Positions 1 to 64,000 of a stretch of 64,000 nucleotides of DNA are shown piece by piece. Position numbers and translations under genes: made by a program. The DNA comes from Aureimonas sp. ME7. GTDB taxonomy: Bacteria > Pseudomonadota > Alphaproteobacteria > Rhizobiales > Rhizobiaceae. Below the pieces are notes generated by a model. The model saw only the letters and a program-made list of their open reading frames with translations, searched no databases and had not been told where the DNA came from. The stretch spans positions 124,001 to 188,000 of the forward strand of contig NZ_CAJCKW010000001.1 of NCBI RefSeq assembly GCF_903970965.1, read 5' to 3'. The stretch's first letter is position 1. Every line of letters begins with the position of its first letter.

Positions 1-51
1 CTTGCCGTGCGCCGCCAGGAACGCCTGGCCGCGCGCGCGAACCCCGCTTGA
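1..51 (+). CDS. 3' end of an unidentified upstream gene (partial)
   Basis: An open frame enters from the left edge and ends at a TGA at 49-51; the visible tail of 16 residues is basic and Ala/Arg rich, like the cytoplasmic tail of a membrane transporter. The stop lies 14 bases before the ATG of the membrane-fusion protein, so the two are probably one operon. An EmrB-type MFS pump partner would fit the neighbour, but nothing in these 17 codons proves it. Confidence 0.4.
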   Translation, partial: LAVRRQERLAARANPA

Positions 52-65
52 GGACCGGTCCCATC

Positions 66-1391
66 ATGGACGATATGCAGACCCCGACGAAACCCAGCCA
101 AGCCGACGAGGCCGCGCGGCAGGAGGCGGCGGAGCGCGAGGCCATGCAGGGACGCGTCAGCGAACTGGCCACCGACGCGACGCCGGTGGTCGCACGCACG
201 GCCGAGCCCCCCGCGCCCGCGCCGGAGCCCGCTTCCACCTCGGCGCCCGCTGCCGTGCCCGTCGAGGCCCCCAAGAAGCTGAAGCCGAAGCGCGCCACCG
301 TGTTCTGGATGGCGCTGGTGGCCTTGGTCGCCGTCGGCATCATCCTCTACGCCTGGCGCCTCGGCCCCTTCGCCGGCCCGGTGGTCTCGACCGAGAACGC
401 CTATGTGCGCGGGCAGATCACCGTTCTCGCGCCGCAGGTCAACGGCTATGTCACCGACGTCCTGGTGCGCGACTTCGCCCATGTGAAGGCGGGCGACCCC
501 TTGGTGAAGATCGACGACCGGATCTATGCGCAGGCCGTGGCTCAGGCGGAAGCCGCCTTCGCCCAGGCCGAGGCCGCGCTCGACAACAACCGGCAGACCG
601 TGGCGCAGAACCGGGCCGAGATCGTCGCCAAGCAGGCCGCGCGCGCCCAGGCCGGCGCCGAGCTGGAGCGCGCCAAGGCCGATGCCGCGCGCGCGGGCGC
701 CCTGTCACGCGACGGGTTGAAGCCCCAGTCGGAAACCGACCAGGTCGTGGCGACCTTGCGCACCGCCGAGGCCGGCATCGCCTCGGCGGACGCGGCCGTG
801 TCCATCGCAAGGGAGGTGCTCCGCTCGACGGAGGTGTCGCGAAAGGGGCTGGAAGCCAGCGTCCAATCCGCGCAGGCGCAGATCGATCTCGCCCGCATCA
901 ACTTCGGCAACACGGTGGTCCATGCCCCACGCGACGGGCAGATCAGCGAGGCCTCCGTTCGCCCGGGGCAATACGTGTCCGCCGGCTCGCAGCTGATGTT
1001 CCTGGTGCCCGACACGCTGTGGGTGGTGGCGAACTTCAAGGAAACGCAGGTGCACTACGTCGCCGTCGGGCAGCCGGCGAGCTTCAGCGTGGATGCGCTC
1101 GGCAGGCGCCTGTTCCGGGGCCGCGTCGTCGAGATCGCACCGGCCACGGGCTCGGAGTTCAGCGTGCTTCGGGCCGACAATGCCAGCGGCAACTTCACCA
1201 AGGTGGTGCAGCGCCTGCCCGTTCGCATCGCGATCGACGGGGGCCAGGGTGAGGCGGAACGGCTGCGCCCGGGCATGTCGGTGGTGGCCCATGTGGACAC
1301 GACCGGCGCCGCCCCCGAGGCCGGGTCCGGCTGGGCGGAGCGCGGGCTGCAGGCCTTGCGGGAATGGAAGACGGACGCGTTCGGTCGGTAG
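66..1391 (+). CDS. HlyD/EmrA-family membrane fusion protein
   Basis: Periplasmic adaptor of a multidrug or secretion pump of the HlyD/EmrA type. The 441-residue protein has a long Ala/Pro/Glu-rich cytoplasmic N-terminus (about 1-75), one membrane segment (about 78-98), the first half of a lipoyl/barrel domain with the typical stretch TENAYVRGQITVLAPQVNGY, a long Ala/Gln/Glu-rich helical hairpin (about 155-270), then the second barrel half containing VVANFKETQ. ATG at 66 is chosen; an in-frame TTG at 48 would overlap the preceding stop. The N-terminal extension is longer than in E. coli EmrA. The efflux partner is not inside the window downstream, so it is probably the gene cut off on the left. 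Substrate unknown. Confidence 0.88.
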   Translation: MDDMQTPTKPSQADEAARQEAAEREAMQGRVSELATDATPVVARTAEPPAPAPEPASTSAPAAVPVEAPKKLKPKRATVFWMALVALVAVGIILYAWRLGPFAGPVVSTENAYVRGQITVLAPQVNGYVTDVLVRDFAHVKAGDPLVKIDDRIYAQAVAQAEAAFAQAEAALDNNRQTVAQNRAEIVAKQAARAQAGAELERAKADAARAGALSRDGLKPQSETDQVVATLRTAEAGIASADAAVSIAREVLRSTEVSRKGLEASVQSAQAQIDLARINFGNTVVHAPRDGQISEASVRPGQYVSAGSQLMFLVPDTLWVVANFKETQVHYVAVGQPASFSVDALGRRLFRGRVVEIAPATGSEFSVLRADNASGNFTKVVQRLPVRIAIDGGQGEAERLRPGMSVVAHVDTTGAAPEAGSGWAERGLQALREWKTDAFGR

Positions 1392-1486
1392 CCGGCGCCC
1401 GATCGAGGCTGGAACACCGGTAGCGATCCCGGCATTGCGCTCTCGAACTGCCCCTGGCGGGCAGCATCCGTTTCCGGGAGAGATTC

Positions 1487-1981
1487 ATGAAGACCCTATT
1501 GGCAGCGGCCGCGCTGACGATGTTGTCCACGGCCGCCTTCGCGCAGGCCTCGCCGCAGGATTTTGCCAAGATGGCCGCGTCCGGCGGCCTCTACGAGATC
1601 CAGTCGAGCGAGATGATCCTGAAGGACGGGTCGGCAAGCGCCGAGGTGAAGGCCTTCGCCGAGCAGATGGTGGCCGACCACACCAAGGCGGGGGCCGACC
1701 TGAAGGCGGCCGCGCAAAAGGCCGGCGTCGACGTGCCTGCGGCCCCGGCTTCCAAGGAAGCCACCAAACTGAAGCAGCTCGGCGAGGCGCCGGCGGCCGA
1801 GCGCGAAAAGCTCTACCTGACGCAGCAGCGGCTGGCCCACAACGACGCGGTGGTCCTTCACCGCGCCTATGCGGCGTCGGGCACCGACCCGAACCTCAAG
1901 GCCTATGCCGAGAAGGTCGTGCCGATCATGGAAGAGCATTCCACCCATGTCGACAAGCTGCAGGCCGACATGGCGAAATAG
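1487..1981 (+). CDS. DUF4142 domain periplasmic protein
   Basis: Small exported protein of 164 residues with a clean signal peptide (hydrophobic core AAALTMLSTAAFA, probable cleavage before QASPQ). The remainder is an all-helical, Ala/Lys-rich DUF4142 (ferritin-like) domain, recognisable from GGLYEIQSSEMIL and FAEQMVADHTKAG. His residues in the helices (DHTKAG, HNDAVVLH, EEHSTH) are typical of the family. Biochemical role is not known; relatives are often associated with stress or envelope functions. GGGAG at 1476-1480 sits six bases before the ATG. Transcription appears to end at the hairpin just downstream. Confidence 0.85.
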   Translation: MKTLLAAAALTMLSTAAFAQASPQDFAKMAASGGLYEIQSSEMILKDGSASAEVKAFAEQMVADHTKAGADLKAAAQKAGVDVPAAPASKEATKLKQLGEAPAAEREKLYLTQQRLAHNDAVVLHRAYAASGTDPNLKAYAEKVVPIMEEHSTHVDKLQADMAK

Positions 1982-2007
1982 GCCTTCGATCGAGAAGACC
2001 GAACGCG

Positions 2008-2041
2008 AAGCCTCGTTTCCCCAGGGGAAGCGGGGCTTTTT
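2008..2041 (+). terminator. Rho-independent terminator after the DUF4142 gene
   Basis: Arms AAGCCTCGTTTCCCC (2008-2022) and GGGGAAGCGGGGCTT (2024-2038) pair over about 15 positions with two G-U wobbles; the innermost pairs must open to form a loop. The stem runs into TTTTT at 2037-2041. It lies 27 bases after the DUF4142 stop. Confidence 0.8.
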
Positions 2042-2162
2042 GCTGGCGAACCCTTCCTTTCGGTCGTGCCTTGCGAAGTTTTGCCATCAGTCGATGAACC
2101 GGCACTCGTTTCGAACGGTTCCAGACAGCGGACCTCGCTCGCTCCCCGAAAGGAACGGTTCC

Positions 2163-3245
2163 ATGGCCTATCTGACCTATCGCCCCGAGATCGAAACGCC
2201 CGAGCCGGACGAGGTCGAAACGATCCGCGGCATCATCGAAGGCATGACCCGACAGTCGCAGACGGTGGAAAAGCGCGAAGGCCACGCGGTGCGTGCCAGC
2301 CATGCCAAGAGTTCGGCGCTCGCGGTCGGACGCCTCACCGTGCATGCCGACCTGCCGCGCGAGCTGGCGCAAGGGCTTTTCGCCGCGCCCGGCGCTTACG
2401 ACGTCGCGATCCGCTTCGCGCAAGGGCCGGGCGAAACGCTCAAGGACAGCGTTTCCACCCATCGCGGCATGGCCATCAAGGTGTTCGGCGTCCGAGGGGA
2501 GAAGCTGCCGGGGCACGGGCAAGCGACGCAGGACTTCGTTCTGGCCTCCGGGCCGACCTTCCCGTCCGGCACCGCCAGCGGCTTCCTGCGCGACGAGAAG
2601 CCGCTGGCGGCGGGTGCCGGCGCGCCGGAGGCGATGAAGAGCGCGGTGTCCTCGATCGCGCGCAACGTCAACCGCGTGCTCCAGGCGGTCGGCACGCAAA
2701 GCCCCAAGGCCGACTTCTTCGGCCACCCGTTCAGCCATCCCCTGTCGGAGCCCTATTACAGCCAGGCGCCGCTGCGCTACGGAGAGTATGTCGCCAAGAT
2801 CGCGGCCTTTCCCGCGAGCGACGCGCAGGAAAAGCTGGCGGGCGAGACGATCGACACGTCCGAGGATCCGGACGCCTTCCGCCATGCCACGAGCCGCTTC
2901 ATCGCGGAAAACGAGACGCGGTTCGATCTGCGCGTCCAGCTCTGGACGGATTCGCGCACGCAACCGATCGAGGATGCCTCGGTGGAATGGCCGCAAGCGG
3001 AATCGCCGTTCATCTCGGTCGCCACGATCGCGGTTCCGCCGCAGGAGGCGTATTCGGCGGCGCGCCAGCGCTATTTCGACGAGGTCATGTCGTTTCGCCC
3101 GGCCCACAGCTTGGCTGCCCATCGCCCGCTCGGCTCGGTGATGCGCGCGCGGCTGAAAGTGTACGAGGCGCTGTCCGACTTCCGCCACCGCGAGAACGGC
3201 GTGCGCGCCGAGGAGCCGGAGGATGTGTCGCAGATTCCGGCCTGA
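2163..3245 (+). CDS. Catalase-family (SrpA-like) heme protein
   Basis: A 360-residue member of the small catalase-related family, shorter than classical catalases (about 480 or more). Seen in sequence: a distal-His motif RASHAKSS with His near residue 47, the QDFVLASGPTF stretch near 122-132 where true catalases carry the distal Asn (replaced here by Ala/Ser/Gly), and a C-terminal RARLKVYEALSDFRHREN with the candidate proximal heme Tyr near 334. No signal peptide is evident. Start ATG 2163 has AAGGA about eight bases upstream. It converges with a cytochrome b561 gene, a recurrent partner of this family. It likely handles peroxide or organic hydroperoxide; the loss of the distal Asn makes ordinary catalase activity uncertain. 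Confidence 0.85.
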   Translation: MAYLTYRPEIETPEPDEVETIRGIIEGMTRQSQTVEKREGHAVRASHAKSSALAVGRLTVHADLPRELAQGLFAAPGAYDVAIRFAQGPGETLKDSVSTHRGMAIKVFGVRGEKLPGHGQATQDFVLASGPTFPSGTASGFLRDEKPLAAGAGAPEAMKSAVSSIARNVNRVLQAVGTQSPKADFFGHPFSHPLSEPYYSQAPLRYGEYVAKIAAFPASDAQEKLAGETIDTSEDPDAFRHATSRFIAENETRFDLRVQLWTDSRTQPIEDASVEWPQAESPFISVATIAVPPQEAYSAARQRYFDEVMSFRPAHSLAAHRPLGSVMRARLKVYEALSDFRHRENGVRAEEPEDVSQIPA

Positions 3246-3267
3246 CACGCGTCGCGGCCCCGGCGCC

Positions 3268-3816
3268 TCAGCCGATCCGCATGCGCGCGAGGAGCCCGTC
3301 GCGGTGGACGAAATGGTGCCGGACCGCGCCTGCCACATGCAGCGCGACGAGCGCTAGGAGCACCCAAGCCAGCGTGCCGTGGATCTGGAACAGGCGGTCG
3401 CCGAGATCCTCGTCCATCGGGAGGATCTCGGGCAGGGGAAGGCCGAAGGCGCGCACCACGTCCCCCGTCGCGGCCGACGCCGCCCAGCCGAGAAGCGGCA
3501 TGGCGACGAGGAGCAGGTAGAGCGCGCCCTGGACGGCAGCCGCCAGCCACCGCTCCCAGGCCGGTATGCCGGGCGGGATCGGCTCGACCTTATGGGTCAG
3601 CCGCCACACGAGGCGGGCGATGACGACCGCGAGGAGAAGGAGGCCGAACGAGCGGTGCCAGTCCACCAGCGCGGCGCCGAGATCGCTCGGGCCGAGCGCT
3701 TCAAAGGTCCAGGCCAGAGCGAACATCGCCACCAGAAGCGCCGCGCTCGCCCAGTGGAGGCGGCGCAGTGCGAGGGGTAGGGGGGCGGCGCCGTTGGGCG
3801 CGGAAGCGTCTGGCAT
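3268..3816 (-). CDS. Cytochrome b561 family membrane protein
   Basis: Four-helix, diheme b-type cytochrome of the inner membrane, 182 residues. Membrane spans are visible at about 20-40, 54-70, 93-113 and 145-165, with candidate heme-ligand histidines in LRRLHWASA, VDWHRSFG, FQIHGTLAW and VALHVAG. Such proteins pass electrons between the quinone pool and periplasmic acceptors such as superoxide. It is convergent with the catalase-family gene, 22 bases between the two stops, so the pair may form a functional unit although it is not co-transcribed. Confidence 0.88.
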   Translation of the reverse strand: MPDASAPNGAAPLPLALRRLHWASAALLVAMFALAWTFEALGPSDLGAALVDWHRSFGLLLLAVVIARLVWRLTHKVEPIPPGIPAWERWLAAAVQGALYLLLVAMPLLGWAASAATGDVVRAFGLPLPEILPMDEDLGDRLFQIHGTLAWVLLALVALHVAGAVRHHFVHRDGLLARMRIG

Positions 3817-3952
3817 CGGGGAAACCTCGAAGGGGGAATGAGCGTTCCTGCGTCCGAGAATGCCTCAAGAATGCCGCGTCCGCATCCCAGCTTCGATCGA
3901 ACGTTCGTTTCCACCCCGGCCATCGGTCGGACCAACTCCCCCGAGGACATCT

Positions 3953-4381
3953 ATGCGCCAGCTTTCCCTTCCGATCGCCGCCGCCGCCTTCGCCCTCCTT
4001 TCGGCCTATCCGGCGCTCGCCGCCGAGACCGTTTCCGTCGAGCTTTTGGGCGAGCGGGGCGGGGCGATGTCGATCAAGCTCGACAAGTCGAGTGTTCCGG
4101 CCGGCGAGGTGACGTTCCAGGTCGCCAACGTCGCCAAGAACACGCCGCACGAGATGGTGGTGGTCAAGGTCGACAAGGCCGGTCAGCGCCTTGAGGTCGA
4201 TCGCGCGACCAACCGCGTCGACGAATCCAAGCTCGATTCCAAGGGCGAGGTGTCCAACCTCAAGGCTGGCCAGGACGGGACGCTGACCGTCAATCTCGCG
4301 CCCGGCTCTTACGAGCTGATCTGCAATCTCAAGGGCCACGTCATGGCCGGAATGGTCGTGTCCTTCACCGTGACGGGCTGA
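3953..4381 (+). CDS. Cupredoxin-like copper-binding protein
   Basis: Exported 142-residue protein: signal peptide in the first 23 residues (core LPIAAAAFALLSAYPALAA), then a single cupredoxin beta-sandwich. Type 1 copper ligands can be seen: His in KNTPHEMVV and the C-terminal CNLKGHVMAGM, giving Cys, His and Met. It resembles plastocyanin/azurin-like periplasmic electron carriers and copper-resistance cupredoxins. GAGG stands about seven bases before the ATG. It is separated from cytochrome b561 by a 136-base divergent region, so a shared promoter region with that gene is possible; a role in the same periplasmic electron transfer chain is inference. Confidence 0.82.
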   Translation: MRQLSLPIAAAAFALLSAYPALAAETVSVELLGERGGAMSIKLDKSSVPAGEVTFQVANVAKNTPHEMVVVKVDKAGQRLEVDRATNRVDESKLDSKGEVSNLKAGQDGTLTVNLAPGSYELICNLKGHVMAGMVVSFTVTG

Positions 4382-4403
4382 CGCGCGGCGGCGCGAGGAC
4401 CCA

Positions 4404-4433
4404 AGCGGCGGGGGCGCCTTCGCCCTCGCCGCT
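4404..4433. terminator. Hairpin between convergent cupredoxin and putR genes
   Basis: AGCGGCGGGGGCG (4404-4416), loop CCTT, CGCCCTCGCCGCT (4421-4433): a 13-pair stem with one G-U wobble. It overlaps the last base pairs of the putR stop and follows the cupredoxin stop by 22 bases. There is no convincing U-tract on either strand, so it is a candidate bidirectional terminator only. Confidence 0.45.
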
Positions 4434-4893
4434 ACTTCTCCTTGATCGCCTCCATCGCGACGTTGGTGGAGGTGCTGGCCACGAAGGGCAGGTTGGAGAT
4501 GGTTTCGCCCAAGACTTCGCGGTAGCGCCGGATGTCGCGGGTGCGCACCTTCAGGAGATAGTCGAAGCGGCCGGCGATGAGGTGGCATTCCTCCACCTCG
4601 CGGATCCGCTTCACCGCCGCGTTGAAGGCGAAGAGCGCGTCTTCCTTGGTGGAGGACAGCTTGACCTCGGCGAAGGCCACATGGTCGAGCCCGATGCGCG
4701 ACGGATTGATCACCGCCTTGAACCCGTCGATGAACCCGTCCTCGATGAGCCGGCGGAAGCGGTTCTGGCAGGGCGTCTTGGACAGGCCGACGCGCGCGGC
4801 GAGTTCCGTCACCGAGATGCGCCCCTCGGCCCCCAGGATCTCGAGGATCTTGCGATCGAAGGCGTCCAGATCGCCTGTCTTGGGGATTTCCAT
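4432..4893 (-). CDS. putR: Lrp/AsnC-family regulator of proline catabolism
   Basis: 153-residue Lrp/AsnC regulator: N-terminal winged helix with DAFDRKILEILGAEGRISV and the recognition helix region AARVGLSKTPCQNRFRRLI, then the ligand-binding RAM domain from about residue 70 (VAFAEVKLSS, HLIAGRFDYLLKV). It is transcribed divergently from putA, the arrangement known for PutR in Agrobacterium and Rhodobacter, where PutR activates putA in response to proline and represses itself. Because the PutA here lacks an N-terminal ribbon-helix-helix DNA-binding domain, a separate regulator is expected. The function is inferred from family plus neighbour. Confidence 0.9.
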   Translation of the reverse strand: MEIPKTGDLDAFDRKILEILGAEGRISVTELAARVGLSKTPCQNRFRRLIEDGFIDGFKAVINPSRIGLDHVAFAEVKLSSTKEDALFAFNAAVKRIREVEECHLIAGRFDYLLKVRTRDIRRYREVLGETISNLPFVASTSTNVAMEAIKEK

Positions 4894-5045
4894 GGGCGTT
4901 TCGCCTGTTTCGGAACTTTCGATAAGTTCATACGGCCTTTTCGAGGCCCAAGACAGGGCGGATCGTCACCAAGCGGCATCCTATATTGAGGCATGAGCGC
5001 CGGCGCTCTTTCGCACCGGCACCGTTTCGCCCGATCGGATCGCCC
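4894..5045. promoter_or_regulatory. putR-putA divergent control region
   Basis: 152 bases between the two divergent start codons must hold both promoters and the Lrp-type binding sites. It is more AT-rich than the flanking genes around 4915-4935 and 4975-4995. I cannot point to a single convincing operator. Confidence 0.5.
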
Positions 5046-8000
5046 ATGTCGCACCAACCCGCTCCCGCCCCGCTGGCCGATTTCGAGACGCCGTTCCAGA
5101 ATTTCGCCCCGCCGATCCGGACGCCCAGCGCCCTGCGCCGGGCGATCACGGCAGCCTATCGCCGCCCCGAACCCGAGTGCCTGCCGCCCCTGGTGGAAGC
5201 GGCGCGTCTGCCCGAATCCCTACGCGGCCCGGTGGCCGACACGGCCCGGCGCCTGATCGAGGCCCTGCGCGCCAAGCACAAGGGTTCGGGCGTCGAGGGC
5301 CTGGTGCGCGAATACTCGCTGTCGAGCCAGGAGGGCGTCGCGCTGATGTGCCTCGCCGAAGCGCTGCTCCGCATCCCCGACACGGCGACGCGCGATGCCT
5401 TGATCCGCGACAAGATCTCCGGCGGCGACTGGACCTCCCATATCGGCGGCGGGCGCTCGCTCTTCGTCAACGCGGCGACCTGGGGCCTCGTCGTCACCGG
5501 CAAGCTGACGGCGAGCGTCGAGGAGCGCTCGCTGTCGGCCGCGCTCACCCGCCTTGTCGCGCGCGCCGGCGAGCCTGTGATCCGGCGCGGCGTCGACATG
5601 GCGATGCGCATGATGGGCGAGCAGTTCGTCACCGGCGAAACGATTGGCGAGGCGCTGGAGCGGGCCAAGCCTCTGGAAGCGCGGGGCTTCCGCTATTCCT
5701 ACGACATGCTGGGCGAAGCGGCGACGACGGCCGCGGACGCGGCTCGCTACAACCGCGACTACGAGAACGCCATCCACGCCATCGGCCGGGCGTCGGGCGG
5801 GCGCGGCGTCGTGGAAGGCCCGGGCATCTCGATCAAGCTTTCCGCCCTCCATCCGCGCTACGTCCGGGCGCAAGGCGCCCGCGTCATGACGGAGCTTCTG
5901 CCGCGCATGAAGGCGCTCGCGGTGCTGGCCAAGGGTTACGACATCGGCTTCAACATCGACGCCGAGGAAGCCGATCGGCTGGAACTGTCGCTGGACCTTC
6001 TGGAAAGCCTCGCGCTCGACCCCGATCTCGCCGGCTGGAACGGTCTCGGCTTCGTGGTCCAGGCCTATGGCAAGCGCTGCCCCTTCGCGATCGACTGGAT
6101 CGTCGACCTCGCGCGTCGCTCGGGGCGGCGCATCATGGTGCGCCTCGTCAAGGGCGCCTACTGGGACGCCGAGATCAAGCGGGCGCAGCTCGAAGGGCTC
6201 GAAGGCTTCCCCGTCTACACCCGCAAGATCCACACCGACGTCGCCTATCTCGCCTGTGCCAAGAAGCTCATCGCCGCGCCGGACGCCGTGTTCCCACAGT
6301 TCGCCACCCACAACGCGCAGACGCTGGCGGCGATCTACCATCTCGCCGGACCGCGCTTCGTGCCGGGCGACTACGAGTTCCAGTGCCTCCACGGCATGGG
6401 CGAGCCGCTCTACGACGAGGTCGTCGGCCGCGCCAAGCTCGATCGCCCCGTGCGTATCTATGCCCCCGTCGGCACGCACGAGACGCTGCTCGCCTATCTC
6501 GTGCGTCGCCTCCTGGAGAACGGGGCGAACTCCTCCTTCGTGAATCGCATCTCGGACCCCGGCGTCCCCGTGGCCGACCTCGTGGCCGATCCGGTGGAGA
6601 CCGTGGCTGCCCAGGATCCCGTTGGCGCGCCGCACGCGGCCATCGCTGCGCCGGCCGCGCTGTTCGGCGCCGAGCGATCGAACTCCGCCGGGCTCGACCT
6701 GTCGAACGAGAGGATACTGGACGCGCTCGGCACCGAGCTTCAAACAAGCGCCGCGACCTTCCTGAGCGCGCGCCCCCTTCTGGTGAGTGGCGAAGGGGAG
6801 GGCGCGCGGCGCGCGATCCTGAACCCTGCCGATCATCGCGACGCGGTGGGCGAGGTGTTCGAACTGGACGCCGGAAGCGCTGCCGCGATCCTCGTCGCCG
6901 CGCGCCAGGCCGCCCCCGCCTGGGGCGCCGTTGCGCCCCCCAAGCGCGCCGCGTGCCTGGAGCGGGCGGCCGACCGGATGCAGGAGCGCATGCCCGCCCT
7001 GATGGGGGTCGTGATGCGGGAAGCCGGCAAGTCGGCGGCCAATGCGGTCGGCGAGGTGCGTGAGGCGATCGACTTCCTGCGCTACTACGCGGCCGAGGCG
7101 CGGCGCACGCTGGGCCCGGCGCAGGCCCCGCTCGGGCCCGTGGTCTGCATCAGCCCGTGGAACTTCCCGCTCGCCATCTTCACCGGTCAGGTCGCCGCCG
7201 CGCTCGTCGCGGGCAATCCGGTGGTGGCCAAGCCCGCCGAGGAAACGCCGCTCATCGCGCATGAGGCCGTGCGCATCCTGCACGAGGCGGGCGTGCCCGC
7301 CGGCGCCTTGCAGTTCGCGCCGGGCGACGGGCGCCTCGGCGCCGCGCTGGTGGCCGTCGCCGAGACGACCGGGGTGATGTTCACCGGCTCGACCGAGGTC
7401 GCCAAGGCGATTCAGGGGCAGCTGGCCGAGCGCCTGTCCGCGGCGGCCAAGCCGATCCCGCTGATCGCGGAAACCGGCGGGCAGAACGCGATGATCGTCG
7501 ATTCCTCCGCGCTTGCCGAGCAGGTGGTCGGCGACGTGATCGCGTCCGCCTTCGATTCGGCCGGCCAGCGCTGTTCGGCGCTGCGCGTCCTCTGCCTGCA
7601 GGAGGACGTCGCCGAGCGCATCCTCCTGATGCTGAAAGGGGCGCTCCGGGAGCTTGCCATCGGGCGAACCGACCGCTTGGCCGTCGATATCGGCCCGGTC
7701 ATCTCGGCCGAGGCCAAGGCGGGCATCGAGGCGCATGTCGAGCGCATGCGCGGGCTCGGGCGGCGCGTCGAGCGGATCGAGCTGCCGGCGGAAACCGCCG
7801 AAGGCACGTTCGTCGCCCCGACGATCGTCGAGATCGGCTCGCTCGGCGATCTCGAGCGCGAGGTGTTCGGGCCGGTGCTCCACGTCGTGCGCTTCCGCCA
7901 AGGCGAGATGGACCGGCTGGTCGATGAAATCAACGCGTCGGGCTACGGGCTGACCTTCGGCCTCCACACGCGTCTCGACGAGACGATCGCGCGTGTCACC

Positions 8001-8735
8001 GGCCGGATCGCGGCCGGCAATCTCTACGTCAACCGCAACGTCATCGGCGCTGTGGTCGGCGTCCAGCCGTTCGGCGGGCGCGGGCTGTCGGGCACCGGGC
8101 CGAAGGCCGGCGGCCCGCTCTATCTCGGCCGGCTGGTCACGCAGGCGCCGGCGGCGCTGGAGCCCCCGGCCAGTTCCCCCGATCCGGCGCTCGCCGACTA
8201 CGCGCGCTGGCTTGAGCGGAAGGGTTTGAGCGCCGAGGCGGCGCGCGCGCGCGCCGAGGGCGAGCGCTCGCATCTCGGTTTGTCGAAAGAACTCGCCGGC
8301 CCGGTCGGCGAAACCAACCTCTATGCCCTTCACCCGCGCGGGCGCATCCTCGCCCTGCCCGAAACGGCGGAAGGGCTGCGCCGGCAGCTGGCGGCGGTGC
8401 TGGCGACGGGCAACACGATGGTGGTCGACGCCGCGCCGGTCCTGCGCGAGGCGCTGGCGGACCTGCCGGCTTCCGTGCAAGGCCGCCTGTCCTTCGGGCC
8501 AGTATCAGGTGCCTTCGCCGGTGCGCTGGTGGAGGGCGAGGGCGAGCGGGTGCGCGAGGCGAACCGGCGGATCGCCGCGTTCGAGGGTCCGCTGGTGCTC
8601 GTCCAGTCGGCGAGCGCGGCCGAGCTTTCGAGCGAGGCGTCGCCTTATTGCCTGAACTGGCTGCTGGAGGAGGTCTCGACCTCGATCAACACGGCGGCGG
8701 CCGGCGGCAATGCCAGCCTGATGAGCATCGGCTGA
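5046..8735 (+). CDS. putA: Bifunctional proline dehydrogenase / P5C dehydrogenase (type B PutA)
   Basis: Oxidises L-proline to pyrroline-5-carboxylate with FAD (reducing quinone), then glutamate semialdehyde to glutamate with NAD+. The 1229-residue protein has a helical arm (about 1-150), a ProDH barrel (about 170-500, ending in the hallmark FVNRISDP near 497-504), an ALDH-fold P5CDH domain with the Glu motif AETGGQN (near 807) and catalytic Cys in SAGQRCSAL (about Cys843), and a C-terminal ALDH-superfamily-like domain to 1229. There is no N-terminal ribbon-helix-helix, so it is a type B PutA, as in Sinorhizobium. ATG 5046 is preferred over an in-frame upstream codon at 4986 because the family begins near here. 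Confidence 0.97.
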   Translation: MSHQPAPAPLADFETPFQNFAPPIRTPSALRRAITAAYRRPEPECLPPLVEAARLPESLRGPVADTARRLIEALRAKHKGSGVEGLVREYSLSSQEGVALMCLAEALLRIPDTATRDALIRDKISGGDWTSHIGGGRSLFVNAATWGLVVTGKLTASVEERSLSAALTRLVARAGEPVIRRGVDMAMRMMGEQFVTGETIGEALERAKPLEARGFRYSYDMLGEAATTAADAARYNRDYENAIHAIGRASGGRGVVEGPGISIKLSALHPRYVRAQGARVMTELLPRMKALAVLAKGYDIGFNIDAEEADRLELSLDLLESLALDPDLAGWNGLGFVVQAYGKRCPFAIDWIVDLARRSGRRIMVRLVKGAYWDAEIKRAQLEGLEGFPVYTRKIHTDVAYLACAKKLIAAPDAVFPQFATHNAQTLAAIYHLAGPRFVPGDYEFQCLHGMGEPLYDEVVGRAKLDRPVRIYAPVGTHETLLAYLVRRLLENGANSSFVNRISDPGVPVADLVADPVETVAAQDPVGAPHAAIAAPAALFGAERSNSAGLDLSNERILDALGTELQTSAATFLSARPLLVSGEGEGARRAILNPADHRDAVGEVFELDAGSAAAILVAARQAAPAWGAVAPPKRAACLERAADRMQERMPALMGVVMREAGKSAANAVGEVREAIDFLRYYAAEARRTLGPAQAPLGPVVCISPWNFPLAIFTGQVAAALVAGNPVVAKPAEETPLIAHEAVRILHEAGVPAGALQFAPGDGRLGAALVAVAETTGVMFTGSTEVAKAIQGQLAERLSAAAKPIPLIAETGGQNAMIVDSSALAEQVVGDVIASAFDSAGQRCSALRVLCLQEDVAERILLMLKGALRELAIGRTDRLAVDIGPVISAEAKAGIEAHVERMRGLGRRVERIELPAETAEGTFVAPTIVEIGSLGDLEREVFGPVLHVVRFRQGEMDRLVDEINASGYGLTFGLHTRLDETIARVTGRIAAGNLYVNRNVIGAVVGVQPFGGRGLSGTGPKAGGPLYLGRLVTQAPAALEPPASSPDPALADYARWLERKGLSAEAARARAEGERSHLGLSKELAGPVGETNLYALHPRGRILALPETAEGLRRQLAAVLATGNTMVVDAAPVLREALADLPASVQGRLSFGPVSGAFAGALVEGEGERVREANRRIAAFEGPLVLVQSASAAELSSEASPYCLNWLLEEVSTSINTAAAGGNASLMSIG

Positions 8736-8750
8736 CGGCCGGCCTCGTTT

Positions 8751-9635
8751 CTATCCCATCCGCTCGGAGGCGTAGCCTCCGGGGGAGGCGGGAAACACCA
8801 CCGTGCTGGAGCCGTTCAGGAAGGTGCGGTGGTGGATATGGGCATGGATGGCGCGCGACAGGACCTGCGCCTCGACGTCGCGCCCGATGGTGACGTAGTC
8901 CGCCGCCGACTGGGCGTGGGTGACGCGCGCCACGTCCTGCTCGATGATCGGCCCTTCGTCGAGGTCGGCCGTCACGTAGTGCGCCGTCGCCCCGATCAGC
9001 TTCACGCCGCGCTCGTAGGCCTGTTTGTAGGGGTTGGCGCCCTTGAACGAGGGCAGGAACGAGTGGTGGATGTTGATGATGCGCCCCGACATCTTGTTGC
9101 ACATCGCGTCCGACAGGACCTGCATGTAGCGCGCGAGCACGATCAGTTCGGTACCCGCGCTTGTCGCGATCTCCAGGATCCGCGCTTCCGCCTGAGGCTT
9201 GTTGTCCCGGGTCACCGGCACATGGTGGAAGGGGATGTCGTGGTTCACCACGAGCTTCTGGTAGTCGAGATGGTTGGACACGACGCCCACGATCTCGATC
9301 GGCAGCGCCCCGATGCGCCAGCGGTAGAGGATGTCGTTGAGGCAATGGCCGAAGCGCGACACCATCAGGAGCACCTTCATGCGCGCGCTCGCGTCGAAGA
9401 ACTCGTGGGCCATGGAAAAGGGCGCGGCGATCGGGGCGAAATCGCGCCGAAGGGCCTCGAGGCCCACGCCTTCTTCCGACCGGAAGCCGACGCGCATGAA
9501 GAAGCGCCCGGTTTCGAGATCGTCGTACTGCGCCGAATCCACGATGTTGCAACCCCGATCCGCCAGATAGGTCGAGATCGCGGCGACGATCCCGCGCGTC
9601 GTGGGGCAGGAAACGGTCAGGACGAACTGTTGCAT
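8751..9635 (-). CDS. purU: Formyltetrahydrofolate deformylase
   Basis: Hydrolyses 10-formyl-tetrahydrofolate to formate and tetrahydrofolate, balancing the one-carbon pool. The 294-residue protein has an N-terminal ACT regulatory domain (VLTVSCPTTRGIVAAIS onward, about 1-80) and a formyltransferase-fold domain with the catalytic Asn/His/Asp set in INIHHSFLPSFKGANPY and TADLDEGPIIEQD. Start ATG at 9635 (MQQFVLTVSC) is preferred to an extension of 15 residues. It converges with putA, 15 bases apart. In rhizobia PurU is often tied to C1 flux from sarcosine/glycine breakdown; nothing local adds to that. Confidence 0.94.
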   Translation of the reverse strand: MQQFVLTVSCPTTRGIVAAISTYLADRGCNIVDSAQYDDLETGRFFMRVGFRSEEGVGLEALRRDFAPIAAPFSMAHEFFDASARMKVLLMVSRFGHCLNDILYRWRIGALPIEIVGVVSNHLDYQKLVVNHDIPFHHVPVTRDNKPQAEARILEIATSAGTELIVLARYMQVLSDAMCNKMSGRIINIHHSFLPSFKGANPYKQAYERGVKLIGATAHYVTADLDEGPIIEQDVARVTHAQSAADYVTIGRDVEAQVLSRAIHAHIHHRTFLNGSSTVVFPASPGGYASERMG

Positions 9636-9726
9636 GGCTCTCTTCGCGGCTCGGGGTGGGCTTTGGATCTTCCCTGCCATGCCGGGGCGCGGCGCGACAA
9701 GGCCTACGGGGCGCTCGGCGCCCCTC

Positions 9727-12102
9727 TCAGACGGCCTGGAGAACGCGCTCGCGCCGGGGCTCCCAGGCGAAGCTCGGCCGGGTCTGCGGCCGGCCGACGA
9801 GATAGCCCTGGATGTCGGTGCAGCCGAGGCCGCGCAGCGTCTCGAACTGCTCGGGCGTTTCGACGCCCTCCGCCGTGGTGGCGATGTTCATCGTGTTGCC
9901 GATCTGGATGATCGCCGCGAGCAGGCTTTTGGACCGTTCGTCGGCATGCGCGTCCATGACGAAGGAGCGGTCGATCTTGAGACGGTCCAGCGGGAATTCG
10001 CGCAGGTGCCCGAGCGAGGAATAGCCCGTGCCGAAATCGTCCATCGCGATCTTCACGCCGAGCGCGGCGACCGAGCGAAGCACGTCGGCGATGCGCGCGC
10101 CGTCTTCGACGATCGCGGTTTCGGTCAGTTCGATCTCCAGCCGGTAGGGCGGCAGGCCGCTTGCGGCGAGCGCGCGGGTGAGATCGCCGAGGAGACGCGG
10201 CGAGGACAGCTGCACGGGCGAGACGTTGACCGCGACATAGGTGTCCTCGCCCCAGCGCGCCGCCTCCCGGCAGGCTTCCTCCAGGATCCAGCGCCCGATC
10301 GGCACGATCTGCCCGCTTTCCTCCGCGATCGGGATGAAGCGGGCGGGGGACACGTTTCCGCGCGTGGGATGGTCCCAGCGCAGCAGCGCTTCGAAACCGA
10401 CGATCCGGTCCTCGGACAAGTTCAGGATCGGCTGATAGGCGAGGTGGAATTCGCCCGCCTCCAGCGCCGTGCGCAGATCCGCCTCGATCGTCTGGTTCTC
10501 GGCCACGGCTTCCAGCATGCCGGGGCGGTAGAACGTGGCTCGCCCGCGCCCCTCGTGCTTCGACGTATAGAGCGCGATGTCGGCCATCTGGAGGAGCTGC
10601 GTCGTGTCGCGCGCGCCCTGCGCCGCGCAAAGGCCGATGCTGCAGCTGACCGAGACGGTGACGTCGCCGAGATGAAACGGCTCGGCGGCGGCTCGGAGGA
10701 TGGCCTCGGCCAGCTCGTCCGTCCGCCGCTCGTCGCCGCGAACGATCACGGCCAGCTCGTCGCCGCCCAGCCGCGCGGCAAAGCTTGCAGGGCCGATCAG
10801 GCCGCCGACGCGCTCGGCCATCGCCAGGAGGAGCCGGTCGCCCGTCGCGTGGCCGTGGCTGTCGTTGATCGCCTTGAAGCGGTCGAGATCGATCAGGAGC
10901 AGCGTGAAATCGGCCGAGCGGGCGAAGCCGTCCTCCAGTCGCCCTTGGAAGGCGCGCCGGTTGCCGAGCCTCGTGAGCGGATCCACGAGGGCCATCTCCT
11001 CGGCGCGGTGGCGGGCTTCGCGCTCGCGCGTCACGTCGTCGAAGGTGATGACGGTGCCGTCCGCGCCCGCGGCGCGGACCTCGACGCGAAAGACGCGCGC
11101 TTCGTCCGGGGCGTAGTCGAAGCTCCGCTCGTGCCGGGGGTCGACCCATTCGCGGAAGCGGGCCAGCGCCAGCGCTTCGCGCTCCGGCGGCCAGCCGAGC
11201 TTCCGGCCGAAGGCGGCGATCATCGCATCGGGCGTCATGCCCGCCGCGATCGTGCCGGGCGACAGGCGGTAGAGTTCGAGATAGCGACGGTTGAAGAGCT
11301 GCAGGCGGCCTCCAGCGTCGAAGCACAGGAGCCCGTTCGACATGTTGTCGAGCGCGGTGGCGAGCACGGCCGAATGGGCGCGCTCCTGCGCCTCGAAACG
11401 GCGCGCGGCGCGCACGGCCGCGAGCGTGGCCACCAGGAGAACGGTGGCGGTGGCCAGGATCACCTGCATCAGGACCCCCTTCTCGCGCGGGTCGGCAGGC
11501 GCCGCGCCCAGAAGGGTGATCTCGGTTCCCATGGACGACACGAAATGCGCGCTCGAAACGGCCGCCACGAACAGGATCCAGTTCGTCGTGACCGAGCCCC
11601 GGCAGGCGGGATGGGTCCGCGCCAGCATCAGGCTCGCGGCGCCGATCGCCGCGCCCATCGCGGCCGGCCCGAACGCCGGCCGGATCAGGCATCCCTGGAG
11701 CGCTGTCATGCCCATATGATGGACCCCTGCGATGCCGAGGCCCGCCGCCGCGCCGAGCGCGAGCCGCCCGAGGGGGCGCTCCACGCGGGCCGAAAGGGCG
11801 AGCGGCAGACCGACCAGAAGAAGGGCCAGCCCGGCGGAGGCTGCGATCGTCTTCGAGTCGTAGTCGAAGACGATGTCCGGCCGGAAGCCGAGAATGGCGA
11901 CGTAATGCGTGGTCCAGACGGTGAGGCTGGCCACCGTCGCGCTGCCTCCGATCCAGACGAGGCTGCGGGTCGACGCGCGTCCGCGCACGGGACGGGCGAG
12001 AAGGGTCGCCGTCAGCCAGCCGCCGATCAGGCAGATGACGAGCGCGACCCAGAGAAAGTCGGCTGCGGTGGATGGGACGAGAAACACGAGCGAGGATGCC
12101 AT
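9727..12102 (-). CDS. MHYT-GGDEF-EAL membrane signalling protein (c-di-GMP)
   Basis: 791-residue inner-membrane protein: seven or so hydrophobic segments over about 1-240 forming an MHYT-type sensor, a GGDEF domain, then an EAL domain. The MHYT motifs are degenerate (TTHYVAIL, VHHMGM, SSMGTE); the sensor family is proposed to sense gases via a metal. The diguanylate cyclase motif reads GGDEL near 446-450 rather than GGDEF. The EAL half looks intact: GFEALLRW (EAL near 571), VNVSP, EIELTET, MDDFGTGYSS, LKIDRSF and EGVET are all present, so net phosphodiesterase activity is the better guess. Start: ATG 12102 matches family N-termini; an in-frame TTG at 12126 has AAGGAG too close to it. It stands alone. 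Confidence 0.88.
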   Translation of the reverse strand: MASSLVFLVPSTAADFLWVALVICLIGGWLTATLLARPVRGRASTRSLVWIGGSATVASLTVWTTHYVAILGFRPDIVFDYDSKTIAASAGLALLLVGLPLALSARVERPLGRLALGAAAGLGIAGVHHMGMTALQGCLIRPAFGPAAMGAAIGAASLMLARTHPACRGSVTTNWILFVAAVSSAHFVSSMGTEITLLGAAPADPREKGVLMQVILATATVLLVATLAAVRAARRFEAQERAHSAVLATALDNMSNGLLCFDAGGRLQLFNRRYLELYRLSPGTIAAGMTPDAMIAAFGRKLGWPPEREALALARFREWVDPRHERSFDYAPDEARVFRVEVRAAGADGTVITFDDVTREREARHRAEEMALVDPLTRLGNRRAFQGRLEDGFARSADFTLLLIDLDRFKAINDSHGHATGDRLLLAMAERVGGLIGPASFAARLGGDELAVIVRGDERRTDELAEAILRAAAEPFHLGDVTVSVSCSIGLCAAQGARDTTQLLQMADIALYTSKHEGRGRATFYRPGMLEAVAENQTIEADLRTALEAGEFHLAYQPILNLSEDRIVGFEALLRWDHPTRGNVSPARFIPIAEESGQIVPIGRWILEEACREAARWGEDTYVAVNVSPVQLSSPRLLGDLTRALAASGLPPYRLEIELTETAIVEDGARIADVLRSVAALGVKIAMDDFGTGYSSLGHLREFPLDRLKIDRSFVMDAHADERSKSLLAAIIQIGNTMNIATTAEGVETPEQFETLRGLGCTDIQGYLVGRPQTRPSFAWEPRRERVLQAV

Positions 12103-12221
12103 GGGCTGGGTCGATACTTTCGGCAACTCCTTCCATCTTGCGTTGCAAGCGTTAATCCCGTGTTCGACCGACGCGTATCGTCGCAGGCTTTTTCACCTCA
12201 TGCGAGTGCCTCGCTTCGTTT

Positions 12222-13088
12222 TCAGCTGAAGCGCCGGGCGCCGGCGACGCAGGCGACCACGCCGAGCGCCGCCGCGACCATGGCGGGGGCGATCGGCTCG
12301 CCGAGCACGAGCGCGGCGAGCCCGAGGCCGAAGAAGGGCTGGAGGAGCTGCAGCTGGCTGACGCCCGCCACGCCGCCGAGCGCAAGCCCCCGGTACCAGA
12401 ACACGAAGCCGAGGAGCATGGAAAACAGGGACACGTAGGCGAGGCCGCCCCAGGCGGAGGCACCGATCCCCGCCCAATCGTCCGGCCGTGTCGCGATGGC
12501 GATCGGCACGCTCGCGGGCAAGGACAGGACCAGGGCCCAGGAAATCACCTGCCAGCCGCCGAGGCGCCGCGACAGGGCGGCGCCTTCCCCGTAGCCGTAG
12601 CCGCACGCGAGAACCGCCGCCGCCATGAGCGCGTCGCCCCGCAGGGTGCCCGGCCCCCCGCCGGCCAGCGCGAAGCCGGACACGACGAGGGCGCCCAGAC
12701 CCGCGAAGAGCCAGAACGGGGCACCCGGCCGCTCGGCCCCGCGCACGGTCGCCAGGAGTGCCGTCGCCAGCGGCAGGAGCCCCACGAAGACGATCGAGCG
12801 GCCGGCCGGAATGTGCTCGAGCGCCAGCGCGCTCAGAAGCGGAAAGCCGACCACGACGCCGAGCGCCACGCCTAGGAGCGGGGCGAGGTCGGAGCGCCCC
12901 GGCCGGCGCTCGCCCAGCATCGCGATGAGCCCCGCGCCGACCAGCGCAGCGATCACCGCCCGGGCGCCCGTCAGGAACAAGGGCGAGAAGCCGGCGAGCG
13001 CGAGGCGCGTGGCCGGCAGCGAGCCGCTGAAGATCACGACGCCCAGGAGCCCGCTGCCCCATCCCCTCGTCGATCCCCCTCGTTCCAT
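12222..13088 (-). CDS. DMT-family (EamA) transporter
   Basis: 288-residue inner-membrane protein with about ten hydrophobic helices in two EamA repeats (about 10-140 and 150-285), as in drug/metabolite and amino-acid exporters of the RhaT/EamA family. Polarity and substrate cannot be read from sequence. It is divergent from a MocR-family regulator across a region with a strong palindrome, so it is the likely regulatory target of that protein. Confidence 0.88.
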   Translation of the reverse strand: MERGGSTRGWGSGLLGVVIFSGSLPATRLALAGFSPLFLTGARAVIAALVGAGLIAMLGERRPGRSDLAPLLGVALGVVVGFPLLSALALEHIPAGRSIVFVGLLPLATALLATVRGAERPGAPFWLFAGLGALVVSGFALAGGGPGTLRGDALMAAAVLACGYGYGEGAALSRRLGGWQVISWALVLSLPASVPIAIATRPDDWAGIGASAWGGLAYVSLFSMLLGFVFWYRGLALGGVAGVSQLQLLQPFFGLGLAALVLGEPIAPAMVAAALGVVACVAGARRFS

Positions 13089-13153
13089 GGCTCGTCCCCG
13101 TTTCGCTGAAGCGCCGGGGCGGGTCTAGCCATCGCGCGCGGGATCGGCCAGAA

Positions 13154-13181
13154 ACGGTTCGGTACGATCGAGCCGAACCGT
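13154..13181. promoter_or_regulatory. Candidate MocR operator (9-bp inverted repeat)
   Basis: ACGGTTCGG (13154-13162) and its exact reverse complement CCGAACCGT (13173-13181), 10 bases apart, about two helical turns centre to centre. It lies between the divergent DMT transporter and MocR genes. A second shorter palindrome TATGGG (13181-13186) / CCCATA (13195-13200) abuts it. Confidence 0.6.
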
Positions 13182-13224
13182 ATGGGTCGATCCGCCCATA
13201 CGCGGACGAACGGAGGAGGGGAGA

Positions 13225-14667
13225 TTGGAGCGGGAAGGGGCCGGTCCTGCCACGCGCACGGGCGCGGTGATGGACGCGATCCGGCGGCGCATCGCCACGC
13301 GCGCGCTCCTGAGCGGCGATCGGCTGCCGTCGATCCGAGGGCTCGCCGCCGCGATGCGCGTTTCGCCCTCGACCGTGGTGGAAGCCTACGACCGGCTGGC
13401 CGCAGAGGGACTGATCCGGGCGCGGCCGGGCTCCGGCTTCTTCGTTTCGGACGCGGCGGTGCCGCTCGTGCTGGCGACCGCGCCGGACCCGGTCGAGCGT
13501 GCGATCGACCCGTTCTGGGTGTCGCGCCAGTCGCTGGACGCCGGGCCGGAGATCGCGCGGCCGGGTTGCGGCTGGCTGCCGCCGGACTGGATGCCGGTGG
13601 GCGCGCTGCGCCGCGCGGCACGCTCCCTCTCCCGCGCGCCGGATGCCGTGTTGACGGACTACGGGCCGGTGCGAGGGTGCCTGCGCCTTCGCGCCCATCT
13701 CGCCCGCCGTTTCGCCGCCGAGGGGCTGAATGCCGGGCCGGACGACATCCTCCTGACCGGGTCGGGCACGCAGAGCCTCGATCTCGTCTGCCGGCTTCTC
13801 CTTCGCCCCGGCGACACGGTGCTGGTGGACGATCCCTGCTACTTCAACTTCCGCGCGATCCTCGCCGCGCACCGGGTGGCGGTGGTGGGCGTGCCGATGA
13901 CCGCCGCGGGGCCCGACACGGACCGCTTCGCCGAGATCGCGGCCGCGCACCGTCCAAGGCTCTACCTGACGAATTCCGCCCTCCACAATCCGACGGGCGC
14001 GACGCTCATTGCCCCCGTCGCCCATCGCGTCCTCGTTCTTTGCGCCCGTCACGACATCACGGTGGTGGAGGACGAGGTCTTCGCGGACTTCGAGCCCGAG
14101 CCCTCCGTCCGGCTGGCGGTTCTGGGCGGGTCGCAGCGCGCGGTTCGCATCGGCTCGTTTTCCAAGACGCTGTCGGCGTCGGTGCGCTGCGGCTATGTCG
14201 CGGCTCGGCGCGACTGGATCGAGGGGCTGATCGACATCCAGGTCGCCACGAGCTTCGGGGGGCTCGCTCCGATGGCAGCCGAAATCGTGCACTCTGTCCT
14301 TGCCGACGGGAGCTATCGCAAGCACATGGAGGCGCTGCGCCGCCGCCTCGCCTATGCGAGGCGCGAGATCGGCGACCGGTTGGAGAATCTTGGCTACCGG
14401 CCGTTCCTGCGTCCACGCGGCGGCTTCACCCTGTGGTGCGAGGTGCCGGGGCCGGGAGGGGCGGCGAGCCTGGCGCGCGCCGCGCTGGAGCGGGGCGTCG
14501 TTCTGGCGCCGGGCGAAGTCTTCAGCGTGTCGGGCGAGGCCGGGCGCTTCATGCGCTTCAACGTCGCGCAGATGGGCGAGGCGCTCGTCTTCGAGGTTCT
14601 GGCGGAAGGTGCCGCCGCTGCAGAGAGCGTGCCGGACGCGCGCGCTACCCTATCATCGCCGGGATGA
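13225..14667 (+). CDS. MocR-family regulator (GntR helix-turn-helix fused to aminotransferase fold)
   Basis: 480-residue transcription factor: N-terminal GntR winged helix (about 10-80; GDRLPSIRGLAAAMRVSPST) fused to a class I aminotransferase-like domain (about 110-465) that binds PLP; the Schiff-base lysine is expected in GSFSKTLSASVRCGY. Proteins of this class sense PLP or amino-acid derivatives. The start is TTG at 13225, supported by GGAGGAGGGG immediately upstream at 13211-13220 and by the family N-terminus. Divergent from the DMT exporter, which it likely controls. It shares an ATGA overlap with the phosphoesterase gene downstream. Confidence 0.88.
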   Translation: MEREGAGPATRTGAVMDAIRRRIATRALLSGDRLPSIRGLAAAMRVSPSTVVEAYDRLAAEGLIRARPGSGFFVSDAAVPLVLATAPDPVERAIDPFWVSRQSLDAGPEIARPGCGWLPPDWMPVGALRRAARSLSRAPDAVLTDYGPVRGCLRLRAHLARRFAAEGLNAGPDDILLTGSGTQSLDLVCRLLLRPGDTVLVDDPCYFNFRAILAAHRVAVVGVPMTAAGPDTDRFAEIAAAHRPRLYLTNSALHNPTGATLIAPVAHRVLVLCARHDITVVEDEVFADFEPEPSVRLAVLGGSQRAVRIGSFSKTLSASVRCGYVAARRDWIEGLIDIQVATSFGGLAPMAAEIVHSVLADGSYRKHMEALRRRLAYARREIGDRLENLGYRPFLRPRGGFTLWCEVPGPGGAASLARAALERGVVLAPGEVFSVSGEAGRFMRFNVAQMGEALVFEVLAEGAAAAESVPDARATLSSPG

Positions 14668-15182
14668 TCTTCTTCACCGCCGACACCCATTTCAACGATC
14701 CGCGCGTCCTGCGCCTCGACCGCCGCCCCTTCGCCGACTTGGCAGCCCACGACGAGGCGCTGGTAGCGGGCTGGAACGCGGCGGTGGCCCCCAGCGACAC
14801 GGTCTGGCATCTCGGCGACTTCGCGCGCGGGACGCCCGCTGAGGTGGACGTGCTTCTCGTCCGCCTGAACGGCACCAAGCACCTGATCGCCGGCAACAAC
14901 GACGACGAGGCGACGCGCTCGCTCGCCGGCTGGGCGAGCATCAGTGATTACAGCGAGATCGAGGTGGACGGGCGCCGGCTGATCCTGTGCCATTATGCGT
15001 TTCGCACCTGGAACGGCATGGGGCGGGGCGCGATCGACCTTCACGGCCATTCGCACGGAAGGCTGAAGCCGATGACGCGGCAATACGATGTCGGCGTCGA
15101 CGCCTTTCCGTTCCGGCCCGTCGCGCTGGACGAAATCCTGCGATCTCGCGCGCGGTCGCGAAAGGCGCTGGCGAACGGCTGA
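14664..15182 (+). CDS. Calcineurin-like metallophosphoesterase
   Basis: 172-residue single-domain phosphoesterase. Metal-binding motifs of the family are visible in order: TADTHFND at the N-terminus, WHLGDFARG, LIAGNNDDE (where GNHD is usual), CHYAFRTW and DLHGHSHGRL. Substrate not determinable; relatives are annotated as hydrolases or phage-type phosphoesterases. Its ATG overlaps the MocR stop (ATGA), so it is translationally coupled to that gene. Confidence 0.85.
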   Translation: MIFFTADTHFNDPRVLRLDRRPFADLAAHDEALVAGWNAAVAPSDTVWHLGDFARGTPAEVDVLLVRLNGTKHLIAGNNDDEATRSLAGWASISDYSEIEVDGRRLILCHYAFRTWNGMGRGAIDLHGHSHGRLKPMTRQYDVGVDAFPFRPVALDEILRSRARSRKALANG

Positions 15183-15201
15183 GGCAAGGATGGGCTCGGC
15201 G

Positions 15202-16044
15202 TCAGGCGACGCGCGCGTCCAGCGCGGCGAGGAGCCGGGCGGCGCGAAAGCGCGCGTTCTCCTCCGCGCCCTCGGGACGGGCGTCCTCCGGCGGGGCGGC
15301 CAGCCCGTCCGCGATCGCTTCGAGGCGCTCGCGGAAGGGGGCGTCGGCGAACCCGAGCTTGTCGCCGGCCCAGACCGCGTCATAGCGCACCCAGGCGCTG
15401 TCGTCGGCGAGCCCTCGCATCACCATGGCATGGACATCGGCGCTGTCGCTCGCCGGCTGTTCCATGAAGCGGATCGCCGTTTGGGCGACGCGGCGCACGA
15501 AGGGGCTTTCGTCCGAGAGGATGGTCGATTCGAGGATGGCGAGCGTCAGGTCCTTGTCCGGCCGATCGGCGAAGTCTCGGGCGAGCGCGAAGATGTCCGC
15601 CGGCATGGCAACGGGTTGGAGGCCGAGTTCCAGCGCGCGGTCGAGAAGATCCTCGTAGCCGCTTTCCTCCGGCTCGGGCGGTCGGGCGCGGTCGGCGAGG
15701 ATCGCGCCGAGGCACCCGGCGCCGGCGAGCCCGAGCGCGATCAGCTCGCGTGTGCCGAACGCATCGGCCGCGCCCTCGCCGGTGATCGCGGCGGAGATGC
15801 CGAAGGGGATGAGGAAGAAGACGCCGGTGACGAGAAGCTGTATCAGATAGGTGACGGGCAGGCCGAGCGCGGTCTTCGCCCCGCCGTGGAGGCTCAAGGA
15901 GGCGCGCCACAGGCCCCGCTTCTGCCAGACATAGGCGATCGTCATGAAGACGGCGGCTGAAGGCGCGAACCAGGGCGACAAGCGCAGGGCGCCGGCCGCC
16001 ACGATGGCGAGAATCATGACGGCAGCGAAAAGCTTCGTCGGCAT
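15202..16044 (-). CDS. Hypothetical membrane protein
   Basis: I do not recognise this 280-residue protein. The first about 110 residues are hydrophobic (segments near 4-20, 25-40, 58-80 and 94-110), with a basic loop between. The rest is soluble, helical and acidic, with pieces such as ESPFVRRVAQTAIRF and DDSAWVRYDAVWAGDKLG that look like HEAT-type helical repeats. Start ATG 16044 (MPTKLFAAV) is preferred because the 21 residues of the longer frame are Pro/Arg-rich and low quality. It converges with the phosphoesterase gene and has no obvious operon partner. Confidence 0.7.
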   Translation of the reverse strand: MPTKLFAAVMILAIVAAGALRLSPWFAPSAAVFMTIAYVWQKRGLWRASLSLHGGAKTALGLPVTYLIQLLVTGVFFLIPFGISAAITGEGAADAFGTRELIALGLAGAGCLGAILADRARPPEPEESGYEDLLDRALELGLQPVAMPADIFALARDFADRPDKDLTLAILESTILSDESPFVRRVAQTAIRFMEQPASDSADVHAMVMRGLADDSAWVRYDAVWAGDKLGFADAPFRERLEAIADGLAAPPEDARPEGAEENARFRAARLLAALDARVA

Positions 16045-16152
16045 GCGGGGACGCTCCGTTCGAGGCGCGGCGGGCGGAACCGGGGTCCGAACCCCAAGCC
16101 GATCCAATTCCCGGTTGTAGGTCGATCGGGCGATCCGGCCAGTCCCGATCGT

Positions 16153-17049
16153 TCAGCGCGCGCCCTTCACGCTCTCCTCCAGCCAGCTCCGGAACCGCGC
16201 GAAGGCGGGGCGCTCCGTGCTGCGGTCGGGGTAGACCAGCGTATAGGGGGCGGCGAGGCGCATGACGCGGGGCGACGCCAAGGTGAGGAGCCCGGCCTCC
16301 AGCTCGCGCCGGACTGCGAAGTCGGGCACCAGCGCGACGCCGAGCCCGGCGAGCGCCCCTTCCACCACGGTCGCGAACTGGTCGAAGCGGTGCCCGCGCA
16401 GGATGTCGCGCGCGTCGATGCCTGCTTCCCGAAACCATTCCAGCCACAGGGTCGGGCGCGTCGCCTGCTGGAGAAGGGGAAGGCGTAAGAGCGCGCTCGC
16501 GTCGGAAAGCGTGTCCTCCTCTATCAGGCGAGGGCTGGCGACGGCGAGGAGCCGGTCGTCCTCCAGCGCGAGCGATCCGAAGCCGGCGGGGCGCTGGTCG
16601 GTGCGCCGGATGGCGGCGTCGAACCCGTCGGTTTCCACTCCCCCGAACACGAGCCGGGCGGCGATGTTGAGGCTGATCGCGGGCTCGAGGCTGGAAAAGG
16701 CCTGGAGGCGCGGCACCAGCCAGCGCGAGGCGAAGGTCGGCAGGACGGCAAGGTTCAGGATCTCCGTGCGCCCGCCGAACGCCATGGTCTTCACAGTCGC
16801 TTCGTCCAGATGGCGCAGGATCGCCCTGGCGTCGGTCGCGAACAACCGGCCGGCGTCGGACGGGACGAGGCGCTTGCGAACGCGATGGAAGAGGGAAACG
16901 CCGAGCTTCTCCTCCAGGAGGGCGAGCGAGCGGCTGACCGTGCTCTGCGTCAGGGCCAGCGCCTCGGCGGCGCTCGTCACCGAGCCCTTTTCCATGCAGG
17001 CGACGAAGGCTTGGAGTTCGGAGATCGTCGGCTGGTAGCTCGTGCGCAT
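16153..17049 (-). CDS. LysR-family regulator, probable regulator of glutaryl-CoA dehydrogenase
   Basis: 298-residue GcvA-like LysR regulator: helix-turn-helix in about 10-65 (KGSVTSAAEALALTQSTVSR), then a substrate-binding domain to the end. It is divergent from the glutaryl-CoA dehydrogenase / CoA-transferase operon, so control of glutarate or lysine-derived acyl-CoA catabolism is likely. Start ATG 17049 is chosen: the longer frames (17064, 17085) would begin inside a perfect palindrome that looks like the operator. Confidence 0.85.
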   Translation of the reverse strand: MRTSYQPTISELQAFVACMEKGSVTSAAEALALTQSTVSRSLALLEEKLGVSLFHRVRKRLVPSDAGRLFATDARAILRHLDEATVKTMAFGGRTEILNLAVLPTFASRWLVPRLQAFSSLEPAISLNIAARLVFGGVETDGFDAAIRRTDQRPAGFGSLALEDDRLLAVASPRLIEEDTLSDASALLRLPLLQQATRPTLWLEWFREAGIDARDILRGHRFDQFATVVEGALAGLGVALVPDFAVRRELEAGLLTLASPRVMRLAAPYTLVYPDRSTERPAFARFRSWLEESVKGAR

Positions 17050-17058
17050 GGGTGAGAA

Positions 17059-17081
17059 GTTCATCGAATTCTTCGATGAAC
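17059..17081. promoter_or_regulatory. Candidate LysR operator (perfect 9-bp inverted repeat)
   Basis: GTTCATCGA (17059-17067), spacer ATTCT, TCGATGAAC (17073-17081): a perfect palindrome with the T-N11-A character of LysR boxes, 10 bases upstream of the LysR start and about 80 bases upstream of gcdH. Confidence 0.65.
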
Positions 17082-17161
17082 TCAAGCGCTATCATCGTTT
17101 GCCCGGAAGGGTCGGCGGGGTTTAGGAAGGACACCACATATCGAAAGGGAGAAGCGAACCC

Positions 17162-18391
17162 ATGTCCGCCCTGCCGACGCAAGATACCGAGCGCTCCGCA
17201 TCCGCACCGTCCCCCGCCGCCTTCGACTGGGCCGATCCGTTCCGGTTGGAGGATCAACTCACCGAGGACGAGCGGCTGATCTTCGAGACGGCGAGCCAGT
17301 TCGCCGAGGAACGGCTTCGCCCTCGCATCGTCGATGCCTACCGAAACGAGACGACCGACCCGTCGATCTTCCGCGAGATGGGCGAGCTCGGGCTTCTCGG
17401 CGTGACGCTGCCGGCCGAGTTTGGCTGCGCCGAGGCGTCTTATGTCGCCTACGGGCTGGTGGCACGCGCGGTGGAGCGGGTGGATTCGGGCTACCGCTCG
17501 ATGATGTCGGTCCAGTCCTCGCTCGTCATGTACCCGATCCACGCCTACGGGACGGCCGAGCAGCAGGCGAAGTATCTGCCGAGGCTCGCGTCCGGCGAAT
17601 GGATCGGCTGCTTCGGGCTGACAGAGCCCGACGCCGGCTCCGACCCCGGCGGCATGCGCACGCGCGCCGAGCGCACGTGCGAAGGCTATCGCCTCCACGG
17701 GGCGAAGACCTGGATCTCCAACGCGCCGATCGCCGACGTCTTCGTGGTCTGGGCGAAGTCAGACGCCCATGACGGGGCCATTCGCGGCTTCGTTCTCGAC
17801 AAGGGCACGAAGGGGCTGTCGGCCCCGAAGATCGAGGGCAAGCTCTCTTTGCGCGCCTCCATCACCGGCGAGATCGTGCTCGACGGCGTGGAGGTCGGCG
17901 AGGATGCGCTTCTGCCCAACGTGTCGGGCCTCAAGGGGCCGTTCGGCTGCCTCAACCGGGCACGCTACGGCATTTCCTGGGGCGCGATGGGCGCGGCGGA
18001 AGACTGCTGGCACCGCGCGCGCACCTATACGCTGGACAGGACGCAGTTCGGCCGCCCGCTGGCCCAGACGCAGCTCGTCCAGCGCAAGCTCGCCGACATG
18101 CAGACCGAGATCGCGCTGGGGCTCCAGGCGAGCCTGCGGGTGGGGCGCCTGTTCGACGAGGGGCGGATGGCGCCTGAGATGATCTCGCTCGTGAAGCGCA
18201 ACAACTGCGGCAAGGCGCTCGCCATCGCGCGCGAAGCGCGCGACATGCATGGCGGCAATGGCATCATGGGCGAGTACCACGTGATGCGCCACGCGCAGAA
18301 CCTCGAAACGGTCAACACCTACGAGGGCACGCACGACGTCCACGCCCTGATCCTCGGCCGGGCCCAGACCGGGCTCCAGGCCTTCTTCTGA
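17162..18391 (+). CDS. gcdH: Glutaryl-CoA dehydrogenase
   Basis: Flavoprotein that oxidises and decarboxylates glutaryl-CoA to crotonyl-CoA, feeding electrons to ETF. At 409 residues it has the ACAD architecture: N-terminal helices (about 30-150), beta domain with [16 protein letters not shown], and C-terminal helices ending with [17 protein letters not shown], whose Glu (about 388) is the catalytic base. [15 protein letters not shown] is characteristic of the GCDH branch rather than generic acyl-CoA dehydrogenases. The stop overlaps the next start by one base (TGATG), so the two genes are co-translated. Final steps of lysine, hydroxylysine and tryptophan breakdown use this enzyme. Confidence 0.93.
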
Positions 18392-19542
18392 TGGACGGGG
18401 GCGACCGCTCCGCGCCGCTTCGCGGAATCAAGGTCCTCGAACTCGCGCGCATCCTCGCCGGACCCTGGATCGGCCAGACGCTCGCCGATCTCGGCGCCGA
18501 GGTGATCAAGGTCGAGGCGCCGGAAGGCGACGACACGCGCCGCTGGGGGCCGCCCTTCGTGGAGCACGGGGGCGAGCGGGTCGCGGCCTATTTCCACGCC
18601 TGCAACCGGGGCAAGCGCTCGGTGGTGGCCGACTTCTCGACGCCCGAAGGCTGCGCGCTGGTGCGTCGGCTGGCCGGCGAGGCCGACGTTCTCGTCGAGA
18701 ACTTCAAGGTCGGGGGCCTTCGTAAATTCGGGCTCGACTACGAGACCCTGAGCGCGACCAACCCGCGCCTCGTCTACTGCTCCGTCACAGGCTTCGGGCA
18801 GGACGGGCCTTATGCCGCGCGCGCCGGCTACGACTTCATGATCCAGGCGATGTCGGGCATCATGGACCTCACCGGCGAGCCGGACGGCCAGCCCCAGAAG
18901 ATCGGCGTCGCCTTCGCCGATATCTTCACCGGCCTCTACGGGACGATCGCGATCCAGGCGGCGCTGCGAAAGCGCGAGGCGACGGGGCGCGGCGACCATA
19001 TCGATATGGCGCTGATGGACGCGATGACCGGCGTTCTCGCAAACCAGGCGTTGAACTACTTCGCCGGCGGCACGGCCCCCAAACGCCTCGGCAACGCCCA
19101 TCCCAACATCGTGCCCTACCAGAGCTTCGCGGTCGCCGACGGCCACATCGTGATCGCCTGCGGCAACGACCGGCAGTTCGCGCGCTTGGCCACGATCATC
19201 GGCGAGTCGGATTTGGCGGGGGACCCTCGCTTTGCCACCAACGAGGCGCGCGTCGCCCATCGCGCGGGCCTGATCGCGATCATGGAAGGGCGCATGCGCC
19301 TGATGACGCGCGACGCGCTGCTTGGCCAACTGGAGCGCGAGGGCGTGCCGGCCGGGCCGATCAACACGCTTGCCGACGTCTTCGCCGACCCGCAGGTTCG
19401 CCATCGCGGCATGCGTATCGAGCCCGGCGGCGTGCCGGGCCTGCGCACGCCGATCCGCTTCGCGGGCGCCGACCTGTCGTTGGAGCGTCCCTCGCCGCGC
19501 CTCGGCGAGATGGATGGCGAGGGCGGCTTCGGCGTCCCTTAG
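18391..19542 (+). CDS. CaiB/BaiF CoA-transferase, probably glutarate CoA-transferase
   Basis: Class III CoA-transferase of 383 residues. Family hallmarks: LARILAGPWIGQTLADLGAE at the N-terminus, CNRGKRS, GFGQDGPYA, and the catalytic Asp in VAFADIFTG (about Asp177). One-base overlap with gcdH strongly suggests it makes glutaryl-CoA from glutarate, like the animal SUGCT enzyme and bacterial relatives. The CoA donor (succinyl-CoA in SUGCT) is inferred. Its stop codon overlaps the stop of the convergent kinase gene. Confidence 0.87.
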   Translation: MDGGDRSAPLRGIKVLELARILAGPWIGQTLADLGAEVIKVEAPEGDDTRRWGPPFVEHGGERVAAYFHACNRGKRSVVADFSTPEGCALVRRLAGEADVLVENFKVGGLRKFGLDYETLSATNPRLVYCSVTGFGQDGPYAARAGYDFMIQAMSGIMDLTGEPDGQPQKIGVAFADIFTGLYGTIAIQAALRKREATGRGDHIDMALMDAMTGVLANQALNYFAGGTAPKRLGNAHPNIVPYQSFAVADGHIVIACGNDRQFARLATIIGESDLAGDPRFATNEARVAHRAGLIAIMEGRMRLMTRDALLGQLEREGVPAGPINTLADVFADPQVRHRGMRIEPGGVPGLRTPIRFAGADLSLERPSPRLGEMDGEGGFGVP

Positions 19543-20594
19543 CCGAACCCGCAGGCCTGCCGCAGGATCGCGATGCCCTCGCCGCGCGAAAGTTCGGCGC
19601 AGCGCCCGATCGCCATGGCGGCGCGGGCGCGGTTGCGCAGGATATAGGGCGCGTTCTCGGGGTAGCGGTGCGCACGCCATTCGCCGATCGTGATCGACAT
19701 CGCATGGCGGGTCTGGATCAGGTCGAAGAGGTGATCGAGCTCGCCCTCCGGCACCGGATGAACGGCATGATAGGCCGACACGAGCTCGACGACAGGGGCC
19801 AGCGGCGGGCCGTCCGCACCCACTTGATAGGACGCGGCAACCGCCAGATCGTAGATCGCCGGGGTCGCGACGAGATCGCCGAAGTCGAGGATGCCGGTGA
19901 TCCGGTCCGGGTCGGTTTCGTCCACCAGGATGTTGAACGGGTTGAAGTCGTTGTGAACCACCTGGTGCCGAAAGCCCGGCTCCGCCGGCTGGATCCGGGT
20001 CACGAAGCGCGCGAACACCGCCTCGACGCGATCGCGAAGGTCGCGGTCGGCGATGTGATGGGTGAGGGGCACCAGCTGGGCGGCGCGGCGGATGTCCCAG
20101 ACGATGTCGTGGTCTTCCGACGGGTGGTGGAACGTTTCGAGCGCGCGGGCGAGGCGGCCGAGCATTTGCCCGAGCGCGCGCATCTGCGTGCCCGTCTGGG
20201 GCGCGCCGTAGAGGGGGCGTCCGGGAAGCCAGGTCAGAAGCCGGGCGAAATGGGCGTTGCCGTCCCTTTGGGCGAGGAACTCGTGCGCGCCGTCGAGGCC
20301 CGGCACGAGGCGCGAGGCGGGCACCTCCGGTGCCGCCCCTTCCAGATGGCGGAGCGCGCGGTTCTGAAACTCCGCGACGCCCGGATCCTCGGCCGCGTTG
20401 GCGATCTTGAGGACGAAGCTCTCCCCATCGGCGGCGTCGAGGCGCGCGGTCAGGTCCCGCTCGCTGGTGAGAAGGGTGGCGCGCGTTTCCAGCCCGTAGC
20501 GATCGCGCACCAAAGCTACGAGCTCGGACAGGGTGAAGGCCGGCGCGCTGGTCGTGAAGATTGGGTTCGGCTGGGCGGTCGGTGTGGCGGACAT
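19539..20594 (-). CDS. APH-fold kinase resembling hydroxylysine kinase
   Basis: 351-residue aminoglycoside-phosphotransferase-fold kinase. Brenner motif VVHNDFNPFNILV and the metal motif GILDFGDLV are intact; LLTWLPGRPLYG, FHHPSEDHD and the C-terminal YPENAPYILRNR are stretches I associate with the animal hydroxylysine kinase (HYKK/AGPHD1) rather than antibiotic kinases. HYKK uses GTP to phosphorylate 5-hydroxy-L-lysine. The divergent neighbour is a phospho-lyase-type aminotransferase, the enzyme that acts next in that route. The two genes share a 325-base control region with two candidate GntR operators. Alternative: a homoserine-kinase-like kinase of a related amino alcohol. Confidence 0.78.
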   Translation of the reverse strand: MSATPTAQPNPIFTTSAPAFTLSELVALVRDRYGLETRATLLTSERDLTARLDAADGESFVLKIANAAEDPGVAEFQNRALRHLEGAAPEVPASRLVPGLDGAHEFLAQRDGNAHFARLLTWLPGRPLYGAPQTGTQMRALGQMLGRLARALETFHHPSEDHDIVWDIRRAAQLVPLTHHIADRDLRDRVEAVFARFVTRIQPAEPGFRHQVVHNDFNPFNILVDETDPDRITGILDFGDLVATPAIYDLAVAASYQVGADGPPLAPVVELVSAYHAVHPVPEGELDHLFDLIQTRHAMSITIGEWRAHRYPENAPYILRNRARAAMAIGRCAELSRGEGIAILRQACGFG

Positions 20595-20688
20595 GCCGGC
20601 ATCGTCCTGAAGGGGCAGGGAAGGGGAAAGGCGCTGGGTCGATCGTCGCGCGAGAATGGCAATCGGACACCGGACCTAGCTTCTGTTT

Positions 20689-20708
20689 TGATATACCATA
20701 TACGAAGG
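20689..20708. promoter_or_regulatory. Candidate GntR operator, site A
   Basis: Contains ATACCATATACGAAGG (20693-20708), matching 14 of 16 bases of ATATCATATACGAATG upstream of the gntR gene. It sits in the divergent region between the kinase and phospho-lyase genes. Confidence 0.55.
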
Positions 20709-20799
20709 AAGTCAATCGGTGGGCGAGGCTCCTCCTCGTATCAGGAGCTTGTCCACGAGCGGCAAAACCTATGACGATTGCACGTTGCCTACGCCTAAG

Positions 20800-20820
20800 A
20801 TTGGTATATCATGCACCAAT
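20800..20820. promoter_or_regulatory. Candidate GntR operator, site B
   Basis: ATTGGT (20800-20805) and ACCAAT (20815-20820) form a perfect inverted repeat with a 9-base spacer. The core ATATCATGCACCAA (20806-20819 region) shares 11 of 14 bases with the site upstream of the gntR gene. Located 100 to 120 bases before the phospho-lyase start. Confidence 0.55.
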
Positions 20821-20919
20821 TCATCGATGTCGACCTGCTTTCGGCAGTCGATGCGATCGTGCTGGCCTGCCGTTTCCATCATGGACGGAGCCGCTTCGTT
20901 TCCCCTTGGAGTCGCCCCG

Positions 20920-22254
20920 TTGAGCGCTGCCCCCGACCTTTCGATGCCGAACGCCTTCGTCGCCGGTCGCGGCGATGTCTCGCCCGAAAACCTCGGCCTG
21001 ATCGAGCGCCGCGCCCGGGTGCTCGGCCCGGCCTACCGGCTGATGTACGAATCCCCGCTCCATCTGGTTCGGGGGGAGGGCGTCTGGCTCTACGACGAAA
21101 CGGGCCGGCCCTATCTCGACGCCTACAACAACGTCACCTCGCTCGGGCACTGCCATCCGCGCGTCGTGGAGGCGATCCGCGCGCAGGTCGGCATTCTCGC
21201 CACCAACACGCGCTACCTCCACACCGCGATCCTCGACATGGCGGAAAAGCTCGTCGCGACCTTCCCCCCCGAGCTGTCCCAGGTGATGTTCGCCTGCACG
21301 GGCAGCGAGGCGAACGATCTGGCGCTGCGCATCGCCAGGGCGTTCACGGGCGGCACCGGGATCATCGTCACCGAAAACGCCTATCACGGGATCACGGAAA
21401 GCGTCGCGGCCTTCTCTCCCTCGCTCGGGCCCTCCGTCGATCTCGGGCCCCATGTGCGCACCGTTCAGGCACCGGGCGCCTATCACATGGGCGGCCGGGA
21501 CGTCGGCGAGGCGTTCCGCGAAAGCGTCGAGGCCGCCATCGCCGACCTGAAGCGCCACGGCATCAAACCGGCCGTCCTGATCGTCGACACGCTCTTCACC
21601 AGCGACGGAGTCCTGCCGGGGCCGGCGGGTTTCCTCCAAGGCGCAGCCGACGCCATCCGTGCCGCCGGCGGGCTCTTCATCGCCGACGAGGTGCAACCCG
21701 GCTTCGGGCGCACGGGCGAGGCGATGTGGGGCTTCGAGCGCCACGACGTCCTGCCGGACATGGTGACGCTCGGTAAGCCGATGGGCAACGGCCAGCCGAT
21801 CTCGGCCGTGGTGATGCGGCCGGAAGTTGTCGAGCACTTCGGCCGCAACGCGCGCTACTTCAACACGTTCGGCGGCAATGCCGTGTCCTGCGCGGCGGCG
21901 AGCGCCGTCCTGGAAGCGATTGCGGCGGAGGGCCTGCAGCGGAACGCGCTGGAAACCGGGCGCTATCTCTTGGAGGGCGTCCGGGCGGCCTGCGAGGGCG
22001 ACGAGGGCGTCGGCGACGTTCGCGGCGTCGGCTTCTTTCTCGGCGTCGAGTTCGTGGCGAACCGGGAAACCCGTGCGCCGGACCGCGAGCGGGCGGGCCG
22101 CGTCGTCAACGCCATGCGCGAGCGCGGCGTCCTGATCTCGGTGTCTAGCAAGCACCACAACAGCCTGAAGATCCGCCCGCCCCTGGTCTTCACCCGCGAG
22201 AACGCCGATCTCTTCGTCTCCACCTTGAAGGAATGCTTGAGCGCGTCCGCCTGA
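20920..22254 (+). CDS. Class III PLP phospho-lyase resembling 5-phosphohydroxylysine phospho-lyase
   Basis: PLP enzyme of the class III aminotransferase fold, 444 residues. The stretches YLDAYNNVTSLGHCHPRVVE, NTRYLH, CTGSEANDLALRIAR and YHGITES match the AGXT2L1/AGXT2L2 subgroup, which are not transaminases but eliminate phosphate and ammonia from phosphoethanolamine or 5-phosphohydroxylysine. PLP lysine in LGKPMGNGQP (about 286). Start: TTG 20920 has GGAG at 20908-20911; ATG 20881 is the alternative but lacks a ribosome site; the frame further upstream is not protein-like. With the adjacent kinase this would yield 2-aminoadipate semialdehyde. Conventional transaminase activity cannot be excluded. 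Confidence 0.82.
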   Translation: MSAAPDLSMPNAFVAGRGDVSPENLGLIERRARVLGPAYRLMYESPLHLVRGEGVWLYDETGRPYLDAYNNVTSLGHCHPRVVEAIRAQVGILATNTRYLHTAILDMAEKLVATFPPELSQVMFACTGSEANDLALRIARAFTGGTGIIVTENAYHGITESVAAFSPSLGPSVDLGPHVRTVQAPGAYHMGGRDVGEAFRESVEAAIADLKRHGIKPAVLIVDTLFTSDGVLPGPAGFLQGAADAIRAAGGLFIADEVQPGFGRTGEAMWGFERHDVLPDMVTLGKPMGNGQPISAVVMRPEVVEHFGRNARYFNTFGGNAVSCAAASAVLEAIAAEGLQRNALETGRYLLEGVRAACEGDEGVGDVRGVGFFLGVEFVANRETRAPDRERAGRVVNAMRERGVLISVSSKHHNSLKIRPPLVFTRENADLFVSTLKECLSASA

Positions 22255-22264
22255 ACCGGCGCGT

Positions 22265-22951
22265 TCAGGCCGGGGCGGTGGCTTTGCGCTCCGCCTTCTC
22301 CAGGGCCTGGAGGTGCGGGACGAGGAGACGGCCGGCCGTCGCGAGATCGGCCACGATGCCGGCGCGCGCGCTCCGCCCGTCGCCGCGCTCCAGGGCTTCG
22401 ACGATCGCGCGGTGCGCCTCGTTGGCATGCGCCTCGTAGGCCGGCGCGCCGAAGAGCTCCTTCATGTAGGGGCCGGTCTGGCTCCACAGGTCCTGGATCA
22501 GTTGGAACAGGCGCGGGGAGCCCGCCTCGGCGTAGATCGCGAAGTGGAACGCCTGGTTTTCCCGGCGATAGCTGTCGTGGTCGCCTCTTCTCAGGCTGTC
22601 GTCCATCCCGGCCAAGAGCTTGCCGAGCCGCCGGAGCGCCGCTTTGCCGATGCGCGAGGCGGCGAGTTCCGCCGCAAGCCCCTCCAGTTCGCTGCGAATC
22701 CGGGCGATCTCGGCATACTTGTCCGCTTCCAGCGCCGGCACGGCGATCGAGCGGTTGGGAAGGAGCTGGAGCAGGCGCTCGGCGACGAGCCGTTGCAGCG
22801 CCTCGCGAACCGGCGTCGTGGAAATGCCGTAAGCCTCCGCCAGCGTGCGGATCACCAGCACCTGGCCGGGATGGAACGAGGCCGCCATCAGGCCCTCGCG
22901 GATGCGCTCGTAGGCGAGGTCGTTGAGGGTACGGTACTCGATTTTGGACAC
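22265..22951 (-). CDS. GntR-family (FCD) regulator
   Basis: 228-residue FadR-subfamily regulator: winged helix (about 10-75; RTLAEAYGISTTPVREALQRL) and an all-helical FCD ligand domain with metal-type residues in ENQAFHFAIYAEAG and NEAHRAIVEAL. It converges with the phospho-lyase gene, 10 bases between stops. The same sequence motif occurs upstream of this gene and twice in the kinase/phospho-lyase divergent promoter, so it probably represses itself and those genes. Confidence 0.9.
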   Translation of the reverse strand: MSKIEYRTLNDLAYERIREGLMAASFHPGQVLVIRTLAEAYGISTTPVREALQRLVAERLLQLLPNRSIAVPALEADKYAEIARIRSELEGLAAELAASRIGKAALRRLGKLLAGMDDSLRRGDHDSYRRENQAFHFAIYAEAGSPRLFQLIQDLWSQTGPYMKELFGAPAYEAHANEAHRAIVEALERGDGRSARAGIVADLATAGRLLVPHLQALEKAERKATAPA

Positions 22952-23402
22952 GGCGCGCGGCTCTCCTTTTCGTCCAGCGACATATCATATACGAATGCTA
23001 CAAGCGCTTCTCGATCTCTTCGATATTTCTCCTCATGCTGGGATCGATCGGAATTGGTGAAAAACTTGGCAGAAAATCTGATTTTCCGATACCGCCGGCC
23101 GGATAAAACGATTTGACGCCGAGCATCCGAGTTCCGCAACTTATGTGTTGCCTCATGTGCCGTAGCAATAATGCAGCTTATGCTTCGACCTTTCTGCCGA
23201 ATTGTTGAACACATGAGGGGTGGACACTTCGCTTCATGAAGCGCGAGGGGGCTGGAAAGCTTGGTGGCATGGTTCTTGCTGGGTAGGGTTGAAGCGCCGC
23301 GCGATGGCGAACCTCTCTCGAAGGGCCGGTTCGAGCCGTGCGCAAACGACGCGAAGCATGGAGCGCCAGGGCTTTTCAGGAACGAAGATCGGAGCGCCGG
23401 GC
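22952..23402. promoter_or_regulatory. 451-base region between divergent gntR and araC
   Basis: The longest AT-rich stretch nearby (about 22975-23220). It holds candidate GntR site C (22980-22997, ATATCATATACGAATG core) close to the gntR start, and a small palindrome GCAAC (23136-23140) / GTTGC (23147-23151) in the middle. No credible gene: the upstream in-frame codons before the AraC start (from 23220) look non-coding. Confidence 0.5.
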
Positions 23403-24377
23403 ATGCGATCGAGCTATTCCACCCACGACAGCGCGCCTGAAACCCGCAAGACGGTCTGGCAGGACGCCGTCTCGCGCATCTACTTTCCGCTGGACGTGAA
23501 GTTCCGCCCGTCGGTCGAGTTCTCCGGCACGCTCGACGTCTGGTCGCTTGGATCCGTGTCCATCTCGCGCAACCAGTCGGATGCCCTCCTGTATCGCCGC
23601 CACGAGCGTCATCTTCTCACCGAGCGCGAGGAAAGCTTCCTGATCACCGTGCCGGACCTGGCCGAAATCCGTTTCGAGCAGGACGGGCGCGACGTGTCCT
23701 GCCGGCCGGGCCAGTTCCTGATCGAGCGCAGCCACCTTCCCTACGAGTTCAGCCACCGCGAGCGGGCGCGGCTCTGGGTCATCAAGATTCCGAGCCCAGT
23801 GCTGCGCGCGCGCATCGCACGCCCCGAACGGCTGGCGACCCTCCAGTTCGATGCCACGCGCGGCGTCGGCGCCCTGTTCGTCGACATGCTACGCCTGACG
23901 GCCGGGCGTCTCGACGAGATGGACGAGCCGGCGCGCCGCCTGATGGGGAACCAGCTCGTGGATCTCCTCGCCATGGCGGTGGAGGCCGACGACCGCGTGC
24001 TCGGCACCCGCTCCTCCTCCATCCGCAACGCCCATCTGCAGCGCGCCGAGCATGTCATCCGATCGCGCCTGCGCGACATGGACCTCACCCCCGGCCTCGT
24101 GGCCGAGAGCTGCGGAATTTCGCTGCGCTATCTCCATCAGCTCTTCGAGGCGGAGGGCCGGAGCGTTTGCGCCCACATCCGCACGCAGCGTCTTCTGATG
24201 TGCGACGCGATGCTGAAGGACCCTTTCAGCCACAAGGCGATCGCCGAGATTGCCTATGAATGGGGTTTCACCGACCAGGCCCAGTTCAGCCGCAACTACC
24301 GCGCCCATTTCGGCCAAACGCCGAGCCGCGCGCGCATGGCGGCGCGCTCCGCCCCCTCGGCTTCCGCGAAGCCGTAG
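23403..24377 (+). CDS. AraC-family regulator
   Basis: 324-residue activator: N-terminal AraC-binding-like domain (about 20-195; FLIERSHLPYEFSHRE) and C-terminal double helix-turn-helix (about 215-315; LVAESCGISLRYLHQLFEAE and KAIAEIAYEWGFTDQAQFSR). GGAG at 23391-23394, eight bases before the ATG, decides this start over ATG 23358. It lies directly upstream of, and in the same direction as, the hydantoinase/ABC operon, and is probably its activator. Confidence 0.87.
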   Translation: MRSSYSTHDSAPETRKTVWQDAVSRIYFPLDVKFRPSVEFSGTLDVWSLGSVSISRNQSDALLYRRHERHLLTEREESFLITVPDLAEIRFEQDGRDVSCRPGQFLIERSHLPYEFSHRERARLWVIKIPSPVLRARIARPERLATLQFDATRGVGALFVDMLRLTAGRLDEMDEPARRLMGNQLVDLLAMAVEADDRVLGTRSSSIRNAHLQRAEHVIRSRLRDMDLTPGLVAESCGISLRYLHQLFEAEGRSVCAHIRTQRLLMCDAMLKDPFSHKAIAEIAYEWGFTDQAQFSRNYRAHFGQTPSRARMAARSAPSASAKP

Positions 24378-24635
24378 TATCGCGCCCTTCCCGCTGATCG
24401 AAATTGGTGCACTGCAAGAAAGCGCCTCGGATTTGTGCGAGGATCGCGCTCCGGCACAAGGTTTCGTGCGCGCACGATCAAGAGAAGCCCGACCAAACCC
24501 CCTTTAATCCCCTCATGGCCTTCGAAACCGAAGGCTGGATTTCGAGGCCGAACCACGAGCGCGGGGATGCGCCACGCGAACCCGTGGTCCCGCTCGAACC
24601 CCGCCCATCGCGACACATCGCAAAGGAGCCCCATC
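24378..24635 (+). promoter_or_regulatory. Upstream region of the hyuAB-ABC operon
   Basis: 258 bases between the AraC stop and the HyuA start; presumed promoter and AraC-binding region. The frame open upstream of HyuA through here is not protein-like. No clear repeat was seen. Confidence 0.35.
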
Positions 24636-26660
24636 TTGCCGAATCTTCGCGTTGCCGTCGATGTGGGGGGCACCTTCACCGACATCTGCATCATGGACGA
24701 GGACACCGGCCTCATCCGGATCGAGAAGACGTCCTCCACCAAGGATCCGATCGACGGCATCATGGGCGGCGTCGGCAAGGCCGGGATCGACCTGTCGAGC
24801 GTCGCCCTCTTCAGCCACGGCACCACGGTCGCCACCAACGCCCTGATCACGCGCCGCCTGCCGCGCACCGCCATGGTGTCGACGGAAGGGTTTCGCGACG
24901 TGATCGAGATCCGCCGCGCCAACAAGGAAGACCTTTGGGACGTCTACAAGGACGTCGTCCCCCCTTACGTGCCGCGCCGCGACCGGCTGACCGTCCCGGA
25001 GCGGGTGGATTCGGCCGGACAGGTCGTGGAGGCACTCGACGAGGCGAAGGCGCGCGAGGTCGCCCGCATCCTGGCTCGGCGCGGCGTCGAGGCGATCGCG
25101 GTGTGCTTCATGAACAGCTATCTCAACGGCACCAACGAGCGCCGCATGCGCGAGATCCTGATCGAGGCCATGCCGGACGTGCCCGTTTCGATCTCCTCGC
25201 AGGTCCTGCCCGAAATCTTCGAGCACGAGCGCTTTTCCACCACCGTCGCCAACGCCGCGCTGTCGCCCGTCGTCGTCAGCTATACGAGCCGCCTCGGCGA
25301 ACGGCTGGCGACCGAGGGCTACACCCGCGACCTCCTGCTCCTCCACACCGGCGGCGGCGTGATGACGCCGGGAAGCGTCAAGGACTATGCGGCGCGCCTT
25401 GCGGGCTCCGGGATCGCGGCGGGCGCCATCGCCTCGCGTCACATCGCCTCGCTGTGCGGCTTTCCCAATTCCATCGGCCTCGACATGGGTGGAACCTCGA
25501 CCGACGTCTCGCTCGCCTACGAGGGGCAGTCGCGCGTCACCAAGGACTGGTTCATCGAGTTCGGCTACCCCATCCGCTTTTCTTCGATCGAGGTTCTGAC
25601 GATCGGGGCGGGCGGCGGCTCGCTCGCCTGGACCGACGAGGCGGGATCCTTGCGCAACGGGCCGCAGTCGGCCGGCGCCTTTCCCGGTCCCGCCTGCTAC
25701 GGCAACGGCAACGAGCAGGCGACCAACACGGACGCCAACGTCACGCTCGGGCGCCTCGGCACCAGCCTTGCCGGCGGCAAGGTGCAGCTCGACGCGGGTC
25801 TCGCCCGCGCCGCCGTGGAGCGCAGCGTCGGCGAGCCGTTCTCCTTGAGCGCGACGGCGGCGGCGGAAGCGATCGTCAAGGTCGCCAACGCCAACATGTC
25901 GGATGCGGTTCGCCTGATCTCGATCAGCCGCGGCTACGACCCCCGCGACTTCGCCCTCGTCGCCTTCGGCGGGGCGGGGGCGCTGCACGGGGTGGACGTC
26001 GCGCGCGAGCTCGCCATTCCCGCCGTGATCGTGCCGCCCAATCCCGGCGTCACCTCGGCGCTCGGCTGCCTTCTCGTCGACATGCAGCACGACTTCTCGG
26101 AAAACTGCATGGTGGAAGCGGCGGACGCCGATCCTGCCGCGGTCGAAGCCCAGTTCGCCCGGATCGAGCGCGAGGCGCTGGACCGGCTCACCCACGAGGG
26201 CGTGGCGGAAGCCGACATCGTGCTCCAGCGCTCGATCGACATGATGTATCGCGGCCAATGGCGCTCGCTCGCGGTTTCCGTGCCGAGCTCGATCACCGCC
26301 ATCGCGCCGCTTGTCGCCGACTTCCACCGCGAGCACCAGCGCGAATACAACTTCCGCCGCGACGACGCGCCGGTGTCCTTCTTCCGCGTCAACCTCAAGG
26401 CGATCGGCGTCGTGCCCAAGGCCGAACTCGCCGCCCACGAGCCGACCGGGGCGATCCCTGAGCCCGTTTCGCGCCGCGAAGTCTGGTTCGAGGGGGAGGG
26501 GCGCGACACGCCCGTCTACGCCCGTGCCGACCTGCCCTGCGGCTTCCGCTTTGCGGGGCCGGCGATCGTCGAACAGGTGGATTCCACCGTCGTCGTCCCG
26601 CCGGGCGCGGCGGCCGAGGTCGATCGGTATCTCAACATCATCATCCGCGTGAAGGGCTGA
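24636..26660 (+). CDS. hyuA: Hydantoinase/5-oxoprolinase subunit A (HyuA family)
   Basis: ATP-dependent lactam/hydantoin hydrolase subunit, 674 residues. ASKHA-fold motifs: VDVGGTFTDICIMDE at the start, SHGTTVATNALITR, GLDMGGTSTDVSL and GAGGGSLAWTDEAG. Acts with HyuB on N-methylhydantoin, 5-oxoproline or similar cyclic amides at the cost of ATP. Start is TTG 24636, fixed by AAGGAG seven bases upstream and by the conserved start of the family immediately after. Six bases separate it from hyuB. The genuine ring substrate is unknown; the acetone-carboxylase subfamily is an alternative but a third small subunit is absent. Confidence 0.9.
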   Translation: MPNLRVAVDVGGTFTDICIMDEDTGLIRIEKTSSTKDPIDGIMGGVGKAGIDLSSVALFSHGTTVATNALITRRLPRTAMVSTEGFRDVIEIRRANKEDLWDVYKDVVPPYVPRRDRLTVPERVDSAGQVVEALDEAKAREVARILARRGVEAIAVCFMNSYLNGTNERRMREILIEAMPDVPVSISSQVLPEIFEHERFSTTVANAALSPVVVSYTSRLGERLATEGYTRDLLLLHTGGGVMTPGSVKDYAARLAGSGIAAGAIASRHIASLCGFPNSIGLDMGGTSTDVSLAYEGQSRVTKDWFIEFGYPIRFSSIEVLTIGAGGGSLAWTDEAGSLRNGPQSAGAFPGPACYGNGNEQATNTDANVTLGRLGTSLAGGKVQLDAGLARAAVERSVGEPFSLSATAAAEAIVKVANANMSDAVRLISISRGYDPRDFALVAFGGAGALHGVDVARELAIPAVIVPPNPGVTSALGCLLVDMQHDFSENCMVEAADADPAAVEAQFARIEREALDRLTHEGVAEADIVLQRSIDMMYRGQWRSLAVSVPSSITAIAPLVADFHREHQREYNFRRDDAPVSFFRVNLKAIGVVPKAELAAHEPTGAIPEPVSRREVWFEGEGRDTPVYARADLPCGFRFAGPAIVEQVDSTVVVPPGAAAEVDRYLNIIIRVKG

Positions 26661-26666
26661 ACCCGC

Positions 26667-28628
26667 ATGGCCGCCGACCAGACGCTCGACCCCGTCACCT
26701 TCGAGGTCCTCAAGAACTCCTTCATCACCAGCGTCGACCAGATGGGCGAGCAGGTGCTGCGGACCTGCTATTCCTTCGTGATCTACAATCACGACTTTTC
26801 GTCCGCCCTTCACGACGCGAACGGCGAATGCGCGGCGCAGGGCAATCAGGACATCGCCGTCCACGTCGGCACCCTCCATTTCACCTGTCAGGACGTCATG
26901 CGCGCCTTCGAGGGCGACATGCACGAGGGCGACGTCTTCGCCATCAACGACCCCTATGCCGGGGGAACGCACTTTTCCGACGTGCGCCTCGTGCGCCCGA
27001 TCTTTTCGGGCGGCGAGATCATCGCCTTCGCCCAGTCCAACGGCCACTGGTCCGACATGGGCGGCTCGGTGCCCGGCTCCTTCGACGTCACCGCCAAGGA
27101 CATGTTCCGCGAGGGTCTTCGCATCACGCCCGTGCGCCTCTTCGATCGGGGTGTGATGCGTCGCGACGTCGCCAACATGATCGCCGCCAACACGCGCGAT
27201 CCCGCCTCCATCATCGGCGACATCCAGGCGCAGGCCGAAGGCACGGCCGTCTGCGCGCGAGAGATCCTGCGCCTCGTCGAGAAATACGGCCGCGACACGG
27301 TGAAGACGGGCCTTGCCGAGGTCCAGGACTATGTCGAGCGGGCCGTGCGCCAGCGCATATCAGCCCTTCCCGACGGAACCTGGGAAACGGTGGATTATAT
27401 CGACCGCGACCCGGCCGGCGGCGAGGGCATGATCCCGATCCGCATCAAGATGACGATCCGGGGCGACAAGGCCTATTACGACTTTTCCGGCAGCCACCCG
27501 GTGATCGGTTCGATCTACAATTCGGCCTTCGGCGCCACGTTCTCGGCGGTGGCGGCGGGCATGAAGACCTTCTTTCCCGACCTGCCGCTCAATTCCGGCT
27601 TCTACCGCGCGTTCGAGCTGACCGTGCCGGAAGGCTCCATCGTCGATGCGCAGTGGCCGGTCGCGGTGACCGGCTTCCTGATGCCGTTCGAGAAGATCAT
27701 GAACTCGATCTACGAGATGTGGTCGAACCTGATGCCCGAACGCGCGCTCGCCTGCACGTTCAACCTCGAATACCTGCTGACGGGCGGGCGCGACGCGCGC
27801 GTCGCCGACAAGCCGATCTTCATGTTCTACGACTGGCTGCCGGGCGGCTGGGGCGGGCGCAACGGCCGCGACGGCGTCAACGTCACGACGGCGTGCTTTG
27901 GCACCGGCATGCTGGCGCAGCCGGTCGAGGGGCAGGAGCGCTCCAACCCGATCCTGACCACGGAATACGACATCCAGCGCGATTCCGGCGGCCCCGGCCA
28001 ATGGCGCGGCGGGCTCGGCATTTCCAAGGGCTCGCGCATGCTGGCGGCCGAAGGCACGGTGATCTCCTATATCTGCGACCGCGAGCGGGCCGTGGTCTGG
28101 GGCATCGAGGGCGGCCTGCCGTCCTCCCCGCACGGGCTGACCCTGACGCGCGCGGGCTCCGACACGCCCGAGCGCCTCGGCACCATCTTCTCCGACGTAC
28201 CCCTGGGGGAAGGCGACGTGTTCCAGCGCCCGACCGCAGGGGGCGGGGGCTTCGGCGATCCCTTGAAGCGCGACCCCGCCGCCGTTCTCGCCGATGTCGT
28301 GGACGACTACGTTTCGGTGGAGCGAGCCGCCAAGGACTACGGCGTCGTGATCCGGCCGATCGACCCCGAAATCTGCGAATACGAAATCGACGAAGCGGGA
28401 ACGGCGGCGCTGCGCGCCGAGATCGCCGCGACACGCGTCGAAAAGGCGCGCATCGACCCCGCCATCGTCGCCCGGCGCTTCCAGGCCGGCGAGATCGACG
28501 CGCTCGACGCCATCCGCCAGCACGCCGTGATCCTCGACTGGGGCTCGGGCGAACTCCTGCCCGAATCCACCCGCCAGTTCCGCGACACCTTCGAGCGGCG
28601 CACCCTCGCCCGGTGGGACGCGGCCTGA
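26667..28628 (+). CDS. hyuB: Hydantoinase/5-oxoprolinase subunit B (HyuB family)
   Basis: 653-residue partner of HyuA. Family motifs: FEVLKNSFITSVDQMGEQ at the N-terminus, ALHDANGECAAQGNQDIAVH, INDPYAGGTHFSDV and, near the C-terminus, DVFQRPTAGGGGFGDP. The pair forms the ATP-dependent amidohydrolase. It is followed after 86 bases by a periplasmic binding protein with its own ribosome site, so the hydrolase and the importer are almost certainly one operon. Confidence 0.92.
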   Translation: MAADQTLDPVTFEVLKNSFITSVDQMGEQVLRTCYSFVIYNHDFSSALHDANGECAAQGNQDIAVHVGTLHFTCQDVMRAFEGDMHEGDVFAINDPYAGGTHFSDVRLVRPIFSGGEIIAFAQSNGHWSDMGGSVPGSFDVTAKDMFREGLRITPVRLFDRGVMRRDVANMIAANTRDPASIIGDIQAQAEGTAVCAREILRLVEKYGRDTVKTGLAEVQDYVERAVRQRISALPDGTWETVDYIDRDPAGGEGMIPIRIKMTIRGDKAYYDFSGSHPVIGSIYNSAFGATFSAVAAGMKTFFPDLPLNSGFYRAFELTVPEGSIVDAQWPVAVTGFLMPFEKIMNSIYEMWSNLMPERALACTFNLEYLLTGGRDARVADKPIFMFYDWLPGGWGGRNGRDGVNVTTACFGTGMLAQPVEGQERSNPILTTEYDIQRDSGGPGQWRGGLGISKGSRMLAAEGTVISYICDRERAVVWGIEGGLPSSPHGLTLTRAGSDTPERLGTIFSDVPLGEGDVFQRPTAGGGGFGDPLKRDPAAVLADVVDDYVSVERAAKDYGVVIRPIDPEICEYEIDEAGTAALRAEIAATRVEKARIDPAIVARRFQAGEIDALDAIRQHAVILDWGSGELLPESTRQFRDTFERRTLARWDAA

Positions 28629-28714
28629 GGCAAGGCCTCGCCCGAGCCAGTGCATGCCGGACAAGCCGCGTCTTGCCGGCCCCGACCCGTCCTTTCGTTC
28701 ACAGGAGCCATGCC

Positions 28715-29797
28715 ATGACCTTCCGCCAGCATCTCCCCCGGACTCTCGGCCTCGTGGCCGGCCTTCTCGCCTGCGCGAGCGGCGCTTCCGTCGCCTCGGC
28801 CGAGGACGCCGCCCTGCTTCCGATGAAGATCCTCGACGCCTCCTCCGGCACCCCGAGGCCGGCCGAATACACGCCGGTCGGAAAAGCCGAGAAGCCCTAC
28901 AATCTCTGCGTCCTGTTCCCGCACATGAAGGACAGCTTCTGGGTGGCGGTCGCCTACGGCATCGTGAAACAGGCGGAAGCGGCCAACGTCAACATGACGC
29001 TCTACGAGGCCGGCGGCTACGAGAACCTGCCCAAGCAGCTCTCGCAGTTCGACGATTGCCTGGCCAACGGCTCGGACGCCATCATCGTCGGCGCCATCTC
29101 GGGCGCCGGGCTGGCGCAGAAGTTCGGCGAGGCCGCCGCCAAGGGCGTGCCGGTGGTCGGCGTCACCAACCCGATCCCGCCGGGCGCCACGCCCGCCGCC
29201 AACTACGTCGACTTCGAGGCGATGGGCGGCGTCACCGCCAAGGGGCTCCTGGCGCAGCTGCCGGCCGGCGAGAAGGCCAATGTCGTCACCTTTCCCGGCC
29301 CCGCCGGCTCGGGCTGGGCGGAAGCCTTCAACGACGGCTTCAAGAAGACGGTCGCCGCCAACCCGGACGTCACCATCCTCGCCGAGAAGTTCGGGGATTC
29401 GGGCGTCGCCGTGCAGCTCCAGCTGATCCAGGACGCACTCCAGTCCTACCCGGACATGAACGTGATCTGGGGCTCGGCGCCGACGGCGGAAGCGGCGATC
29501 GGTGCGGTGGCCGAGGCCGGGCGCTCCGACATCCGCATCATCTCCTCCTACGAGAACCAGGCGATGCTGGACGCGCTCAACCGCGGCGACATCCTCGCCT
29601 TCGCCACCCAGTATCCGGTGGGTGAGGGGGCCATTGCCATCGATCAGGCCGTGCGCCTCATCGAGAAGAAGGACGTGATCAAGGTGGTGCAGCCGGAAGC
29701 GGCCGTGATCGACAAATCCACCGTCGGCAGCGTCAACATGGCGCTCGTTCTGGCGCCCGCCGACTGGACGCCGGTCTACTCCGTCAAGGCGAAGTAA
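28715..29797 (+). CDS. ABC importer solute-binding protein (TorT/ribose-binding type)
   Basis: 360-residue periplasmic binding protein of the peripla_BP_4 fold with a signal peptide (GLVAGLLACASGASVASA). The sequence PYNLCVLFPHMKDSFWVAVAYGIV is reminiscent of TorT, a sensor-partner protein, but the gene is followed by ATPase and two permease genes, so import is the likely role. CAGGAG stands about eight bases before the ATG. Given the neighbours, the cargo is probably the cyclic amide hydrolysed by HyuAB. Confidence 0.86.
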   Translation: MTFRQHLPRTLGLVAGLLACASGASVASAEDAALLPMKILDASSGTPRPAEYTPVGKAEKPYNLCVLFPHMKDSFWVAVAYGIVKQAEAANVNMTLYEAGGYENLPKQLSQFDDCLANGSDAIIVGAISGAGLAQKFGEAAAKGVPVVGVTNPIPPGATPAANYVDFEAMGGVTAKGLLAQLPAGEKANVVTFPGPAGSGWAEAFNDGFKKTVAANPDVTILAEKFGDSGVAVQLQLIQDALQSYPDMNVIWGSAPTAEAAIGAVAEAGRSDIRIISSYENQAMLDALNRGDILAFATQYPVGEGAIAIDQAVRLIEKKDVIKVVQPEAAVIDKSTVGSVNMALVLAPADWTPVYSVKAK

Positions 29798-29805
29798 AGG
29801 GCGGC

Positions 29806-31359
29806 ATGGGCATGGAGCGAGCCGAGATCCAGGCGCGCCCGGGCGAGGCGGAACCCCTGCTTCGCCTGGCCGGCATCACCAAGCGCTTCACCGGCGTTCG
29901 CGCGCTCGACGGCGTCGATCTCGACGTTCGGGCGGGCGAGCTCCATGTCCTGTTCGGCGAGAACGGCGCCGGCAAGTCGACGCTGATCAACGTCGTGTCC
30001 GGCACCTTCGCGCCCGACGAGGGAAGCTTCCATCTCAATGGCGAGGAGATCCGCCACCTGACGCCCCAGCGGGCCCGCGCGATCGGCATCAGCCCGGTGT
30101 TCCAGGAATTCTCGCTGGTGCCGTCCTTGAGCGTCGAGGAGAACCTGTTTCTCGGCCGCGAGGTGGCGACGGGCGGCGTCCTGCGCGCGGCCGAGATGCG
30201 CCGGCGCGCCCGCGCCCTCATCGACGAACTCGGCTTCGATCTCGACCCCGCCGCCCGCGTCGAGGACCTGTCGCGCGCCCATCAGCAGATGGCCGAGATC
30301 GCCAAGGCGCTCCTGTCGCCGGTCAAGCTCCTGATCCTCGACGAGCCGACGGCCTCGCTCACCGAGCGCGAGACCGGGCGCCTGTTCGAGCTGATCGCCC
30401 GTTTGAAGGCGCAAGGGGTCGGCATCATCTACGTGTCCCATCGCATGCGCGAGATCCGGGCGCTGGCCGACCGCGTCACGGTCCTGCGCGACGGGCGCCA
30501 CATCAAGACGCTGGATGCGGCCGATGTCGGCGACGGCGAACTCGTCGAACTGATGACCGGACGGCGCATCGACGTCCTGTTTCCCGAGATCCTCCACAAG
30601 CCGGAAGGGATCGCGGTGGATGCCGAGAACCTCTCGACGGCCGACGGAACGGTGCGGGGCGTCGACTTCCACGCTCGCGCCGGCGAGATCACCGGGATCG
30701 CCGGCCTCGTGGGCTGCGGCAAGTCTGAACTGGTGCGCGCCATCTACGGGCTGGAGCCGATCGCAGGCGGGCGCGTGCGCCTTCACGGCACCCCCTACGA
30801 GCATCCGAAGCCGCGCGCGAGCCTGCGGCGCGGCCTTGCCTATTTTCCCGCCAACCGGGTGACGGAAGGCTTGGCCCTGTCCCGCCCGATCCGCGAGAAC
30901 GCCTCGATCGCGGCGCTGGACCTCCGGCGTTTCGTGCGCTTCGGCGTCCTGCGGCCCGGCGCCGAGCGTCGCCTCGTCGGCTCGATCATGGATACGCTGA
31001 AGCTGCGCCCGGCGGGCATCGAGCGGGCGGTCGGCAACCTGTCGGGCGGCAATCGGCAGAAGGTGATGCTGGGTCGCGCGCTGACGCGCGATCTCTCCGT
31101 CTTCCTGTTCGACGAGCCGAGCGTCGGCATCGATGTCGGCGCCAAGCTCGAGGTCTATCAGTTCATGAAGCGGCTGGTGGAGGCGGGCGCCGCCGTGATC
31201 GTGGTCTCGTCCGAACTTCCCGAAGTGCTTGCCCTGTCCAACCGACTCTATGTCATGCACCACGGGCGCATCGCGGCCGAGCTGTCGGGCGCGGCCAAGA
31301 CGGAAGGCAACGTCCTGGCGAGCTTCTTCGACGAGGAAGCGCCGGGGAGGGCGGCATGA
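29806..31359 (+). CDS. ABC importer ATPase, RbsA/MglA type (two nucleotide-binding domains)
   Basis: 517 residues with tandem ABC domains. Domain 1 has Walker A GENGAGKST, Walker B LLILDEPTASLT and a diverged signature (LSRAHQQ). Domain 2 has a variant Walker A GLVGCGKSE and a normal signature LSGGNRQKV, the usual asymmetry of the ribose/galactose importer family. It energises the two permeases that follow. ATGA overlap with the first permease gene. Confidence 0.93.
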   Translation: MGMERAEIQARPGEAEPLLRLAGITKRFTGVRALDGVDLDVRAGELHVLFGENGAGKSTLINVVSGTFAPDEGSFHLNGEEIRHLTPQRARAIGISPVFQEFSLVPSLSVEENLFLGREVATGGVLRAAEMRRRARALIDELGFDLDPAARVEDLSRAHQQMAEIAKALLSPVKLLILDEPTASLTERETGRLFELIARLKAQGVGIIYVSHRMREIRALADRVTVLRDGRHIKTLDAADVGDGELVELMTGRRIDVLFPEILHKPEGIAVDAENLSTADGTVRGVDFHARAGEITGIAGLVGCGKSELVRAIYGLEPIAGGRVRLHGTPYEHPKPRASLRRGLAYFPANRVTEGLALSRPIRENASIAALDLRRFVRFGVLRPGAERRLVGSIMDTLKLRPAGIERAVGNLSGGNRQKVMLGRALTRDLSVFLFDEPSVGIDVGAKLEVYQFMKRLVEAGAAVIVVSSELPEVLALSNRLYVMHHGRIAAELSGAAKTEGNVLASFFDEEAPGRAA

Positions 31360-32369
31360 ACGCGCCGGCCCTGGCCCTTCGCGGCATGCCCTCGCGCGCC
31401 GCCCGCTTCGATTGGACGCTCGCTCTCCTGCCGATCCTCCTCGTCCTGCTGGTCGCGGGCATGTCGCTCGTCTCGCCCCAGTTCTACGGGCCGATGAACG
31501 TCCTCAACATCCTGCGCAACACCTCGTTCCTGACGATCGTCGCGCTCGGCCAGGCCATGGTGATCATCGCCGGTGGCTTCGATCTGTCGGTCGGCGCGGT
31601 GGTGGCGCTCGCCAGCGTCGTCTGCGCCAAGACGATGGGATGGGCCGGCGCCGTTTTTCCCGGAAACGATGCGGCGGTCGTCCTGTGCGGTGTCGGCGCC
31701 GGGCTCGGCTCCGGCCTCGTCGTCGGTCTCGTCAACGGATTGTGCGTGTCGCGCCTCAAGGTGTCCGGCTTCGTGGTGACGCTCGGCACCATGTCGGCGA
31801 CGGCCGGCGTCGGGCTGATGATCACCAGCGGCATTCCCGTCTACGGCATGCCCGACGGCTTCGTGAAAGGCTTCGGGCGCGGGCAGGTGCTCGGGCTTCC
31901 GATCGCGGTCTATCTGGCGCTCGCGCTCCTTCTCGTCATGATCTTCGTGCAGCGGCGCACCCTGTTCGGGCGCTATGTCTATGCGATCGGCGGCCATGCG
32001 GAAGCGGCGGTGGTGTCGGGCGTTTCGATCGAGCGCCACGTGGTCGGCACCTATGTCCTGTCCGGTGTCCTGGCGGCGCTCGCGGGCATTCTCTACACCG
32101 CCCTCGTCGGCTCGGGGCAGGCGAGCTTCGGGGGCGACCGCATGATGCTCCAGTCGATCGCCGCCGCCGTCATCGGTGGGGTTTCTTTGCGCGGCGGGGT
32201 CGGGCGCGTGGAGAGCGTGGCGCTCGCGGCCCTGTTCCTGACCGCCTTGGGCAACGCGCTCAACCTTCTCCAGGTCGATGCCCGCCTCCAGCCGGTGTTT
32301 CTCGGCCTCGTCATGGTGGCGGCTGTGGCGGCGGAAGAGCTCGCGAGACGGAGGGTGCATCGTGTCTGA
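31356..32369 (+). CDS. ABC importer permease 1 (RbsC type)
   Basis: 337-residue inner-membrane permease with about eight to ten hydrophobic segments and the family stretch IIAGGFDLSVGAVVALASVV. It overlaps the ATPase gene by four bases and the second permease gene by eight. The large loop ERHVVGTYVLSG and DRMMLQSIAAAVIGGVSLRGG are typical of RbsC-like permeases. Confidence 0.92.
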   Translation: MNAPALALRGMPSRAARFDWTLALLPILLVLLVAGMSLVSPQFYGPMNVLNILRNTSFLTIVALGQAMVIIAGGFDLSVGAVVALASVVCAKTMGWAGAVFPGNDAAVVLCGVGAGLGSGLVVGLVNGLCVSRLKVSGFVVTLGTMSATAGVGLMITSGIPVYGMPDGFVKGFGRGQVLGLPIAVYLALALLLVMIFVQRRTLFGRYVYAIGGHAEAAVVSGVSIERHVVGTYVLSGVLAALAGILYTALVGSGQASFGGDRMMLQSIAAAVIGGVSLRGGVGRVESVALAALFLTALGNALNLLQVDARLQPVFLGLVMVAAVAAEELARRRVHRV

Positions 32370-33357
32370 CATCGAACTCGCGGCGACCCCGCCCACCGTC
32401 ACGTTCGCGGAGCGGCTTTGGCCATGGGCGCTGCCGATCGCGCTTCTCGCGCTGCTTCTCGGATTTGCCACCGTCGACGCGCGGATGCTCGGCGCGGCCA
32501 ACCTTCTCAACATCGCCCAGCAGACGAGCTATCTGGCGCTTTTCGCCATGGCCCAGACCGTGGTGATCCTGACGCGTGGCTTCGATCTGTCGCTCGGGCC
32601 GACCGTGTCCATGGTTTCGGTCGCGGCCGCGCTTGTTCTTACGGCGGCGGCGGGCGCCGGCCACGGCCCCGTCGCGGTTCTTCTTCTCGGACTGCTGGCA
32701 GGGCTTGCGATGGGGGTGGCAGCCGGCGTCTTCAACGGCGTCGTGATCGCGCTTCTCGGCGTCAGCCCCTTCGTCGCGACGCTCGGCAGCTACAATGTCG
32801 CGATCGGCATCGCCACGACGATCTCAGGGGGACGTCCCGTCCAGGGCGTGCCCGATCTCTTCGCCACCCTCCTGTATCGCGGCACCGTTCTCGGCGTGCC
32901 GGCGGCGATCGTGATCGCGGGCGCTGTCGCCGTCCTCCTCCATCTCGTCCTCCGAAGAACGGTGTTCGGCCGTTCGCTCTATCTCGTCGGAACCAACGCG
33001 CGCGCCGCCCTCGTCGCCGGCCTGCCGGTGAAGCGCATCCTGGCGCTGGCCTACCTCCTGTGTTCGGTGCTGGCGGCGCTCGGCGCCCTCCTGATGACGG
33101 CGCGCACGGGATCGGGCGAGCCCAATCTCGGCGGCTCGCTGTCGCTCCAGGCGATCGCGGCGGCCGTGGTCGGGGGCACGAGTCTCGCCGGCGGGCGCGG
33201 CGGCGTCGGCACGGCGATCCTCGGCGCGCTCTTCGTCACCATCCTGTCGAACGGCATGAACTTCGCCCGGATCGACGGCTACGTGCAGATGGTGGTCTTG
33301 GGCGCGATCGTGATCCTCGGCGTCGTTCTCGACCGCGCCCGTTTGCGGGCGAGGTAG
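32362..33357 (+). CDS. ABC importer permease 2 (RbsC type)
   Basis: 331-residue homologue of the preceding permease (ILTRGFDLSLGPTVSMVSVA, QAIAAAVVGGTSLAGGRGG). Start is GTG 32362 with GGAGG eight bases upstream; it overlaps the end of permease 1. Two different RbsC-type permeases suggest a heterodimeric membrane channel. It converges with the HisD-family gene, stops four bases apart. Confidence 0.9.
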   Translation: MSDIELAATPPTVTFAERLWPWALPIALLALLLGFATVDARMLGAANLLNIAQQTSYLALFAMAQTVVILTRGFDLSLGPTVSMVSVAAALVLTAAAGAGHGPVAVLLLGLLAGLAMGVAAGVFNGVVIALLGVSPFVATLGSYNVAIGIATTISGGRPVQGVPDLFATLLYRGTVLGVPAAIVIAGAVAVLLHLVLRRTVFGRSLYLVGTNARAALVAGLPVKRILALAYLLCSVLAALGALLMTARTGSGEPNLGGSLSLQAIAAAVVGGTSLAGGRGGVGTAILGALFVTILSNGMNFARIDGYVQMVVLGAIVILGVVLDRARLRAR

Positions 33358-33361
33358 GCCG

Positions 33362-34654
33362 TTAGCGAAAGAGCTCCGGCTTTTCCAGCCGGAGCGCCGC
33401 GGCCCGGCGATGCCCTTCGAGCCCCTCCGATGCGCTCTGGCGCGAAGCGGGCGGGGCGACGGCCGCAACGCCCTCGTCGGTGAGCCACTGGTGCGTCGCG
33501 ATCTTCACATAGGACCCGACCCAGAGGCCGCCGGTGTAGCGCCCCGCGCCCATGGTCGGCAGCGTGTGGTTGGTGCCACAGCATTTGTCGGAGTAGACGA
33601 CGCTCGCCTTGGTCCCGATGAAGAGCGAGCCGTATCCGGTGAGCCGGGCCGCCAGCGCCTTCGGGTCGCGGGTGTGGACCTGGAGATGCTCGGCGGCGAT
33701 CCAGTCGGAATAGGCGACGAGATCGTCCTCCGACGCGCACACGGCGATCTCGCCCTGTCGCTCCCAGGAGACGCGTGCGACGTTCGCGGTGGAAAGCGTT
33801 TCGAGCTGGCGCTCGATCTCGTGCACCACGGCCTCGGCCAGCGGGCGGTGGGTGGTGATGAGGCCGACGCGCGTGTGGACGTCGTGCTCGGCCTGCGCCA
33901 GGAGATCGGTCGCGATCACCTCGGCATTCCCCGTTTCGTCGGCCAGCGTGTAGATCTCGCTCGGGCCCGCCAGCTGGTCGATGCCGACCGGGCCGAACAC
34001 CTGGCGCTTGGCCTCGTTCACATAGGCATTGCCGGGGCCGACGATCTTGTGAACGGCAGGGATCGTTTCCGTCCCATAGGCCATGGCGGCGATCGCCTGC
34101 GCCCCGCCGACGCGGAAGATGCGGGTGGCGCCCGACAGGTGGCAGCCCGCGATCATGGCATCTGCCGCCGTCGGCGGCAGGCAGGCGATGATCTCGGCGC
34201 AGCCCGCGACCACGGCCGGCACGATCGTCATGATCGGCGCCGACAGGAGGGGGTAGCGCCCGCCCGGCACATAGGCGCCGACGCGTGCCACCGGAATGAC
34301 GCGGTGGCCGAGATGGAGCCCTGGCGCAAGCTCGATCTCGAGTGGCAGGATGGTCTTCAACTGGGCCTTCGCAAACGCGCGCACGTTGCCGATGGCGAAC
34401 TCGGTGTCGGCCCGCGTCTGGGGGTCGAGCGCGGCGACCGCCGCTTCGCGCTCCGCCTGCGTCACCTCGAAGGCGTCCGGCGCTACCTTGTCGAAGGCCT
34501 GCGAATAGCGCCGTACCGCCGCATCGCCTTCGCCGCGCACCGCCTGCAGTACGTCGGCGACGGTCTGCGAAACGTCGGCCTGCGTTTTCGTGTCGGCCGT
34601 GGACGCCTTCACGAAGGTGAGTCGCTTGCGAAGGGTTTCGATCTCGGGGGTCAT
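33362..34654 (-). CDS. HisD-family NAD-dependent dehydrogenase (not the biosynthetic enzyme by context)
   Basis: 430-residue member of the histidinol dehydrogenase family. Seen: GAYVPGGRYPLLSAPIMTI, GGAQAIAAMAYGTETIP, KIVGPGNAYVNEAKRQVFG, DQLAGPSEI, AQAEHD and CCGTNHTLPTMGAGRYTGG. Glu/His catalytic and zinc-ligand regions are conserved, so it is an active alcohol dehydrogenase. No his biosynthesis genes are near; it is divergent from an XRE-cupin regulator and a polyamine-type importer, as for catabolic paralogues such as sulfopropanediol dehydrogenase HpsN. Start ATG 34654 has AAGGA nine bases upstream. Substrate unknown. Confidence 0.85.
   Translation of the reverse strand: MTPEIETLRKRLTFVKASTADTKTQADVSQTVADVLQAVRGEGDAAVRRYSQAFDKVAPDAFEVTQAEREAAVAALDPQTRADTEFAIGNVRAFAKAQLKTILPLEIELAPGLHLGHRVIPVARVGAYVPGGRYPLLSAPIMTIVPAVVAGCAEIIACLPPTAADAMIAGCHLSGATRIFRVGGAQAIAAMAYGTETIPAVHKIVGPGNAYVNEAKRQVFGPVGIDQLAGPSEIYTLADETGNAEVIATDLLAQAEHDVHTRVGLITTHRPLAEAVVHEIERQLETLSTANVARVSWERQGEIAVCASEDDLVAYSDWIAAEHLQVHTRDPKALAARLTGYGSLFIGTKASVVYSDKCCGTNHTLPTMGAGRYTGGLWVGSYVKIATHQWLTDEGVAAVAPPASRQSASEGLEGHRRAAALRLEKPELFR
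33373..33395 (-). terminator. Hairpin in the 3' end of the HisD-family gene
   Basis: GCTCCGGCT (33373-33381), loop TTTCC, AGCCGGAGC (33387-33395): a perfect 9-bp stem just inside the coding end. On the minus strand it is followed by TCTTTC and then the stop, so it may end the dehydrogenase transcript. Weak U-tract. Confidence 0.35.
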
Positions 34655-34711
34655 CCCAGGCATTCCTTGCCGCTGTTTGCGGCAGGACGCTCGCAGATGC
34701 AGCATGGACCC

Positions 34712-34734
34712 ACAATGGCGCCGGACCCCATTGT
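34712..34734. promoter_or_regulatory. Candidate operator of the XRE-cupin regulator
   Basis: ACAATGG (34712-34718) and CCATTGT (34728-34734) are a perfect 7-bp inverted repeat with a 9-base spacer. It lies about midway between the divergent starts of the dehydrogenase (34654) and the regulator (34792). Confidence 0.55.
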
Positions 34735-34791
34735 TGAGTATTGTCACCAGAGGCCCGGCGCTTCGACTGGGCCCTAAGACGGGAGCACGAC

Positions 34792-35340
34792 ATGCCGGCG
34801 ATCGGGGCCGCCATCCGGGAACTCAGGCGTCGCCGGCAGCTGACGACGCGTCAGCTCGCGGTGCGCTCCGGGATTTCCCATTCCACCATCTCGCTTCTGG
34901 AGCGCGACCGCCTCAGCCCCTCCGTGGACACGCTCGGCGCGATCCTGGAGGCGATGGGCGCGACCTTGTCCGGCTTCTTCTCCGATGTCGGCGCGCAACT
35001 GCCCCATTCGCCCTTCTACGGCGCGGACGACCTGCCGGAGATCGGACGCGACGACGGGATCTCCTATCGTATGGTCGGCATCAACCATCCCAACCGACGC
35101 CTGCTTCTGCTGCGCGAAACCTATCGGCCGGGCGCCGATACGGGCGAAGCGTTCTCTCACAAGGCGCAGGAGGCGGGGATCGTGACCCGGGGCGTGGTGG
35201 AGGTGAGCGTCGGCGACCAGAAGAAGCTCCTGAAAGCGGGCGACGCGTATTACTTCGACAGCGAAACGCCGCACCGCTTCCGCAATCCCGGCTCCGAGCC
35301 GGCCGAGCTCATCAGCGCCATCACGCCGCCGACCTATTGA
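34792..35340 (+). CDS. XRE-cupin regulator (PuuR-like)
   Basis: 182-residue regulator: N-terminal XRE helix-turn-helix (about 5-60; TRQLAVRSGISHSTISLLER) and C-terminal cupin sensor (about 105-180; SHKAQEAGIVTRGVVEV, AGDAYYFDSETPHRFRN). Same architecture as PuuR, the putrescine-responsive repressor, and similar regulators of amino-compound catabolism. ATG 34792 with GGGAG six bases upstream is preferred to the in-frame TTG 34741. It precedes a polyamine-type ABC operon and is divergent from the dehydrogenase, both likely targets. Confidence 0.87.
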   Translation: MPAIGAAIRELRRRRQLTTRQLAVRSGISHSTISLLERDRLSPSVDTLGAILEAMGATLSGFFSDVGAQLPHSPFYGADDLPEIGRDDGISYRMVGINHPNRRLLLLRETYRPGADTGEAFSHKAQEAGIVTRGVVEVSVGDQKKLLKAGDAYYFDSETPHRFRNPGSEPAELISAITPPTY

Positions 35341-35436
35341 CAGGTCTGGAGATTATTTCGACCAGCGCCGCGAAGCCGTTTGTCGGATCGTGCTTTCGTG
35401 GTTCAGTTTCGAACCGTTCAACAGGGGAGAAGCGCC

Positions 35437-36486
35437 ATGACCCGCATCGGAATATCCAGGATCCTCGGTGGCCTCGTCGCCGCGACCCTTCTGACGGCCA
35501 CGCCCGTCCTGGCGCGCGACCTGACCGTGGTGTCCTGGGGCGGCAACTATCAGGACGCCCAGCGCGAGATCTACTTCAAGCCCTTCTCCGAAAAGGTCGG
35601 CAAGCCCGTCCTGGAAGAATCCTGGGACGGCGGCTACGGCGTCCTGTCGGCCAAGCTCCAGGCCGGCACGCCCAACTGGGACGCGGTCCAGGTCGAGGCC
35701 GAGGAACTGGCGCTCGGCTGCGCCGACGGTATCTACGAGCCGGTGGACTGGGGCAAGCTCGGCGGCGAGGATAAGTTCATCCCGTCCGCCGTCAACGAAT
35801 GCGGCGTCGGCGCGATCGTCTGGACCACGGGTCTCGGCTACGACGCCGATAAGCTGAAGGAAGCGCCGAAGAGCTGGGCGGACTTCTTCGACACCGCGAA
35901 GTTCCCCGGCAAGCGGGCGCTGCGCAAGGGCCCGAAATACGCCCTCGAATTCGCCCTGATCGCCGACGGCGTCGAGCCGAAGGAGGTTTACGAGGTTCTG
36001 GCGACCCCGGAGGGCGTCGACCGCGCCTTCCGGAAGCTCGACACGATCAAGAAGGACATCGTCTGGTGGGAAGCGGGCGCCCAACCGATCCAGCTCCTGG
36101 CGTCGGGCGAGGTGGTGATGACCTCGGCCTATAACGGACGTCTGGCCGGCATCAACAAGTCGGAAGGCAAGAACTTCCAGATCGTCTGGCCAGGCTCGAT
36201 CTACGCGGTGGATTCGTGGGTCGTCCTCAAGGGCTCGCCCAACAAGGACGAGGCCTTCGACTTCATCGCGTTCGCCAGCGACCCGGCCAACCAGTCGAAG
36301 CTGCCGGACTACATCGCCTACGGCCTGCCCAACAAGGCGGCGGGCGAGATGCTGAAAGCCGACGTCGCGGCCAACCTGCCGACGGCCCCCGCCAATCTCG
36401 ATGTCGCCATCCCGCTCGACACCGACTTCTGGGTCGACAACATCGAGGCGCTGAACACCCGCTTCAACGCCTGGGTCGCCCAGTAA
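35437..36486 (+). CDS. ABC importer solute-binding protein (polyamine/PotD type)
   Basis: 349-residue periplasmic binding protein with signal peptide (ISRILGGLVAATLLTATPVLA) followed by RDLTVVSWGGNYQDAQRE, the usual start of the spermidine/putrescine-type family. GGGGAG precedes ATG 35437. Although the fold is shared with polyamine-binding proteins, this subgroup also carries amino acids, opines, phosphonates and others, so the cargo is undefined. First gene of a four-gene importer operon. Confidence 0.88.
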   Translation: MTRIGISRILGGLVAATLLTATPVLARDLTVVSWGGNYQDAQREIYFKPFSEKVGKPVLEESWDGGYGVLSAKLQAGTPNWDAVQVEAEELALGCADGIYEPVDWGKLGGEDKFIPSAVNECGVGAIVWTTGLGYDADKLKEAPKSWADFFDTAKFPGKRALRKGPKYALEFALIADGVEPKEVYEVLATPEGVDRAFRKLDTIKKDIVWWEAGAQPIQLLASGEVVMTSAYNGRLAGINKSEGKNFQIVWPGSIYAVDSWVVLKGSPNKDEAFDFIAFASDPANQSKLPDYIAYGLPNKAAGEMLKADVAANLPTAPANLDVAIPLDTDFWVDNIEALNTRFNAWVAQ

Positions 36487-36558
36487 CCACAAGAACCCGA
36501 CGGGCCGGATCGTCCGCATTCGGCCCTCGTCCTTTCCAGACCAAGCGAACGGAACCTG

Positions 36559-37620
36559 ATGAAGAGCTTCATCCACTTCCAGGACGTGTCGAAATCCTTC
36601 GGGCAGACGAAGGTCGTCGAAAATCTGGATCTCGAAGTGGAGAAGGGGGAGTTCCTGTCGCTCTTGGGGCCATCGGGCTCGGGCAAGACCACGATCCTGA
36701 TGATGCTGGCGGGCTTCGAGAACGCGTCCTCGGGCACGATTCTGATGGACGGCGAGCGGATCGAGGACCTGCCGCCCCACCGGCGCGGCATCGGCGTCGT
36801 GTTTCAGAACTACGCCCTGTTTCCGCACATGACGATCGCCGAGAACGTCGCCTTTCCCCTGCAGATGCGAAAGCTCGGCAAGGCGGAAACGAAGGATCTC
36901 GTGGACAAGGCGCTCGACCGGGTGCGCCTCAAGCATCTGGCCGACCGGCGGCCCGATCAGCTGTCGGGCGGCCAGCAGCAGCGCGTGGCGCTGACGCGCG
37001 CGCTGGTGTTCGAACCCAAGGTCGTCCTGATGGACGAGCCGCTCGGCGCGCTCGACAAGCAGCTGCGCGAGGAGATGCAGCTCGAAATCCGCGAACTGCA
37101 CCGCCGCCTCGGCCTCACCGTCGTCTTCGTCACACATGACCAGGGCGAGGCGCTGACCATGTCGAACCGGATCGCGATCTTCGACAAGGGCCGGATCGCG
37201 CAGATCGGCACGGCAACGCAAGTCTACGACCATCCGCAGAACGCCTTCGTCGCGCGGTTCATCGGCGAAACCAATCTCCTGCCCGCGCGCGTTTCGAGCG
37301 CGCAGGCGAGCGGCCTCGTTCTCGACCTCGGCGAGGGCGTCGCCTTGAGCGCTTCGCAAGCGCCGAGCTTTCTTGCCGGAACGCAGGTGATGGTCTCCGC
37401 TCGCCCCGAGCGCCTGCATCTTCAAGACGCGAACGCGCCCGGCACGATCGCGATGGAGGTGGACGACGTGGTGTATCAGGGCGACCACCTGCGCCTGCAC
37501 CTGTCGCGCGGGAGCCTGCGCCTGATCGCGCGCGCCGAGCGGCGCCTCCTGCCTCCGAGCGTCGGAGGAGCGGTGGGCGTGTCGGTCGATCCCGCCGACG
37601 TCGCGGTGTTCGCGGCATGA
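36559..37620 (+). CDS. ABC importer ATPase (PotA type)
   Basis: 353-residue ATPase with Walker A GPSGSGKTTI, signature LSGGQQQRVALTRAL, Walker B VVLMDEPLGALD and switch His in VFVTHDQGEA; a C-terminal TOBE domain follows from about residue 280 (MVSARPERLHL). Overlaps the first permease by four bases (ATGA). Powers uptake with the neighbouring permeases. Confidence 0.93.
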   Translation: MKSFIHFQDVSKSFGQTKVVENLDLEVEKGEFLSLLGPSGSGKTTILMMLAGFENASSGTILMDGERIEDLPPHRRGIGVVFQNYALFPHMTIAENVAFPLQMRKLGKAETKDLVDKALDRVRLKHLADRRPDQLSGGQQQRVALTRALVFEPKVVLMDEPLGALDKQLREEMQLEIRELHRRLGLTVVFVTHDQGEALTMSNRIAIFDKGRIAQIGTATQVYDHPQNAFVARFIGETNLLPARVSSAQASGLVLDLGEGVALSASQAPSFLAGTQVMVSARPERLHLQDANAPGTIAMEVDDVVYQGDHLRLHLSRGSLRLIARAERRLLPPSVGGAVGVSVDPADVAVFAA

Positions 37621-38795
37621 CGCGCGCCGGCTCCTCCTTGCGCAGCGCGGCGCTGATCGCGCCCTTGTTCCTGTTTCTCGCGCTCTTCTTCCTGTGGCCG
37701 CTTTGGACCATGGTCTCGGTGTCCATGCGCGATCCGGCGGTCGCTGCCGCGCTGCCGCGCACGGCCGCCGCGATCTCGTCCTGGAGCGGCGAGGGCGTGC
37801 CGGACACGGATACGCAAGGGGCGCTCCTTGCCGACCTGCGCGAAACGGACGCCGTGGCGCTCGGCGGCGCCGTGCGGCGTTTGAACAGCGAGGTTTCGGG
37901 CTTTCGCACCCTGATCCCCAAGACGCAGCGCGCCGCAAAGGATGGCGCGCCGGGTGCGCCGGCCGATCTCGCCGCGCTCGACAAGCGCTGGGCCGATCCC
38001 GCCTTCTGGACGGCGATCCGCAACGCCTCCTCCGCTTACACCGACCGGAACCTTTTGGCGGCCGTCGACCTGACCAGGAACGACGCCGGTTCCATCGAAA
38101 GCCTGCCCCCGGGAAGCTCGGCCAACCGCCTGATCATCGGGCGCACCTTTCTGATCGCGGGCACGATCACCCTGTGCTGCCTCCTGATCGGTCTGCCCTA
38201 CGCCATGCTGATGGCGGCCGTGACGGGCTGGAAGCGCAACCTCCTTCTGATGGCCGTCCTCCTGCCGCTCTGGACCTCGCTTCTGGTGCGCACCGCCGCC
38301 TGGTTCATCCTCCTCCAGGACCAGGGCGTCATCAACGGCGCGCTCCAGGCGCTGGGTCTCGCGAGCGGGCCCCTGCCGCTGATCTTCAACCGGACCGGCG
38401 TCGTCGTCGCCATGACGCATGTGCTCCTGCCCTTCATGGTCCTGCCGATCTATTCGGTGCTGAACACCATCCCGAAGACGCTGATGCCGGCCGCCGCCTC
38501 CATGGGGGCGCCGCCGCTCAAAGCCTTCCGGCGCATCCTCCTGCCGCTCGCCATGCCCGGCATCCTGTCCGGCTCGCTTCTCGTCTTCATGGTGGCGATC
38601 GGCTACTACATCACGCCCGCCCTCGTCGGCGGCCCGAACGACCAGATGATCTCCTCGATCATCGCCTTCTACGCCCTGCAAACGGCCAACTGGGGCATGG
38701 CGGGCGCGCTCGGGCTGATCCTCCTCGTGGTGACGACGGTGCTCTACGTCGTCTACGGCCGTCTGTCGCGCGGCTCGACGCCCGTGGGAGCCTGA
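37617..38795 (+). CDS. ABC importer permease (PotB type)
   Basis: 392-residue inner-membrane permease. TM1 at about 15-35 is followed by an unusually long periplasmic stretch (about 38-170, soluble and Ala/Asp rich) before the typical membrane domain with the EAA loop (MGAPPLKAFRRILLPLAMPG). The long loop is common in a subset of PotB-like proteins. Six bases separate it from the second permease gene. Confidence 0.9.
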   Translation: MTRAGSSLRSAALIAPLFLFLALFFLWPLWTMVSVSMRDPAVAAALPRTAAAISSWSGEGVPDTDTQGALLADLRETDAVALGGAVRRLNSEVSGFRTLIPKTQRAAKDGAPGAPADLAALDKRWADPAFWTAIRNASSAYTDRNLLAAVDLTRNDAGSIESLPPGSSANRLIIGRTFLIAGTITLCCLLIGLPYAMLMAAVTGWKRNLLLMAVLLPLWTSLLVRTAAWFILLQDQGVINGALQALGLASGPLPLIFNRTGVVVAMTHVLLPFMVLPIYSVLNTIPKTLMPAAASMGAPPLKAFRRILLPLAMPGILSGSLLVFMVAIGYYITPALVGGPNDQMISSIIAFYALQTANWGMAGALGLILLVVTTVLYVVYGRLSRGSTPVGA

Positions 38796-38800
38796 CCGCG

Positions 38801-39583
38801 ATGTTGCGTGGCTTCCAAACCGTCTTCGGTGCGTTCGCGGTGGTGTTCCTGCTTCTGCCGCTCGTCGCCATCCTGCCGCTCGCCTTCACCTCCGGCATCT
38901 TCCTGAACTATCCGATCCCTTCCTTTTCGGGGCGCTGGTTCACCGAGCTCGCGACCGTCGGCGTCTGGCGGCTCGCGATCGTCAACAGCCTCGTGATCGG
39001 GTCGGGCGCGACGATCCTATCTGTGGTGCTGGGAACGCTGGCCGCGCTCGGGCTTCGAAACGGGATCCTGCCGTTCCCGAACCTCCTGCGCACCGTGTTC
39101 CTCCTGCCCATGGTGGTGCCGGCCGTGGTGCTGGGCGTCGGGCTGCAGATCTCGCTCGGGCGGCTCGGCCTCACGAGCAGCTACATCGGCGTCATCCTCG
39201 CCCATACGGTCCTGTGCGTGCCCTTCGTGGTGGTCTCCGTGTCCACCGCGCTCCAGGGCATCGACCGGCGGGTGGAGCGCGCGGCGGCAAGCCTTGGGGC
39301 CTCGCCCGCCACCGTGTTTCGCCGCGTCACCTTTCCGCTCGCCCTGCCCGGCATGGTGACGGGGGCCGTGTTCGCCTTCGCCACCTCGCTCGACGAGGTC
39401 GTGCTGACGCTCTTCGTCGCCGGACCCAACCAGCGCACGCTGGCGCGGCAGATGTTCTCCACCATCCGCGAGAACATCTCGCCCGCCATCGCGGCGGCGG
39501 CCTTCGTCCTGATCGTGGGCACGCTGCTCCTGGGCGCTCTCGTTCTGTTCATGAACCGGCGTCGGCGTCGAGCCACGGTGTGA
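38801..39583 (+). CDS. ABC importer permease (PotC type)
   Basis: 260-residue permease with about six membrane helices and an EAA loop (AAASLGASPATVFRRVTFPL). Start ATG 38801 lies just after the previous stop. Completes the importer. The next gene begins after 134 bases, so the molybdenum-hydroxylase genes may have a separate promoter. Confidence 0.91.
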   Translation: MLRGFQTVFGAFAVVFLLLPLVAILPLAFTSGIFLNYPIPSFSGRWFTELATVGVWRLAIVNSLVIGSGATILSVVLGTLAALGLRNGILPFPNLLRTVFLLPMVVPAVVLGVGLQISLGRLGLTSSYIGVILAHTVLCVPFVVVSVSTALQGIDRRVERAAASLGASPATVFRRVTFPLALPGMVTGAVFAFATSLDEVVLTLFVAGPNQRTLARQMFSTIRENISPAIAAAAFVLIVGTLLLGALVLFMNRRRRRATV

Positions 39584-39717
39584 GCGAGCGGTCTCCCACG
39601 ACCTTCCCAGTTTCCGCATCTGTTTTTTCGATACCGATTTGAAGGAAGTCGTATTTCACATCCTTGCGTGGAAATGATGCACTGATGGAAATCAAGGCAT
39701 CCACAAGGATGGCGCCG

Positions 39718-40554
39718 ATGGCGGATCGTTCCTGGCCTTCTTTCACCCAAGCCGATTCGCTCGAGGCCGTTCTGCGCGCCCGCCGTGACGGCGCCGCGGT
39801 GCTGGCGGGCGGAACCTGGCTGATGCGCGAGCCGCGACGGGGCGGAACGCTGCCCGTCCGGGTCGTGACGATCAGCGGCATCGCGCATCTCGCTGAAGTG
39901 AGCGTCGGCGTGGACGAGGTGCTCGTCGGTGCCGCCGTGACGCACGCGGCGCTGGCCGACGCTCTTCGTGGGCTGGCCGGATTGGAAGCTCTGGCCGCGG
40001 CGGCCGAGGGGGCCGCCAATCCGGCGATCCGCCGCATGGCGACGGTGGGCGGCAACCTGTGTGCGAGCGGGTTTTCTGCTGCCGATCTCGTGCCCGCGCT
40101 TTTGGCGCTCGACGCGCAGGTGGAACTGGCGGGCGAGACCGGAACGAGCTGGCTCGACATGGAGCGCTTCGTCCGGGAGCGCGACGAATGCCTGAAGAGC
40201 GCCTTCGTCACCCGTGTGCGGGTTCCGCGCGCGGCCCTGGCAAGCGTCCATGTCCGCCTGCCGCTGCGCCGGGCCGGCGATTATCCCGTCGCGATCGTTT
40301 CCCTCGCCCGCATGCCGGACCGGGGCGTGCGGATCGCCGTCGGCTCCGTAGAGCGGGACGCACGCCGATGGCGGGCGCTGGAAGAGGCTCTGGGCGAGTG
40401 GACGGGCGGCGACGCGCTCGCACTGGCGTCGCGCCACAACGATTTCACCGGGCGCGAGAGCATCGAGGCCGAGGGCTGGTATCGCCGCGAGGTCCTTCCC
40501 GTTCTGGCGGTCCGCGCCCTGAAGGCACTCGCTTCGGAAAGCACGCGCCCATGA
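39718..40554 (+). CDS. Molybdenum hydroxylase FAD-binding subunit
   Basis: 278-residue medium subunit of the xanthine dehydrogenase / CO dehydrogenase family. FAD-binding motifs: AVLAGGTWLM near the N-terminus and ATVGGNLCAS near 110 (TIGGN-type); a C-terminal CODH flavoprotein domain follows. Start ATG 39718 has AAGGA eight bases upstream; ATG 39709 and 39685 are alternatives. It overlaps the iron-sulfur gene by four bases. Passes electrons from the 2Fe-2S clusters to NAD+ or another acceptor. Confidence 0.87.
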   Translation: MADRSWPSFTQADSLEAVLRARRDGAAVLAGGTWLMREPRRGGTLPVRVVTISGIAHLAEVSVGVDEVLVGAAVTHAALADALRGLAGLEALAAAAEGAANPAIRRMATVGGNLCASGFSAADLVPALLALDAQVELAGETGTSWLDMERFVRERDECLKSAFVTRVRVPRAALASVHVRLPLRRAGDYPVAIVSLARMPDRGVRIAVGSVERDARRWRALEEALGEWTGGDALALASRHNDFTGRESIEAEGWYRREVLPVLAVRALKALASESTRP

Positions 40555-41030
40555 GCATCGAGTTGGAACTCAACGGCGAGCCGTTCCGCTTTCGCGGCGA
40601 TCCGATGACGCCGCTGGTGGACGTCCTGCGCACCGACGCCTTCCTGACCGGCAGCAAGGCCGTGTGCCGCGAAGGGTTCTGCGGCGCCTGCACCGTCCAC
40701 ATCGACGGCGAAGCGCGGATGTCCTGCCTCGTTCCGGTCGGGCTCGTCGAGAATCGCCGCGTCACCACGATCGAGGGCCTCGGGGCGGGGGCTCGCCATC
40801 CCCTGCAGGTGGCCTTCGAGGCGGCCGACGCGGTGCAATGCGGCATGTGCTTTCCCGGCATGGTGATGAGCCTCGCCTGCACGCTGCGCGATCGCCCCGA
40901 TGCGGACCGGGACGAGATCAAGCGCGCGATGACCGGCAACATCTGCCGCTGCACCGGCTACGAGCGCATCGTGGATGCGGTCGCGGCCAGCCTCCGGCCG
41001 TCCTCGAGCGCGGAGGCGGCCGATGCTTGA
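40551..41030 (+). CDS. Molybdenum hydroxylase 2Fe-2S subunit
   Basis: 159-residue small subunit with two cluster motifs: plant-ferredoxin type CREGFCGACTVHIDGEARMSC split over about 38-60 (C-x4-C-x2-C-x11-C), and the all-helical domain with QCGMCFPGM and NICRCTGYERI. It overlaps the large-subunit start by eight bases. The gene order FAD, FeS, Mo is the coxMSL order. Confidence 0.94.
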   Translation: MSIELELNGEPFRFRGDPMTPLVDVLRTDAFLTGSKAVCREGFCGACTVHIDGEARMSCLVPVGLVENRRVTTIEGLGAGARHPLQVAFEAADAVQCGMCFPGMVMSLACTLRDRPDADRDEIKRAMTGNICRCTGYERIVDAVAASLRPSSSAEAADA

Positions 41031-43383
41031 GCGCCCCGCCCTTGCTCCTGCCACGGTGATGGACCTTCCCCGGCGCGACGCGCGCGACAAGCTGGTGGGG
41101 CGCACCCGGTACACCAACGACCGGGCGCGCCCGGACATGCTGCACGCGGCTCTCCTGCGCTCGCCGGTGCCGGCCGGGCGCATCCGGCGGCTCGACGTGT
41201 CGAAGGCGCTCCGCTGCCCCGGCGTGCGGGGCGTGGCGACGGGGCGCGACGCGCCCGGCCTCTACGGCATCGGCATCGCCGACCACCCGCTTCTGGCGAT
41301 CGACGAGGTGCGCTATGTCGGCGAGCCGATCGTGGCGATCGCGGCCGAAACCCTGGCCGAGGCCCGCGCGGCCCTCCTCGCCGTGGAACTGGAGATCGAA
41401 CCGCTCGATCCCGTGCTCGCCATGGCCGAGGCGCTGGCGCCGGGCGCGCGCCTCGTCCACGAGAACTGGCGGGACTACGAGGTGCTGAGCGAGGGCGGCG
41501 CGCGGGGCGCCAACATCGCCTGGGAAGCCAAGACACGCCGGGGCGACGTCGATGCCGCCTTTGCAAGGGCGGACGTGCGCATCGTGGAAAGCCGTTTCGC
41601 GGTCGGGCGCCAGAGCCAGGTTCCCTTCGAGCCGCGCGTGGCCATCGGCGCCTGGGAGGACGGGCGCGTCCATATCCAGACCTCGACGCAGGTGCCCTGG
41701 ACGGTGCGAAACGTGACGGGCCGCGTCCTCGGGTTGCCGCCGGGGCGCGTGCGCGTCACCGTGCCGCCGGTGGGCGGCGGTTTCGGGCTGAAGTTCGACG
41801 CCACGATCGAGCCGATCACCGCGCTTCTGGCCAGGGCGACGGGCCGCTCGGTGATCCTCGAGAACTCGCGGCAGGAGGAGATGGCGACCTGCCTTTGCCG
41901 CGAGAACGCCGAAATCTGGATCCGCTCGGCGGTGACGGAGGCGGGCGAGATCGCGGGGCGCGAAGCGGTGGTGCTGATGGATTGCGGCGCCTATGGCGGC
42001 GAGCAGATCTTCCTGACCACGATGACCGCTCATACGCTCGGCGGCAACTATCGCGTCGGTGCCACGCGCCTCGTCAGCCGCGCGGTCTATACCAACACGC
42101 CTCCCAACGGCGCCTTTCGCGCCTGCAACGGCGTCTACAACACGTTCGCCCTGGAGCGGCACACGGACGAGATCTGCGATGCGCTCGGCCTCGACCCCGT
42201 CGCCTTCCGCAGGCGCAACGTCATCGGCGATGGCGATCCCGGCGCCACCGGACAGATCTACGAAGGCGACGTCCTGCGTCCCATGATCGAGCGGATGGAG
42301 GCCCTGCGGGGCAGAACGGGCACGGCCGAGCACCGGGCGGACGGCCGGCTCTACGGCCGGGCCCTGAGCGTCGGGACCTGGTTCGTCTTCACCGGCCCCT
42401 CGGCCGCCACCGTCCATCTGAACGCCGACGCGAGCGCCACCCTGGTGACGTCGGGTGTCGAGATCGGCTCGGGATCCATGGTGCAGGCGCTGCCGCAGAT
42501 CGTGGCCGCGCAGCTCGGGCTGGAGCCCGACGACGTGGTGGTGCGCGAAGCCGATACCGATGCGGCCGGCGTCGACGTCGGGGTCGGCGGCGGGCGCACC
42601 ACCGTTTCGATCGGGGCGGCGAGCGTGGCGGCCTGCGCCGAAGTGCGCGACAAGCTCCTGCGCGCGGCAGGCGAACTCCTCCAGACCGTTCCGGAGGACC
42701 TGGCGATCGTGAAGGGCCGGGTCGAGATCGCGGGACGGCCGGGTTCGGGCCTGCCGATTCCGGCGGTGGTCGCCCATGCCCAGTCCACCACCGGCCCGAT
42801 CTCGGGCAGCGGCGCCTTCACGGCCGCGGGGACCCCCGCCATGGCGGGCTGCGCAATGGGGCACTTCATCGACGCCTTGGATATTCCCGTCTTCGTGGTC
42901 CACGAGGCGGAGGTCGCGGTGGATCCCGATACCGGCCATGTCGAGGTCCTGGCCTACCGCGTGGTGCAGGATGTCGGTCGCGCGCTCAACCCGCGCGCCG
43001 TCCACGGCCAGATCCAGGGCGGGGTGGTGCAGGGGCTCGGCTACGCGCTGCACGAGGCCGTCACCCTCGGGCCGGACGGGGCGATCCGCGAGGACGGGTT
43101 CGAAACCTATCGCGTTCCCCTGGCGCTCGACGTGGTGCCGGTGGATGCCGATCTTTTCGAGGGCGCGCCGTCCATCGGGCCGCTCGGCACCAAGGGGGCG
43201 GGCGAGGTGCCGATCCTGGCCGTCGGGGCGGCGATCGGCTGCGCCGTGGCGCGCGCGACGGGCAGGCCGGTGCACAGCCTGCCGCTGACGCCGCCACGCG
43301 TCCTGGCCATCCTGCGCGGACGCGAAGCGGCGCCCGTCCATGCCCATATCGCTCCGCACTGGACCGCCAACACGCTGGGGTGA
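41023..43383 (+). CDS. Molybdenum hydroxylase large (molybdopterin-binding) subunit
   Basis: 786-residue catalytic subunit of the xanthine oxidase family. It shows the N-terminal ald_Xan domain (DKLVGRTRYTND), the molybdopterin-binding part with PPVGGGFGLKFD, and the catalytic Glu in GTKGAGEVPI (about 728). The substrate-loop motif reads PPNGAFRACNG, where xanthine dehydrogenases and many relatives have FRGFG and CO dehydrogenase has CSFR, so the substrate is likely neither purine nor CO. GGAGG stands a few bases before ATG 41023. Hydroxylates an N-heterocycle or oxidises an aldehyde; the exact substrate is unknown. Confidence 0.9.
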   Translation: MLERPALAPATVMDLPRRDARDKLVGRTRYTNDRARPDMLHAALLRSPVPAGRIRRLDVSKALRCPGVRGVATGRDAPGLYGIGIADHPLLAIDEVRYVGEPIVAIAAETLAEARAALLAVELEIEPLDPVLAMAEALAPGARLVHENWRDYEVLSEGGARGANIAWEAKTRRGDVDAAFARADVRIVESRFAVGRQSQVPFEPRVAIGAWEDGRVHIQTSTQVPWTVRNVTGRVLGLPPGRVRVTVPPVGGGFGLKFDATIEPITALLARATGRSVILENSRQEEMATCLCRENAEIWIRSAVTEAGEIAGREAVVLMDCGAYGGEQIFLTTMTAHTLGGNYRVGATRLVSRAVYTNTPPNGAFRACNGVYNTFALERHTDEICDALGLDPVAFRRRNVIGDGDPGATGQIYEGDVLRPMIERMEALRGRTGTAEHRADGRLYGRALSVGTWFVFTGPSAATVHLNADASATLVTSGVEIGSGSMVQALPQIVAAQLGLEPDDVVVREADTDAAGVDVGVGGGRTTVSIGAASVAACAEVRDKLLRAAGELLQTVPEDLAIVKGRVEIAGRPGSGLPIPAVVAHAQSTTGPISGSGAFTAAGTPAMAGCAMGHFIDALDIPVFVVHEAEVAVDPDTGHVEVLAYRVVQDVGRALNPRAVHGQIQGGVVQGLGYALHEAVTLGPDGAIREDGFETYRVPLALDVVPVDADLFEGAPSIGPLGTKGAGEVPILAVGAAIGCAVARATGRPVHSLPLTPPRVLAILRGREAAPVHAHIAPHWTANTLG

Positions 43384-43874
43384 GGCGCCCGTGCCGTCCG
43401 GCCACCAACGGAACACGATGAACGATCCGAACCGCGACATCGGCCGAAGCCCGCGAGATCGGGTGCCGGGCAGCGAAGCCGGGACGCGACCCGGGGCCCG
43501 CGCCGGCATCGCCCTTCGGTGCGAGCGTCCGCGATCGGGCGGCGATGCTCCGGGGAGCGGGGCTCGCCGGGAAAACGCGCATCGGCGTGCGGCGGCGTCC
43601 CGCCTCGCGCGACGGGTCGTCCGGGCTTCTGTTCGGGGAGGGCGTGGGCGACCGTCGCGTTTTCCGGACCGATTTCGGCAGGACATGCCGGCCGCCGTCC
43701 CCGTTTCGGGTTGCGGGCGCGCGCGAAACGGCGATGATCGGTCTTCAGGACACCGTTTCCGGCGATGCCGGAACGAGCGGCTTCCCGCCGCAACCGCCTT
43801 CGCCTCGTAGGATCGGCCCGCATTCCGGCGTATGGTCCCGCGTTCCCATCGGCTTCAGCTTCGGACGGTTGATC
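43384..43874. other. 491-base gap with no convincing gene
   Basis: Between the molybdenum hydroxylase and the transaminase. Open frames exist (for example a start at 43418 to 43810) but they are Arg/Gly/Pro-rich out-of-frame composition of GC-rich DNA, without family resemblance or ribosome site. No clear hairpin or operator seen. It may hold the transaminase promoter or a long leader. Confidence 0.5.
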
Positions 43875-45257
43875 ATGGACACACTCTCGAACTCGCTCGC
43901 GGCGGCCGACATCGCCCATACGCTCCACCCCAACACCAACCTGCGCGCCCACGAGGCGAACGGGCCGCTGGTGATCGCCAGGGGCGAAGGCATCCGCGTC
44001 TACGACGACCGGGGCAAGGAGTATATCGAGGGGCTGGCGGGCCTCTGGTCCGTGGGCGTCGGCTTCTCGGAAAAGCGGCTGGCGGACGCGGCCTACGCCC
44101 AGATGCTGAAGCTGCCCTACTACCACACGTTCACATCCAAATCGAACGAGCCCTCGATCCGCCTTGCCGAGAAGCTGGCCGAGATCACGCCCGAACCCCT
44201 CACGCGCGCCTTCTTCACCTCGTCCGGGTCGGAGGCCAACGACACCATCGTCAAGATGGTGTGGTACATGAACAATGCGCTGGGGCGGCCGAACAAGAAG
44301 AAGTTCCTCGCCCGCACCAAGGGCTATCACGGCATCACGGTCGCGTCGGGCTCGCTCACCGGTCTGCCGGTCAACCACCGCGACTTCGACCTGCCGGCGA
44401 TCCCCGTGCGCCACCTGACCTGCCCCCACTTCTACCGCTTCGGGGCTGAGGGCGAAGACGAGGCGGCGTTCACGCAGCGCCTCCTCGCCGAGCTGGAAAG
44501 CGTCATCGCCGAGGAGGGCGCGGATACGATCGCCGCCTTCATCGGCGAGCCGCTGATGTCGGCCGGCGGCGTGATGCCGCCGCCCGCCGGCTACTGGGAA
44601 GGTGTGGAGCGGATCTGCCGCGCCAACGACATCCTTCTCGTGTCCGACGAGGTGATCTGTGGCTTCGGGCGCCTCGGCACCCCCTTCGGCTGCCAGAAAT
44701 ACGGCTTCACGCCCGATATCATGACCCTGTCGAAGCAGATCACCTCTTCCTACATGCCGCTCGCGGCCGTGATGATCTCGGATGCGGTCTACAATGCCAT
44801 CGCCGACAATTCCGCCCGGCTCGGCGTCTTCGGCCACGGCTTCACCGCTTCTGGGCACCCGGTGTCCACCGCCGTCGCCCTCGAAAACATCGCGATCATC
44901 GAGGAAAAGGACCTCATCGGCAACGCCGCCCGTTTGGAGGGCGCCTTCCAGGCGGGCCTTCGGTCCTTCGCCGACCATCCGCTGGTGGGCGAGGCGCGGG
45001 GCGCGGGGCTGATCGGCGCCCTGGAGCTCGTCGCCGACAAGGCGGCCAAGCGCCCCTTCGAGAAGGTGGGCCGCGCCGGCCAGCTTGCGGCCGCGATCGG
45101 CCACGAGGAAGGGCTGATCTTCCGCTCCATCGGCGACCAGCTGGCGCTCTGCCCGCCGCTGATCGTCACCGAGAGCGATGTCGGCGAGATCATGGCGCGG
45201 ATGGGCCGGACGCTGGAGCGCCTGGAAGGCGCGGTGGCGGCCGAGAACCTCCGGTGA
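43875..45257 (+). CDS. Class III aminotransferase (amino-group donor:pyruvate/omega-aminotransferase type)
   Basis: 460-residue PLP transaminase. Class III landmarks: GLAGLWSVGVGFSEKRLADA, FFTSSGSEANDTIVKMVWY, TKGYHGITVASGSLTG, VSDEVICGFGRLG and the PLP lysine in LSKQITSSYMP (about 287). Closest in feel to the putrescine/omega-amino acid:pyruvate transaminases. Following a polyamine-type importer, deamination of a terminal amine is plausible. ATG 43875 is the family start. GTGA overlap with the next gene links their translation. Confidence 0.88.
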   Translation: MDTLSNSLAAADIAHTLHPNTNLRAHEANGPLVIARGEGIRVYDDRGKEYIEGLAGLWSVGVGFSEKRLADAAYAQMLKLPYYHTFTSKSNEPSIRLAEKLAEITPEPLTRAFFTSSGSEANDTIVKMVWYMNNALGRPNKKKFLARTKGYHGITVASGSLTGLPVNHRDFDLPAIPVRHLTCPHFYRFGAEGEDEAAFTQRLLAELESVIAEEGADTIAAFIGEPLMSAGGVMPPPAGYWEGVERICRANDILLVSDEVICGFGRLGTPFGCQKYGFTPDIMTLSKQITSSYMPLAAVMISDAVYNAIADNSARLGVFGHGFTASGHPVSTAVALENIAIIEEKDLIGNAARLEGAFQAGLRSFADHPLVGEARGAGLIGALELVADKAAKRPFEKVGRAGQLAAAIGHEEGLIFRSIGDQLALCPPLIVTESDVGEIMARMGRTLERLEGAVAAENLR

Positions 45258-45919
45258 GCCGGCCGGCGGCCGAACCCGTCGTCCATATCGACGACGGGCG
45301 GTTCCGCGTCACCGAATGGCGCTTCGCGCCCGGCGCCGAGACCGGCTGGCACATCCACGGGCACGACTACGTCATCGTTCCGCTCACCGACGGACGGTTG
45401 GAGCTCGGCCTTCCGGACGGCGGGTCGGCCGAGGCGACGTTGAGCCGGGGCGTGCCCTACTCCCGGCGCACGGGCGTTGCCCACAACGTCGTCAACGGCG
45501 GCGACGAGCCGCTCGCCTTTCTGGAAGTGGAGGCGGTGGACAGCGACCTGTCCGCGCGCCGGCTCGAAACGCTCGACCGGTTCCTCGCCGCCTGGAACGG
45601 GCGCGACGTCGATGCGCTGATGGCCTGCATGGCCGACTCTTGCGCCTTCCGTGCCTCCGGCGGTCCGGGTGCCGACGGCACCCGCCACGAGGGACGGGGG
45701 GCCGTTCGCGCTGCCTACGCGGCGCTGTTCGAGGCCTTCCCGGAAGCGGCCTGGACGCGCGGGCGCCACTCGGTCAGCGGCGACACGGGCCTGTCCTCCT
45801 GGCGCTTCGTGGGCGTCACGGCGGCGGGGGAGCGCGTCGAGGTGGACGGCTGCGACATCTTCGACTTCGACGGCGACCGGATCGCGCTGAAGGATTCCTA
45901 CCGCAAGAATCGCGGCTGA
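45254..45919 (+). CDS. Cupin-SnoaL-like (NTF2) fusion protein
   Basis: 221-residue two-domain protein. N-terminal cupin (about 10-100) with metal-type residues in GWHIHGHDYVIVP and GVAHNVVNGG; C-terminal SnoaL/NTF2-like domain (about 105-220) with LDRFLAAWNGRDVDALMACM and DIFDFDGDRIALKDSY. Start is GTG 45254 overlapping the transaminase stop. The fusion suggests an isomerase, lyase or binding protein for a small product of the same pathway; function unknown. Confidence 0.8.
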   Translation: MSRPAAEPVVHIDDGRFRVTEWRFAPGAETGWHIHGHDYVIVPLTDGRLELGLPDGGSAEATLSRGVPYSRRTGVAHNVVNGGDEPLAFLEVEAVDSDLSARRLETLDRFLAAWNGRDVDALMACMADSCAFRASGGPGADGTRHEGRGAVRAAYAALFEAFPEAAWTRGRHSVSGDTGLSSWRFVGVTAAGERVEVDGCDIFDFDGDRIALKDSYRKNRG

Positions 45920-45922
45920 CGG

Positions 45923-46330
45923 CTACCGGTCGGCATGGGCGTCGAAGCGCGCCTGCGCGGCTTCGATCTCGGCCTTGCGCGCTCGGCTCCATTCGACGAG
46001 CCGAGCGACTTGCGTCGCGAAGGATCGGCCGAGGTCGCTCAACTCGTAGGTGACGCTCGGCGGAATGCTGGCCTCGACATGGCGCAAGACATGGCCGTCG
46101 CGCTCCAACCGACGCAGCGTCAGCGTCAGCATGCGCTGCGAGATGCCGGGCAGGGAGCGCTCCAATTCCCGGTATCGGCAGGGGCCCGCCGAAAGCTGGG
46201 CCAGCGCCATCACGCTCCAGCGCTCTCCCAATCGGTCCAGCGAGAGGTGCAATCCGCAATCCTCGTGCGCCGGCGAGCCGCAGGGCAGGAGGTCTTCGCG
46301 AAGACGAACATCGGTGTGCGTAGCGGACAC
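45923..46330 (-). CDS. HxlR-family regulator
   Basis: 135-residue MarR-like winged-helix regulator of the HxlR family (LDRLGERWSVMALAQLSAGP, YRELERSLPGISQRMLTLTL, YELSDLGRSF). An N-terminal Cys (LPCGSP) and another Cys (HEDCGLH) could be redox-sensing, as in related quinone/aldehyde sensors. GTG start 46330 is fixed by AAGGAGG seven bases upstream. Divergent from the QorB-like reductase, its likely target. Confidence 0.88.
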   Translation of the reverse strand: MSATHTDVRLREDLLPCGSPAHEDCGLHLSLDRLGERWSVMALAQLSAGPCRYRELERSLPGISQRMLTLTLRRLERDGHVLRHVEASIPPSVTYELSDLGRSFATQVARLVEWSRARKAEIEAAQARFDAHADR

Positions 46331-46401
46331 GAAAGTGCCTCCTTACGGGTCGGCTCGCCATCCCATAGGTCGGATGCGGATTCAACGAAAGGACCCGCAT
46401 C

Positions 46402-47199
46402 ATGATCCTCGTCACCGGAGCCTCCGGCCAACTCGCCTCGCTCGTCGCTGCCCAGGCCAGGGCGATCGGTCTGCCCTTCCTCACCGCCGGTCGTTCGGCC
46501 GATGCCGACAGGGTGATCGACTTCGACCGGCCGGAAACATTGGACTTCGGCGGTATCTCGACGCTTTTCTGGGTTTCGGCCGGTTATGCGGAGGACGACG
46601 TGGTGATCCGCCGCCACGGGGCGGTGCTCGAAGCCGCGCGCCGCCACGGGGTCGGGCATGTCGTCTACACCAGCCTGTCGCGGGCGAGCGACCATCTCGG
46701 CTTCGCGCTGGCCCATCGCTGGACCGAGCAGGCGATCCGGGAAAGCGGCATGGACTGGGCGATCCTGCGCAACGGCCTTTATGCCGAACTGATCGGAGCG
46801 CTCGCCGCGCCCGTCGGCGGGCGGATCGAGGCGCCGTTCGGCTTCGGCGCCATGTCCGCAGTGGCACGCGCCGATTTGGCCGGGGCGGCGCTCGCCGTCT
46901 TGCGCGATCCGGCCTCCCATCGAGGCAGGATCTACGAGCTGTCCGGCGTGACGCCGTTCCGCGCGCCCGATCTCGCCGCTCGGCTCGGCGTGTCCTATGC
47001 GCCCCGGAGCCTTGCCGCCGAGCGCGAGCGCTTAGGCGTCCTCCCGCTTCTGCCCTTCCAGCCGCCGATGCTCCTGTCGATCTTCTCCGCGGCCGCCGCG
47101 GGCTTTCTCCACACACCGGCGAGCGACCTTCGGGCCTTGGTCCGCGAGCCGCTCGACGCGCTGTCCGTCGCCTGCGAGGCGGCGCGACGCGGCGTCTGA
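46402..47199 (+). CDS. NmrA/QorB-like NAD(P)-binding reductase
   Basis: 265-residue atypical short-chain dehydrogenase: Rossmann start MILVTGASGQLASLVAAQA, the NAD(P) loop, and HVVYTSLSRASDHLG, as in quinone reductase 2 (QorB) and NmrA-like proteins. AAGGA lies eight bases before ATG. Paired with a divergent HxlR regulator, the arrangement seen for quinone/aldehyde-responsive reductases. Substrate not determinable. Confidence 0.86.
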   Translation: MILVTGASGQLASLVAAQARAIGLPFLTAGRSADADRVIDFDRPETLDFGGISTLFWVSAGYAEDDVVIRRHGAVLEAARRHGVGHVVYTSLSRASDHLGFALAHRWTEQAIRESGMDWAILRNGLYAELIGALAAPVGGRIEAPFGFGAMSAVARADLAGAALAVLRDPASHRGRIYELSGVTPFRAPDLAARLGVSYAPRSLAAERERLGVLPLLPFQPPMLLSIFSAAAAGFLHTPASDLRALVREPLDALSVACEAARRGV

Positions 47200-47208
47200 T
47201 CAAAACGA

Positions 47209-47232
47209 AAAGGGCGCCCGGCGGCGCCCTTT
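47209..47232. terminator. Bidirectional Rho-independent terminator
   Basis: AAAGGGCGCC (47209-47218), loop CGGC, GGCGCCCTTT (47223-47232): a perfect 10-bp stem. On the minus strand it is followed by TCGTTTT, so it ends the Liv operon; on the plus strand it ends the reductase gene. Confidence 0.8.
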
Positions 47233-47263
47233 CCCCATCGATTTTCTAGACGGTTCCGAAGGC

Positions 47264-48457
47264 CTACTTCAGGATCGCATCCATCGGCACGGGCTCGGAC
47301 AGGGTCCACTTGCCGACGACGCCCGGCTTGCCCTTCTCGACGTCCACGACGAGGTAGGTGGCGTTGTTCTGGTGGTGCAGTTCGGAGGTGAAGGTGCGCG
47401 GGCCGAAGAGGGTCGGCTCGTCCTTCATCTTCTCGAGCTCGGCCACCACGGTCTCGGCATCCGTGGTGCCGGCCCGCTCCACGGCCTTCGCCCAGACGTC
47501 CACCATCACGTAGCCGGGATAGGCGTACTGGCTGGAGGGGTCGGCGCCGGTCTTCGCCTTGAAGGCGGCGTTGAAGGCCTTGACGTCCGGGTTCGGGTCG
47601 TCGCCGTAGATCGAGCCCTGGACGGGGATGAAGAAGTTCGACAGGTCCGGCACGGCGGGCAGCCAGTAGGAGCCGTCCATGCCCGATCCGGTGAGGATCA
47701 TCGAGTTGATGCCGGCGGCACGGATCTGCTTCACCGCCGAAACCCCGCCCGGCATCATGGTGCAGAGCATGATCGCGTCGGGCTCCTTCGGCAGCGACTT
47801 GATGCGGGTGATCTGCGCCGCGATCGAGGCGTCCTCGTTCTTGAACGTGTCCTCGCCGACGAGCTTGGCACCCTCGGCTTCGAGCTTGGGCATCATCCAG
47901 TCGAAGCCGTCGCAGATGCCCTTGTTGTAGACGGTCCAGGTGTCGAGGAGCTTGTAGAAGTCCTTGGCGCCCTTTTCCTTGAAGGCCCATTGCGACATGG
48001 CCGCGCCCTGTACGGGAGCGAGCACGGAGGCCGAGAAGGACAAGGGGCCGACGCCCTGGATGCCGGCCTTGACCGATTCGGCGCACAGGAAGAACGAGAC
48101 CTTGCCGGCGTCCTCGGCGGCGAGCGCTGCCGGCGAGCCGAAGTCGTAGTCGCAGGACACGACCACGAGGTCGGCGCCCTCGTCGATCACGGTGAGGCCG
48201 GCCTTGGCGCCTTCCGCCCGGTCGGACTTGGTGTCGGCCTTGACCACTTCGATCCGCTTGCCGAGAAGGCCGCCGGCCTTGTTGATCTCGTCGATGCGGA
48301 TCAGCGCGGCGTCGGTCGCCGGCTTGTCGTAGGCTTCCATGAAGCCCGATTCGGCGGTGGCGAAGCCGATCTTGATCGTGTCGCCCTCCGCAAAGGCGGG
48401 CGCGGTGAGACACACCGATGCCAAGGCGGCTGCGACAAGGTGCTTTGCGTTTGTCAT
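47264..48457 (-). CDS. Branched-chain-type ABC importer solute-binding protein
   Basis: 397-residue LivK-like (peripla_BP_6) periplasmic protein with signal peptide (HLVAAALASVCLTAPAFA) and GFATAESGFMEAYDKPATDA. AAGGAG six bases before ATG. It is the last gene of a minus-strand run starting at pxpA, after LivM. This fold carries amides, urea and other nitrogen compounds as well as branched-chain amino acids; with the carboxylase genes in the operon the cargo is more likely an amide, lactam or urea-like compound. Confidence 0.88.
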   Translation of the reverse strand: MTNAKHLVAAALASVCLTAPAFAEGDTIKIGFATAESGFMEAYDKPATDAALIRIDEINKAGGLLGKRIEVVKADTKSDRAEGAKAGLTVIDEGADLVVVSCDYDFGSPAALAAEDAGKVSFFLCAESVKAGIQGVGPLSFSASVLAPVQGAAMSQWAFKEKGAKDFYKLLDTWTVYNKGICDGFDWMMPKLEAEGAKLVGEDTFKNEDASIAAQITRIKSLPKEPDAIMLCTMMPGGVSAVKQIRAAGINSMILTGSGMDGSYWLPAVPDLSNFFIPVQGSIYGDDPNPDVKAFNAAFKAKTGADPSSQYAYPGYVMVDVWAKAVERAGTTDAETVVAELEKMKDEPTLFGPRTFTSELHHQNNATYLVVDVEKGKPGVVGKWTLSEPVPMDAILK

Positions 48458-48501
48458 GCACGTCTCCTTTGCTGGACGGCCCGGGCGTCATGCCGGCGGG
48501 G

Positions 48502-49587
48502 TCAGGCGTTGCGGGACTTTCGGAACAGCGTGATCTCGGCTCGGCCGAAGAGGCCGGCCGGCCGGAGCGCGAGGATCACGATCATGATGACGCCGAGCGC
48601 GATCTCCTGGAGGCCCTTGGGCAGGGCGAGGGTGGTGCCGCCGACGTCGACGCCCGCTTCGAACCAGCGCAGGATCTGGATCAGGGCGGACAGGATCACG
48701 GTGCCGAGCACGGCCCCGGTCAGGCTGTTCATGCCGCCGACGACGAGCATGGACAGCGTGATGAAGGTGAGGCCGAGATAGAAGGTGTCGGGGGTGACGA
48801 CACCGACCGAATGGGCCATCAGCGCGCCGCCCATGCCCATCACCGCGCCCGAGATCGCGAAGGCGACGAGGCGCTCGCGCGGGATGTCGACGCCCGATGC
48901 GCTCGCCGCCGTCGGCTCGTCGCGCGCGGCCCGCAAGGCGAGGCCCGCCCGCGAGATGGCGTGCGCCCAGGCGACGAACACCGCGACCACGGCGCCGATC
49001 AGGTAGGGCCAGAGCGTGCGCACGATCGGGATGCCGACCACCGACGAGGTGCCGCCCGTCACCGAGTCCCAGTTGGCGTAGATCGTGTTGATCATCGCCA
49101 GCACCGCGAAGGTCGCGATCGAGGCGGCGATGCCCGACAGGCGCATGAGGACGCGGCCGAAGACGAGGGCGGCGAGCCCGGCGAAGAGCGCGGCGAGCGC
49201 GGCCGACTGCCAGTAGGGCAGGCGCGCGGAGAGGATGAGGTCCGGCAGGCCGGGCAGGGCGCTCGCCTTCATCACCGGGTTGATGGTGAGCCAGGCCGCC
49301 ATGTAGCCGCCCAGACACGCGAAGCCGACATGGCCGAAGGAGAGGACGCCGGAATTGCCGATGAAGATGTAGAGGCCGACCACGAAGACGACGCGCACGA
49401 AGACGTCGATCACCGTCTGGTTGAACGGGCGCGAGCCGGTCGCGACGGTCACCGCGGCGATGGCGAGAAGGATAAGCGACAGGAGGACCGGCGTCAGGAT
49501 CGTGCGCCGGGCGAGCGCGAAGCGGGCGGGCTTGCGCGCTTCGGGCAGCGAGGCGGCGAGGGGAAGCGAGGCGGAGGGCGTGGTCAT
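48502..49587 (-). CDS. livM: Branched-chain-type ABC permease (LivM)
   Basis: 361-residue inner-membrane permease with about ten hydrophobic spans and the LivM stretch GNSGVLSFGHVGFACLGGYM. Basic N-terminal tail. Five bases after livH in the same operon. Confidence 0.92.
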   Translation of the reverse strand: MTTPSASLPLAASLPEARKPARFALARRTILTPVLLSLILLAIAAVTVATGSRPFNQTVIDVFVRVVFVVGLYIFIGNSGVLSFGHVGFACLGGYMAAWLTINPVMKASALPGLPDLILSARLPYWQSAALAALFAGLAALVFGRVLMRLSGIAASIATFAVLAMINTIYANWDSVTGGTSSVVGIPIVRTLWPYLIGAVVAVFVAWAHAISRAGLALRAARDEPTAASASGVDIPRERLVAFAISGAVMGMGGALMAHSVGVVTPDTFYLGLTFITLSMLVVGGMNSLTGAVLGTVILSALIQILRWFEAGVDVGGTTLALPKGLQEIALGVIMIVILALRPAGLFGRAEITLFRKSRNA

Positions 49588-49592
49588 GGGGA

Positions 49593-50498
49593 TCAGACCC
49601 TTTCCTTGGTGCCGCGCGCGGCGACGAGCCCCTGCGGGCGGAACAGGAGCACGAGGATCACGGCGGCGTAGACGAAGGCATCGCGGAAGGCGCGCGCGTC
49701 GAGCGGCAGCGCGACCTGCATGACGACGGAAGCGGCGCCGAGCAGGAAGCCCGCCAGCACCGCGCCGGCCAGACTCCCGAGGCCGCCGATCACGGTGGCG
49801 ATGAAGGCCATCAGCATGAGCGAGGCGCCCATCTGGATGTCGACGGTGCCGGTCTGCGCGCCGAAGATCAGGCCGATCGCGCCGGCCAGCGCGCCGGACA
49901 GGGCGAAGGCGCCCATGATGACGCGGTTGGCCCTCACACCCAGCATCCGCGCCATGGAGAAGTTCTCGGCCGCCGCGCGCATTTCCAGCCCGAAGCGGGT
50001 GCGCCGCAGGAACAGGGTCAGCCCGGCGAGGATGGCGAGCGTCGCCAGGATCGTGATCAGCTGCAGGAGCGGCAGGCGCGCGCCGAGAATCTCGACCGGC
50101 TGCGACAGGCCCGGCAGAAGCGAGATCGACTTCGGCCGGCTCGTGAAGAGCATCAGGAGGAAGTAGCGGATCACGAAGCCGAGCGCGAAGGAGGCGATCA
50201 TCATCGTGGCGGGGCTGGCGTGCCGGAAGCGCCGGAACACGACGATCTCGCAGACGACCGAGAGTCCGGCGCCCACCAGAAGCACGAAGGGCACAAGGAG
50301 ATACGGGGGCATCTGCCCGGCGAAGACGATCGCCATCGCATCGGTCGAGGGCCAGAGAAGGGCGAAGATCGAGAAGGCGATCACGTCGCCATGGGCGAAG
50401 TTGACGAGGCGCATGACGCCGAAGATCAGCGCGATGCCGAGGGCGCCGAGCGCGTAGAGGGAGCCGAGCGAGAGCGCGTCGAAGACGACCTGCAGCAT
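49593..50498 (-). CDS. livH: Branched-chain-type ABC permease (LivH)
   Basis: 301-residue permease beginning ALSLGSLYALGALGIALIFG, with VNFAHGDVIAFSIF, the LivH signature. It forms the channel with LivM. Two bases from livF. Confidence 0.93.
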   Translation of the reverse strand: MLQVVFDALSLGSLYALGALGIALIFGVMRLVNFAHGDVIAFSIFALLWPSTDAMAIVFAGQMPPYLLVPFVLLVGAGLSVVCEIVVFRRFRHASPATMMIASFALGFVIRYFLLMLFTSRPKSISLLPGLSQPVEILGARLPLLQLITILATLAILAGLTLFLRRTRFGLEMRAAAENFSMARMLGVRANRVIMGAFALSGALAGAIGLIFGAQTGTVDIQMGASLMLMAFIATVIGGLGSLAGAVLAGFLLGAASVVMQVALPLDARAFRDAFVYAAVILVLLFRPQGLVAARGTKERV

Positions 50499-50500
50499 GA

Positions 50501-51235
50501 TCAGTGATCCTCGTAGCCGAAATAGGCGGCCTGGATGGCCTCGCCCTGGCCGAGCTCGCGCGCGTCGCCGTCGAGAAGGATGCGCCCGCCGCGCATGAGC
50601 AGCATGCGCCCGCCCACCATGGCGGCGCGGGTGGAGCTTTGCTCGACCACGAGGAGCGTCAGGCCGCGCTGGCGCTGGAGGCCGAGAAGCCGCTCGTAGA
50701 CCTGGTCGGTGATGTTGGGGGCGAGCCCCAGCGAGGGCTCGTCGATGGCGACGAGCTTCGGCCCCGTCATCAGCGCGCGGCCGATCACGAGCATCTGCTG
50801 CTGCCCGCCCGACAGGAGGCCGGCCTGGGAGTGCCGGCGCTCCTTCAGGATCGGGAACGTGTCGTAGACGGCTTCCAGTTCGGCCGCGCTCCTCGCCTTG
50901 GCGCCCGGCTCGCGGGTCCGCATGCCGGTGCCCACCAGAAGGTTCTCCTCGATGGTCAGCGAGCCGAAGACCTCGCGCCCTTCCGGCACCATCGAGAAGC
51001 CGAGGCGGGCGATGGCTTCGGGCGTGCGACCGGTAATGGGATAGCCGTCGAAGTCGACGGTGCCGCCGGCCACGGGAGTGACGCCGGCGATGGCGCGTAG
51101 GAGCGACGACTTGCCCGCCCCGTTCGGGCCGGTGATGAAGAGGGTTTCGCCGTCCCGCATGGAAAAGGACACGTCGCGCACGGCGGTCAGCCGGCCGTAG
51201 CGCACCTCGACGCCGGAAAGGTTGAGAACGCTCAT
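50501..51235 (-). CDS. livF: Branched-chain-type ABC ATPase (LivF)
   Basis: 244-residue ATPase: Walker A GPNGAGKSSLL, signature LSGGQQQMLVIGRAL, Walker B LVAIDEPSLGLAP. ATG 51235 overlaps the livG stop by four bases; the longer open frame upstream is out-of-frame livG sequence. Confidence 0.94.
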   Translation of the reverse strand: MSVLNLSGVEVRYGRLTAVRDVSFSMRDGETLFITGPNGAGKSSLLRAIAGVTPVAGGTVDFDGYPITGRTPEAIARLGFSMVPEGREVFGSLTIEENLLVGTGMRTREPGAKARSAAELEAVYDTFPILKERRHSQAGLLSGGQQQMLVIGRALMTGPKLVAIDEPSLGLAPNITDQVYERLLGLQRQRGLTLLVVEQSSTRAAMVGGRMLLMRGGRILLDGDARELGQGEAIQAAYFGYEDH

Positions 51236-51984
51236 ACCAGAGCCTCCACGCTGGGGGCGGGTGCGTCGGCGGCCGTGCCCATGTAGGCGTGGCGGACCTT
51301 TTCGCTCGCGCGGATGGCGGCGGGCGTGCCTTTCTCGATCACGGCGCCCGAATCGAGGACCACGATGTCTTCGCAAAGGCCGAGCACCAGCCCGACATTG
51401 TGCTCGATCAGAAGGACGCCGCAGCCGAGATCTCCCGCGATGCGCCGGATCAGCGCGGAAAGGTCCGCCGCCTCCGGTCCGCTCATGCCGGCCGCCGGCT
51501 CGTCGAGAAGGACGAAGGCCGGGCGGCCCATCAGGGCGCGCCCGATCGCGACCCGCCGCTCGTCGGTATAGGGAAGCGTTCCGGCGATGCGGGACTTGAG
51601 GTCCGCGATGCCCATCCAATCCAGCATCGCCTCGGCCTCGGCCACCGCCTGCCTGCGCGACAGGCCGAGCCCGACGCCGGTCACCTCGAGATTGTCGATC
51701 ACGGTGAGATCGCGGAACAGCCGCCCGCCCTGGAAGGTGCGCGCGATGCCGCGTCGGCGCACCTGAAAGGGCTTGAGGCCGGCAAGGCTCGCGCCGTCGA
51801 GCTCGACCGTGCCGCCCGTCGGCGCCTGGAAGCCGGTGAGGACGTTGACCAGCGTCGTCTTGCCGGCGCCGTTCGGCCCGATCAGGCCGGTGATGCGCCC
51901 GGGCACGATCGGCAGGTCGACCGCCGACAGCGCCTTCAACCCGGCAAAGGCGACGGACACGGAATCCGCCTTCAAGCTTCGCAT
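51232..51984 (-). CDS. livG: Branched-chain-type ABC ATPase (LivG)
   Basis: 250-residue ATPase: Walker A GPNGAGKTTLV, Walker B FVLLDEPAAGMSG, family GIARTFQGGRLF. The signature motif is weak (TLPYTDERRVAIGRAL where LSYGQQR is usual), which is worth noting. ATG 51984 has AAGGA seven bases upstream. Starts 195 bases after pxpC. Confidence 0.92.
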   Translation of the reverse strand: MRSLKADSVSVAFAGLKALSAVDLPIVPGRITGLIGPNGAGKTTLVNVLTGFQAPTGGTVELDGASLAGLKPFQVRRRGIARTFQGGRLFRDLTVIDNLEVTGVGLGLSRRQAVAEAEAMLDWMGIADLKSRIAGTLPYTDERRVAIGRALMGRPAFVLLDEPAAGMSGPEAADLSALIRRIAGDLGCGVLLIEHNVGLVLGLCEDIVVLDSGAVIEKGTPAAIRASEKVRHAYMGTAADAPAPSVEALV

Positions 51985-52179
51985 GCGCCATTCCTTTCCT
52001 GTCTCGATGGAAGGGCGCGACGGCCCGCCGGATGGCCGGGACGTCGGCAACTCTTGGGAAGCCCCTCCGATCCGGCCCAAGCGGGGCCGGTTCCTGCGGA
52101 CGGCCGGCCGCGGAGCCGGACGTTTATCGTGGAGCTCCCCGCGCCGGCCCCCACCGGCGCGCCTTGTTCGAGCGGGCGC
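51985..52179 (-). other. 195-base spacer between pxpC and livG with two hairpins
   Basis: GC-only stem CGCGCCGG (52140-52147) / CCGGCGCG (52154-52161) and, overlapping the pxpC stop, GCGGGC (52172-52177) / GCCCGC (52183-52188). Neither is followed by a U-tract on the minus strand, so they may stabilise or attenuate the message between the enzyme and importer halves rather than end it. Confidence 0.35.
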
Positions 52180-53151
52180 TCAGCCCGCGACGTGGTCCCT
52201 GGCGCGGGCGAGCGCCTCCTTCGCGTCGGATCTGGCGGCGAGCGCCTCCTCCAAGGTCACGGGCTGGAAGCGCGTCGGCGTGTGAGGCTGGAGCTGGGCG
52301 ATGAGGTCCATGTCGGCCGAGATCACGACGCCCAGCATCATGTAGCCGCCGCCCGACACCGCATCGCGGTGGAGCACGATCGGCTCCGTGCCGCTCGGCA
52401 CCTGGACCGAGCCGTAGGGATAGCAGGCGTCGACGATGTTGGACGGGTCGGAGCCGGCGCCGAAGGGCTGCTCGCGGGCGACGAACTCCAGCGGCGCGCC
52501 GCCCCGGAAGCGGTAGCCGATGCGATCGGCCTCGGGGGCGACCTTCCAGGTGTCGTCGAAGAAGCGCCGGCCGGCGGCCTCGGTCACGCGGTGCCAGTAG
52601 ATGCCGGGCAGCATGCGCAGCTCGGCCGGGTTGGCGGGCGCGCGGCGCAGGTTCGGCGGCAGGCTGCGCCCGGTCGCCATCCGCCCCTCGCCGATGGGCA
52701 GGACGTCGCCCGCCTTCAGGGCGCGGCCCTCGAAGCCCCCGAGCGCCCCGAGGACGTAGGTGGTGCGCGAGCCGAGCACGACCGGCACGTCGATGCCGCC
52801 GGAGATGGCGATATAGGCGCGCGCGCCGCTCTTCAGGTAGCCGAAGGAGAGGCGGTCGCCGGCTTTTACGGGGAAGCTTTCCCAGGTCGGGCGCTCCTCG
52901 CCGTTGACCTTGGGCGGCAGCTCGCCCCCGGTCACGGCGACGGCGGCGTCCGCCGTGAATTCGAGCTCGGGGCCCATGAAGGTGGCTTCGAGAAGCGCGG
53001 CTTCCGCCTCGTTGCCGACGAGGAGATTGGCGATCGCGGTGGCGAAGCGGTCCATGCCGCCGCCTTCGGGAATGCCGAGATGGTAGTAGCCGGGACGGCC
53101 GAGATCCTGGACCGTGGTCGCCAGACCCGGAGAGATGACGTTAACGGCCAT
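52180..53151 (-). CDS. pxpC: Biotin-dependent carboxyltransferase / 5-oxoprolinase subunit C (KipA, AHS2)
   Basis: 323-residue AHS2 domain protein, one half of a carboxyltransferase related to that of urea carboxylase. Family pieces: VISPGLATTVQDLGRPGYYH, GIPEGGGMDRFA, NLLVGNEAEAALLE and GGYMMLGVVISADMDLIAQL. Eleven-base overlap with pxpB, which supplies the AHS1 half. In PxpABC the pair helps hydrolyse 5-oxoproline; with accB/accC present it may carboxylate an amide nitrogen. Confidence 0.92.
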   Translation of the reverse strand: MAVNVISPGLATTVQDLGRPGYYHLGIPEGGGMDRFATAIANLLVGNEAEAALLEATFMGPELEFTADAAVAVTGGELPPKVNGEERPTWESFPVKAGDRLSFGYLKSGARAYIAISGGIDVPVVLGSRTTYVLGALGGFEGRALKAGDVLPIGEGRMATGRSLPPNLRRAPANPAELRMLPGIYWHRVTEAAGRRFFDDTWKVAPEADRIGYRFRGGAPLEFVAREQPFGAGSDPSNIVDACYPYGSVQVPSGTEPIVLHRDAVSGGGYMMLGVVISADMDLIAQLQPHTPTRFQPVTLEEALAARSDAKEALARARDHVAG

Positions 53152-54016
53152 CGAGAAGCTCCATCAGCTTGGCGTTGGTACCCGCGATGTCGCGGTTGAA
53201 CTCGGCGAGGTTGAAGGTGCAGGGGCTGATCGTCGGCGCGAAGGTGTTGGCCTCGATCGCTTCCAGCGTCGCGTCGTAGGCGTCGCGGTCGATCGCCTTG
53301 AACTTGACGATGTCGCCCGGCTTGAACAGGCACATCTCGTCGCGGAGGTAGTTCACCTGACGCGTCGGATCGTAGATCGGGGCGGGCGTCACGCCGTACA
53401 TCTGGTAGCCGCCGGCCCCGCGCACCGAGTAGATCGCGGCGAAGCAGCCGCCGTGGCCGATGGTGAGCTTGGGCGTGTCGGTGCGCGGGCGCAGATACTT
53501 CGGCGCCTCGATCTGCCGCTGCCGCTCCACCATCTGGTAGAGCCAGGGGAGCCCGGCGACGAAGCCCACCATCGAAACGAACCAGGGCTGGCCGGAATAG
53601 GCCTCTATGAACTCCTCGACGCTCCCGTAGCCGTTGATGCGGGCGGAGTATTCGAGATCGGTCGAGGACGGGTCCTGATGGCGCTCGCGAAAGCGCTGGC
53701 CGGTTTCGTGGGTCCACGGGTCCTGGAAGTAGACCGGCAGCTCGATGATGCGGGTGTTCAGCGTCTCGTCCGACTTCGCGGCCGCCGCCTCGAAGGATTT
53801 CAGCTCCCGCAGGAGGTCCCGGGGTGAGATCCTGTCGGGGTCGAAGCGGATCTGGAAACTGGCGTTCGCCGGGCAGATCTCCGTGACGCCGGGAATGGCG
53901 GCGTCGCGGACGGCCTTGGTCATCGACAGACCGGTGAAGAAGGAGGCGAGCGACATCTCCTCGGAGACTTCCCCGAAGATGTGTTCGTCGCCGCCGAAGC
54001 TGAAGCGTATCGACAT
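53141..54016 (-). CDS. pxpB: 5-oxoprolinase subunit B (KipI, AHS1 carboxyltransferase half)
   Basis: 291-residue AHS1 protein: FSFGGDEHIFGEVSEEM at the N-terminus and VSMVGFVAGLPWLYQMVE, SVRGAGGYQMYGVTPAPIYD in the core. It is longer than Bacillus KipI (about 240) through an extra N-terminal part. GGAGG lies four bases before ATG 54016. Overlaps pxpC, ten bases from accC. Confidence 0.91.
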   Translation of the reverse strand: MSIRFSFGGDEHIFGEVSEEMSLASFFTGLSMTKAVRDAAIPGVTEICPANASFQIRFDPDRISPRDLLRELKSFEAAAAKSDETLNTRIIELPVYFQDPWTHETGQRFRERHQDPSSTDLEYSARINGYGSVEEFIEAYSGQPWFVSMVGFVAGLPWLYQMVERQRQIEAPKYLRPRTDTPKLTIGHGGCFAAIYSVRGAGGYQMYGVTPAPIYDPTRQVNYLRDEMCLFKPGDIVKFKAIDRDAYDATLEAIEANTFAPTISPCTFNLAEFNRDIAGTNAKLMELLDGR

Positions 54017-54026
54017 CGATCCTCCG

Positions 54027-55391
54027 TCAGGCGCCAAGCGCCGCCGCGTTGTCGGTGAGCCAGCCTTCCAGCCAGCGGGTGTGGACGTCTCCGGCCCGCA
54101 CGGCCGGGTCGGCCGCGAGCGCGAGAAAGAGCGGTTTCGTGGTCTTCAGGCCGCCGATGCGCGTCTCGCTCAAAGCTCGCACCAGGCGTTCGATCGCCGC
54201 CTCGCGTGTTTCGGCGTGGACGATCAGCTTGGCGAGCAGCGAGTCGTAGAAGGGCGGCACCGTGTAGCCGGGATAAAGCATCGAATCGAAGCGCACGCCG
54301 GGTCCGCCGGGAATGCGCAGGTCCTCGACCGTGCCGGGGAACGGCGCGAAATCGCGAGAGGGGTCCTCGGCGTTGAGGCGCACCTCGATCGCGTGGCCCT
54401 TCACCGCGACATCTTCCTGCCGGATGCGCAAGGGCTCGCCGCCCGCGATCCGCAGCATCTCGGCCACGAGGTCGATGCCTGTGATCGCTTCCGTGACCGG
54501 ATGCTCGACCTGGATGCGGGTGTTCATCTCGATGAAGTAGAAGCGGTCGGCGCCCTCGTCGTAGAGATATTCGACCGTTCCCGCGCCCGAATAGCCGACG
54601 GCCTTGGCGAGCGCCACGGCCGAGGCGCAGAGCTCCTCGCGAAGGGCGGGCGAGAGCGCGCGCGAGGGCGCTTCCTCCCAGACCTTCTGCCGACGGCGCT
54701 GCAGCGAGCATTCGCGCTCGAAGCAGTGGATGGCGTTTCGCCCGTCGGCCAGGACCTGCACCTCGATATGGCGCGCGCGCCCGATCACCTTTTCCATGTA
54801 GAGGCCGCCGTCGCCGAAGGCGGCGAGCGCCTCGGCCTCGGCCTGGGGAAAGAGCTGGTCGAACTCGGCCTGGCTCCCCGCGATGCGGATGCCGCGCCCA
54901 CCGCCGCCCGCCGCGGCCTTGATCATCACCGGGAACCCGGTCTCGGCCAGCACCTCGCGCGCCGCCTCGATGCCCGCGACGCGGCCCCGGGAGCCGGGCA
55001 CCACGGGAACACCGGCTTTCGCCGCCGCTTCGCGCGCCGAGACCTTGTCGCCCATCAGGCGGATCGCGTCGCCCGAGGGGCCGACGAAGACGAGGCCGGC
55101 GGCCTTCACGGCATCGGAGAACTCGGCGTTCTCGGCAAGGAACCCGTAGCCGGGATGGACGGCGTCGCAGCCCGTATCGGCAGCCGCCTTCAAGAGCGCG
55201 TCGATGGAGAGATAGGACTTGCGCGGCGCCGGCGGGCCGATCGCGACGGCCTCGTCGGCGAGCTGGACATGGAGGGCGTTCTCGTCGGCCGCCGAGTAGA
55301 CGGCCACCGTCGCGATGCCGAGATCGCGGGCCGCCCGGATCACCCGCACGGCGATCTCGCCCCGGTTGGCGACCAGAAGCTTGGCGAGCAT
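54027..55391 (-). CDS. accC: Biotin carboxylase (AccC-like, catabolic)
   Basis: 454-residue biotin carboxylase: MLAKLLVANRGEIAVRVIRA, ATP-grasp KAAAGGGGRGIRIA and EMNTRIQVEHPVTEAITGID. Carboxylates biotin on its carrier using ATP and bicarbonate. It sits inside the pxp operon, sharing one base with the accB-like gene, so it is a specialised paralogue, not the housekeeping fatty-acid enzyme. Confidence 0.93.
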   Translation of the reverse strand: MLAKLLVANRGEIAVRVIRAARDLGIATVAVYSAADENALHVQLADEAVAIGPPAPRKSYLSIDALLKAAADTGCDAVHPGYGFLAENAEFSDAVKAAGLVFVGPSGDAIRLMGDKVSAREAAAKAGVPVVPGSRGRVAGIEAAREVLAETGFPVMIKAAAGGGGRGIRIAGSQAEFDQLFPQAEAEALAAFGDGGLYMEKVIGRARHIEVQVLADGRNAIHCFERECSLQRRRQKVWEEAPSRALSPALREELCASAVALAKAVGYSGAGTVEYLYDEGADRFYFIEMNTRIQVEHPVTEAITGIDLVAEMLRIAGGEPLRIRQEDVAVKGHAIEVRLNAEDPSRDFAPFPGTVEDLRIPGGPGVRFDSMLYPGYTVPPFYDSLLAKLIVHAETREAAIERLVRALSETRIGGLKTTKPLFLALAADPAVRAGDVHTRWLEGWLTDNAAALGA

Positions 55392-55624
55392 CAGCCGAGA
55401 TCCGCGAGCGGGGCGCCCGCCATCACCGGCTCCTCGTTGTCGGCGAGAAAGCGGATGTTGTCGCCCGCCACCTCGGAGCGCACCTCGTGGAAGGACTTCA
55501 TCACCTCGACGAGGCCGATCACGTCGCCGACGGCGACCGCCGCGCCGTCGGCCTTGAAGGGCGGCTGGTCGGGGGCGGAGGAGCGGTAGAACGTGCCCGG
55601 AAGCGGCGACAGGATCTGGACCAT
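55391..55624 (-). CDS. accB: Mini biotin carboxyl carrier protein (AccB-like)
   Basis: 77-residue single biotinyl domain; the biotinylated lysine is in LVEVMKSFHEV (Lys43). It lacks the long N-terminal region of housekeeping AccB (about 150), so it is a stand-alone carrier shuttling between AccC and the PxpBC carboxyltransferase. One-base overlap with accC. Confidence 0.92.
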   Translation of the reverse strand: MVQILSPLPGTFYRSSAPDQPPFKADGAAVAVGDVIGLVEVMKSFHEVRSEVAGDNIRFLADNEEPVMAGAPLADLG

Positions 55625-55670
55625 GGGGAAACTCCGGCAGGCGGGGTGGGGGTTGAAGGGTCAGGCGGCC

Positions 55671-56396
55671 TCAAGCGCGCCAGGGCGCGATCGCCTCGCG
55701 CACGGCCCTTGCGATGTCGAGGGCGTTGGGCGTGTCGGAATGGATGCAGATCGTCTCGCATCGCACGGGAAAGAAGGAGCCGTCCGTGGCCGTGCCCTCG
55801 CCCTTGGAAAGCGCGTGGATGCAGCGCCCGGCCATCTCGGCGGGGTCCTTGGCCTCGTGCTCGCGCGTCACGATCAGCGCGCCGCCCGGCTGGTAGTCGA
55901 GGTCGGCGTAGAACTCGGCGACGAAGGGAATGCCGCGCGCCTGGTAGACCGTCTCGTGCATCGTGCCCGTCATGCCGAAGAGCGGCACGTCGAAGATCTC
56001 GGCCGCGTCGCAGATGGCGTGGGCGATCTCCTCCTGGCGCGCGGCCATGCCGTAGAGGCTGCCATGCGGCTTGATGTGGTGGAGGGGAACCCCTTCCGCC
56101 TGGAGGAAGCCGCGCAGCGCGCCGACCTGGTAGATCACCATGTTGGAGACCTCCTCGCGGCTCATCTTCATCTCGCGCCGGCCGAAACCCTGGAGGTCGG
56201 GAAGGGACGGATGAGCCCCGACCCCGACACCGGCTTCGCCGGCGCGGCGCACCGTGCGCCGCATGTGGTCCGGGTCGGAAGCATGGAAACCGCAGGCGAC
56301 GTTGGCGACGTCGATGAGCGGCAGCATGCCCTCGTCGTCGCCCATCCGGTAGAGGCCGAAACCCTCGCCCATGTCGCAGTTCAAGGTGACGCCCAT
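55671..56396 (-). CDS. pxpA: LamB/YcsF family protein, 5-oxoprolinase subunit A
   Basis: 241-residue hydrolase-fold protein: LNCDMGEGFGLYRMGDDEGM, DVANVACGFHASDPDHM, GVGAHPSLPDLQGFGRRE and HIKPHGSLYGM, with the conserved metal/active-site His and Asp residues. With PxpB and PxpC it opens 5-oxoproline or other lactams. First gene of the minus-strand operon, divergent from the LysR regulator. Confidence 0.93.
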   Translation of the reverse strand: MGVTLNCDMGEGFGLYRMGDDEGMLPLIDVANVACGFHASDPDHMRRTVRRAGEAGVGVGAHPSLPDLQGFGRREMKMSREEVSNMVIYQVGALRGFLQAEGVPLHHIKPHGSLYGMAARQEEIAHAICDAAEIFDVPLFGMTGTMHETVYQARGIPFVAEFYADLDYQPGGALIVTREHEAKDPAEMAGRCIHALSKGEGTATDGSFFPVRCETICIHSDTPNALDIARAVREAIAPWRA

Positions 56397-56419
56397 CGGT
56401 TCCGAGCCTTCCCATCTGC

Positions 56420-56448
56420 CAAATTTTTAGCGTTGCAAATTTTTTGCG
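56420..56448. promoter_or_regulatory. Tandem direct repeats in the pxpA promoter
   Basis: CAAATTTTTAGCG (56420-56432) and CAAATTTTTTGCG (56436-56448) match at 12 of 13 bases, start-to-start 16 bases, 24 bases upstream of the pxpA start. Candidate regulator-binding or promoter element. Confidence 0.45.
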
Positions 56449-56487
56449 CAAACGGTTTGAATTGTGAAATAGTAGTTTTGGTTCTTT

Positions 56488-56508
56488 GATATCGAAAAAA
56501 TCGATATC
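56488..56508. promoter_or_regulatory. Candidate LysR operator (perfect 8-bp inverted repeat)
   Basis: GATATCGA (56488-56495), AAAAA, TCGATATC (56501-56508) is a perfect palindrome 20 bases before the GTG start of the LysR gene, in the only AT-rich stretch of the region. Likely autoregulatory site shared with the divergent pxp operon. Confidence 0.6.
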
Positions 56509-56528
56509 CTTTGCGAAGGACGCCCGGC

Positions 56529-57440
56529 GTGGCCATCACCTTGCGGCAGCTCGACTATTTCATCGCCACCGCCGACAGCGGCCAGGTCAGCCACGCCGCG
56601 GTGGACCTCAACATCTCGCAGTCGGCCGTCACCGCCGCGATCAAGGCGCTGGAAGCCGAGCTCGGCGTCAAGCTCTTCGACCGCACCCATTCCGGGGTGC
56701 GCCTGACGCTGGAGGGCGGCCGCTTCCTGGAGCGGGCGCGCATCATCACCGGGGCCGTCGCAGCCGCGCTCCAAACCCCCTTGCGCGAGCGCCAGGGGCA
56801 TTCGGGAACGCTTCGGCTCGGCATGAGCTACACGGTGGTCGGCTATTTCATGTCGCGCTACTACGCCCGGTTCCGCAAGCTCTACCCGCAGATCGAGGTC
56901 CGGGTCGTCGAGCTGGCGCGCGAGGCGCTGGAAGCGGGCGTCGTGGACGGCGAGATCGACATGGCCGTCATGCTGGTGTCCAACCTCGAGCGCGGGGAGG
57001 AGATCGAGCACGAGATGCTGATGCGCTCGCGCCGCCGCCTTTGGCTGAGCGTCGACCACCACCTGCTGGCCAAGCCCGAGATCAGCCTGGAGGACGTCGC
57101 CGCCGAGGACTACGTGATGCTGACCGTTGACGAGGCGCGCACCACCGCCGCGCGCTACTGGGACGCCGCCGCGCTCCAGCCCCGTCCGGTTCTGGCCACG
57201 AGTTCGGTGGAAGCCGTCCGTTCGCTGGTGGCGGCGGGCGTGGGCGTCACCGTCCTGTCGGACATGGTGTATAGACCCTGGTCGCTGGAAGGGCAGCGCA
57301 TCGAGGTGCGCACGCTGGTGGATCCGATCCCCAGCATGGATGTCGGCCTCGCCTGGGCCCGGCATCGACCGATCGTTCCGCCCGCCGCCGTGTTTAGGGC
57401 CTTCATGTCGGTCACCATGGGCGGGGGCGGGGGCGGCTGA
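56529..57440 (+). CDS. LysR-family regulator of the pxp/liv operon
   Basis: 303-residue LysR: helix-turn-helix in about 5-60 (SGQVSHAAVDLNISQSAVT), substrate domain after about 90. A poly-Gly tail ends the protein. Start GTG 56529 has AAGGA eight bases upstream. Divergent from the pxpA operon across a 132-base region with two repeat structures, so it should control that operon. Confidence 0.88.
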   Translation: MAITLRQLDYFIATADSGQVSHAAVDLNISQSAVTAAIKALEAELGVKLFDRTHSGVRLTLEGGRFLERARIITGAVAAALQTPLRERQGHSGTLRLGMSYTVVGYFMSRYYARFRKLYPQIEVRVVELAREALEAGVVDGEIDMAVMLVSNLERGEEIEHEMLMRSRRRLWLSVDHHLLAKPEISLEDVAAEDYVMLTVDEARTTAARYWDAAALQPRPVLATSSVEAVRSLVAAGVGVTVLSDMVYRPWSLEGQRIEVRTLVDPIPSMDVGLAWARHRPIVPPAAVFRAFMSVTMGGGGGG

Positions 57441-57532
57441 CGGGAAGGCCGGCCCGACAGGCCCGGGCAAGGCATGGGGCGGCTTTGTCGGCCCGCATGC
57501 CTCCGTATGGAGCTTCCCGGGGAGGAAATCCG

Positions 57533-58501
57533 ATGTCCGTGATCGCGTCCTATCTCTACCGCGACGGGGTGCGCGTCCGCCCCGTGTCGATCGACGAGCG
57601 GATCGACTTTCCCGACGACCGCTCGCAGTTCGTCTGGATCGGCCTGTCCAGCGCCTGCGCCGCCGATCTGGAAAAGCTCCAGGCGCTCTACGGCCTCCAT
57701 CCGCTCGCCGTGGAGGATGCCTTGAGCGACCGGCAACTGCCCAAGGTCGACATCCACGGCGACCAGCTCTTCGTGATCGCCCGGACCGCCCGCCTCGACG
57801 AGGCGACGATTCACTACGGCCAGACCGCGATCTTCGTCGGGCACAGCCACATCATCACCGTGCGGCTCGGCTCGGAGCGCGCGCACCAGCCGCTGCGCGC
57901 CGAGCTCGAAACCAACCCCCAGCTCCTGCGCCAGGGCGTTGACTACGTCCTTCACGCGGTTCTCGATTTCATCGTCGACGGCTACCTGCCGATCGTGCGC
58001 GCCATCGAGGACGAGGTGGTACGAATGGAGGAGCACATCCTCGATTCCTTCCTGGAGCGGCGCGAACTCGCCCGCATCCTGACGCTGCGCCACGAGCTGA
58101 TCCGCTTCCAGCGCATCCTGGCGCCGATGGAGGACGTGGCGCGCAAGCTCGCCCGCTCCGAGTTGCCTTGCATCGACCCGGAGGCGCGGCCCTACTTCTC
58201 CGACGTCCTCGACCACGTGCGCCGCGTCGAGACGATGGTGGAGGGCCTGCGCGAGGTCCTGGTCTCGGTGGTGGAGTTCTCCAGCCTGATCGAGCAGCAG
58301 CGCCAGGGCGCCATCACCCGGCAGCTGGCCGCCTGGGCGGCGATCCTTGCCGTTCCCACCGCCATCGCGGGCATCTACGGCATGAACTTCGAGGTCATGC
58401 CCGAGCTCAAATGGCGCTACGGCTACCTCGCCGTATGGATCGCGATCGTTTCGGCCTGCACGATCCTTTATTCGCGCTTTCGCAAGTCGGGCTGGCTTTG
58501 A
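57533..58501 (+). CDS. CorA-family divalent metal transporter
   Basis: 322-residue CorA/ZntB-type protein: cytoplasmic domain to about 255, then two C-terminal membrane helices with the signature IYGMNFEVMPEL (GMN about 283-285) between them. GGGGAGG stands before ATG 57533. Transports Mg2+, Zn2+ or Co2+; the specific metal cannot be read. Single gene. Confidence 0.92.
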   Translation: MSVIASYLYRDGVRVRPVSIDERIDFPDDRSQFVWIGLSSACAADLEKLQALYGLHPLAVEDALSDRQLPKVDIHGDQLFVIARTARLDEATIHYGQTAIFVGHSHIITVRLGSERAHQPLRAELETNPQLLRQGVDYVLHAVLDFIVDGYLPIVRAIEDEVVRMEEHILDSFLERRELARILTLRHELIRFQRILAPMEDVARKLARSELPCIDPEARPYFSDVLDHVRRVETMVEGLREVLVSVVEFSSLIEQQRQGAITRQLAAWAAILAVPTAIAGIYGMNFEVMPELKWRYGYLAVWIAIVSACTILYSRFRKSGWL

Positions 58502-58746
58502 CGAAAGAGAGGGCTGCGCGTGAGTTCCGACCGCCCCCTGGAAATTCGTTCCACCCGAGCGGGACCCGTGCGGCAGAGCGATCCGCAAATCGCGGTGGGA
58601 ACGCCAAACTTCGCGCCTCTTGCATCGGGCGTCCAAGTCTATAGTCGTTCCATGAAACGATGCCGATATTCCATGCGGCAGGTCGGTCGCGAACCCGAAA
58701 TGACCCGAACTTCGCTGCCGGCCCACCGAATGCCTTCGAGGACGCC
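58502..58746 (+). promoter_or_regulatory. Leader region upstream of ribH2
   Basis: 245 bases before the lumazine synthase start. I looked for the FMN (RFN) riboswitch helices and did not find their conserved strings. Presumed ordinary promoter. Confidence 0.3.
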
Positions 58747-59217
58747 ATGACCGCACCCCGCTTCGCCTTCGTCAAAGCCAACTGGCATGCCGACATCGTG
58801 TCGCGCGCGCTGGAGGGTTTTCGCGAGATCGTGCCGGAGGCGCAGATCGACGTCGTCGACGTGCCCGGCGCCTTCGAACTGCCGCTCGTGGCGCGCGAGC
58901 TCGCCCGCACGGGGCGCTACGAGGCGGTGGTGGCCGCCGCCCTCGTCGTGGACGGGGGCATCTATCGCCACGACTTCGTGGCCCAGAGCGTGGTGGACGG
59001 CCTGATGCGGGCGGGGCTGGATACCGGCGTGCCGGTCCTGTCGGTGTCGCTGACGCCGCACCACTACCAGGAAACCGAGCACCACAACGCGATCTTCGCC
59101 GCCCATTTCGTGGAAAAAGGCCGCGAAGCCGGCCGGGCGGCGCTCGCAATCGTCGAGGTCCACCGCCGGCTGAAGCACGAGGCGCCGGGCTCGGCTCCCT
59201 TGCGCGCGGTCGGCTGA
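58747..59217 (+). CDS. ribH2: 6,7-dimethyl-8-ribityllumazine synthase, RibH2 type
   Basis: Condenses ribityl-amino-uracil with dihydroxybutanone phosphate in riboflavin synthesis. The 156-residue protein has VPGAFELPLVA and LVVDGGIYRHDFVAQ, with the RibH2 C-terminus SLTPHHYQETEHHNAIF rather than the RibH1 form. RibH2 (decameric) is typical of Brucella and rhizobia, where it is a second, isolated copy. Not in an operon with other rib genes. The upstream in-frame codons are not conserved. Confidence 0.92.
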   Translation: MTAPRFAFVKANWHADIVSRALEGFREIVPEAQIDVVDVPGAFELPLVARELARTGRYEAVVAAALVVDGGIYRHDFVAQSVVDGLMRAGLDTGVPVLSVSLTPHHYQETEHHNAIFAAHFVEKGREAGRAALAIVEVHRRLKHEAPGSAPLRAVG

Positions 59218-59320
59218 CACGCCAGCCGCTGTCTCGAGGGTCGGCCCTTCGACGCTCCGGGCGTCTTGCAGGGCACGCATGCCTGTGATCTCCCTTCTCG
59301 GCCATGAGGGGAGGGGTTCG

Positions 59321-60220
59321 ATGACCGGCGAGCGACTGTTTCGAGGCGTTTCCGCCTTTCCGATCACGCCCGCCGACGCCGGGGGGCGGGTCGATACCGC
59401 GCTTCTCGGCCGCCTTCTGGAGCGGCTTTGCGAGGCGGGCGTCGATTCGATCGGCCTTCTCGGCTCCACGGGAACCTATGTCTATCTGACCCGCGAGGAG
59501 CGACGGCGCGCGGTGGCCGCCGCCGTCGAATGCGTGGGCCGGCGCGTGCCCTTGATCGTCGGGGTCGGCGCGCTGCGCACCGATCATGCCGAGGCACTGG
59601 CGCGCGACGCGCGCGATGCGGGCGCCGACGCCCTTCTGATGGCGCCGGTGTCCTATACGCCGCTGACGCAGGACGAGGCGTTCGAGCACTACCGTGCGGT
59701 GGCCGGGGCGACGGAGCTGCCGCTCTGCGTCTACAACAATCCCGCCACCACGCATTTCCAGTTCGGCCCGGAGCTTCTTCAGCGGCTCGCCGCCATCGAC
59801 ACGATCCGGGCGGTGAAGATGCCGCTGCCGGCGAACGGCGACTATGTGGGGGAGCTTGCCGCCCTGCGCGAGCGAACGGGGCTTGCCGTCGGCTACAGCG
59901 GCGATTGGGGCACGGCAGACGCGCTTCTGGCGGGGGCGGACGCCTTCTACAGCGTTCTCGCCGGCCTTCTGCCAGGGCCCGTCCTGCGGCTGGCACGCGC
60001 CGCGGCGAAGGGCGAAGCCGCCGAGGCGCGGCGCCTCGATGCGACGCTCGGCCCCTTGTGGGACACGTTCCGAGCCCACGGGAGCCTTCGCGTGATGTAT
60101 GCGCTCGTTTCCATTCTGGAGATCGGCGAGGCCGCGCCGCCCCTGCCTATCCGGCCCCTGGACGGGGACGCCCGCGATGCGGTCGCGCGGGCGGTGGAGC
60201 CGCTTCTCGCCGGGTCCTGA
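59321..60220 (+). CDS. DapA-family aldolase/lyase
   Basis: 299-residue class I aldolase barrel of the dihydrodipicolinate synthase / N-acetylneuraminate lyase family: GVSAFPITPADAGGRVD, GLLGSTGTYVYLTREE, LCVYNNPATTHF (conserved Tyr) and the Schiff-base lysine in RAVKMPLPANGDY. GGGGAGG precedes ATG 59321. It is not in a lysine-biosynthesis context and diverges from true DapA, so it probably acts on a catabolic keto-acid. Convergent with the ureidoglycine aminohydrolase gene. Confidence 0.87.
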   Translation: MTGERLFRGVSAFPITPADAGGRVDTALLGRLLERLCEAGVDSIGLLGSTGTYVYLTREERRRAVAAAVECVGRRVPLIVGVGALRTDHAEALARDARDAGADALLMAPVSYTPLTQDEAFEHYRAVAGATELPLCVYNNPATTHFQFGPELLQRLAAIDTIRAVKMPLPANGDYVGELAALRERTGLAVGYSGDWGTADALLAGADAFYSVLAGLLPGPVLRLARAAAKGEAAEARRLDATLGPLWDTFRAHGSLRVMYALVSILEIGEAAPPLPIRPLDGDARDAVARAVEPLLAGS

Positions 60221-60230
60221 AAGGGCGACC

Positions 60231-61070
60231 CTAGCCGCGCCCGGCGCCCCGCAAGGCCATGTGCCGGTTGACGTCCTTGTAGAGGAGATATCGGAAGGGA
60301 CCGGGGCCGCCGGCATAGCAGGCCTGCGGGCAGAAGGCGCGCAGCCACATGTAGTCGCCAGCCTCGACCTCCACCCAGTCGCCGTTGAGATGGTAGACCG
60401 CCTTGCCCTCCAGGACGTAGAGCCCGTGCTCCATGACGTGGGTTTCGGCGAAGGGGATGCTGCCGCCCGGCTGGAAGGTAACGATCGTCACGTGCATGTC
60501 GTGGCGAAGATCGGCCGGATCGACGAAGCGCGTCGTCGCCCAGGCGCCGTTGGTGCCCGGCATCGGCGTCGGCGCGATGTCGGCTTCGTCGAGGAAGAGC
60601 GGCTCCGGCTTGTCCAGCCCCGGCACGGGTTCGTAAGCCTTGCGGATCCAGTGGAAGCGGGCGGGCGAGGGGGAGTCGTTGCGCAAGGTCCAGTTCGATC
60701 CGGCGGGCAGGTAGGCGTAGCCGCCGGGCTTCAGCGTATGGGCGGCGCCATCCACGCGCACCGTCGGCTCGCCCTCCACCACGAACAGGACGCCCTCGGC
60801 CTCGGCGTCGGATTCCGGCCGGTCCGATCCGCCGCCCGGCTGCACCTCCATGATGTATTGCGAGAAGGTCTCGGCAAAACCCGAAAGCGGCCGCGACAGG
60901 ACCCAAAGGCGCGTTCCTTCCCAGTGCGGCAGGAAGCTCGTCACGATGTCGCTCATCGTCCCCTTGGGAATCACCGCGTAAGCCGTGGTGAAGACGGCGC
61001 GGTCGGTGAGGAGCTGGGTCTGCGGCGGCAGGCCGCCGGTCGGAGCGTAGTAGGAGCGCTTGGGAGGCAT
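60231..61070 (-). CDS. allE: (S)-ureidoglycine aminohydrolase-like bicupin
   Basis: 279-residue double-cupin enzyme (UGlyAH/YlbA type) that releases ammonia from (S)-ureidoglycine in allantoin breakdown, Mn-dependent. The C-terminal cupin shows the active-site set ETHVMEHGLYVLEG and QACYAGGPGP followed by KDVNRH. ATG 61070 is chosen; the longer frame is not conserved. Divergent from a LysR regulator. Other allantoin genes (allantoinase, allantoate amidohydrolase) are not in the window, so a related ureido substrate is possible. Confidence 0.87.
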   Translation of the reverse strand: MPPKRSYYAPTGGLPPQTQLLTDRAVFTTAYAVIPKGTMSDIVTSFLPHWEGTRLWVLSRPLSGFAETFSQYIMEVQPGGGSDRPESDAEAEGVLFVVEGEPTVRVDGAAHTLKPGGYAYLPAGSNWTLRNDSPSPARFHWIRKAYEPVPGLDKPEPLFLDEADIAPTPMPGTNGAWATTRFVDPADLRHDMHVTIVTFQPGGSIPFAETHVMEHGLYVLEGKAVYHLNGDWVEVEAGDYMWLRAFCPQACYAGGPGPFRYLLYKDVNRHMALRGAGRG

Positions 61071-61295
61071 CGGGCGGGATCTTTCGGAAGGCGGTTGGCG
61101 GGTTTTTAGCGGTTCCAGCCTAGAGGCTGTCACGCCGCTTGGACAGGCGTTCCGCCCTATGCTCGGGGATCGGCGGCGGCCTTCAGCGCCTGTCGGCCCC
61201 GCCATTGCCCGCTTGGCCCGCGCCCGCTAACCTTCCGGCCTTGCCCGGCATTCGCTTCGAAGGGGCTGCCTCGTCCCCCCGAACGGAGCCATTCC

Positions 61296-62213
61296 ATGCA
61301 GATCCGGCATCTCCAGTATTTCGTGACGCTCGCGCGCATCGGCCATTTCCGACGCGCGGCGGCGAGCTGCGGCGTGTCGCAGCCGACCCTGTCGGCGGGA
61401 ATCGCATCGCTCGAAACCGCGCTCGGCGTCGAACTCGTGCGGCGCGACCGGCGCTTCGTCGGGCTGACGACGGAGGGCGAGGCGGCGCTCCCCTGGGCGC
61501 AGCAGATGCTGCACGACTGCGACGGCATGCTGCGCGCGGCCGGGCGCCCAGGCTTCGGGCTGACCGGGCGGCTCCGGCTCGGGGTGATCCCGGCCGCCAT
61601 GCCCGCCGCCGGCGCCATCCCGCCGGTTCTGGCTGCCGAGCATCCCGATCTCCAGCCGGTGATCCTGTCGATGACCTCGCGCGAGATCGAGCGCGCGCTC
61701 CAGGCGCACGACATCGACGGCGGCGTCACCTATCTCGACAACGAGCCCCTGTCGGGCGTCATCAGCTGGACCTTCTACGAGGAGCGCTACCTGTTCGCGA
61801 CGCCCGCCGACGGGGCGTTCCGAGGGCGAACCTCCGTATCCTGGGCGGAGGCGGCGAGCGCGCCGCTCTGCCTTCTGACGCGCGACATGCAGAACCGGCG
61901 CATCCTCGACGCGCAGATGAGCCGGGTGGGCGTCGACGCCGGCCCGCGCGCCACCGCCAATTCCTACACCGCGCTTCTGTCCATGGTGCGCATGGGCGAA
62001 CTCTCCTCCATCCTGCCCCACCCCCATGCCCGGATGGCAGACCGCGACCCGGCGATCCTGATTCTGCCCTTCGACGATCCCTCGCCCCCGCAGGCGGTCG
62101 GGCTCGTGGTGCTGGACCGTCACCCGATGTCCTCGCTGACGCGTGCGATCCTCGCCTGCGTGCGCTCGGCGGAGTTTCGCAAGCGCATCGAGCCGCTGCG
62201 CGGTGAGGGCTGA
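61296..62213 (+). CDS. LysR-family regulator
   Basis: 305-residue LysR with [20 protein letters not shown] at the start and helix-turn-helix [24 protein letters not shown] precedes the ATG. It lies between the divergent ureidoglycine aminohydrolase gene and a downstream OFA transporter, either or both of which it may control. Confidence 0.87.
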
Positions 62214-62345
62214 AACTCCTCCTGATAGGATCGCTCTATCGTCGATCGAGTTTTGAACGTTTGACTCGTTCTAAGTTTGCGTCGAATTTGGGGAGATAAA
62301 GAGGCACGGCCGAATTGCCGAAGCCTTGGGATTCCGGGAGGTTGG
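62214..62345 (+). promoter_or_regulatory. Promoter region of the OFA transporter
   Basis: 132 bases, AT-richer than the genes, with a small palindrome GATAG (62224-62228) / CTATC (62236-62240) and GGGAGG a few bases before the transporter ATG. Candidate LysR site; weak. Confidence 0.3.
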
Positions 62346-64000
62346 ATGAGTTCCGCAGCCGATGTCGCGCGCCCCGCAGGCGTGGGTTTTCTCGATCGTG
62401 AAAACACCGTGGCCAAGGCCGGGTTCAACCGCTGGCTGATCCCGCCCTGTGCGCTCGCCATCCACCTGTGCATCGGCATGGCCTATGGCTTCTCCGTGTT
62501 CTGGCTGCCCTTGTCGCGCGCCATCGGAATCTCGCAGCCCGTCGCCTGCGAGGGTATGACTCTCGCGACCGCCCTGTTCACGACGACGTGCGACTGGCGC
62601 GTGTCGGACCTCCTGTGGATGTACACCCTGTTCTTCGTTGTGCTCGGCACCGCCGCCGCCATCTGGGGCGGCTGGCTGGAGCGGGCCGGCCCGCGCAAGG
62701 CCGGCCTCGTTGCCGCCCTGTGCTGGTGCGGCGGCATGGTGATCTCGGCGATCGGCATCTACACCCACCAGCTCTGGCTGATGTGGCTGGGTTCTGGCGT
62801 CATCGGGGGCATCGGCCTCGGCCTTGGCTACATCTCGCCCGTCTCCACCCTCATCAAGTGGTTCCCGGACCGGCGCGGCATGGCGACCGGCATGGCGATC
62901 ATGGGCTTTGGCGGCGGCGCGATGATCGGCTCGCCCCTCGCCGACATCCTGATGCGCCGCTTCGCGAGCGCCGACGGCGTCGGCGTGTGGCAGACCTTCC
63001 TGGTTCTGGCCGCCGGCTACTTCGTGTTCATGGTGGCGGGTGCGCTCGGCTACCGCGTACCGCCTGAGAACTGGCGCCCGGCCGGCTGGACGCCGGCGGC
63101 CGGCGGCACCAAGATGATCGCCACCGGCGACGTCCACCTCAAGGACGCGCACAAGACGCCGCAGTTCTGGCTGATCTGGGTGGTGCTCCTCGTCAACGTC
63201 ACCGCCTCGATCGGCCTCATCGGCGTCGCCTCGCCGATGCTTCAGGAAATCTTCGGCGGGCGCCTGATCGGCGCGGCGGGCACCGGCTTCCTCGACTTCA
63301 CGCCCGAACAGCGCACGGCGGCCGCGGCCGTCGGCGCCGGCTTCGTCGGTCTCGTGTCGCTCTTCAACATCGGCGGGCGCTTCTTCTGGGCGTCCTTCTC
63401 GGACCGGCTCGGCCGCAAGGTGCTCTACGCCACGATCCTGGCGCTCGGCCTCGTGCTCTATGCCGCCGTGGTGCCGTTCTCGGCGTCCTCCGGCAGCGTG
63501 TTCCTGTTCGTCGCCGCGTTCTGCATCATCGCTTCCATGTACGGCGGCGGCTTCGCCACGGTGCCGGCCTATCTCGCCGACGTGTTCGGCACCAAGTTCG
63601 TGGGCGCCATCCACGGCCGTCTGCTGACCGCCTGGTCGCTCGCCGGCGTCTTCGGCGGCCTGATCACCGGCACGATCCGCGACAACAACATCGCCTCGGG
63701 CGTCCCGCGCGATCAGGTCTACCAGCCGATCTTCTTCACGGTCGCCGCGCTTCTGGCGGTCGGCTTCGTCGCCAACCTCCTGGTGCGGCCCGTGGCGCAG
63801 AAGTGGCAGATGCGCGAGGCGGCCAAGGGTGCGGCTCCGGTCGGCACCGCACCGGCCACCGTGGCCGCTGCCGCGCCGGCCCCGGCCTTCGGCGACTACG
63901 GCATCGGACGCGGCGGCTTTACGGGCCCCGCGATCCTCGCCTGGGTCGTGGTCGGCCTGCCGCTTCTCTGGGGCGTCTTCATCACCCTGCAGAAGGCGGC
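62346..64000 (+). CDS. OFA-family MFS transporter (oxalate/formate antiporter type), 3'-truncated
   Basis: Open frame running off the right edge, 551 codons seen. About twelve membrane helices: the first contains IHLCIGMAYGFSVFWLPLSR, typical of the oxalate/formate:anion (OFA) family, followed by VLGTAAAIWGGWLERAGPRK and WFPDRRGMATGMAIMGFGGG. A cytoplasmic tail rich in Ala/Pro and a last hydrophobic helix (LAWVVVGLPLLWGVFI) begin near residue 490. Start ATG 62346 with GGGAGG upstream. Substrate may be oxalate, formate or another small acid; the edge prevents seeing neighbours such as formate dehydrogenase genes. Confidence 0.88.
   Translation, partial: MSSAADVARPAGVGFLDRENTVAKAGFNRWLIPPCALAIHLCIGMAYGFSVFWLPLSRAIGISQPVACEGMTLATALFTTTCDWRVSDLLWMYTLFFVVLGTAAAIWGGWLERAGPRKAGLVAALCWCGGMVISAIGIYTHQLWLMWLGSGVIGGIGLGLGYISPVSTLIKWFPDRRGMATGMAIMGFGGGAMIGSPLADILMRRFASADGVGVWQTFLVLAAGYFVFMVAGALGYRVPPENWRPAGWTPAAGGTKMIATGDVHLKDAHKTPQFWLIWVVLLVNVTASIGLIGVASPMLQEIFGGRLIGAAGTGFLDFTPEQRTAAAAVGAGFVGLVSLFNIGGRFFWASFSDRLGRKVLYATILALGLVLYAAVVPFSASSGSVFLFVAAFCIIASMYGGGFATVPAYLADVFGTKFVGAIHGRLLTAWSLAGVFGGLITGTIRDNNIASGVPRDQVYQPIFFTVAALLAVGFVANLLVRPVAQKWQMREAAKGAAPVGTAPATVAAAAPAPAFGDYGIGRGGFTGPAILAWVVVGLPLLWGVFITLQKA

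What the first reader, a model, noticed from the sequence alone, without database searches (positions are those of the whole stretch)
17162..22951. Possible bacterial hydroxylysine-to-glutaryl-CoA module mirroring the animal pathway
Four enzymes whose animal counterparts act in one pathway are side by side: a hydroxylysine-kinase-like APH kinase (19539-20594), a phospho-lyase of the AGXT2L subgroup (20920-22254), glutaryl-CoA dehydrogenase (17162-18391) and a CaiB-type glutarate CoA-transferase (18391-19542), plus GntR and LysR regulators. Seen: motifs such as FHHP, LPGRP and HNDFNPFNILV in the kinase, and YNNV, GHCHP and SGSEANDLALR-type strings in the lyase. Established: HYKK and PHYKPL convert 5-hydroxylysine to 2-aminoadipate semialdehyde; GCDH and SUGCT act on glutaryl-CoA and glutarate. 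Inference: collagen-derived or free hydroxylysine is the substrate. The 2-aminoadipate semialdehyde dehydrogenase, aminotransferase and 2-oxoadipate dehydrogenase steps are not in the window.
Basis: partly seen in the sequence, partly recalled or inferred. Interest (0 to 1): 0.8.

Follow-up and report, generated by a model that had tools for sequence, protein, structure and literature searches.

The report
Bacterial amine-removal kinase–lyase beside glutarate genes
Bacteria of the genus Aureimonas carry a kinase and a phosphate-ejecting lyase, with a regulator of their own, right beside the genes that burn glutarate; the enzymes resemble the human hydroxylysine-breaking pair, but what they really eat is still open and hydroxylysine is not the best-supported guess.

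Summary
In detail: LysR, glutaryl-CoA dehydrogenase (GCDH), glutarate CoA-transferase, an APH-fold kinase, a class-III PLP phospholyase and a GntR regulator lie where stated. The lyase's best solved relatives are two phospholyases (5g4i, 6tor). The block is in 9 of 21 Aureimonas genomes, once with a lyase from another clade, so the link to glutarate genes is probably functional. In relatives it extends to a HisD-like dehydrogenase and a GABA-type ABC importer (window 33362-39583). Kinase and lyase share a gap with two TGRTATAYCA sites, kept in relatives and found nowhere else in this genome. The proposed 'animal pathway' is only partly supported. GCDH, CoA-transferase and LysR have the known gcdR-gcdH-gcoT arrangement. 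The 2-aminoadipate steps exist elsewhere in the genome but run through HglS to 2-oxoglutarate, bypassing glutaryl-CoA; none of 142 lyase neighbourhoods held their marker genes. Importer and CoA-transferase fit better a hydroxylated five-carbon omega-amino acid (for example 5-amino-4-hydroxyvalerate) giving glutarate semialdehyde. No result here shows the substrate.

The parts
16153..17085 (-). LysR-type regulator, divergent from GCDH (position of gcdR)
   Evidence: arrangement as gcdR-gcdH-gcoT, PMC6667623 passages; orthology to GcdR not tested
17162..18391 (+). glutaryl-CoA dehydrogenase (gcdH)
   Evidence: 564 bits to human GCDH; match in 18 of 21 Aureimonas genomes
18391..19542 (+). class III CoA-transferase, succinate--glutarate type (gcoT/gcdG, SUGCT-like)
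19539..20594 (-). APH-fold small-molecule kinase (HNDxxxxN and DFGD motifs)
   Evidence: AF2 pLDDT 93.1; among the nearest folds homoserine kinase 2ppq, amicoumacin kinase, aminopropanol kinase 6ef6
20689..20698 (.). predicted GntR operator 1, TGATATACCA
20802..20811 (.). predicted GntR operator 2, TGGTATATCA (inverse copy of operator 1, 113 bp away)
20920..22254 (+). class III PLP-dependent phospholyase-type enzyme (TTG start)
22265..22951 (-). GntR/FCD regulator, predicted to act on the kinase-lyase unit
   Evidence: the operator pair is missing in G006 and G001, whose blocks lack this gene
33362..34663 (-). histidinol-dehydrogenase paralogue, closest solved relative a sulfopropanediol (DHPS) dehydrogenase
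   Evidence: next to kinase-lyase in relatives
34792..35340 (+). PuuR-like XRE/cupin regulator
35437..36486 (+). periplasmic binding protein of the GABA-binding group (PotD-like)
36559..37620 (+). ABC transporter ATPase (PotA-like)
37617..38795 (+). ABC permease (PotB-like)
38801..39583 (+). ABC permease (PotC-like)
43869..45257 (+). class III omega-aminotransferase (PRK06105); directly follows the importer genes in AU20, G006 and five other genomes of the genus

Best explanation
A conserved catabolic island made of three units that each have a regulator. Unit 1 (kinase + lyase, GntR): the kinase phosphorylates the hydroxyl of an amine of the form R-CH(OH)-CH2-NH3+, and the PLP phospholyase ejects phosphate and ammonia to leave the aldehyde R-CH2-CHO. 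Unit 2 (LysR-gcdH-CoA-transferase): free glutarate is made into glutaryl-CoA and then crotonyl-CoA. Unit 3 (HisD-like enzyme, PuuR-like regulator, GABA-type ABC importer, omega-aminotransferase): brings in and trims an omega-amino acid or amino alcohol. Most likely joint logic (inferred): the phospholyase product is a five-carbon semialdehyde that is oxidised to free glutarate and burned by unit 2; the simplest substrate is 5-amino-4-hydroxyvalerate or a relative made from hydroxylysine or an imported compound. Shown: gene content, families, conservation, repeated coupling, the conserved site pair. Inferred: enzyme reactions (from families) and GntR binding. Not shown: the substrate, and the enzyme that oxidises the semialdehyde.
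For: Lyase: 364 and 334 bits to phospholyases 5g4i and 6tor, next PDB hit 173 bits; the fold search ranks the same two first. Among the 80 loci found by the lyase alone a kinase is adjacent in 39. The block is in 9 of 21 Aureimonas genomes. The lyase of G001 is from another clade (AU p 0.0003 against one clade) although its binding protein is 90% identical: re-coupling or replacement in place. On the lyase tree the GCDH link arises at least 2 times, the HisD link 3, the importer link 11. Importer gene in 6 of 39 lyase-found loci with adjacent kinase and 0 of 41 without. The Arg and Asp of the GABA site of Pf622 (PMC12999171, passages) are kept in the binding protein (R235 in 14 of 14 aligned, D259 in 13 of 14). 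Importer-linked kinase-lyase loci of Microvirga and Rouxiella hold a GABA transaminase (over the TIGR00700 cut-off), those of G289 and G111 an aldehyde dehydrogenase whose best models are succinate-semialdehyde and 2,5-dioxovalerate dehydrogenase (both under cut-off). The exact site pair occurs only between kinase and lyase in the whole genome. In P. [quoted passage not shown]
Against: The GCDH link is seen only in Aureimonas (0 of 130 other loci), so part of it may be inherited neighbourhood; the kinase tree does not reject one clade (p 0.32); the lyase test named its group after the tree was seen. In five Aureimonas genomes the HisD-importer-aminotransferase unit stands without kinase-lyase, so its ligand need not be the kinase substrate. 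The site pair is only at kinase-lyase, so the three units probably have separate signals. Four wall residues of the GABA site differ (T13Y, F100I, F102W, W202Y; counted by eye), so the ligand need not be GABA-like in size. No glutarate-semialdehyde dehydrogenase is assigned.
Confidence: 0.42

Rival explanations
1. Hydroxylysine catabolism with a bacterial ending: kinase and lyase turn 5-hydroxylysine into 2-aminoadipate semialdehyde, which the genome's own cluster elsewhere oxidises, transaminates and converts by HglS to 2-hydroxyglutarate and 2-oxoglutarate; the glutarate genes serve the parallel lysine branch.
For: The downstream genes are present in the genome and two of them across the genus; the human lyase AGXT2L2 acts on phosphohydroxylysine (PMC9283133, passage; the primary paper was not held).
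Against: 142 lyase neighbourhoods gave no match to HglS or the hydroxyglutarate dehydrogenase and none best matched to the piperideine-6-carboxylate dehydrogenase; in Aureimonas these genes occur equally in genomes without the kinase, so linkage is not expected there and this evidence is weak. 5-Hydroxylysine is reported to go by the monooxygenase and racemase pathways in P. fluorescens (PMC12930750, passage).
Confidence: 0.22
2. One reading: a mirror of the animal pathway, hydroxylysine through 2-aminoadipate and 2-oxoadipate to glutaryl-CoA and GCDH.
For: Kinase, lyase, GCDH and CoA-transferase are adjacent and conserved in 9 of 21 genomes.
Against: 2-oxoadipate has an HglS exit in this genome; a CoA-transferase is not needed if glutaryl-CoA comes from 2-oxoadipate (inference); the marker genes of 2-aminoadipate breakdown were not found in the neighbourhoods. 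A 2-oxoadipate dehydrogenase was not searched for.
Confidence: 0.1
3. A general amino-alcohol utiliser (ethanolamine, 1-amino-2-propanol or similar); the glutarate operon is only a neighbour.
For: The nearest solved lyases are 5g4i and the human ethanolamine-phosphate lyase; nearest folds of the kinase include an aminopropanol kinase (6ef6, rank 6); units have separate regulators.
Against: The window lyase has NNVxS where both solved phospholyases have NNVxH (S in 88, H in 17 of 123 rows); 13 of the 15 H loci lack an adjacent kinase, 67 of 87 S loci have one. The role of this residue is not known to me. Coupling to gcdH and the CoA-transferase is seen with two different lyase clades.
Confidence: 0.16
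4. Unlinked genes side by side by chance: a transaminase and an unrelated APH kinase.
For: Separate regulators; the GCDH link is confined to one genus.
Against: Kinase adjacent in 39 of 80 lyase-found loci, fused forms of about 1000 aa, a shared conserved site pair.
Confidence: 0.1

Closest known systems
Human HYKK (AGPHD1) and PHYKPL (AGXT2L2), hydroxylysine kinase and phosphohydroxylysine lyase
   Same: Kinase plus class-III PLP phospholyase acting in sequence (lyase: PMC9283133 passage; kinase fold and sequence of steps recalled)
   Different: No sequence of either was available here, so relationship not tested; the bacterial pair is in a block with glutarate genes and a GABA-type importer
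Arthrobacter aurescens phospholyase A1RDF1 (5g4i) and human ETNPPL (6tor)
   Same: Best sequence and fold matches of the lyase
   Different: Different tree branches (both references are on long or basal branches); NNVxS instead of NNVxH
PRK06148/PRK06149 fused kinase-lyase proteins
   Same: Both halves match PRK06148 best of the NCBIfam models
   Different: Separate genes here, divergently transcribed; far below the model's whole-protein cut-off
gcdR-gcdH-gcoT of Pseudomonas putida KT2440
   Same: LysR gene next to gcdH on its own transcript, CoA-transferase co-transcribed with gcdH (PMC6667623 passages); same order here
   Different: Here joined to kinase-lyase and importer units; orthology of the LysR not tested
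Microcompartment aminopropanol kinase (6ef6)
   Same: Among the nearest folds of the kinase; that it has a partner phospholyase is recalled, not checked
   Different: 16% identical over the aligned part; microcompartment shell genes were not searched for here

Membership tests
glutarate operon gcdR-gcdH-gcoT | GCDH with CoA-transferase directly downstream and a LysR gene beside it | tested here: met
glutarate operon gcdR-gcdH-gcoT | LysR protein answers to glutarate | not testable with these tools
   needs assay; shown for P. putida only
class III PLP phospholyases (AGXT2L group) | closer to characterised phospholyases than to transaminases | tested here: met
   364 and 334 bits against 173 for the next PDB entry; first by fold
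class III PLP phospholyases (AGXT2L group) | releases phosphate and ammonia, no transamination | not testable with these tools
   needs assay
ethanolamine-phosphate lyase (ETNPPL type) | groups with 5g4i or 6tor and shares their NNVxH segment (feature proposed here, not an established criterion) | tested here: not met
   tree: S in window clade
phosphohydroxylysine lyase (PHYKPL) | groups with PHYKPL in a tree | not testable with these tools
   no PHYKPL sequence recognised among the 60 of 191 PDB matches shown
hydroxylysine kinase (HYKK) | groups with HYKK; phosphorylates 5-hydroxylysine | not testable with these tools
   no HYKK sequence at hand; best PDB match by sequence E 0.018
APH kinase superfamily | fold and catalytic motifs | tested here: met
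animal-type hydroxylysine-to-glutaryl-CoA pathway | 2-aminoadipate semialdehyde dehydrogenase, aminotransferase and 2-oxoadipate dehydrogenase linked to the module | tested here: not met
   dehydrogenase not linked in 142 stretches (three weak class-I aminotransferase matches of 96-100 bits there); the dehydrogenase and HglS lie elsewhere. 2-oxoadipate dehydrogenase itself was not searched for
GABA-type periplasmic binding proteins | Arg and Asp of the GABA site | tested here: met
   R235, D259; wall residues differ

The most novel reading that the evidence does not exclude
Aureimonas has an undescribed phosphorylation-elimination pathway for hydroxylated C5 omega-amino acids (5-amino-4-hydroxyvalerate or a close relative, perhaps from hydroxylysine or 5-aminolevulinate): import by a GABA-type ABC system, phosphorylation, loss of phosphate and ammonia to glutarate semialdehyde, then glutarate, glutaryl-CoA and crotonyl-CoA, with a HisD-like enzyme as one of the oxidising steps and a two-operator GntR switch.
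Probability: 0.25. Interest if true: 0.62.

Novelty: new variant of a known kind. Interest (0 to 1): 0.42.

Why it matters
Kinase-phospholyase pairs are frequent in bacteria (39 of 80 loci found by the lyase), and in the plasmid records seen they are annotated as 'phosphotransferase' and 'aminotransferase' or not at all. No paper listed in the open-access searches made here (listings, most with more hits than shown) was seen to assign a substrate to such a bacterial pair beside glutarate genes; that is no proof of absence from print. A block in which the pair is tied to glutarate genes narrows the substrate to compounds that can end as glutarate, which makes the question testable with a few assays and could help to re-annotate misnamed 'aminotransferases'.

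Tried and rejected
Considered and rejected: (1) ordinary transaminase: the lyase scores about twice as many bits against phospholyases as against the next PDB entry. (2) HisD-like gene as the histidine-biosynthesis gene: the genome holds three hisD-family genes and a better-scoring one on C9. (3) The hyu and sugar-ABC genes (23220-33365) as part of the pathway: hyu is at this place also in G008 but not in the six other relatives that can be read; the sugar ABC in none. (4) One common regulator: exact sites are only at kinase-lyase. (5) Further GCDH couplings outside the genus: none in 80 genome-contig loci, 37 order loci or 8 class loci; distant homologues only in L054 (147 and 75 bits), L108 and L167 (CoA-transferase 105 and 196 bits). 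The stretches held are 5-21 kb, some cut by contig ends.

Led nowhere: LysR operator search by eye in 17086-17161; active-site comparison (no coordinates of 5g4i/6tor in the box); VIA-align (not available); literature on bacterial hydroxylysine kinase.

Corrected on the way: kinase adjacency was counted by clustering and is too low (73 of 124). One search counts 98 of 141 by tblastn, but 61 of those 141 loci were fetched through the kinase or HisD (59 of them and 2 plasmid loci), so its totals (importer 23 of 98 against 0 of 43) are biased; one search gives the unbiased part (39 of 80; 6 of 39 against 0 of 41). G002 (L027) counts as not adjacent only because a contig end cuts its lyase. Alignment A2 held six rows read on the wrong strand and was replaced by A4. 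Four lyase ORFs outside 380-520 aa (L058, L078, L113, L164) were left out of the 123-row tree; the clade tests used 74 lyase rows, 5g4i among them, and 71 kinases, all on quick trees.
Full report
Observation. The window lies on contig C1 of a 4.38 Mb genome. The relatives identify the genus: G013 contig C2, 488,888 bases, has the length and the gene places of plasmid pAU20a of Aureimonas sp. AU20.

Enzyme identity. GCDH scores 564 bits against human GCDH. The CoA-transferase scores 544 bits on the succinate--glutarate CoA-transferase model, under its cut-off of 750, and 311 bits against 9br7. With the LysR gene beside GCDH this is the arrangement gcdR-gcdH-gcoT of P. putida (PMC6667623, passages). 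The lyase scores 364 and 334 bits against the solved phospholyases 5g4i and 6tor and 173 against the next entry; a model built from 14 sequences (pLDDT 85.8) gives the same two first. The kinase has no close solved relative by sequence (best E 0.018); its model (pLDDT 93.1) is an APH fold whose best matches are homoserine kinase, amicoumacin kinase and an aminopropanol kinase. Both halves match PRK06148 best, far under its whole-protein cut-off.

Conservation. Of 21 Aureimonas genomes, 11 have a kinase match. Nine, the window's included, have a kinase next to GCDH and the CoA-transferase: G000, G001, G002, G004, G006, G008, G010, G013, G016 (G002 is cut by a contig end). Three further kinases in the genus (G003, G014 and a second one in G008) are elsewhere, without the glutarate genes. 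GCDH occurs in 18 of 21 and the CoA-transferase in 18 of 21. In G011, G017 and G019 the two are adjacent without a kinase; in G005, G007, G012, G014, G015 and G018 they lie apart. Outside the genus none of 130 lyase loci has the two orthologues in the stretch held (141 loci, 11 of them Aureimonas, 8 of these with the pair; thresholds 500 and 450 bits).

Independent coupling. In G001 the binding protein is 90% and GCDH 79% identical to the window's, but the lyase is 56% and the kinase 37%. On the lyase tree G001 falls with the lyase of G074, of another family, and one clade for the eight is rejected (p 0.0003; the group was chosen after seeing the tree). The kinase tree gives the same nearest neighbour but does not reject one clade (p 0.32). 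The least numbers of changes on the lyase tree are 2 for the GCDH link, 3 for HisD and 11 for the importer; no shuffle control was run for these.

The wider block. In AU20 and others the block runs on through a HisD-like gene, a PuuR-like regulator, PotDABC-like importer genes and a class III aminotransferase; these are window 33362-39583 and 43869-45257, pushed apart by inserts. The HisD-like protein is nearer to a sulfopropanediol (DHPS) dehydrogenase (305 bits) than to HisD (269 bits). The binding protein is nearest to GABA binders. Of the GABA-site residues of Pf622 (PMC12999171, passages) W9, R205, D228 and Y264 are kept and T13, F100, F102 and W202 changed (by eye). Microvirga sp. VF16 has gabT, importer, HisD, lyase and kinase together; three genomes of another family have HisD, importer, kinase and lyase; five genomes of a further family have aminotransferase, importer, GntR, kinase, lyase and an SDR. 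Among the 80 loci found through the lyase, 39 have an adjacent kinase; the importer gene is in 6 of these 39 and in 0 of the 41 others. Against a tight link: in G005, G012, G014, G015 and G018 the HisD-importer-aminotransferase unit stands without kinase-lyase.

Regulation. Between kinase and lyase lie TGATATACCA (20689) and TGGTATATCA (20802). Exact pairs of TGRTATAYCA, 109-114 bp apart, occur in this gap in the window, G013, G004, G016, G010 and G002; G008 has one changed base in each (read by eye); G006 and G001, whose blocks lack the GntR gene, have none. There is none elsewhere in 580,808 bases of Aureimonas loci or in the whole window genome (the reversed control pattern has 3 places, so the pair's spacing and conservation matter more than its rarity). 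So kinase and lyase form a regulatory unit of their own; that GntR binds here is inferred.

Downstream steps. A piperideine-6-carboxylate (2-aminoadipate semialdehyde) dehydrogenase over its cut-off is in 21 of 21 and HglS in 19 of 21 genomes of the genus. In the window's genome one contig holds a class I aminotransferase (542 bits on PRK06107, under its cut-off), this dehydrogenase (804 bits, over), a D-2-hydroxyglutarate dehydrogenase (1051 bits on YdiJ, under its 1350) and HglS (738 bits, over). The dehydrogenase and an exit for 2-oxoadipate thus exist, but lead to 2-oxoglutarate. In 142 lyase neighbourhoods at E 1e-20, HglS and the hydroxyglutarate dehydrogenase gave no match, and no gene matched the piperideine-6-carboxylate dehydrogenase better than the other aldehyde-dehydrogenase queries; three weak class I aminotransferase matches (96-100 bits) appeared (one of the 142, L185, repeats another). 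A 2-oxoadipate dehydrogenase was not searched for.

Reading. The chemistry of the pair follows from the families. That its product ends as glutarate is inferred from the repeated neighbourhood; that free glutarate is meant is inferred from the CoA-transferase and from GcdR answering to glutarate in P. putida. 5-Amino-4-hydroxyvalerate is the simplest compound that would give glutarate semialdehyde directly; this is a chemical inference, and none of the 15 papers listed (of 201) held that term. Hydroxylysine remains possible, most simply with the HglS ending.

Literature. All paper searches were of an open-access library. I saw search listings with abstract starts (one search returned nothing) and passages; no paper was read whole. 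The paper that identified HYKK and the two lyases was not held and is recalled.

Noticed in passing
window 23220-28628: AraC regulator plus hyuA/hyuB (named from sequence) sit between GntR and HisD here and at the same place in G008 (L028, hyu 87-88% identical), absent there in the six other relatives that can be read.
   Followed up: partly
window 28654-33365: A sugar-type ABC transporter (named from sequence: binding protein, ATPase, two permeases) is inserted in the same gap; not found there in the relatives read.
   Followed up: no
window 39709-43383: A molybdenum-hydroxylase-like trio (judged from sequence only) lies between the importer and the aminotransferase; in AU20 and G006 these two are adjacent.
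   Followed up: partly
G000:C6:163415-165829 (L216): A second piperideine-6-carboxylate dehydrogenase beside an HglS remnant that matches only model positions 1-136 and 312-386.
   Followed up: no
L028 and L033 (G008): One Aureimonas genome has two unlike kinase-lyase pairs, only one beside glutarate genes.
   Followed up: partly
loci, e.g. L131, L134: Kinase matches inside open frames of about 1000 aa (PRK06148 size) in several genomes of the order.
   Followed up: no
L037, L038, L039, L040, L105: Nearest neighbours of the window lyases in the tree: kinase-lyase pairs with a haloacid-dehalogenase-type HAD protein and an Lrp regulator in Sphingomonas, Pseudomonas and Massilia, perhaps another substrate.
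   Followed up: no
lyase alignment, segment NNVx(S/H): Residue H in 17 and S in 88 of 123 rows; H includes both solved phospholyases, and 13 of its 15 loci lack an adjacent kinase: a possible specificity marker.
   Followed up: partly
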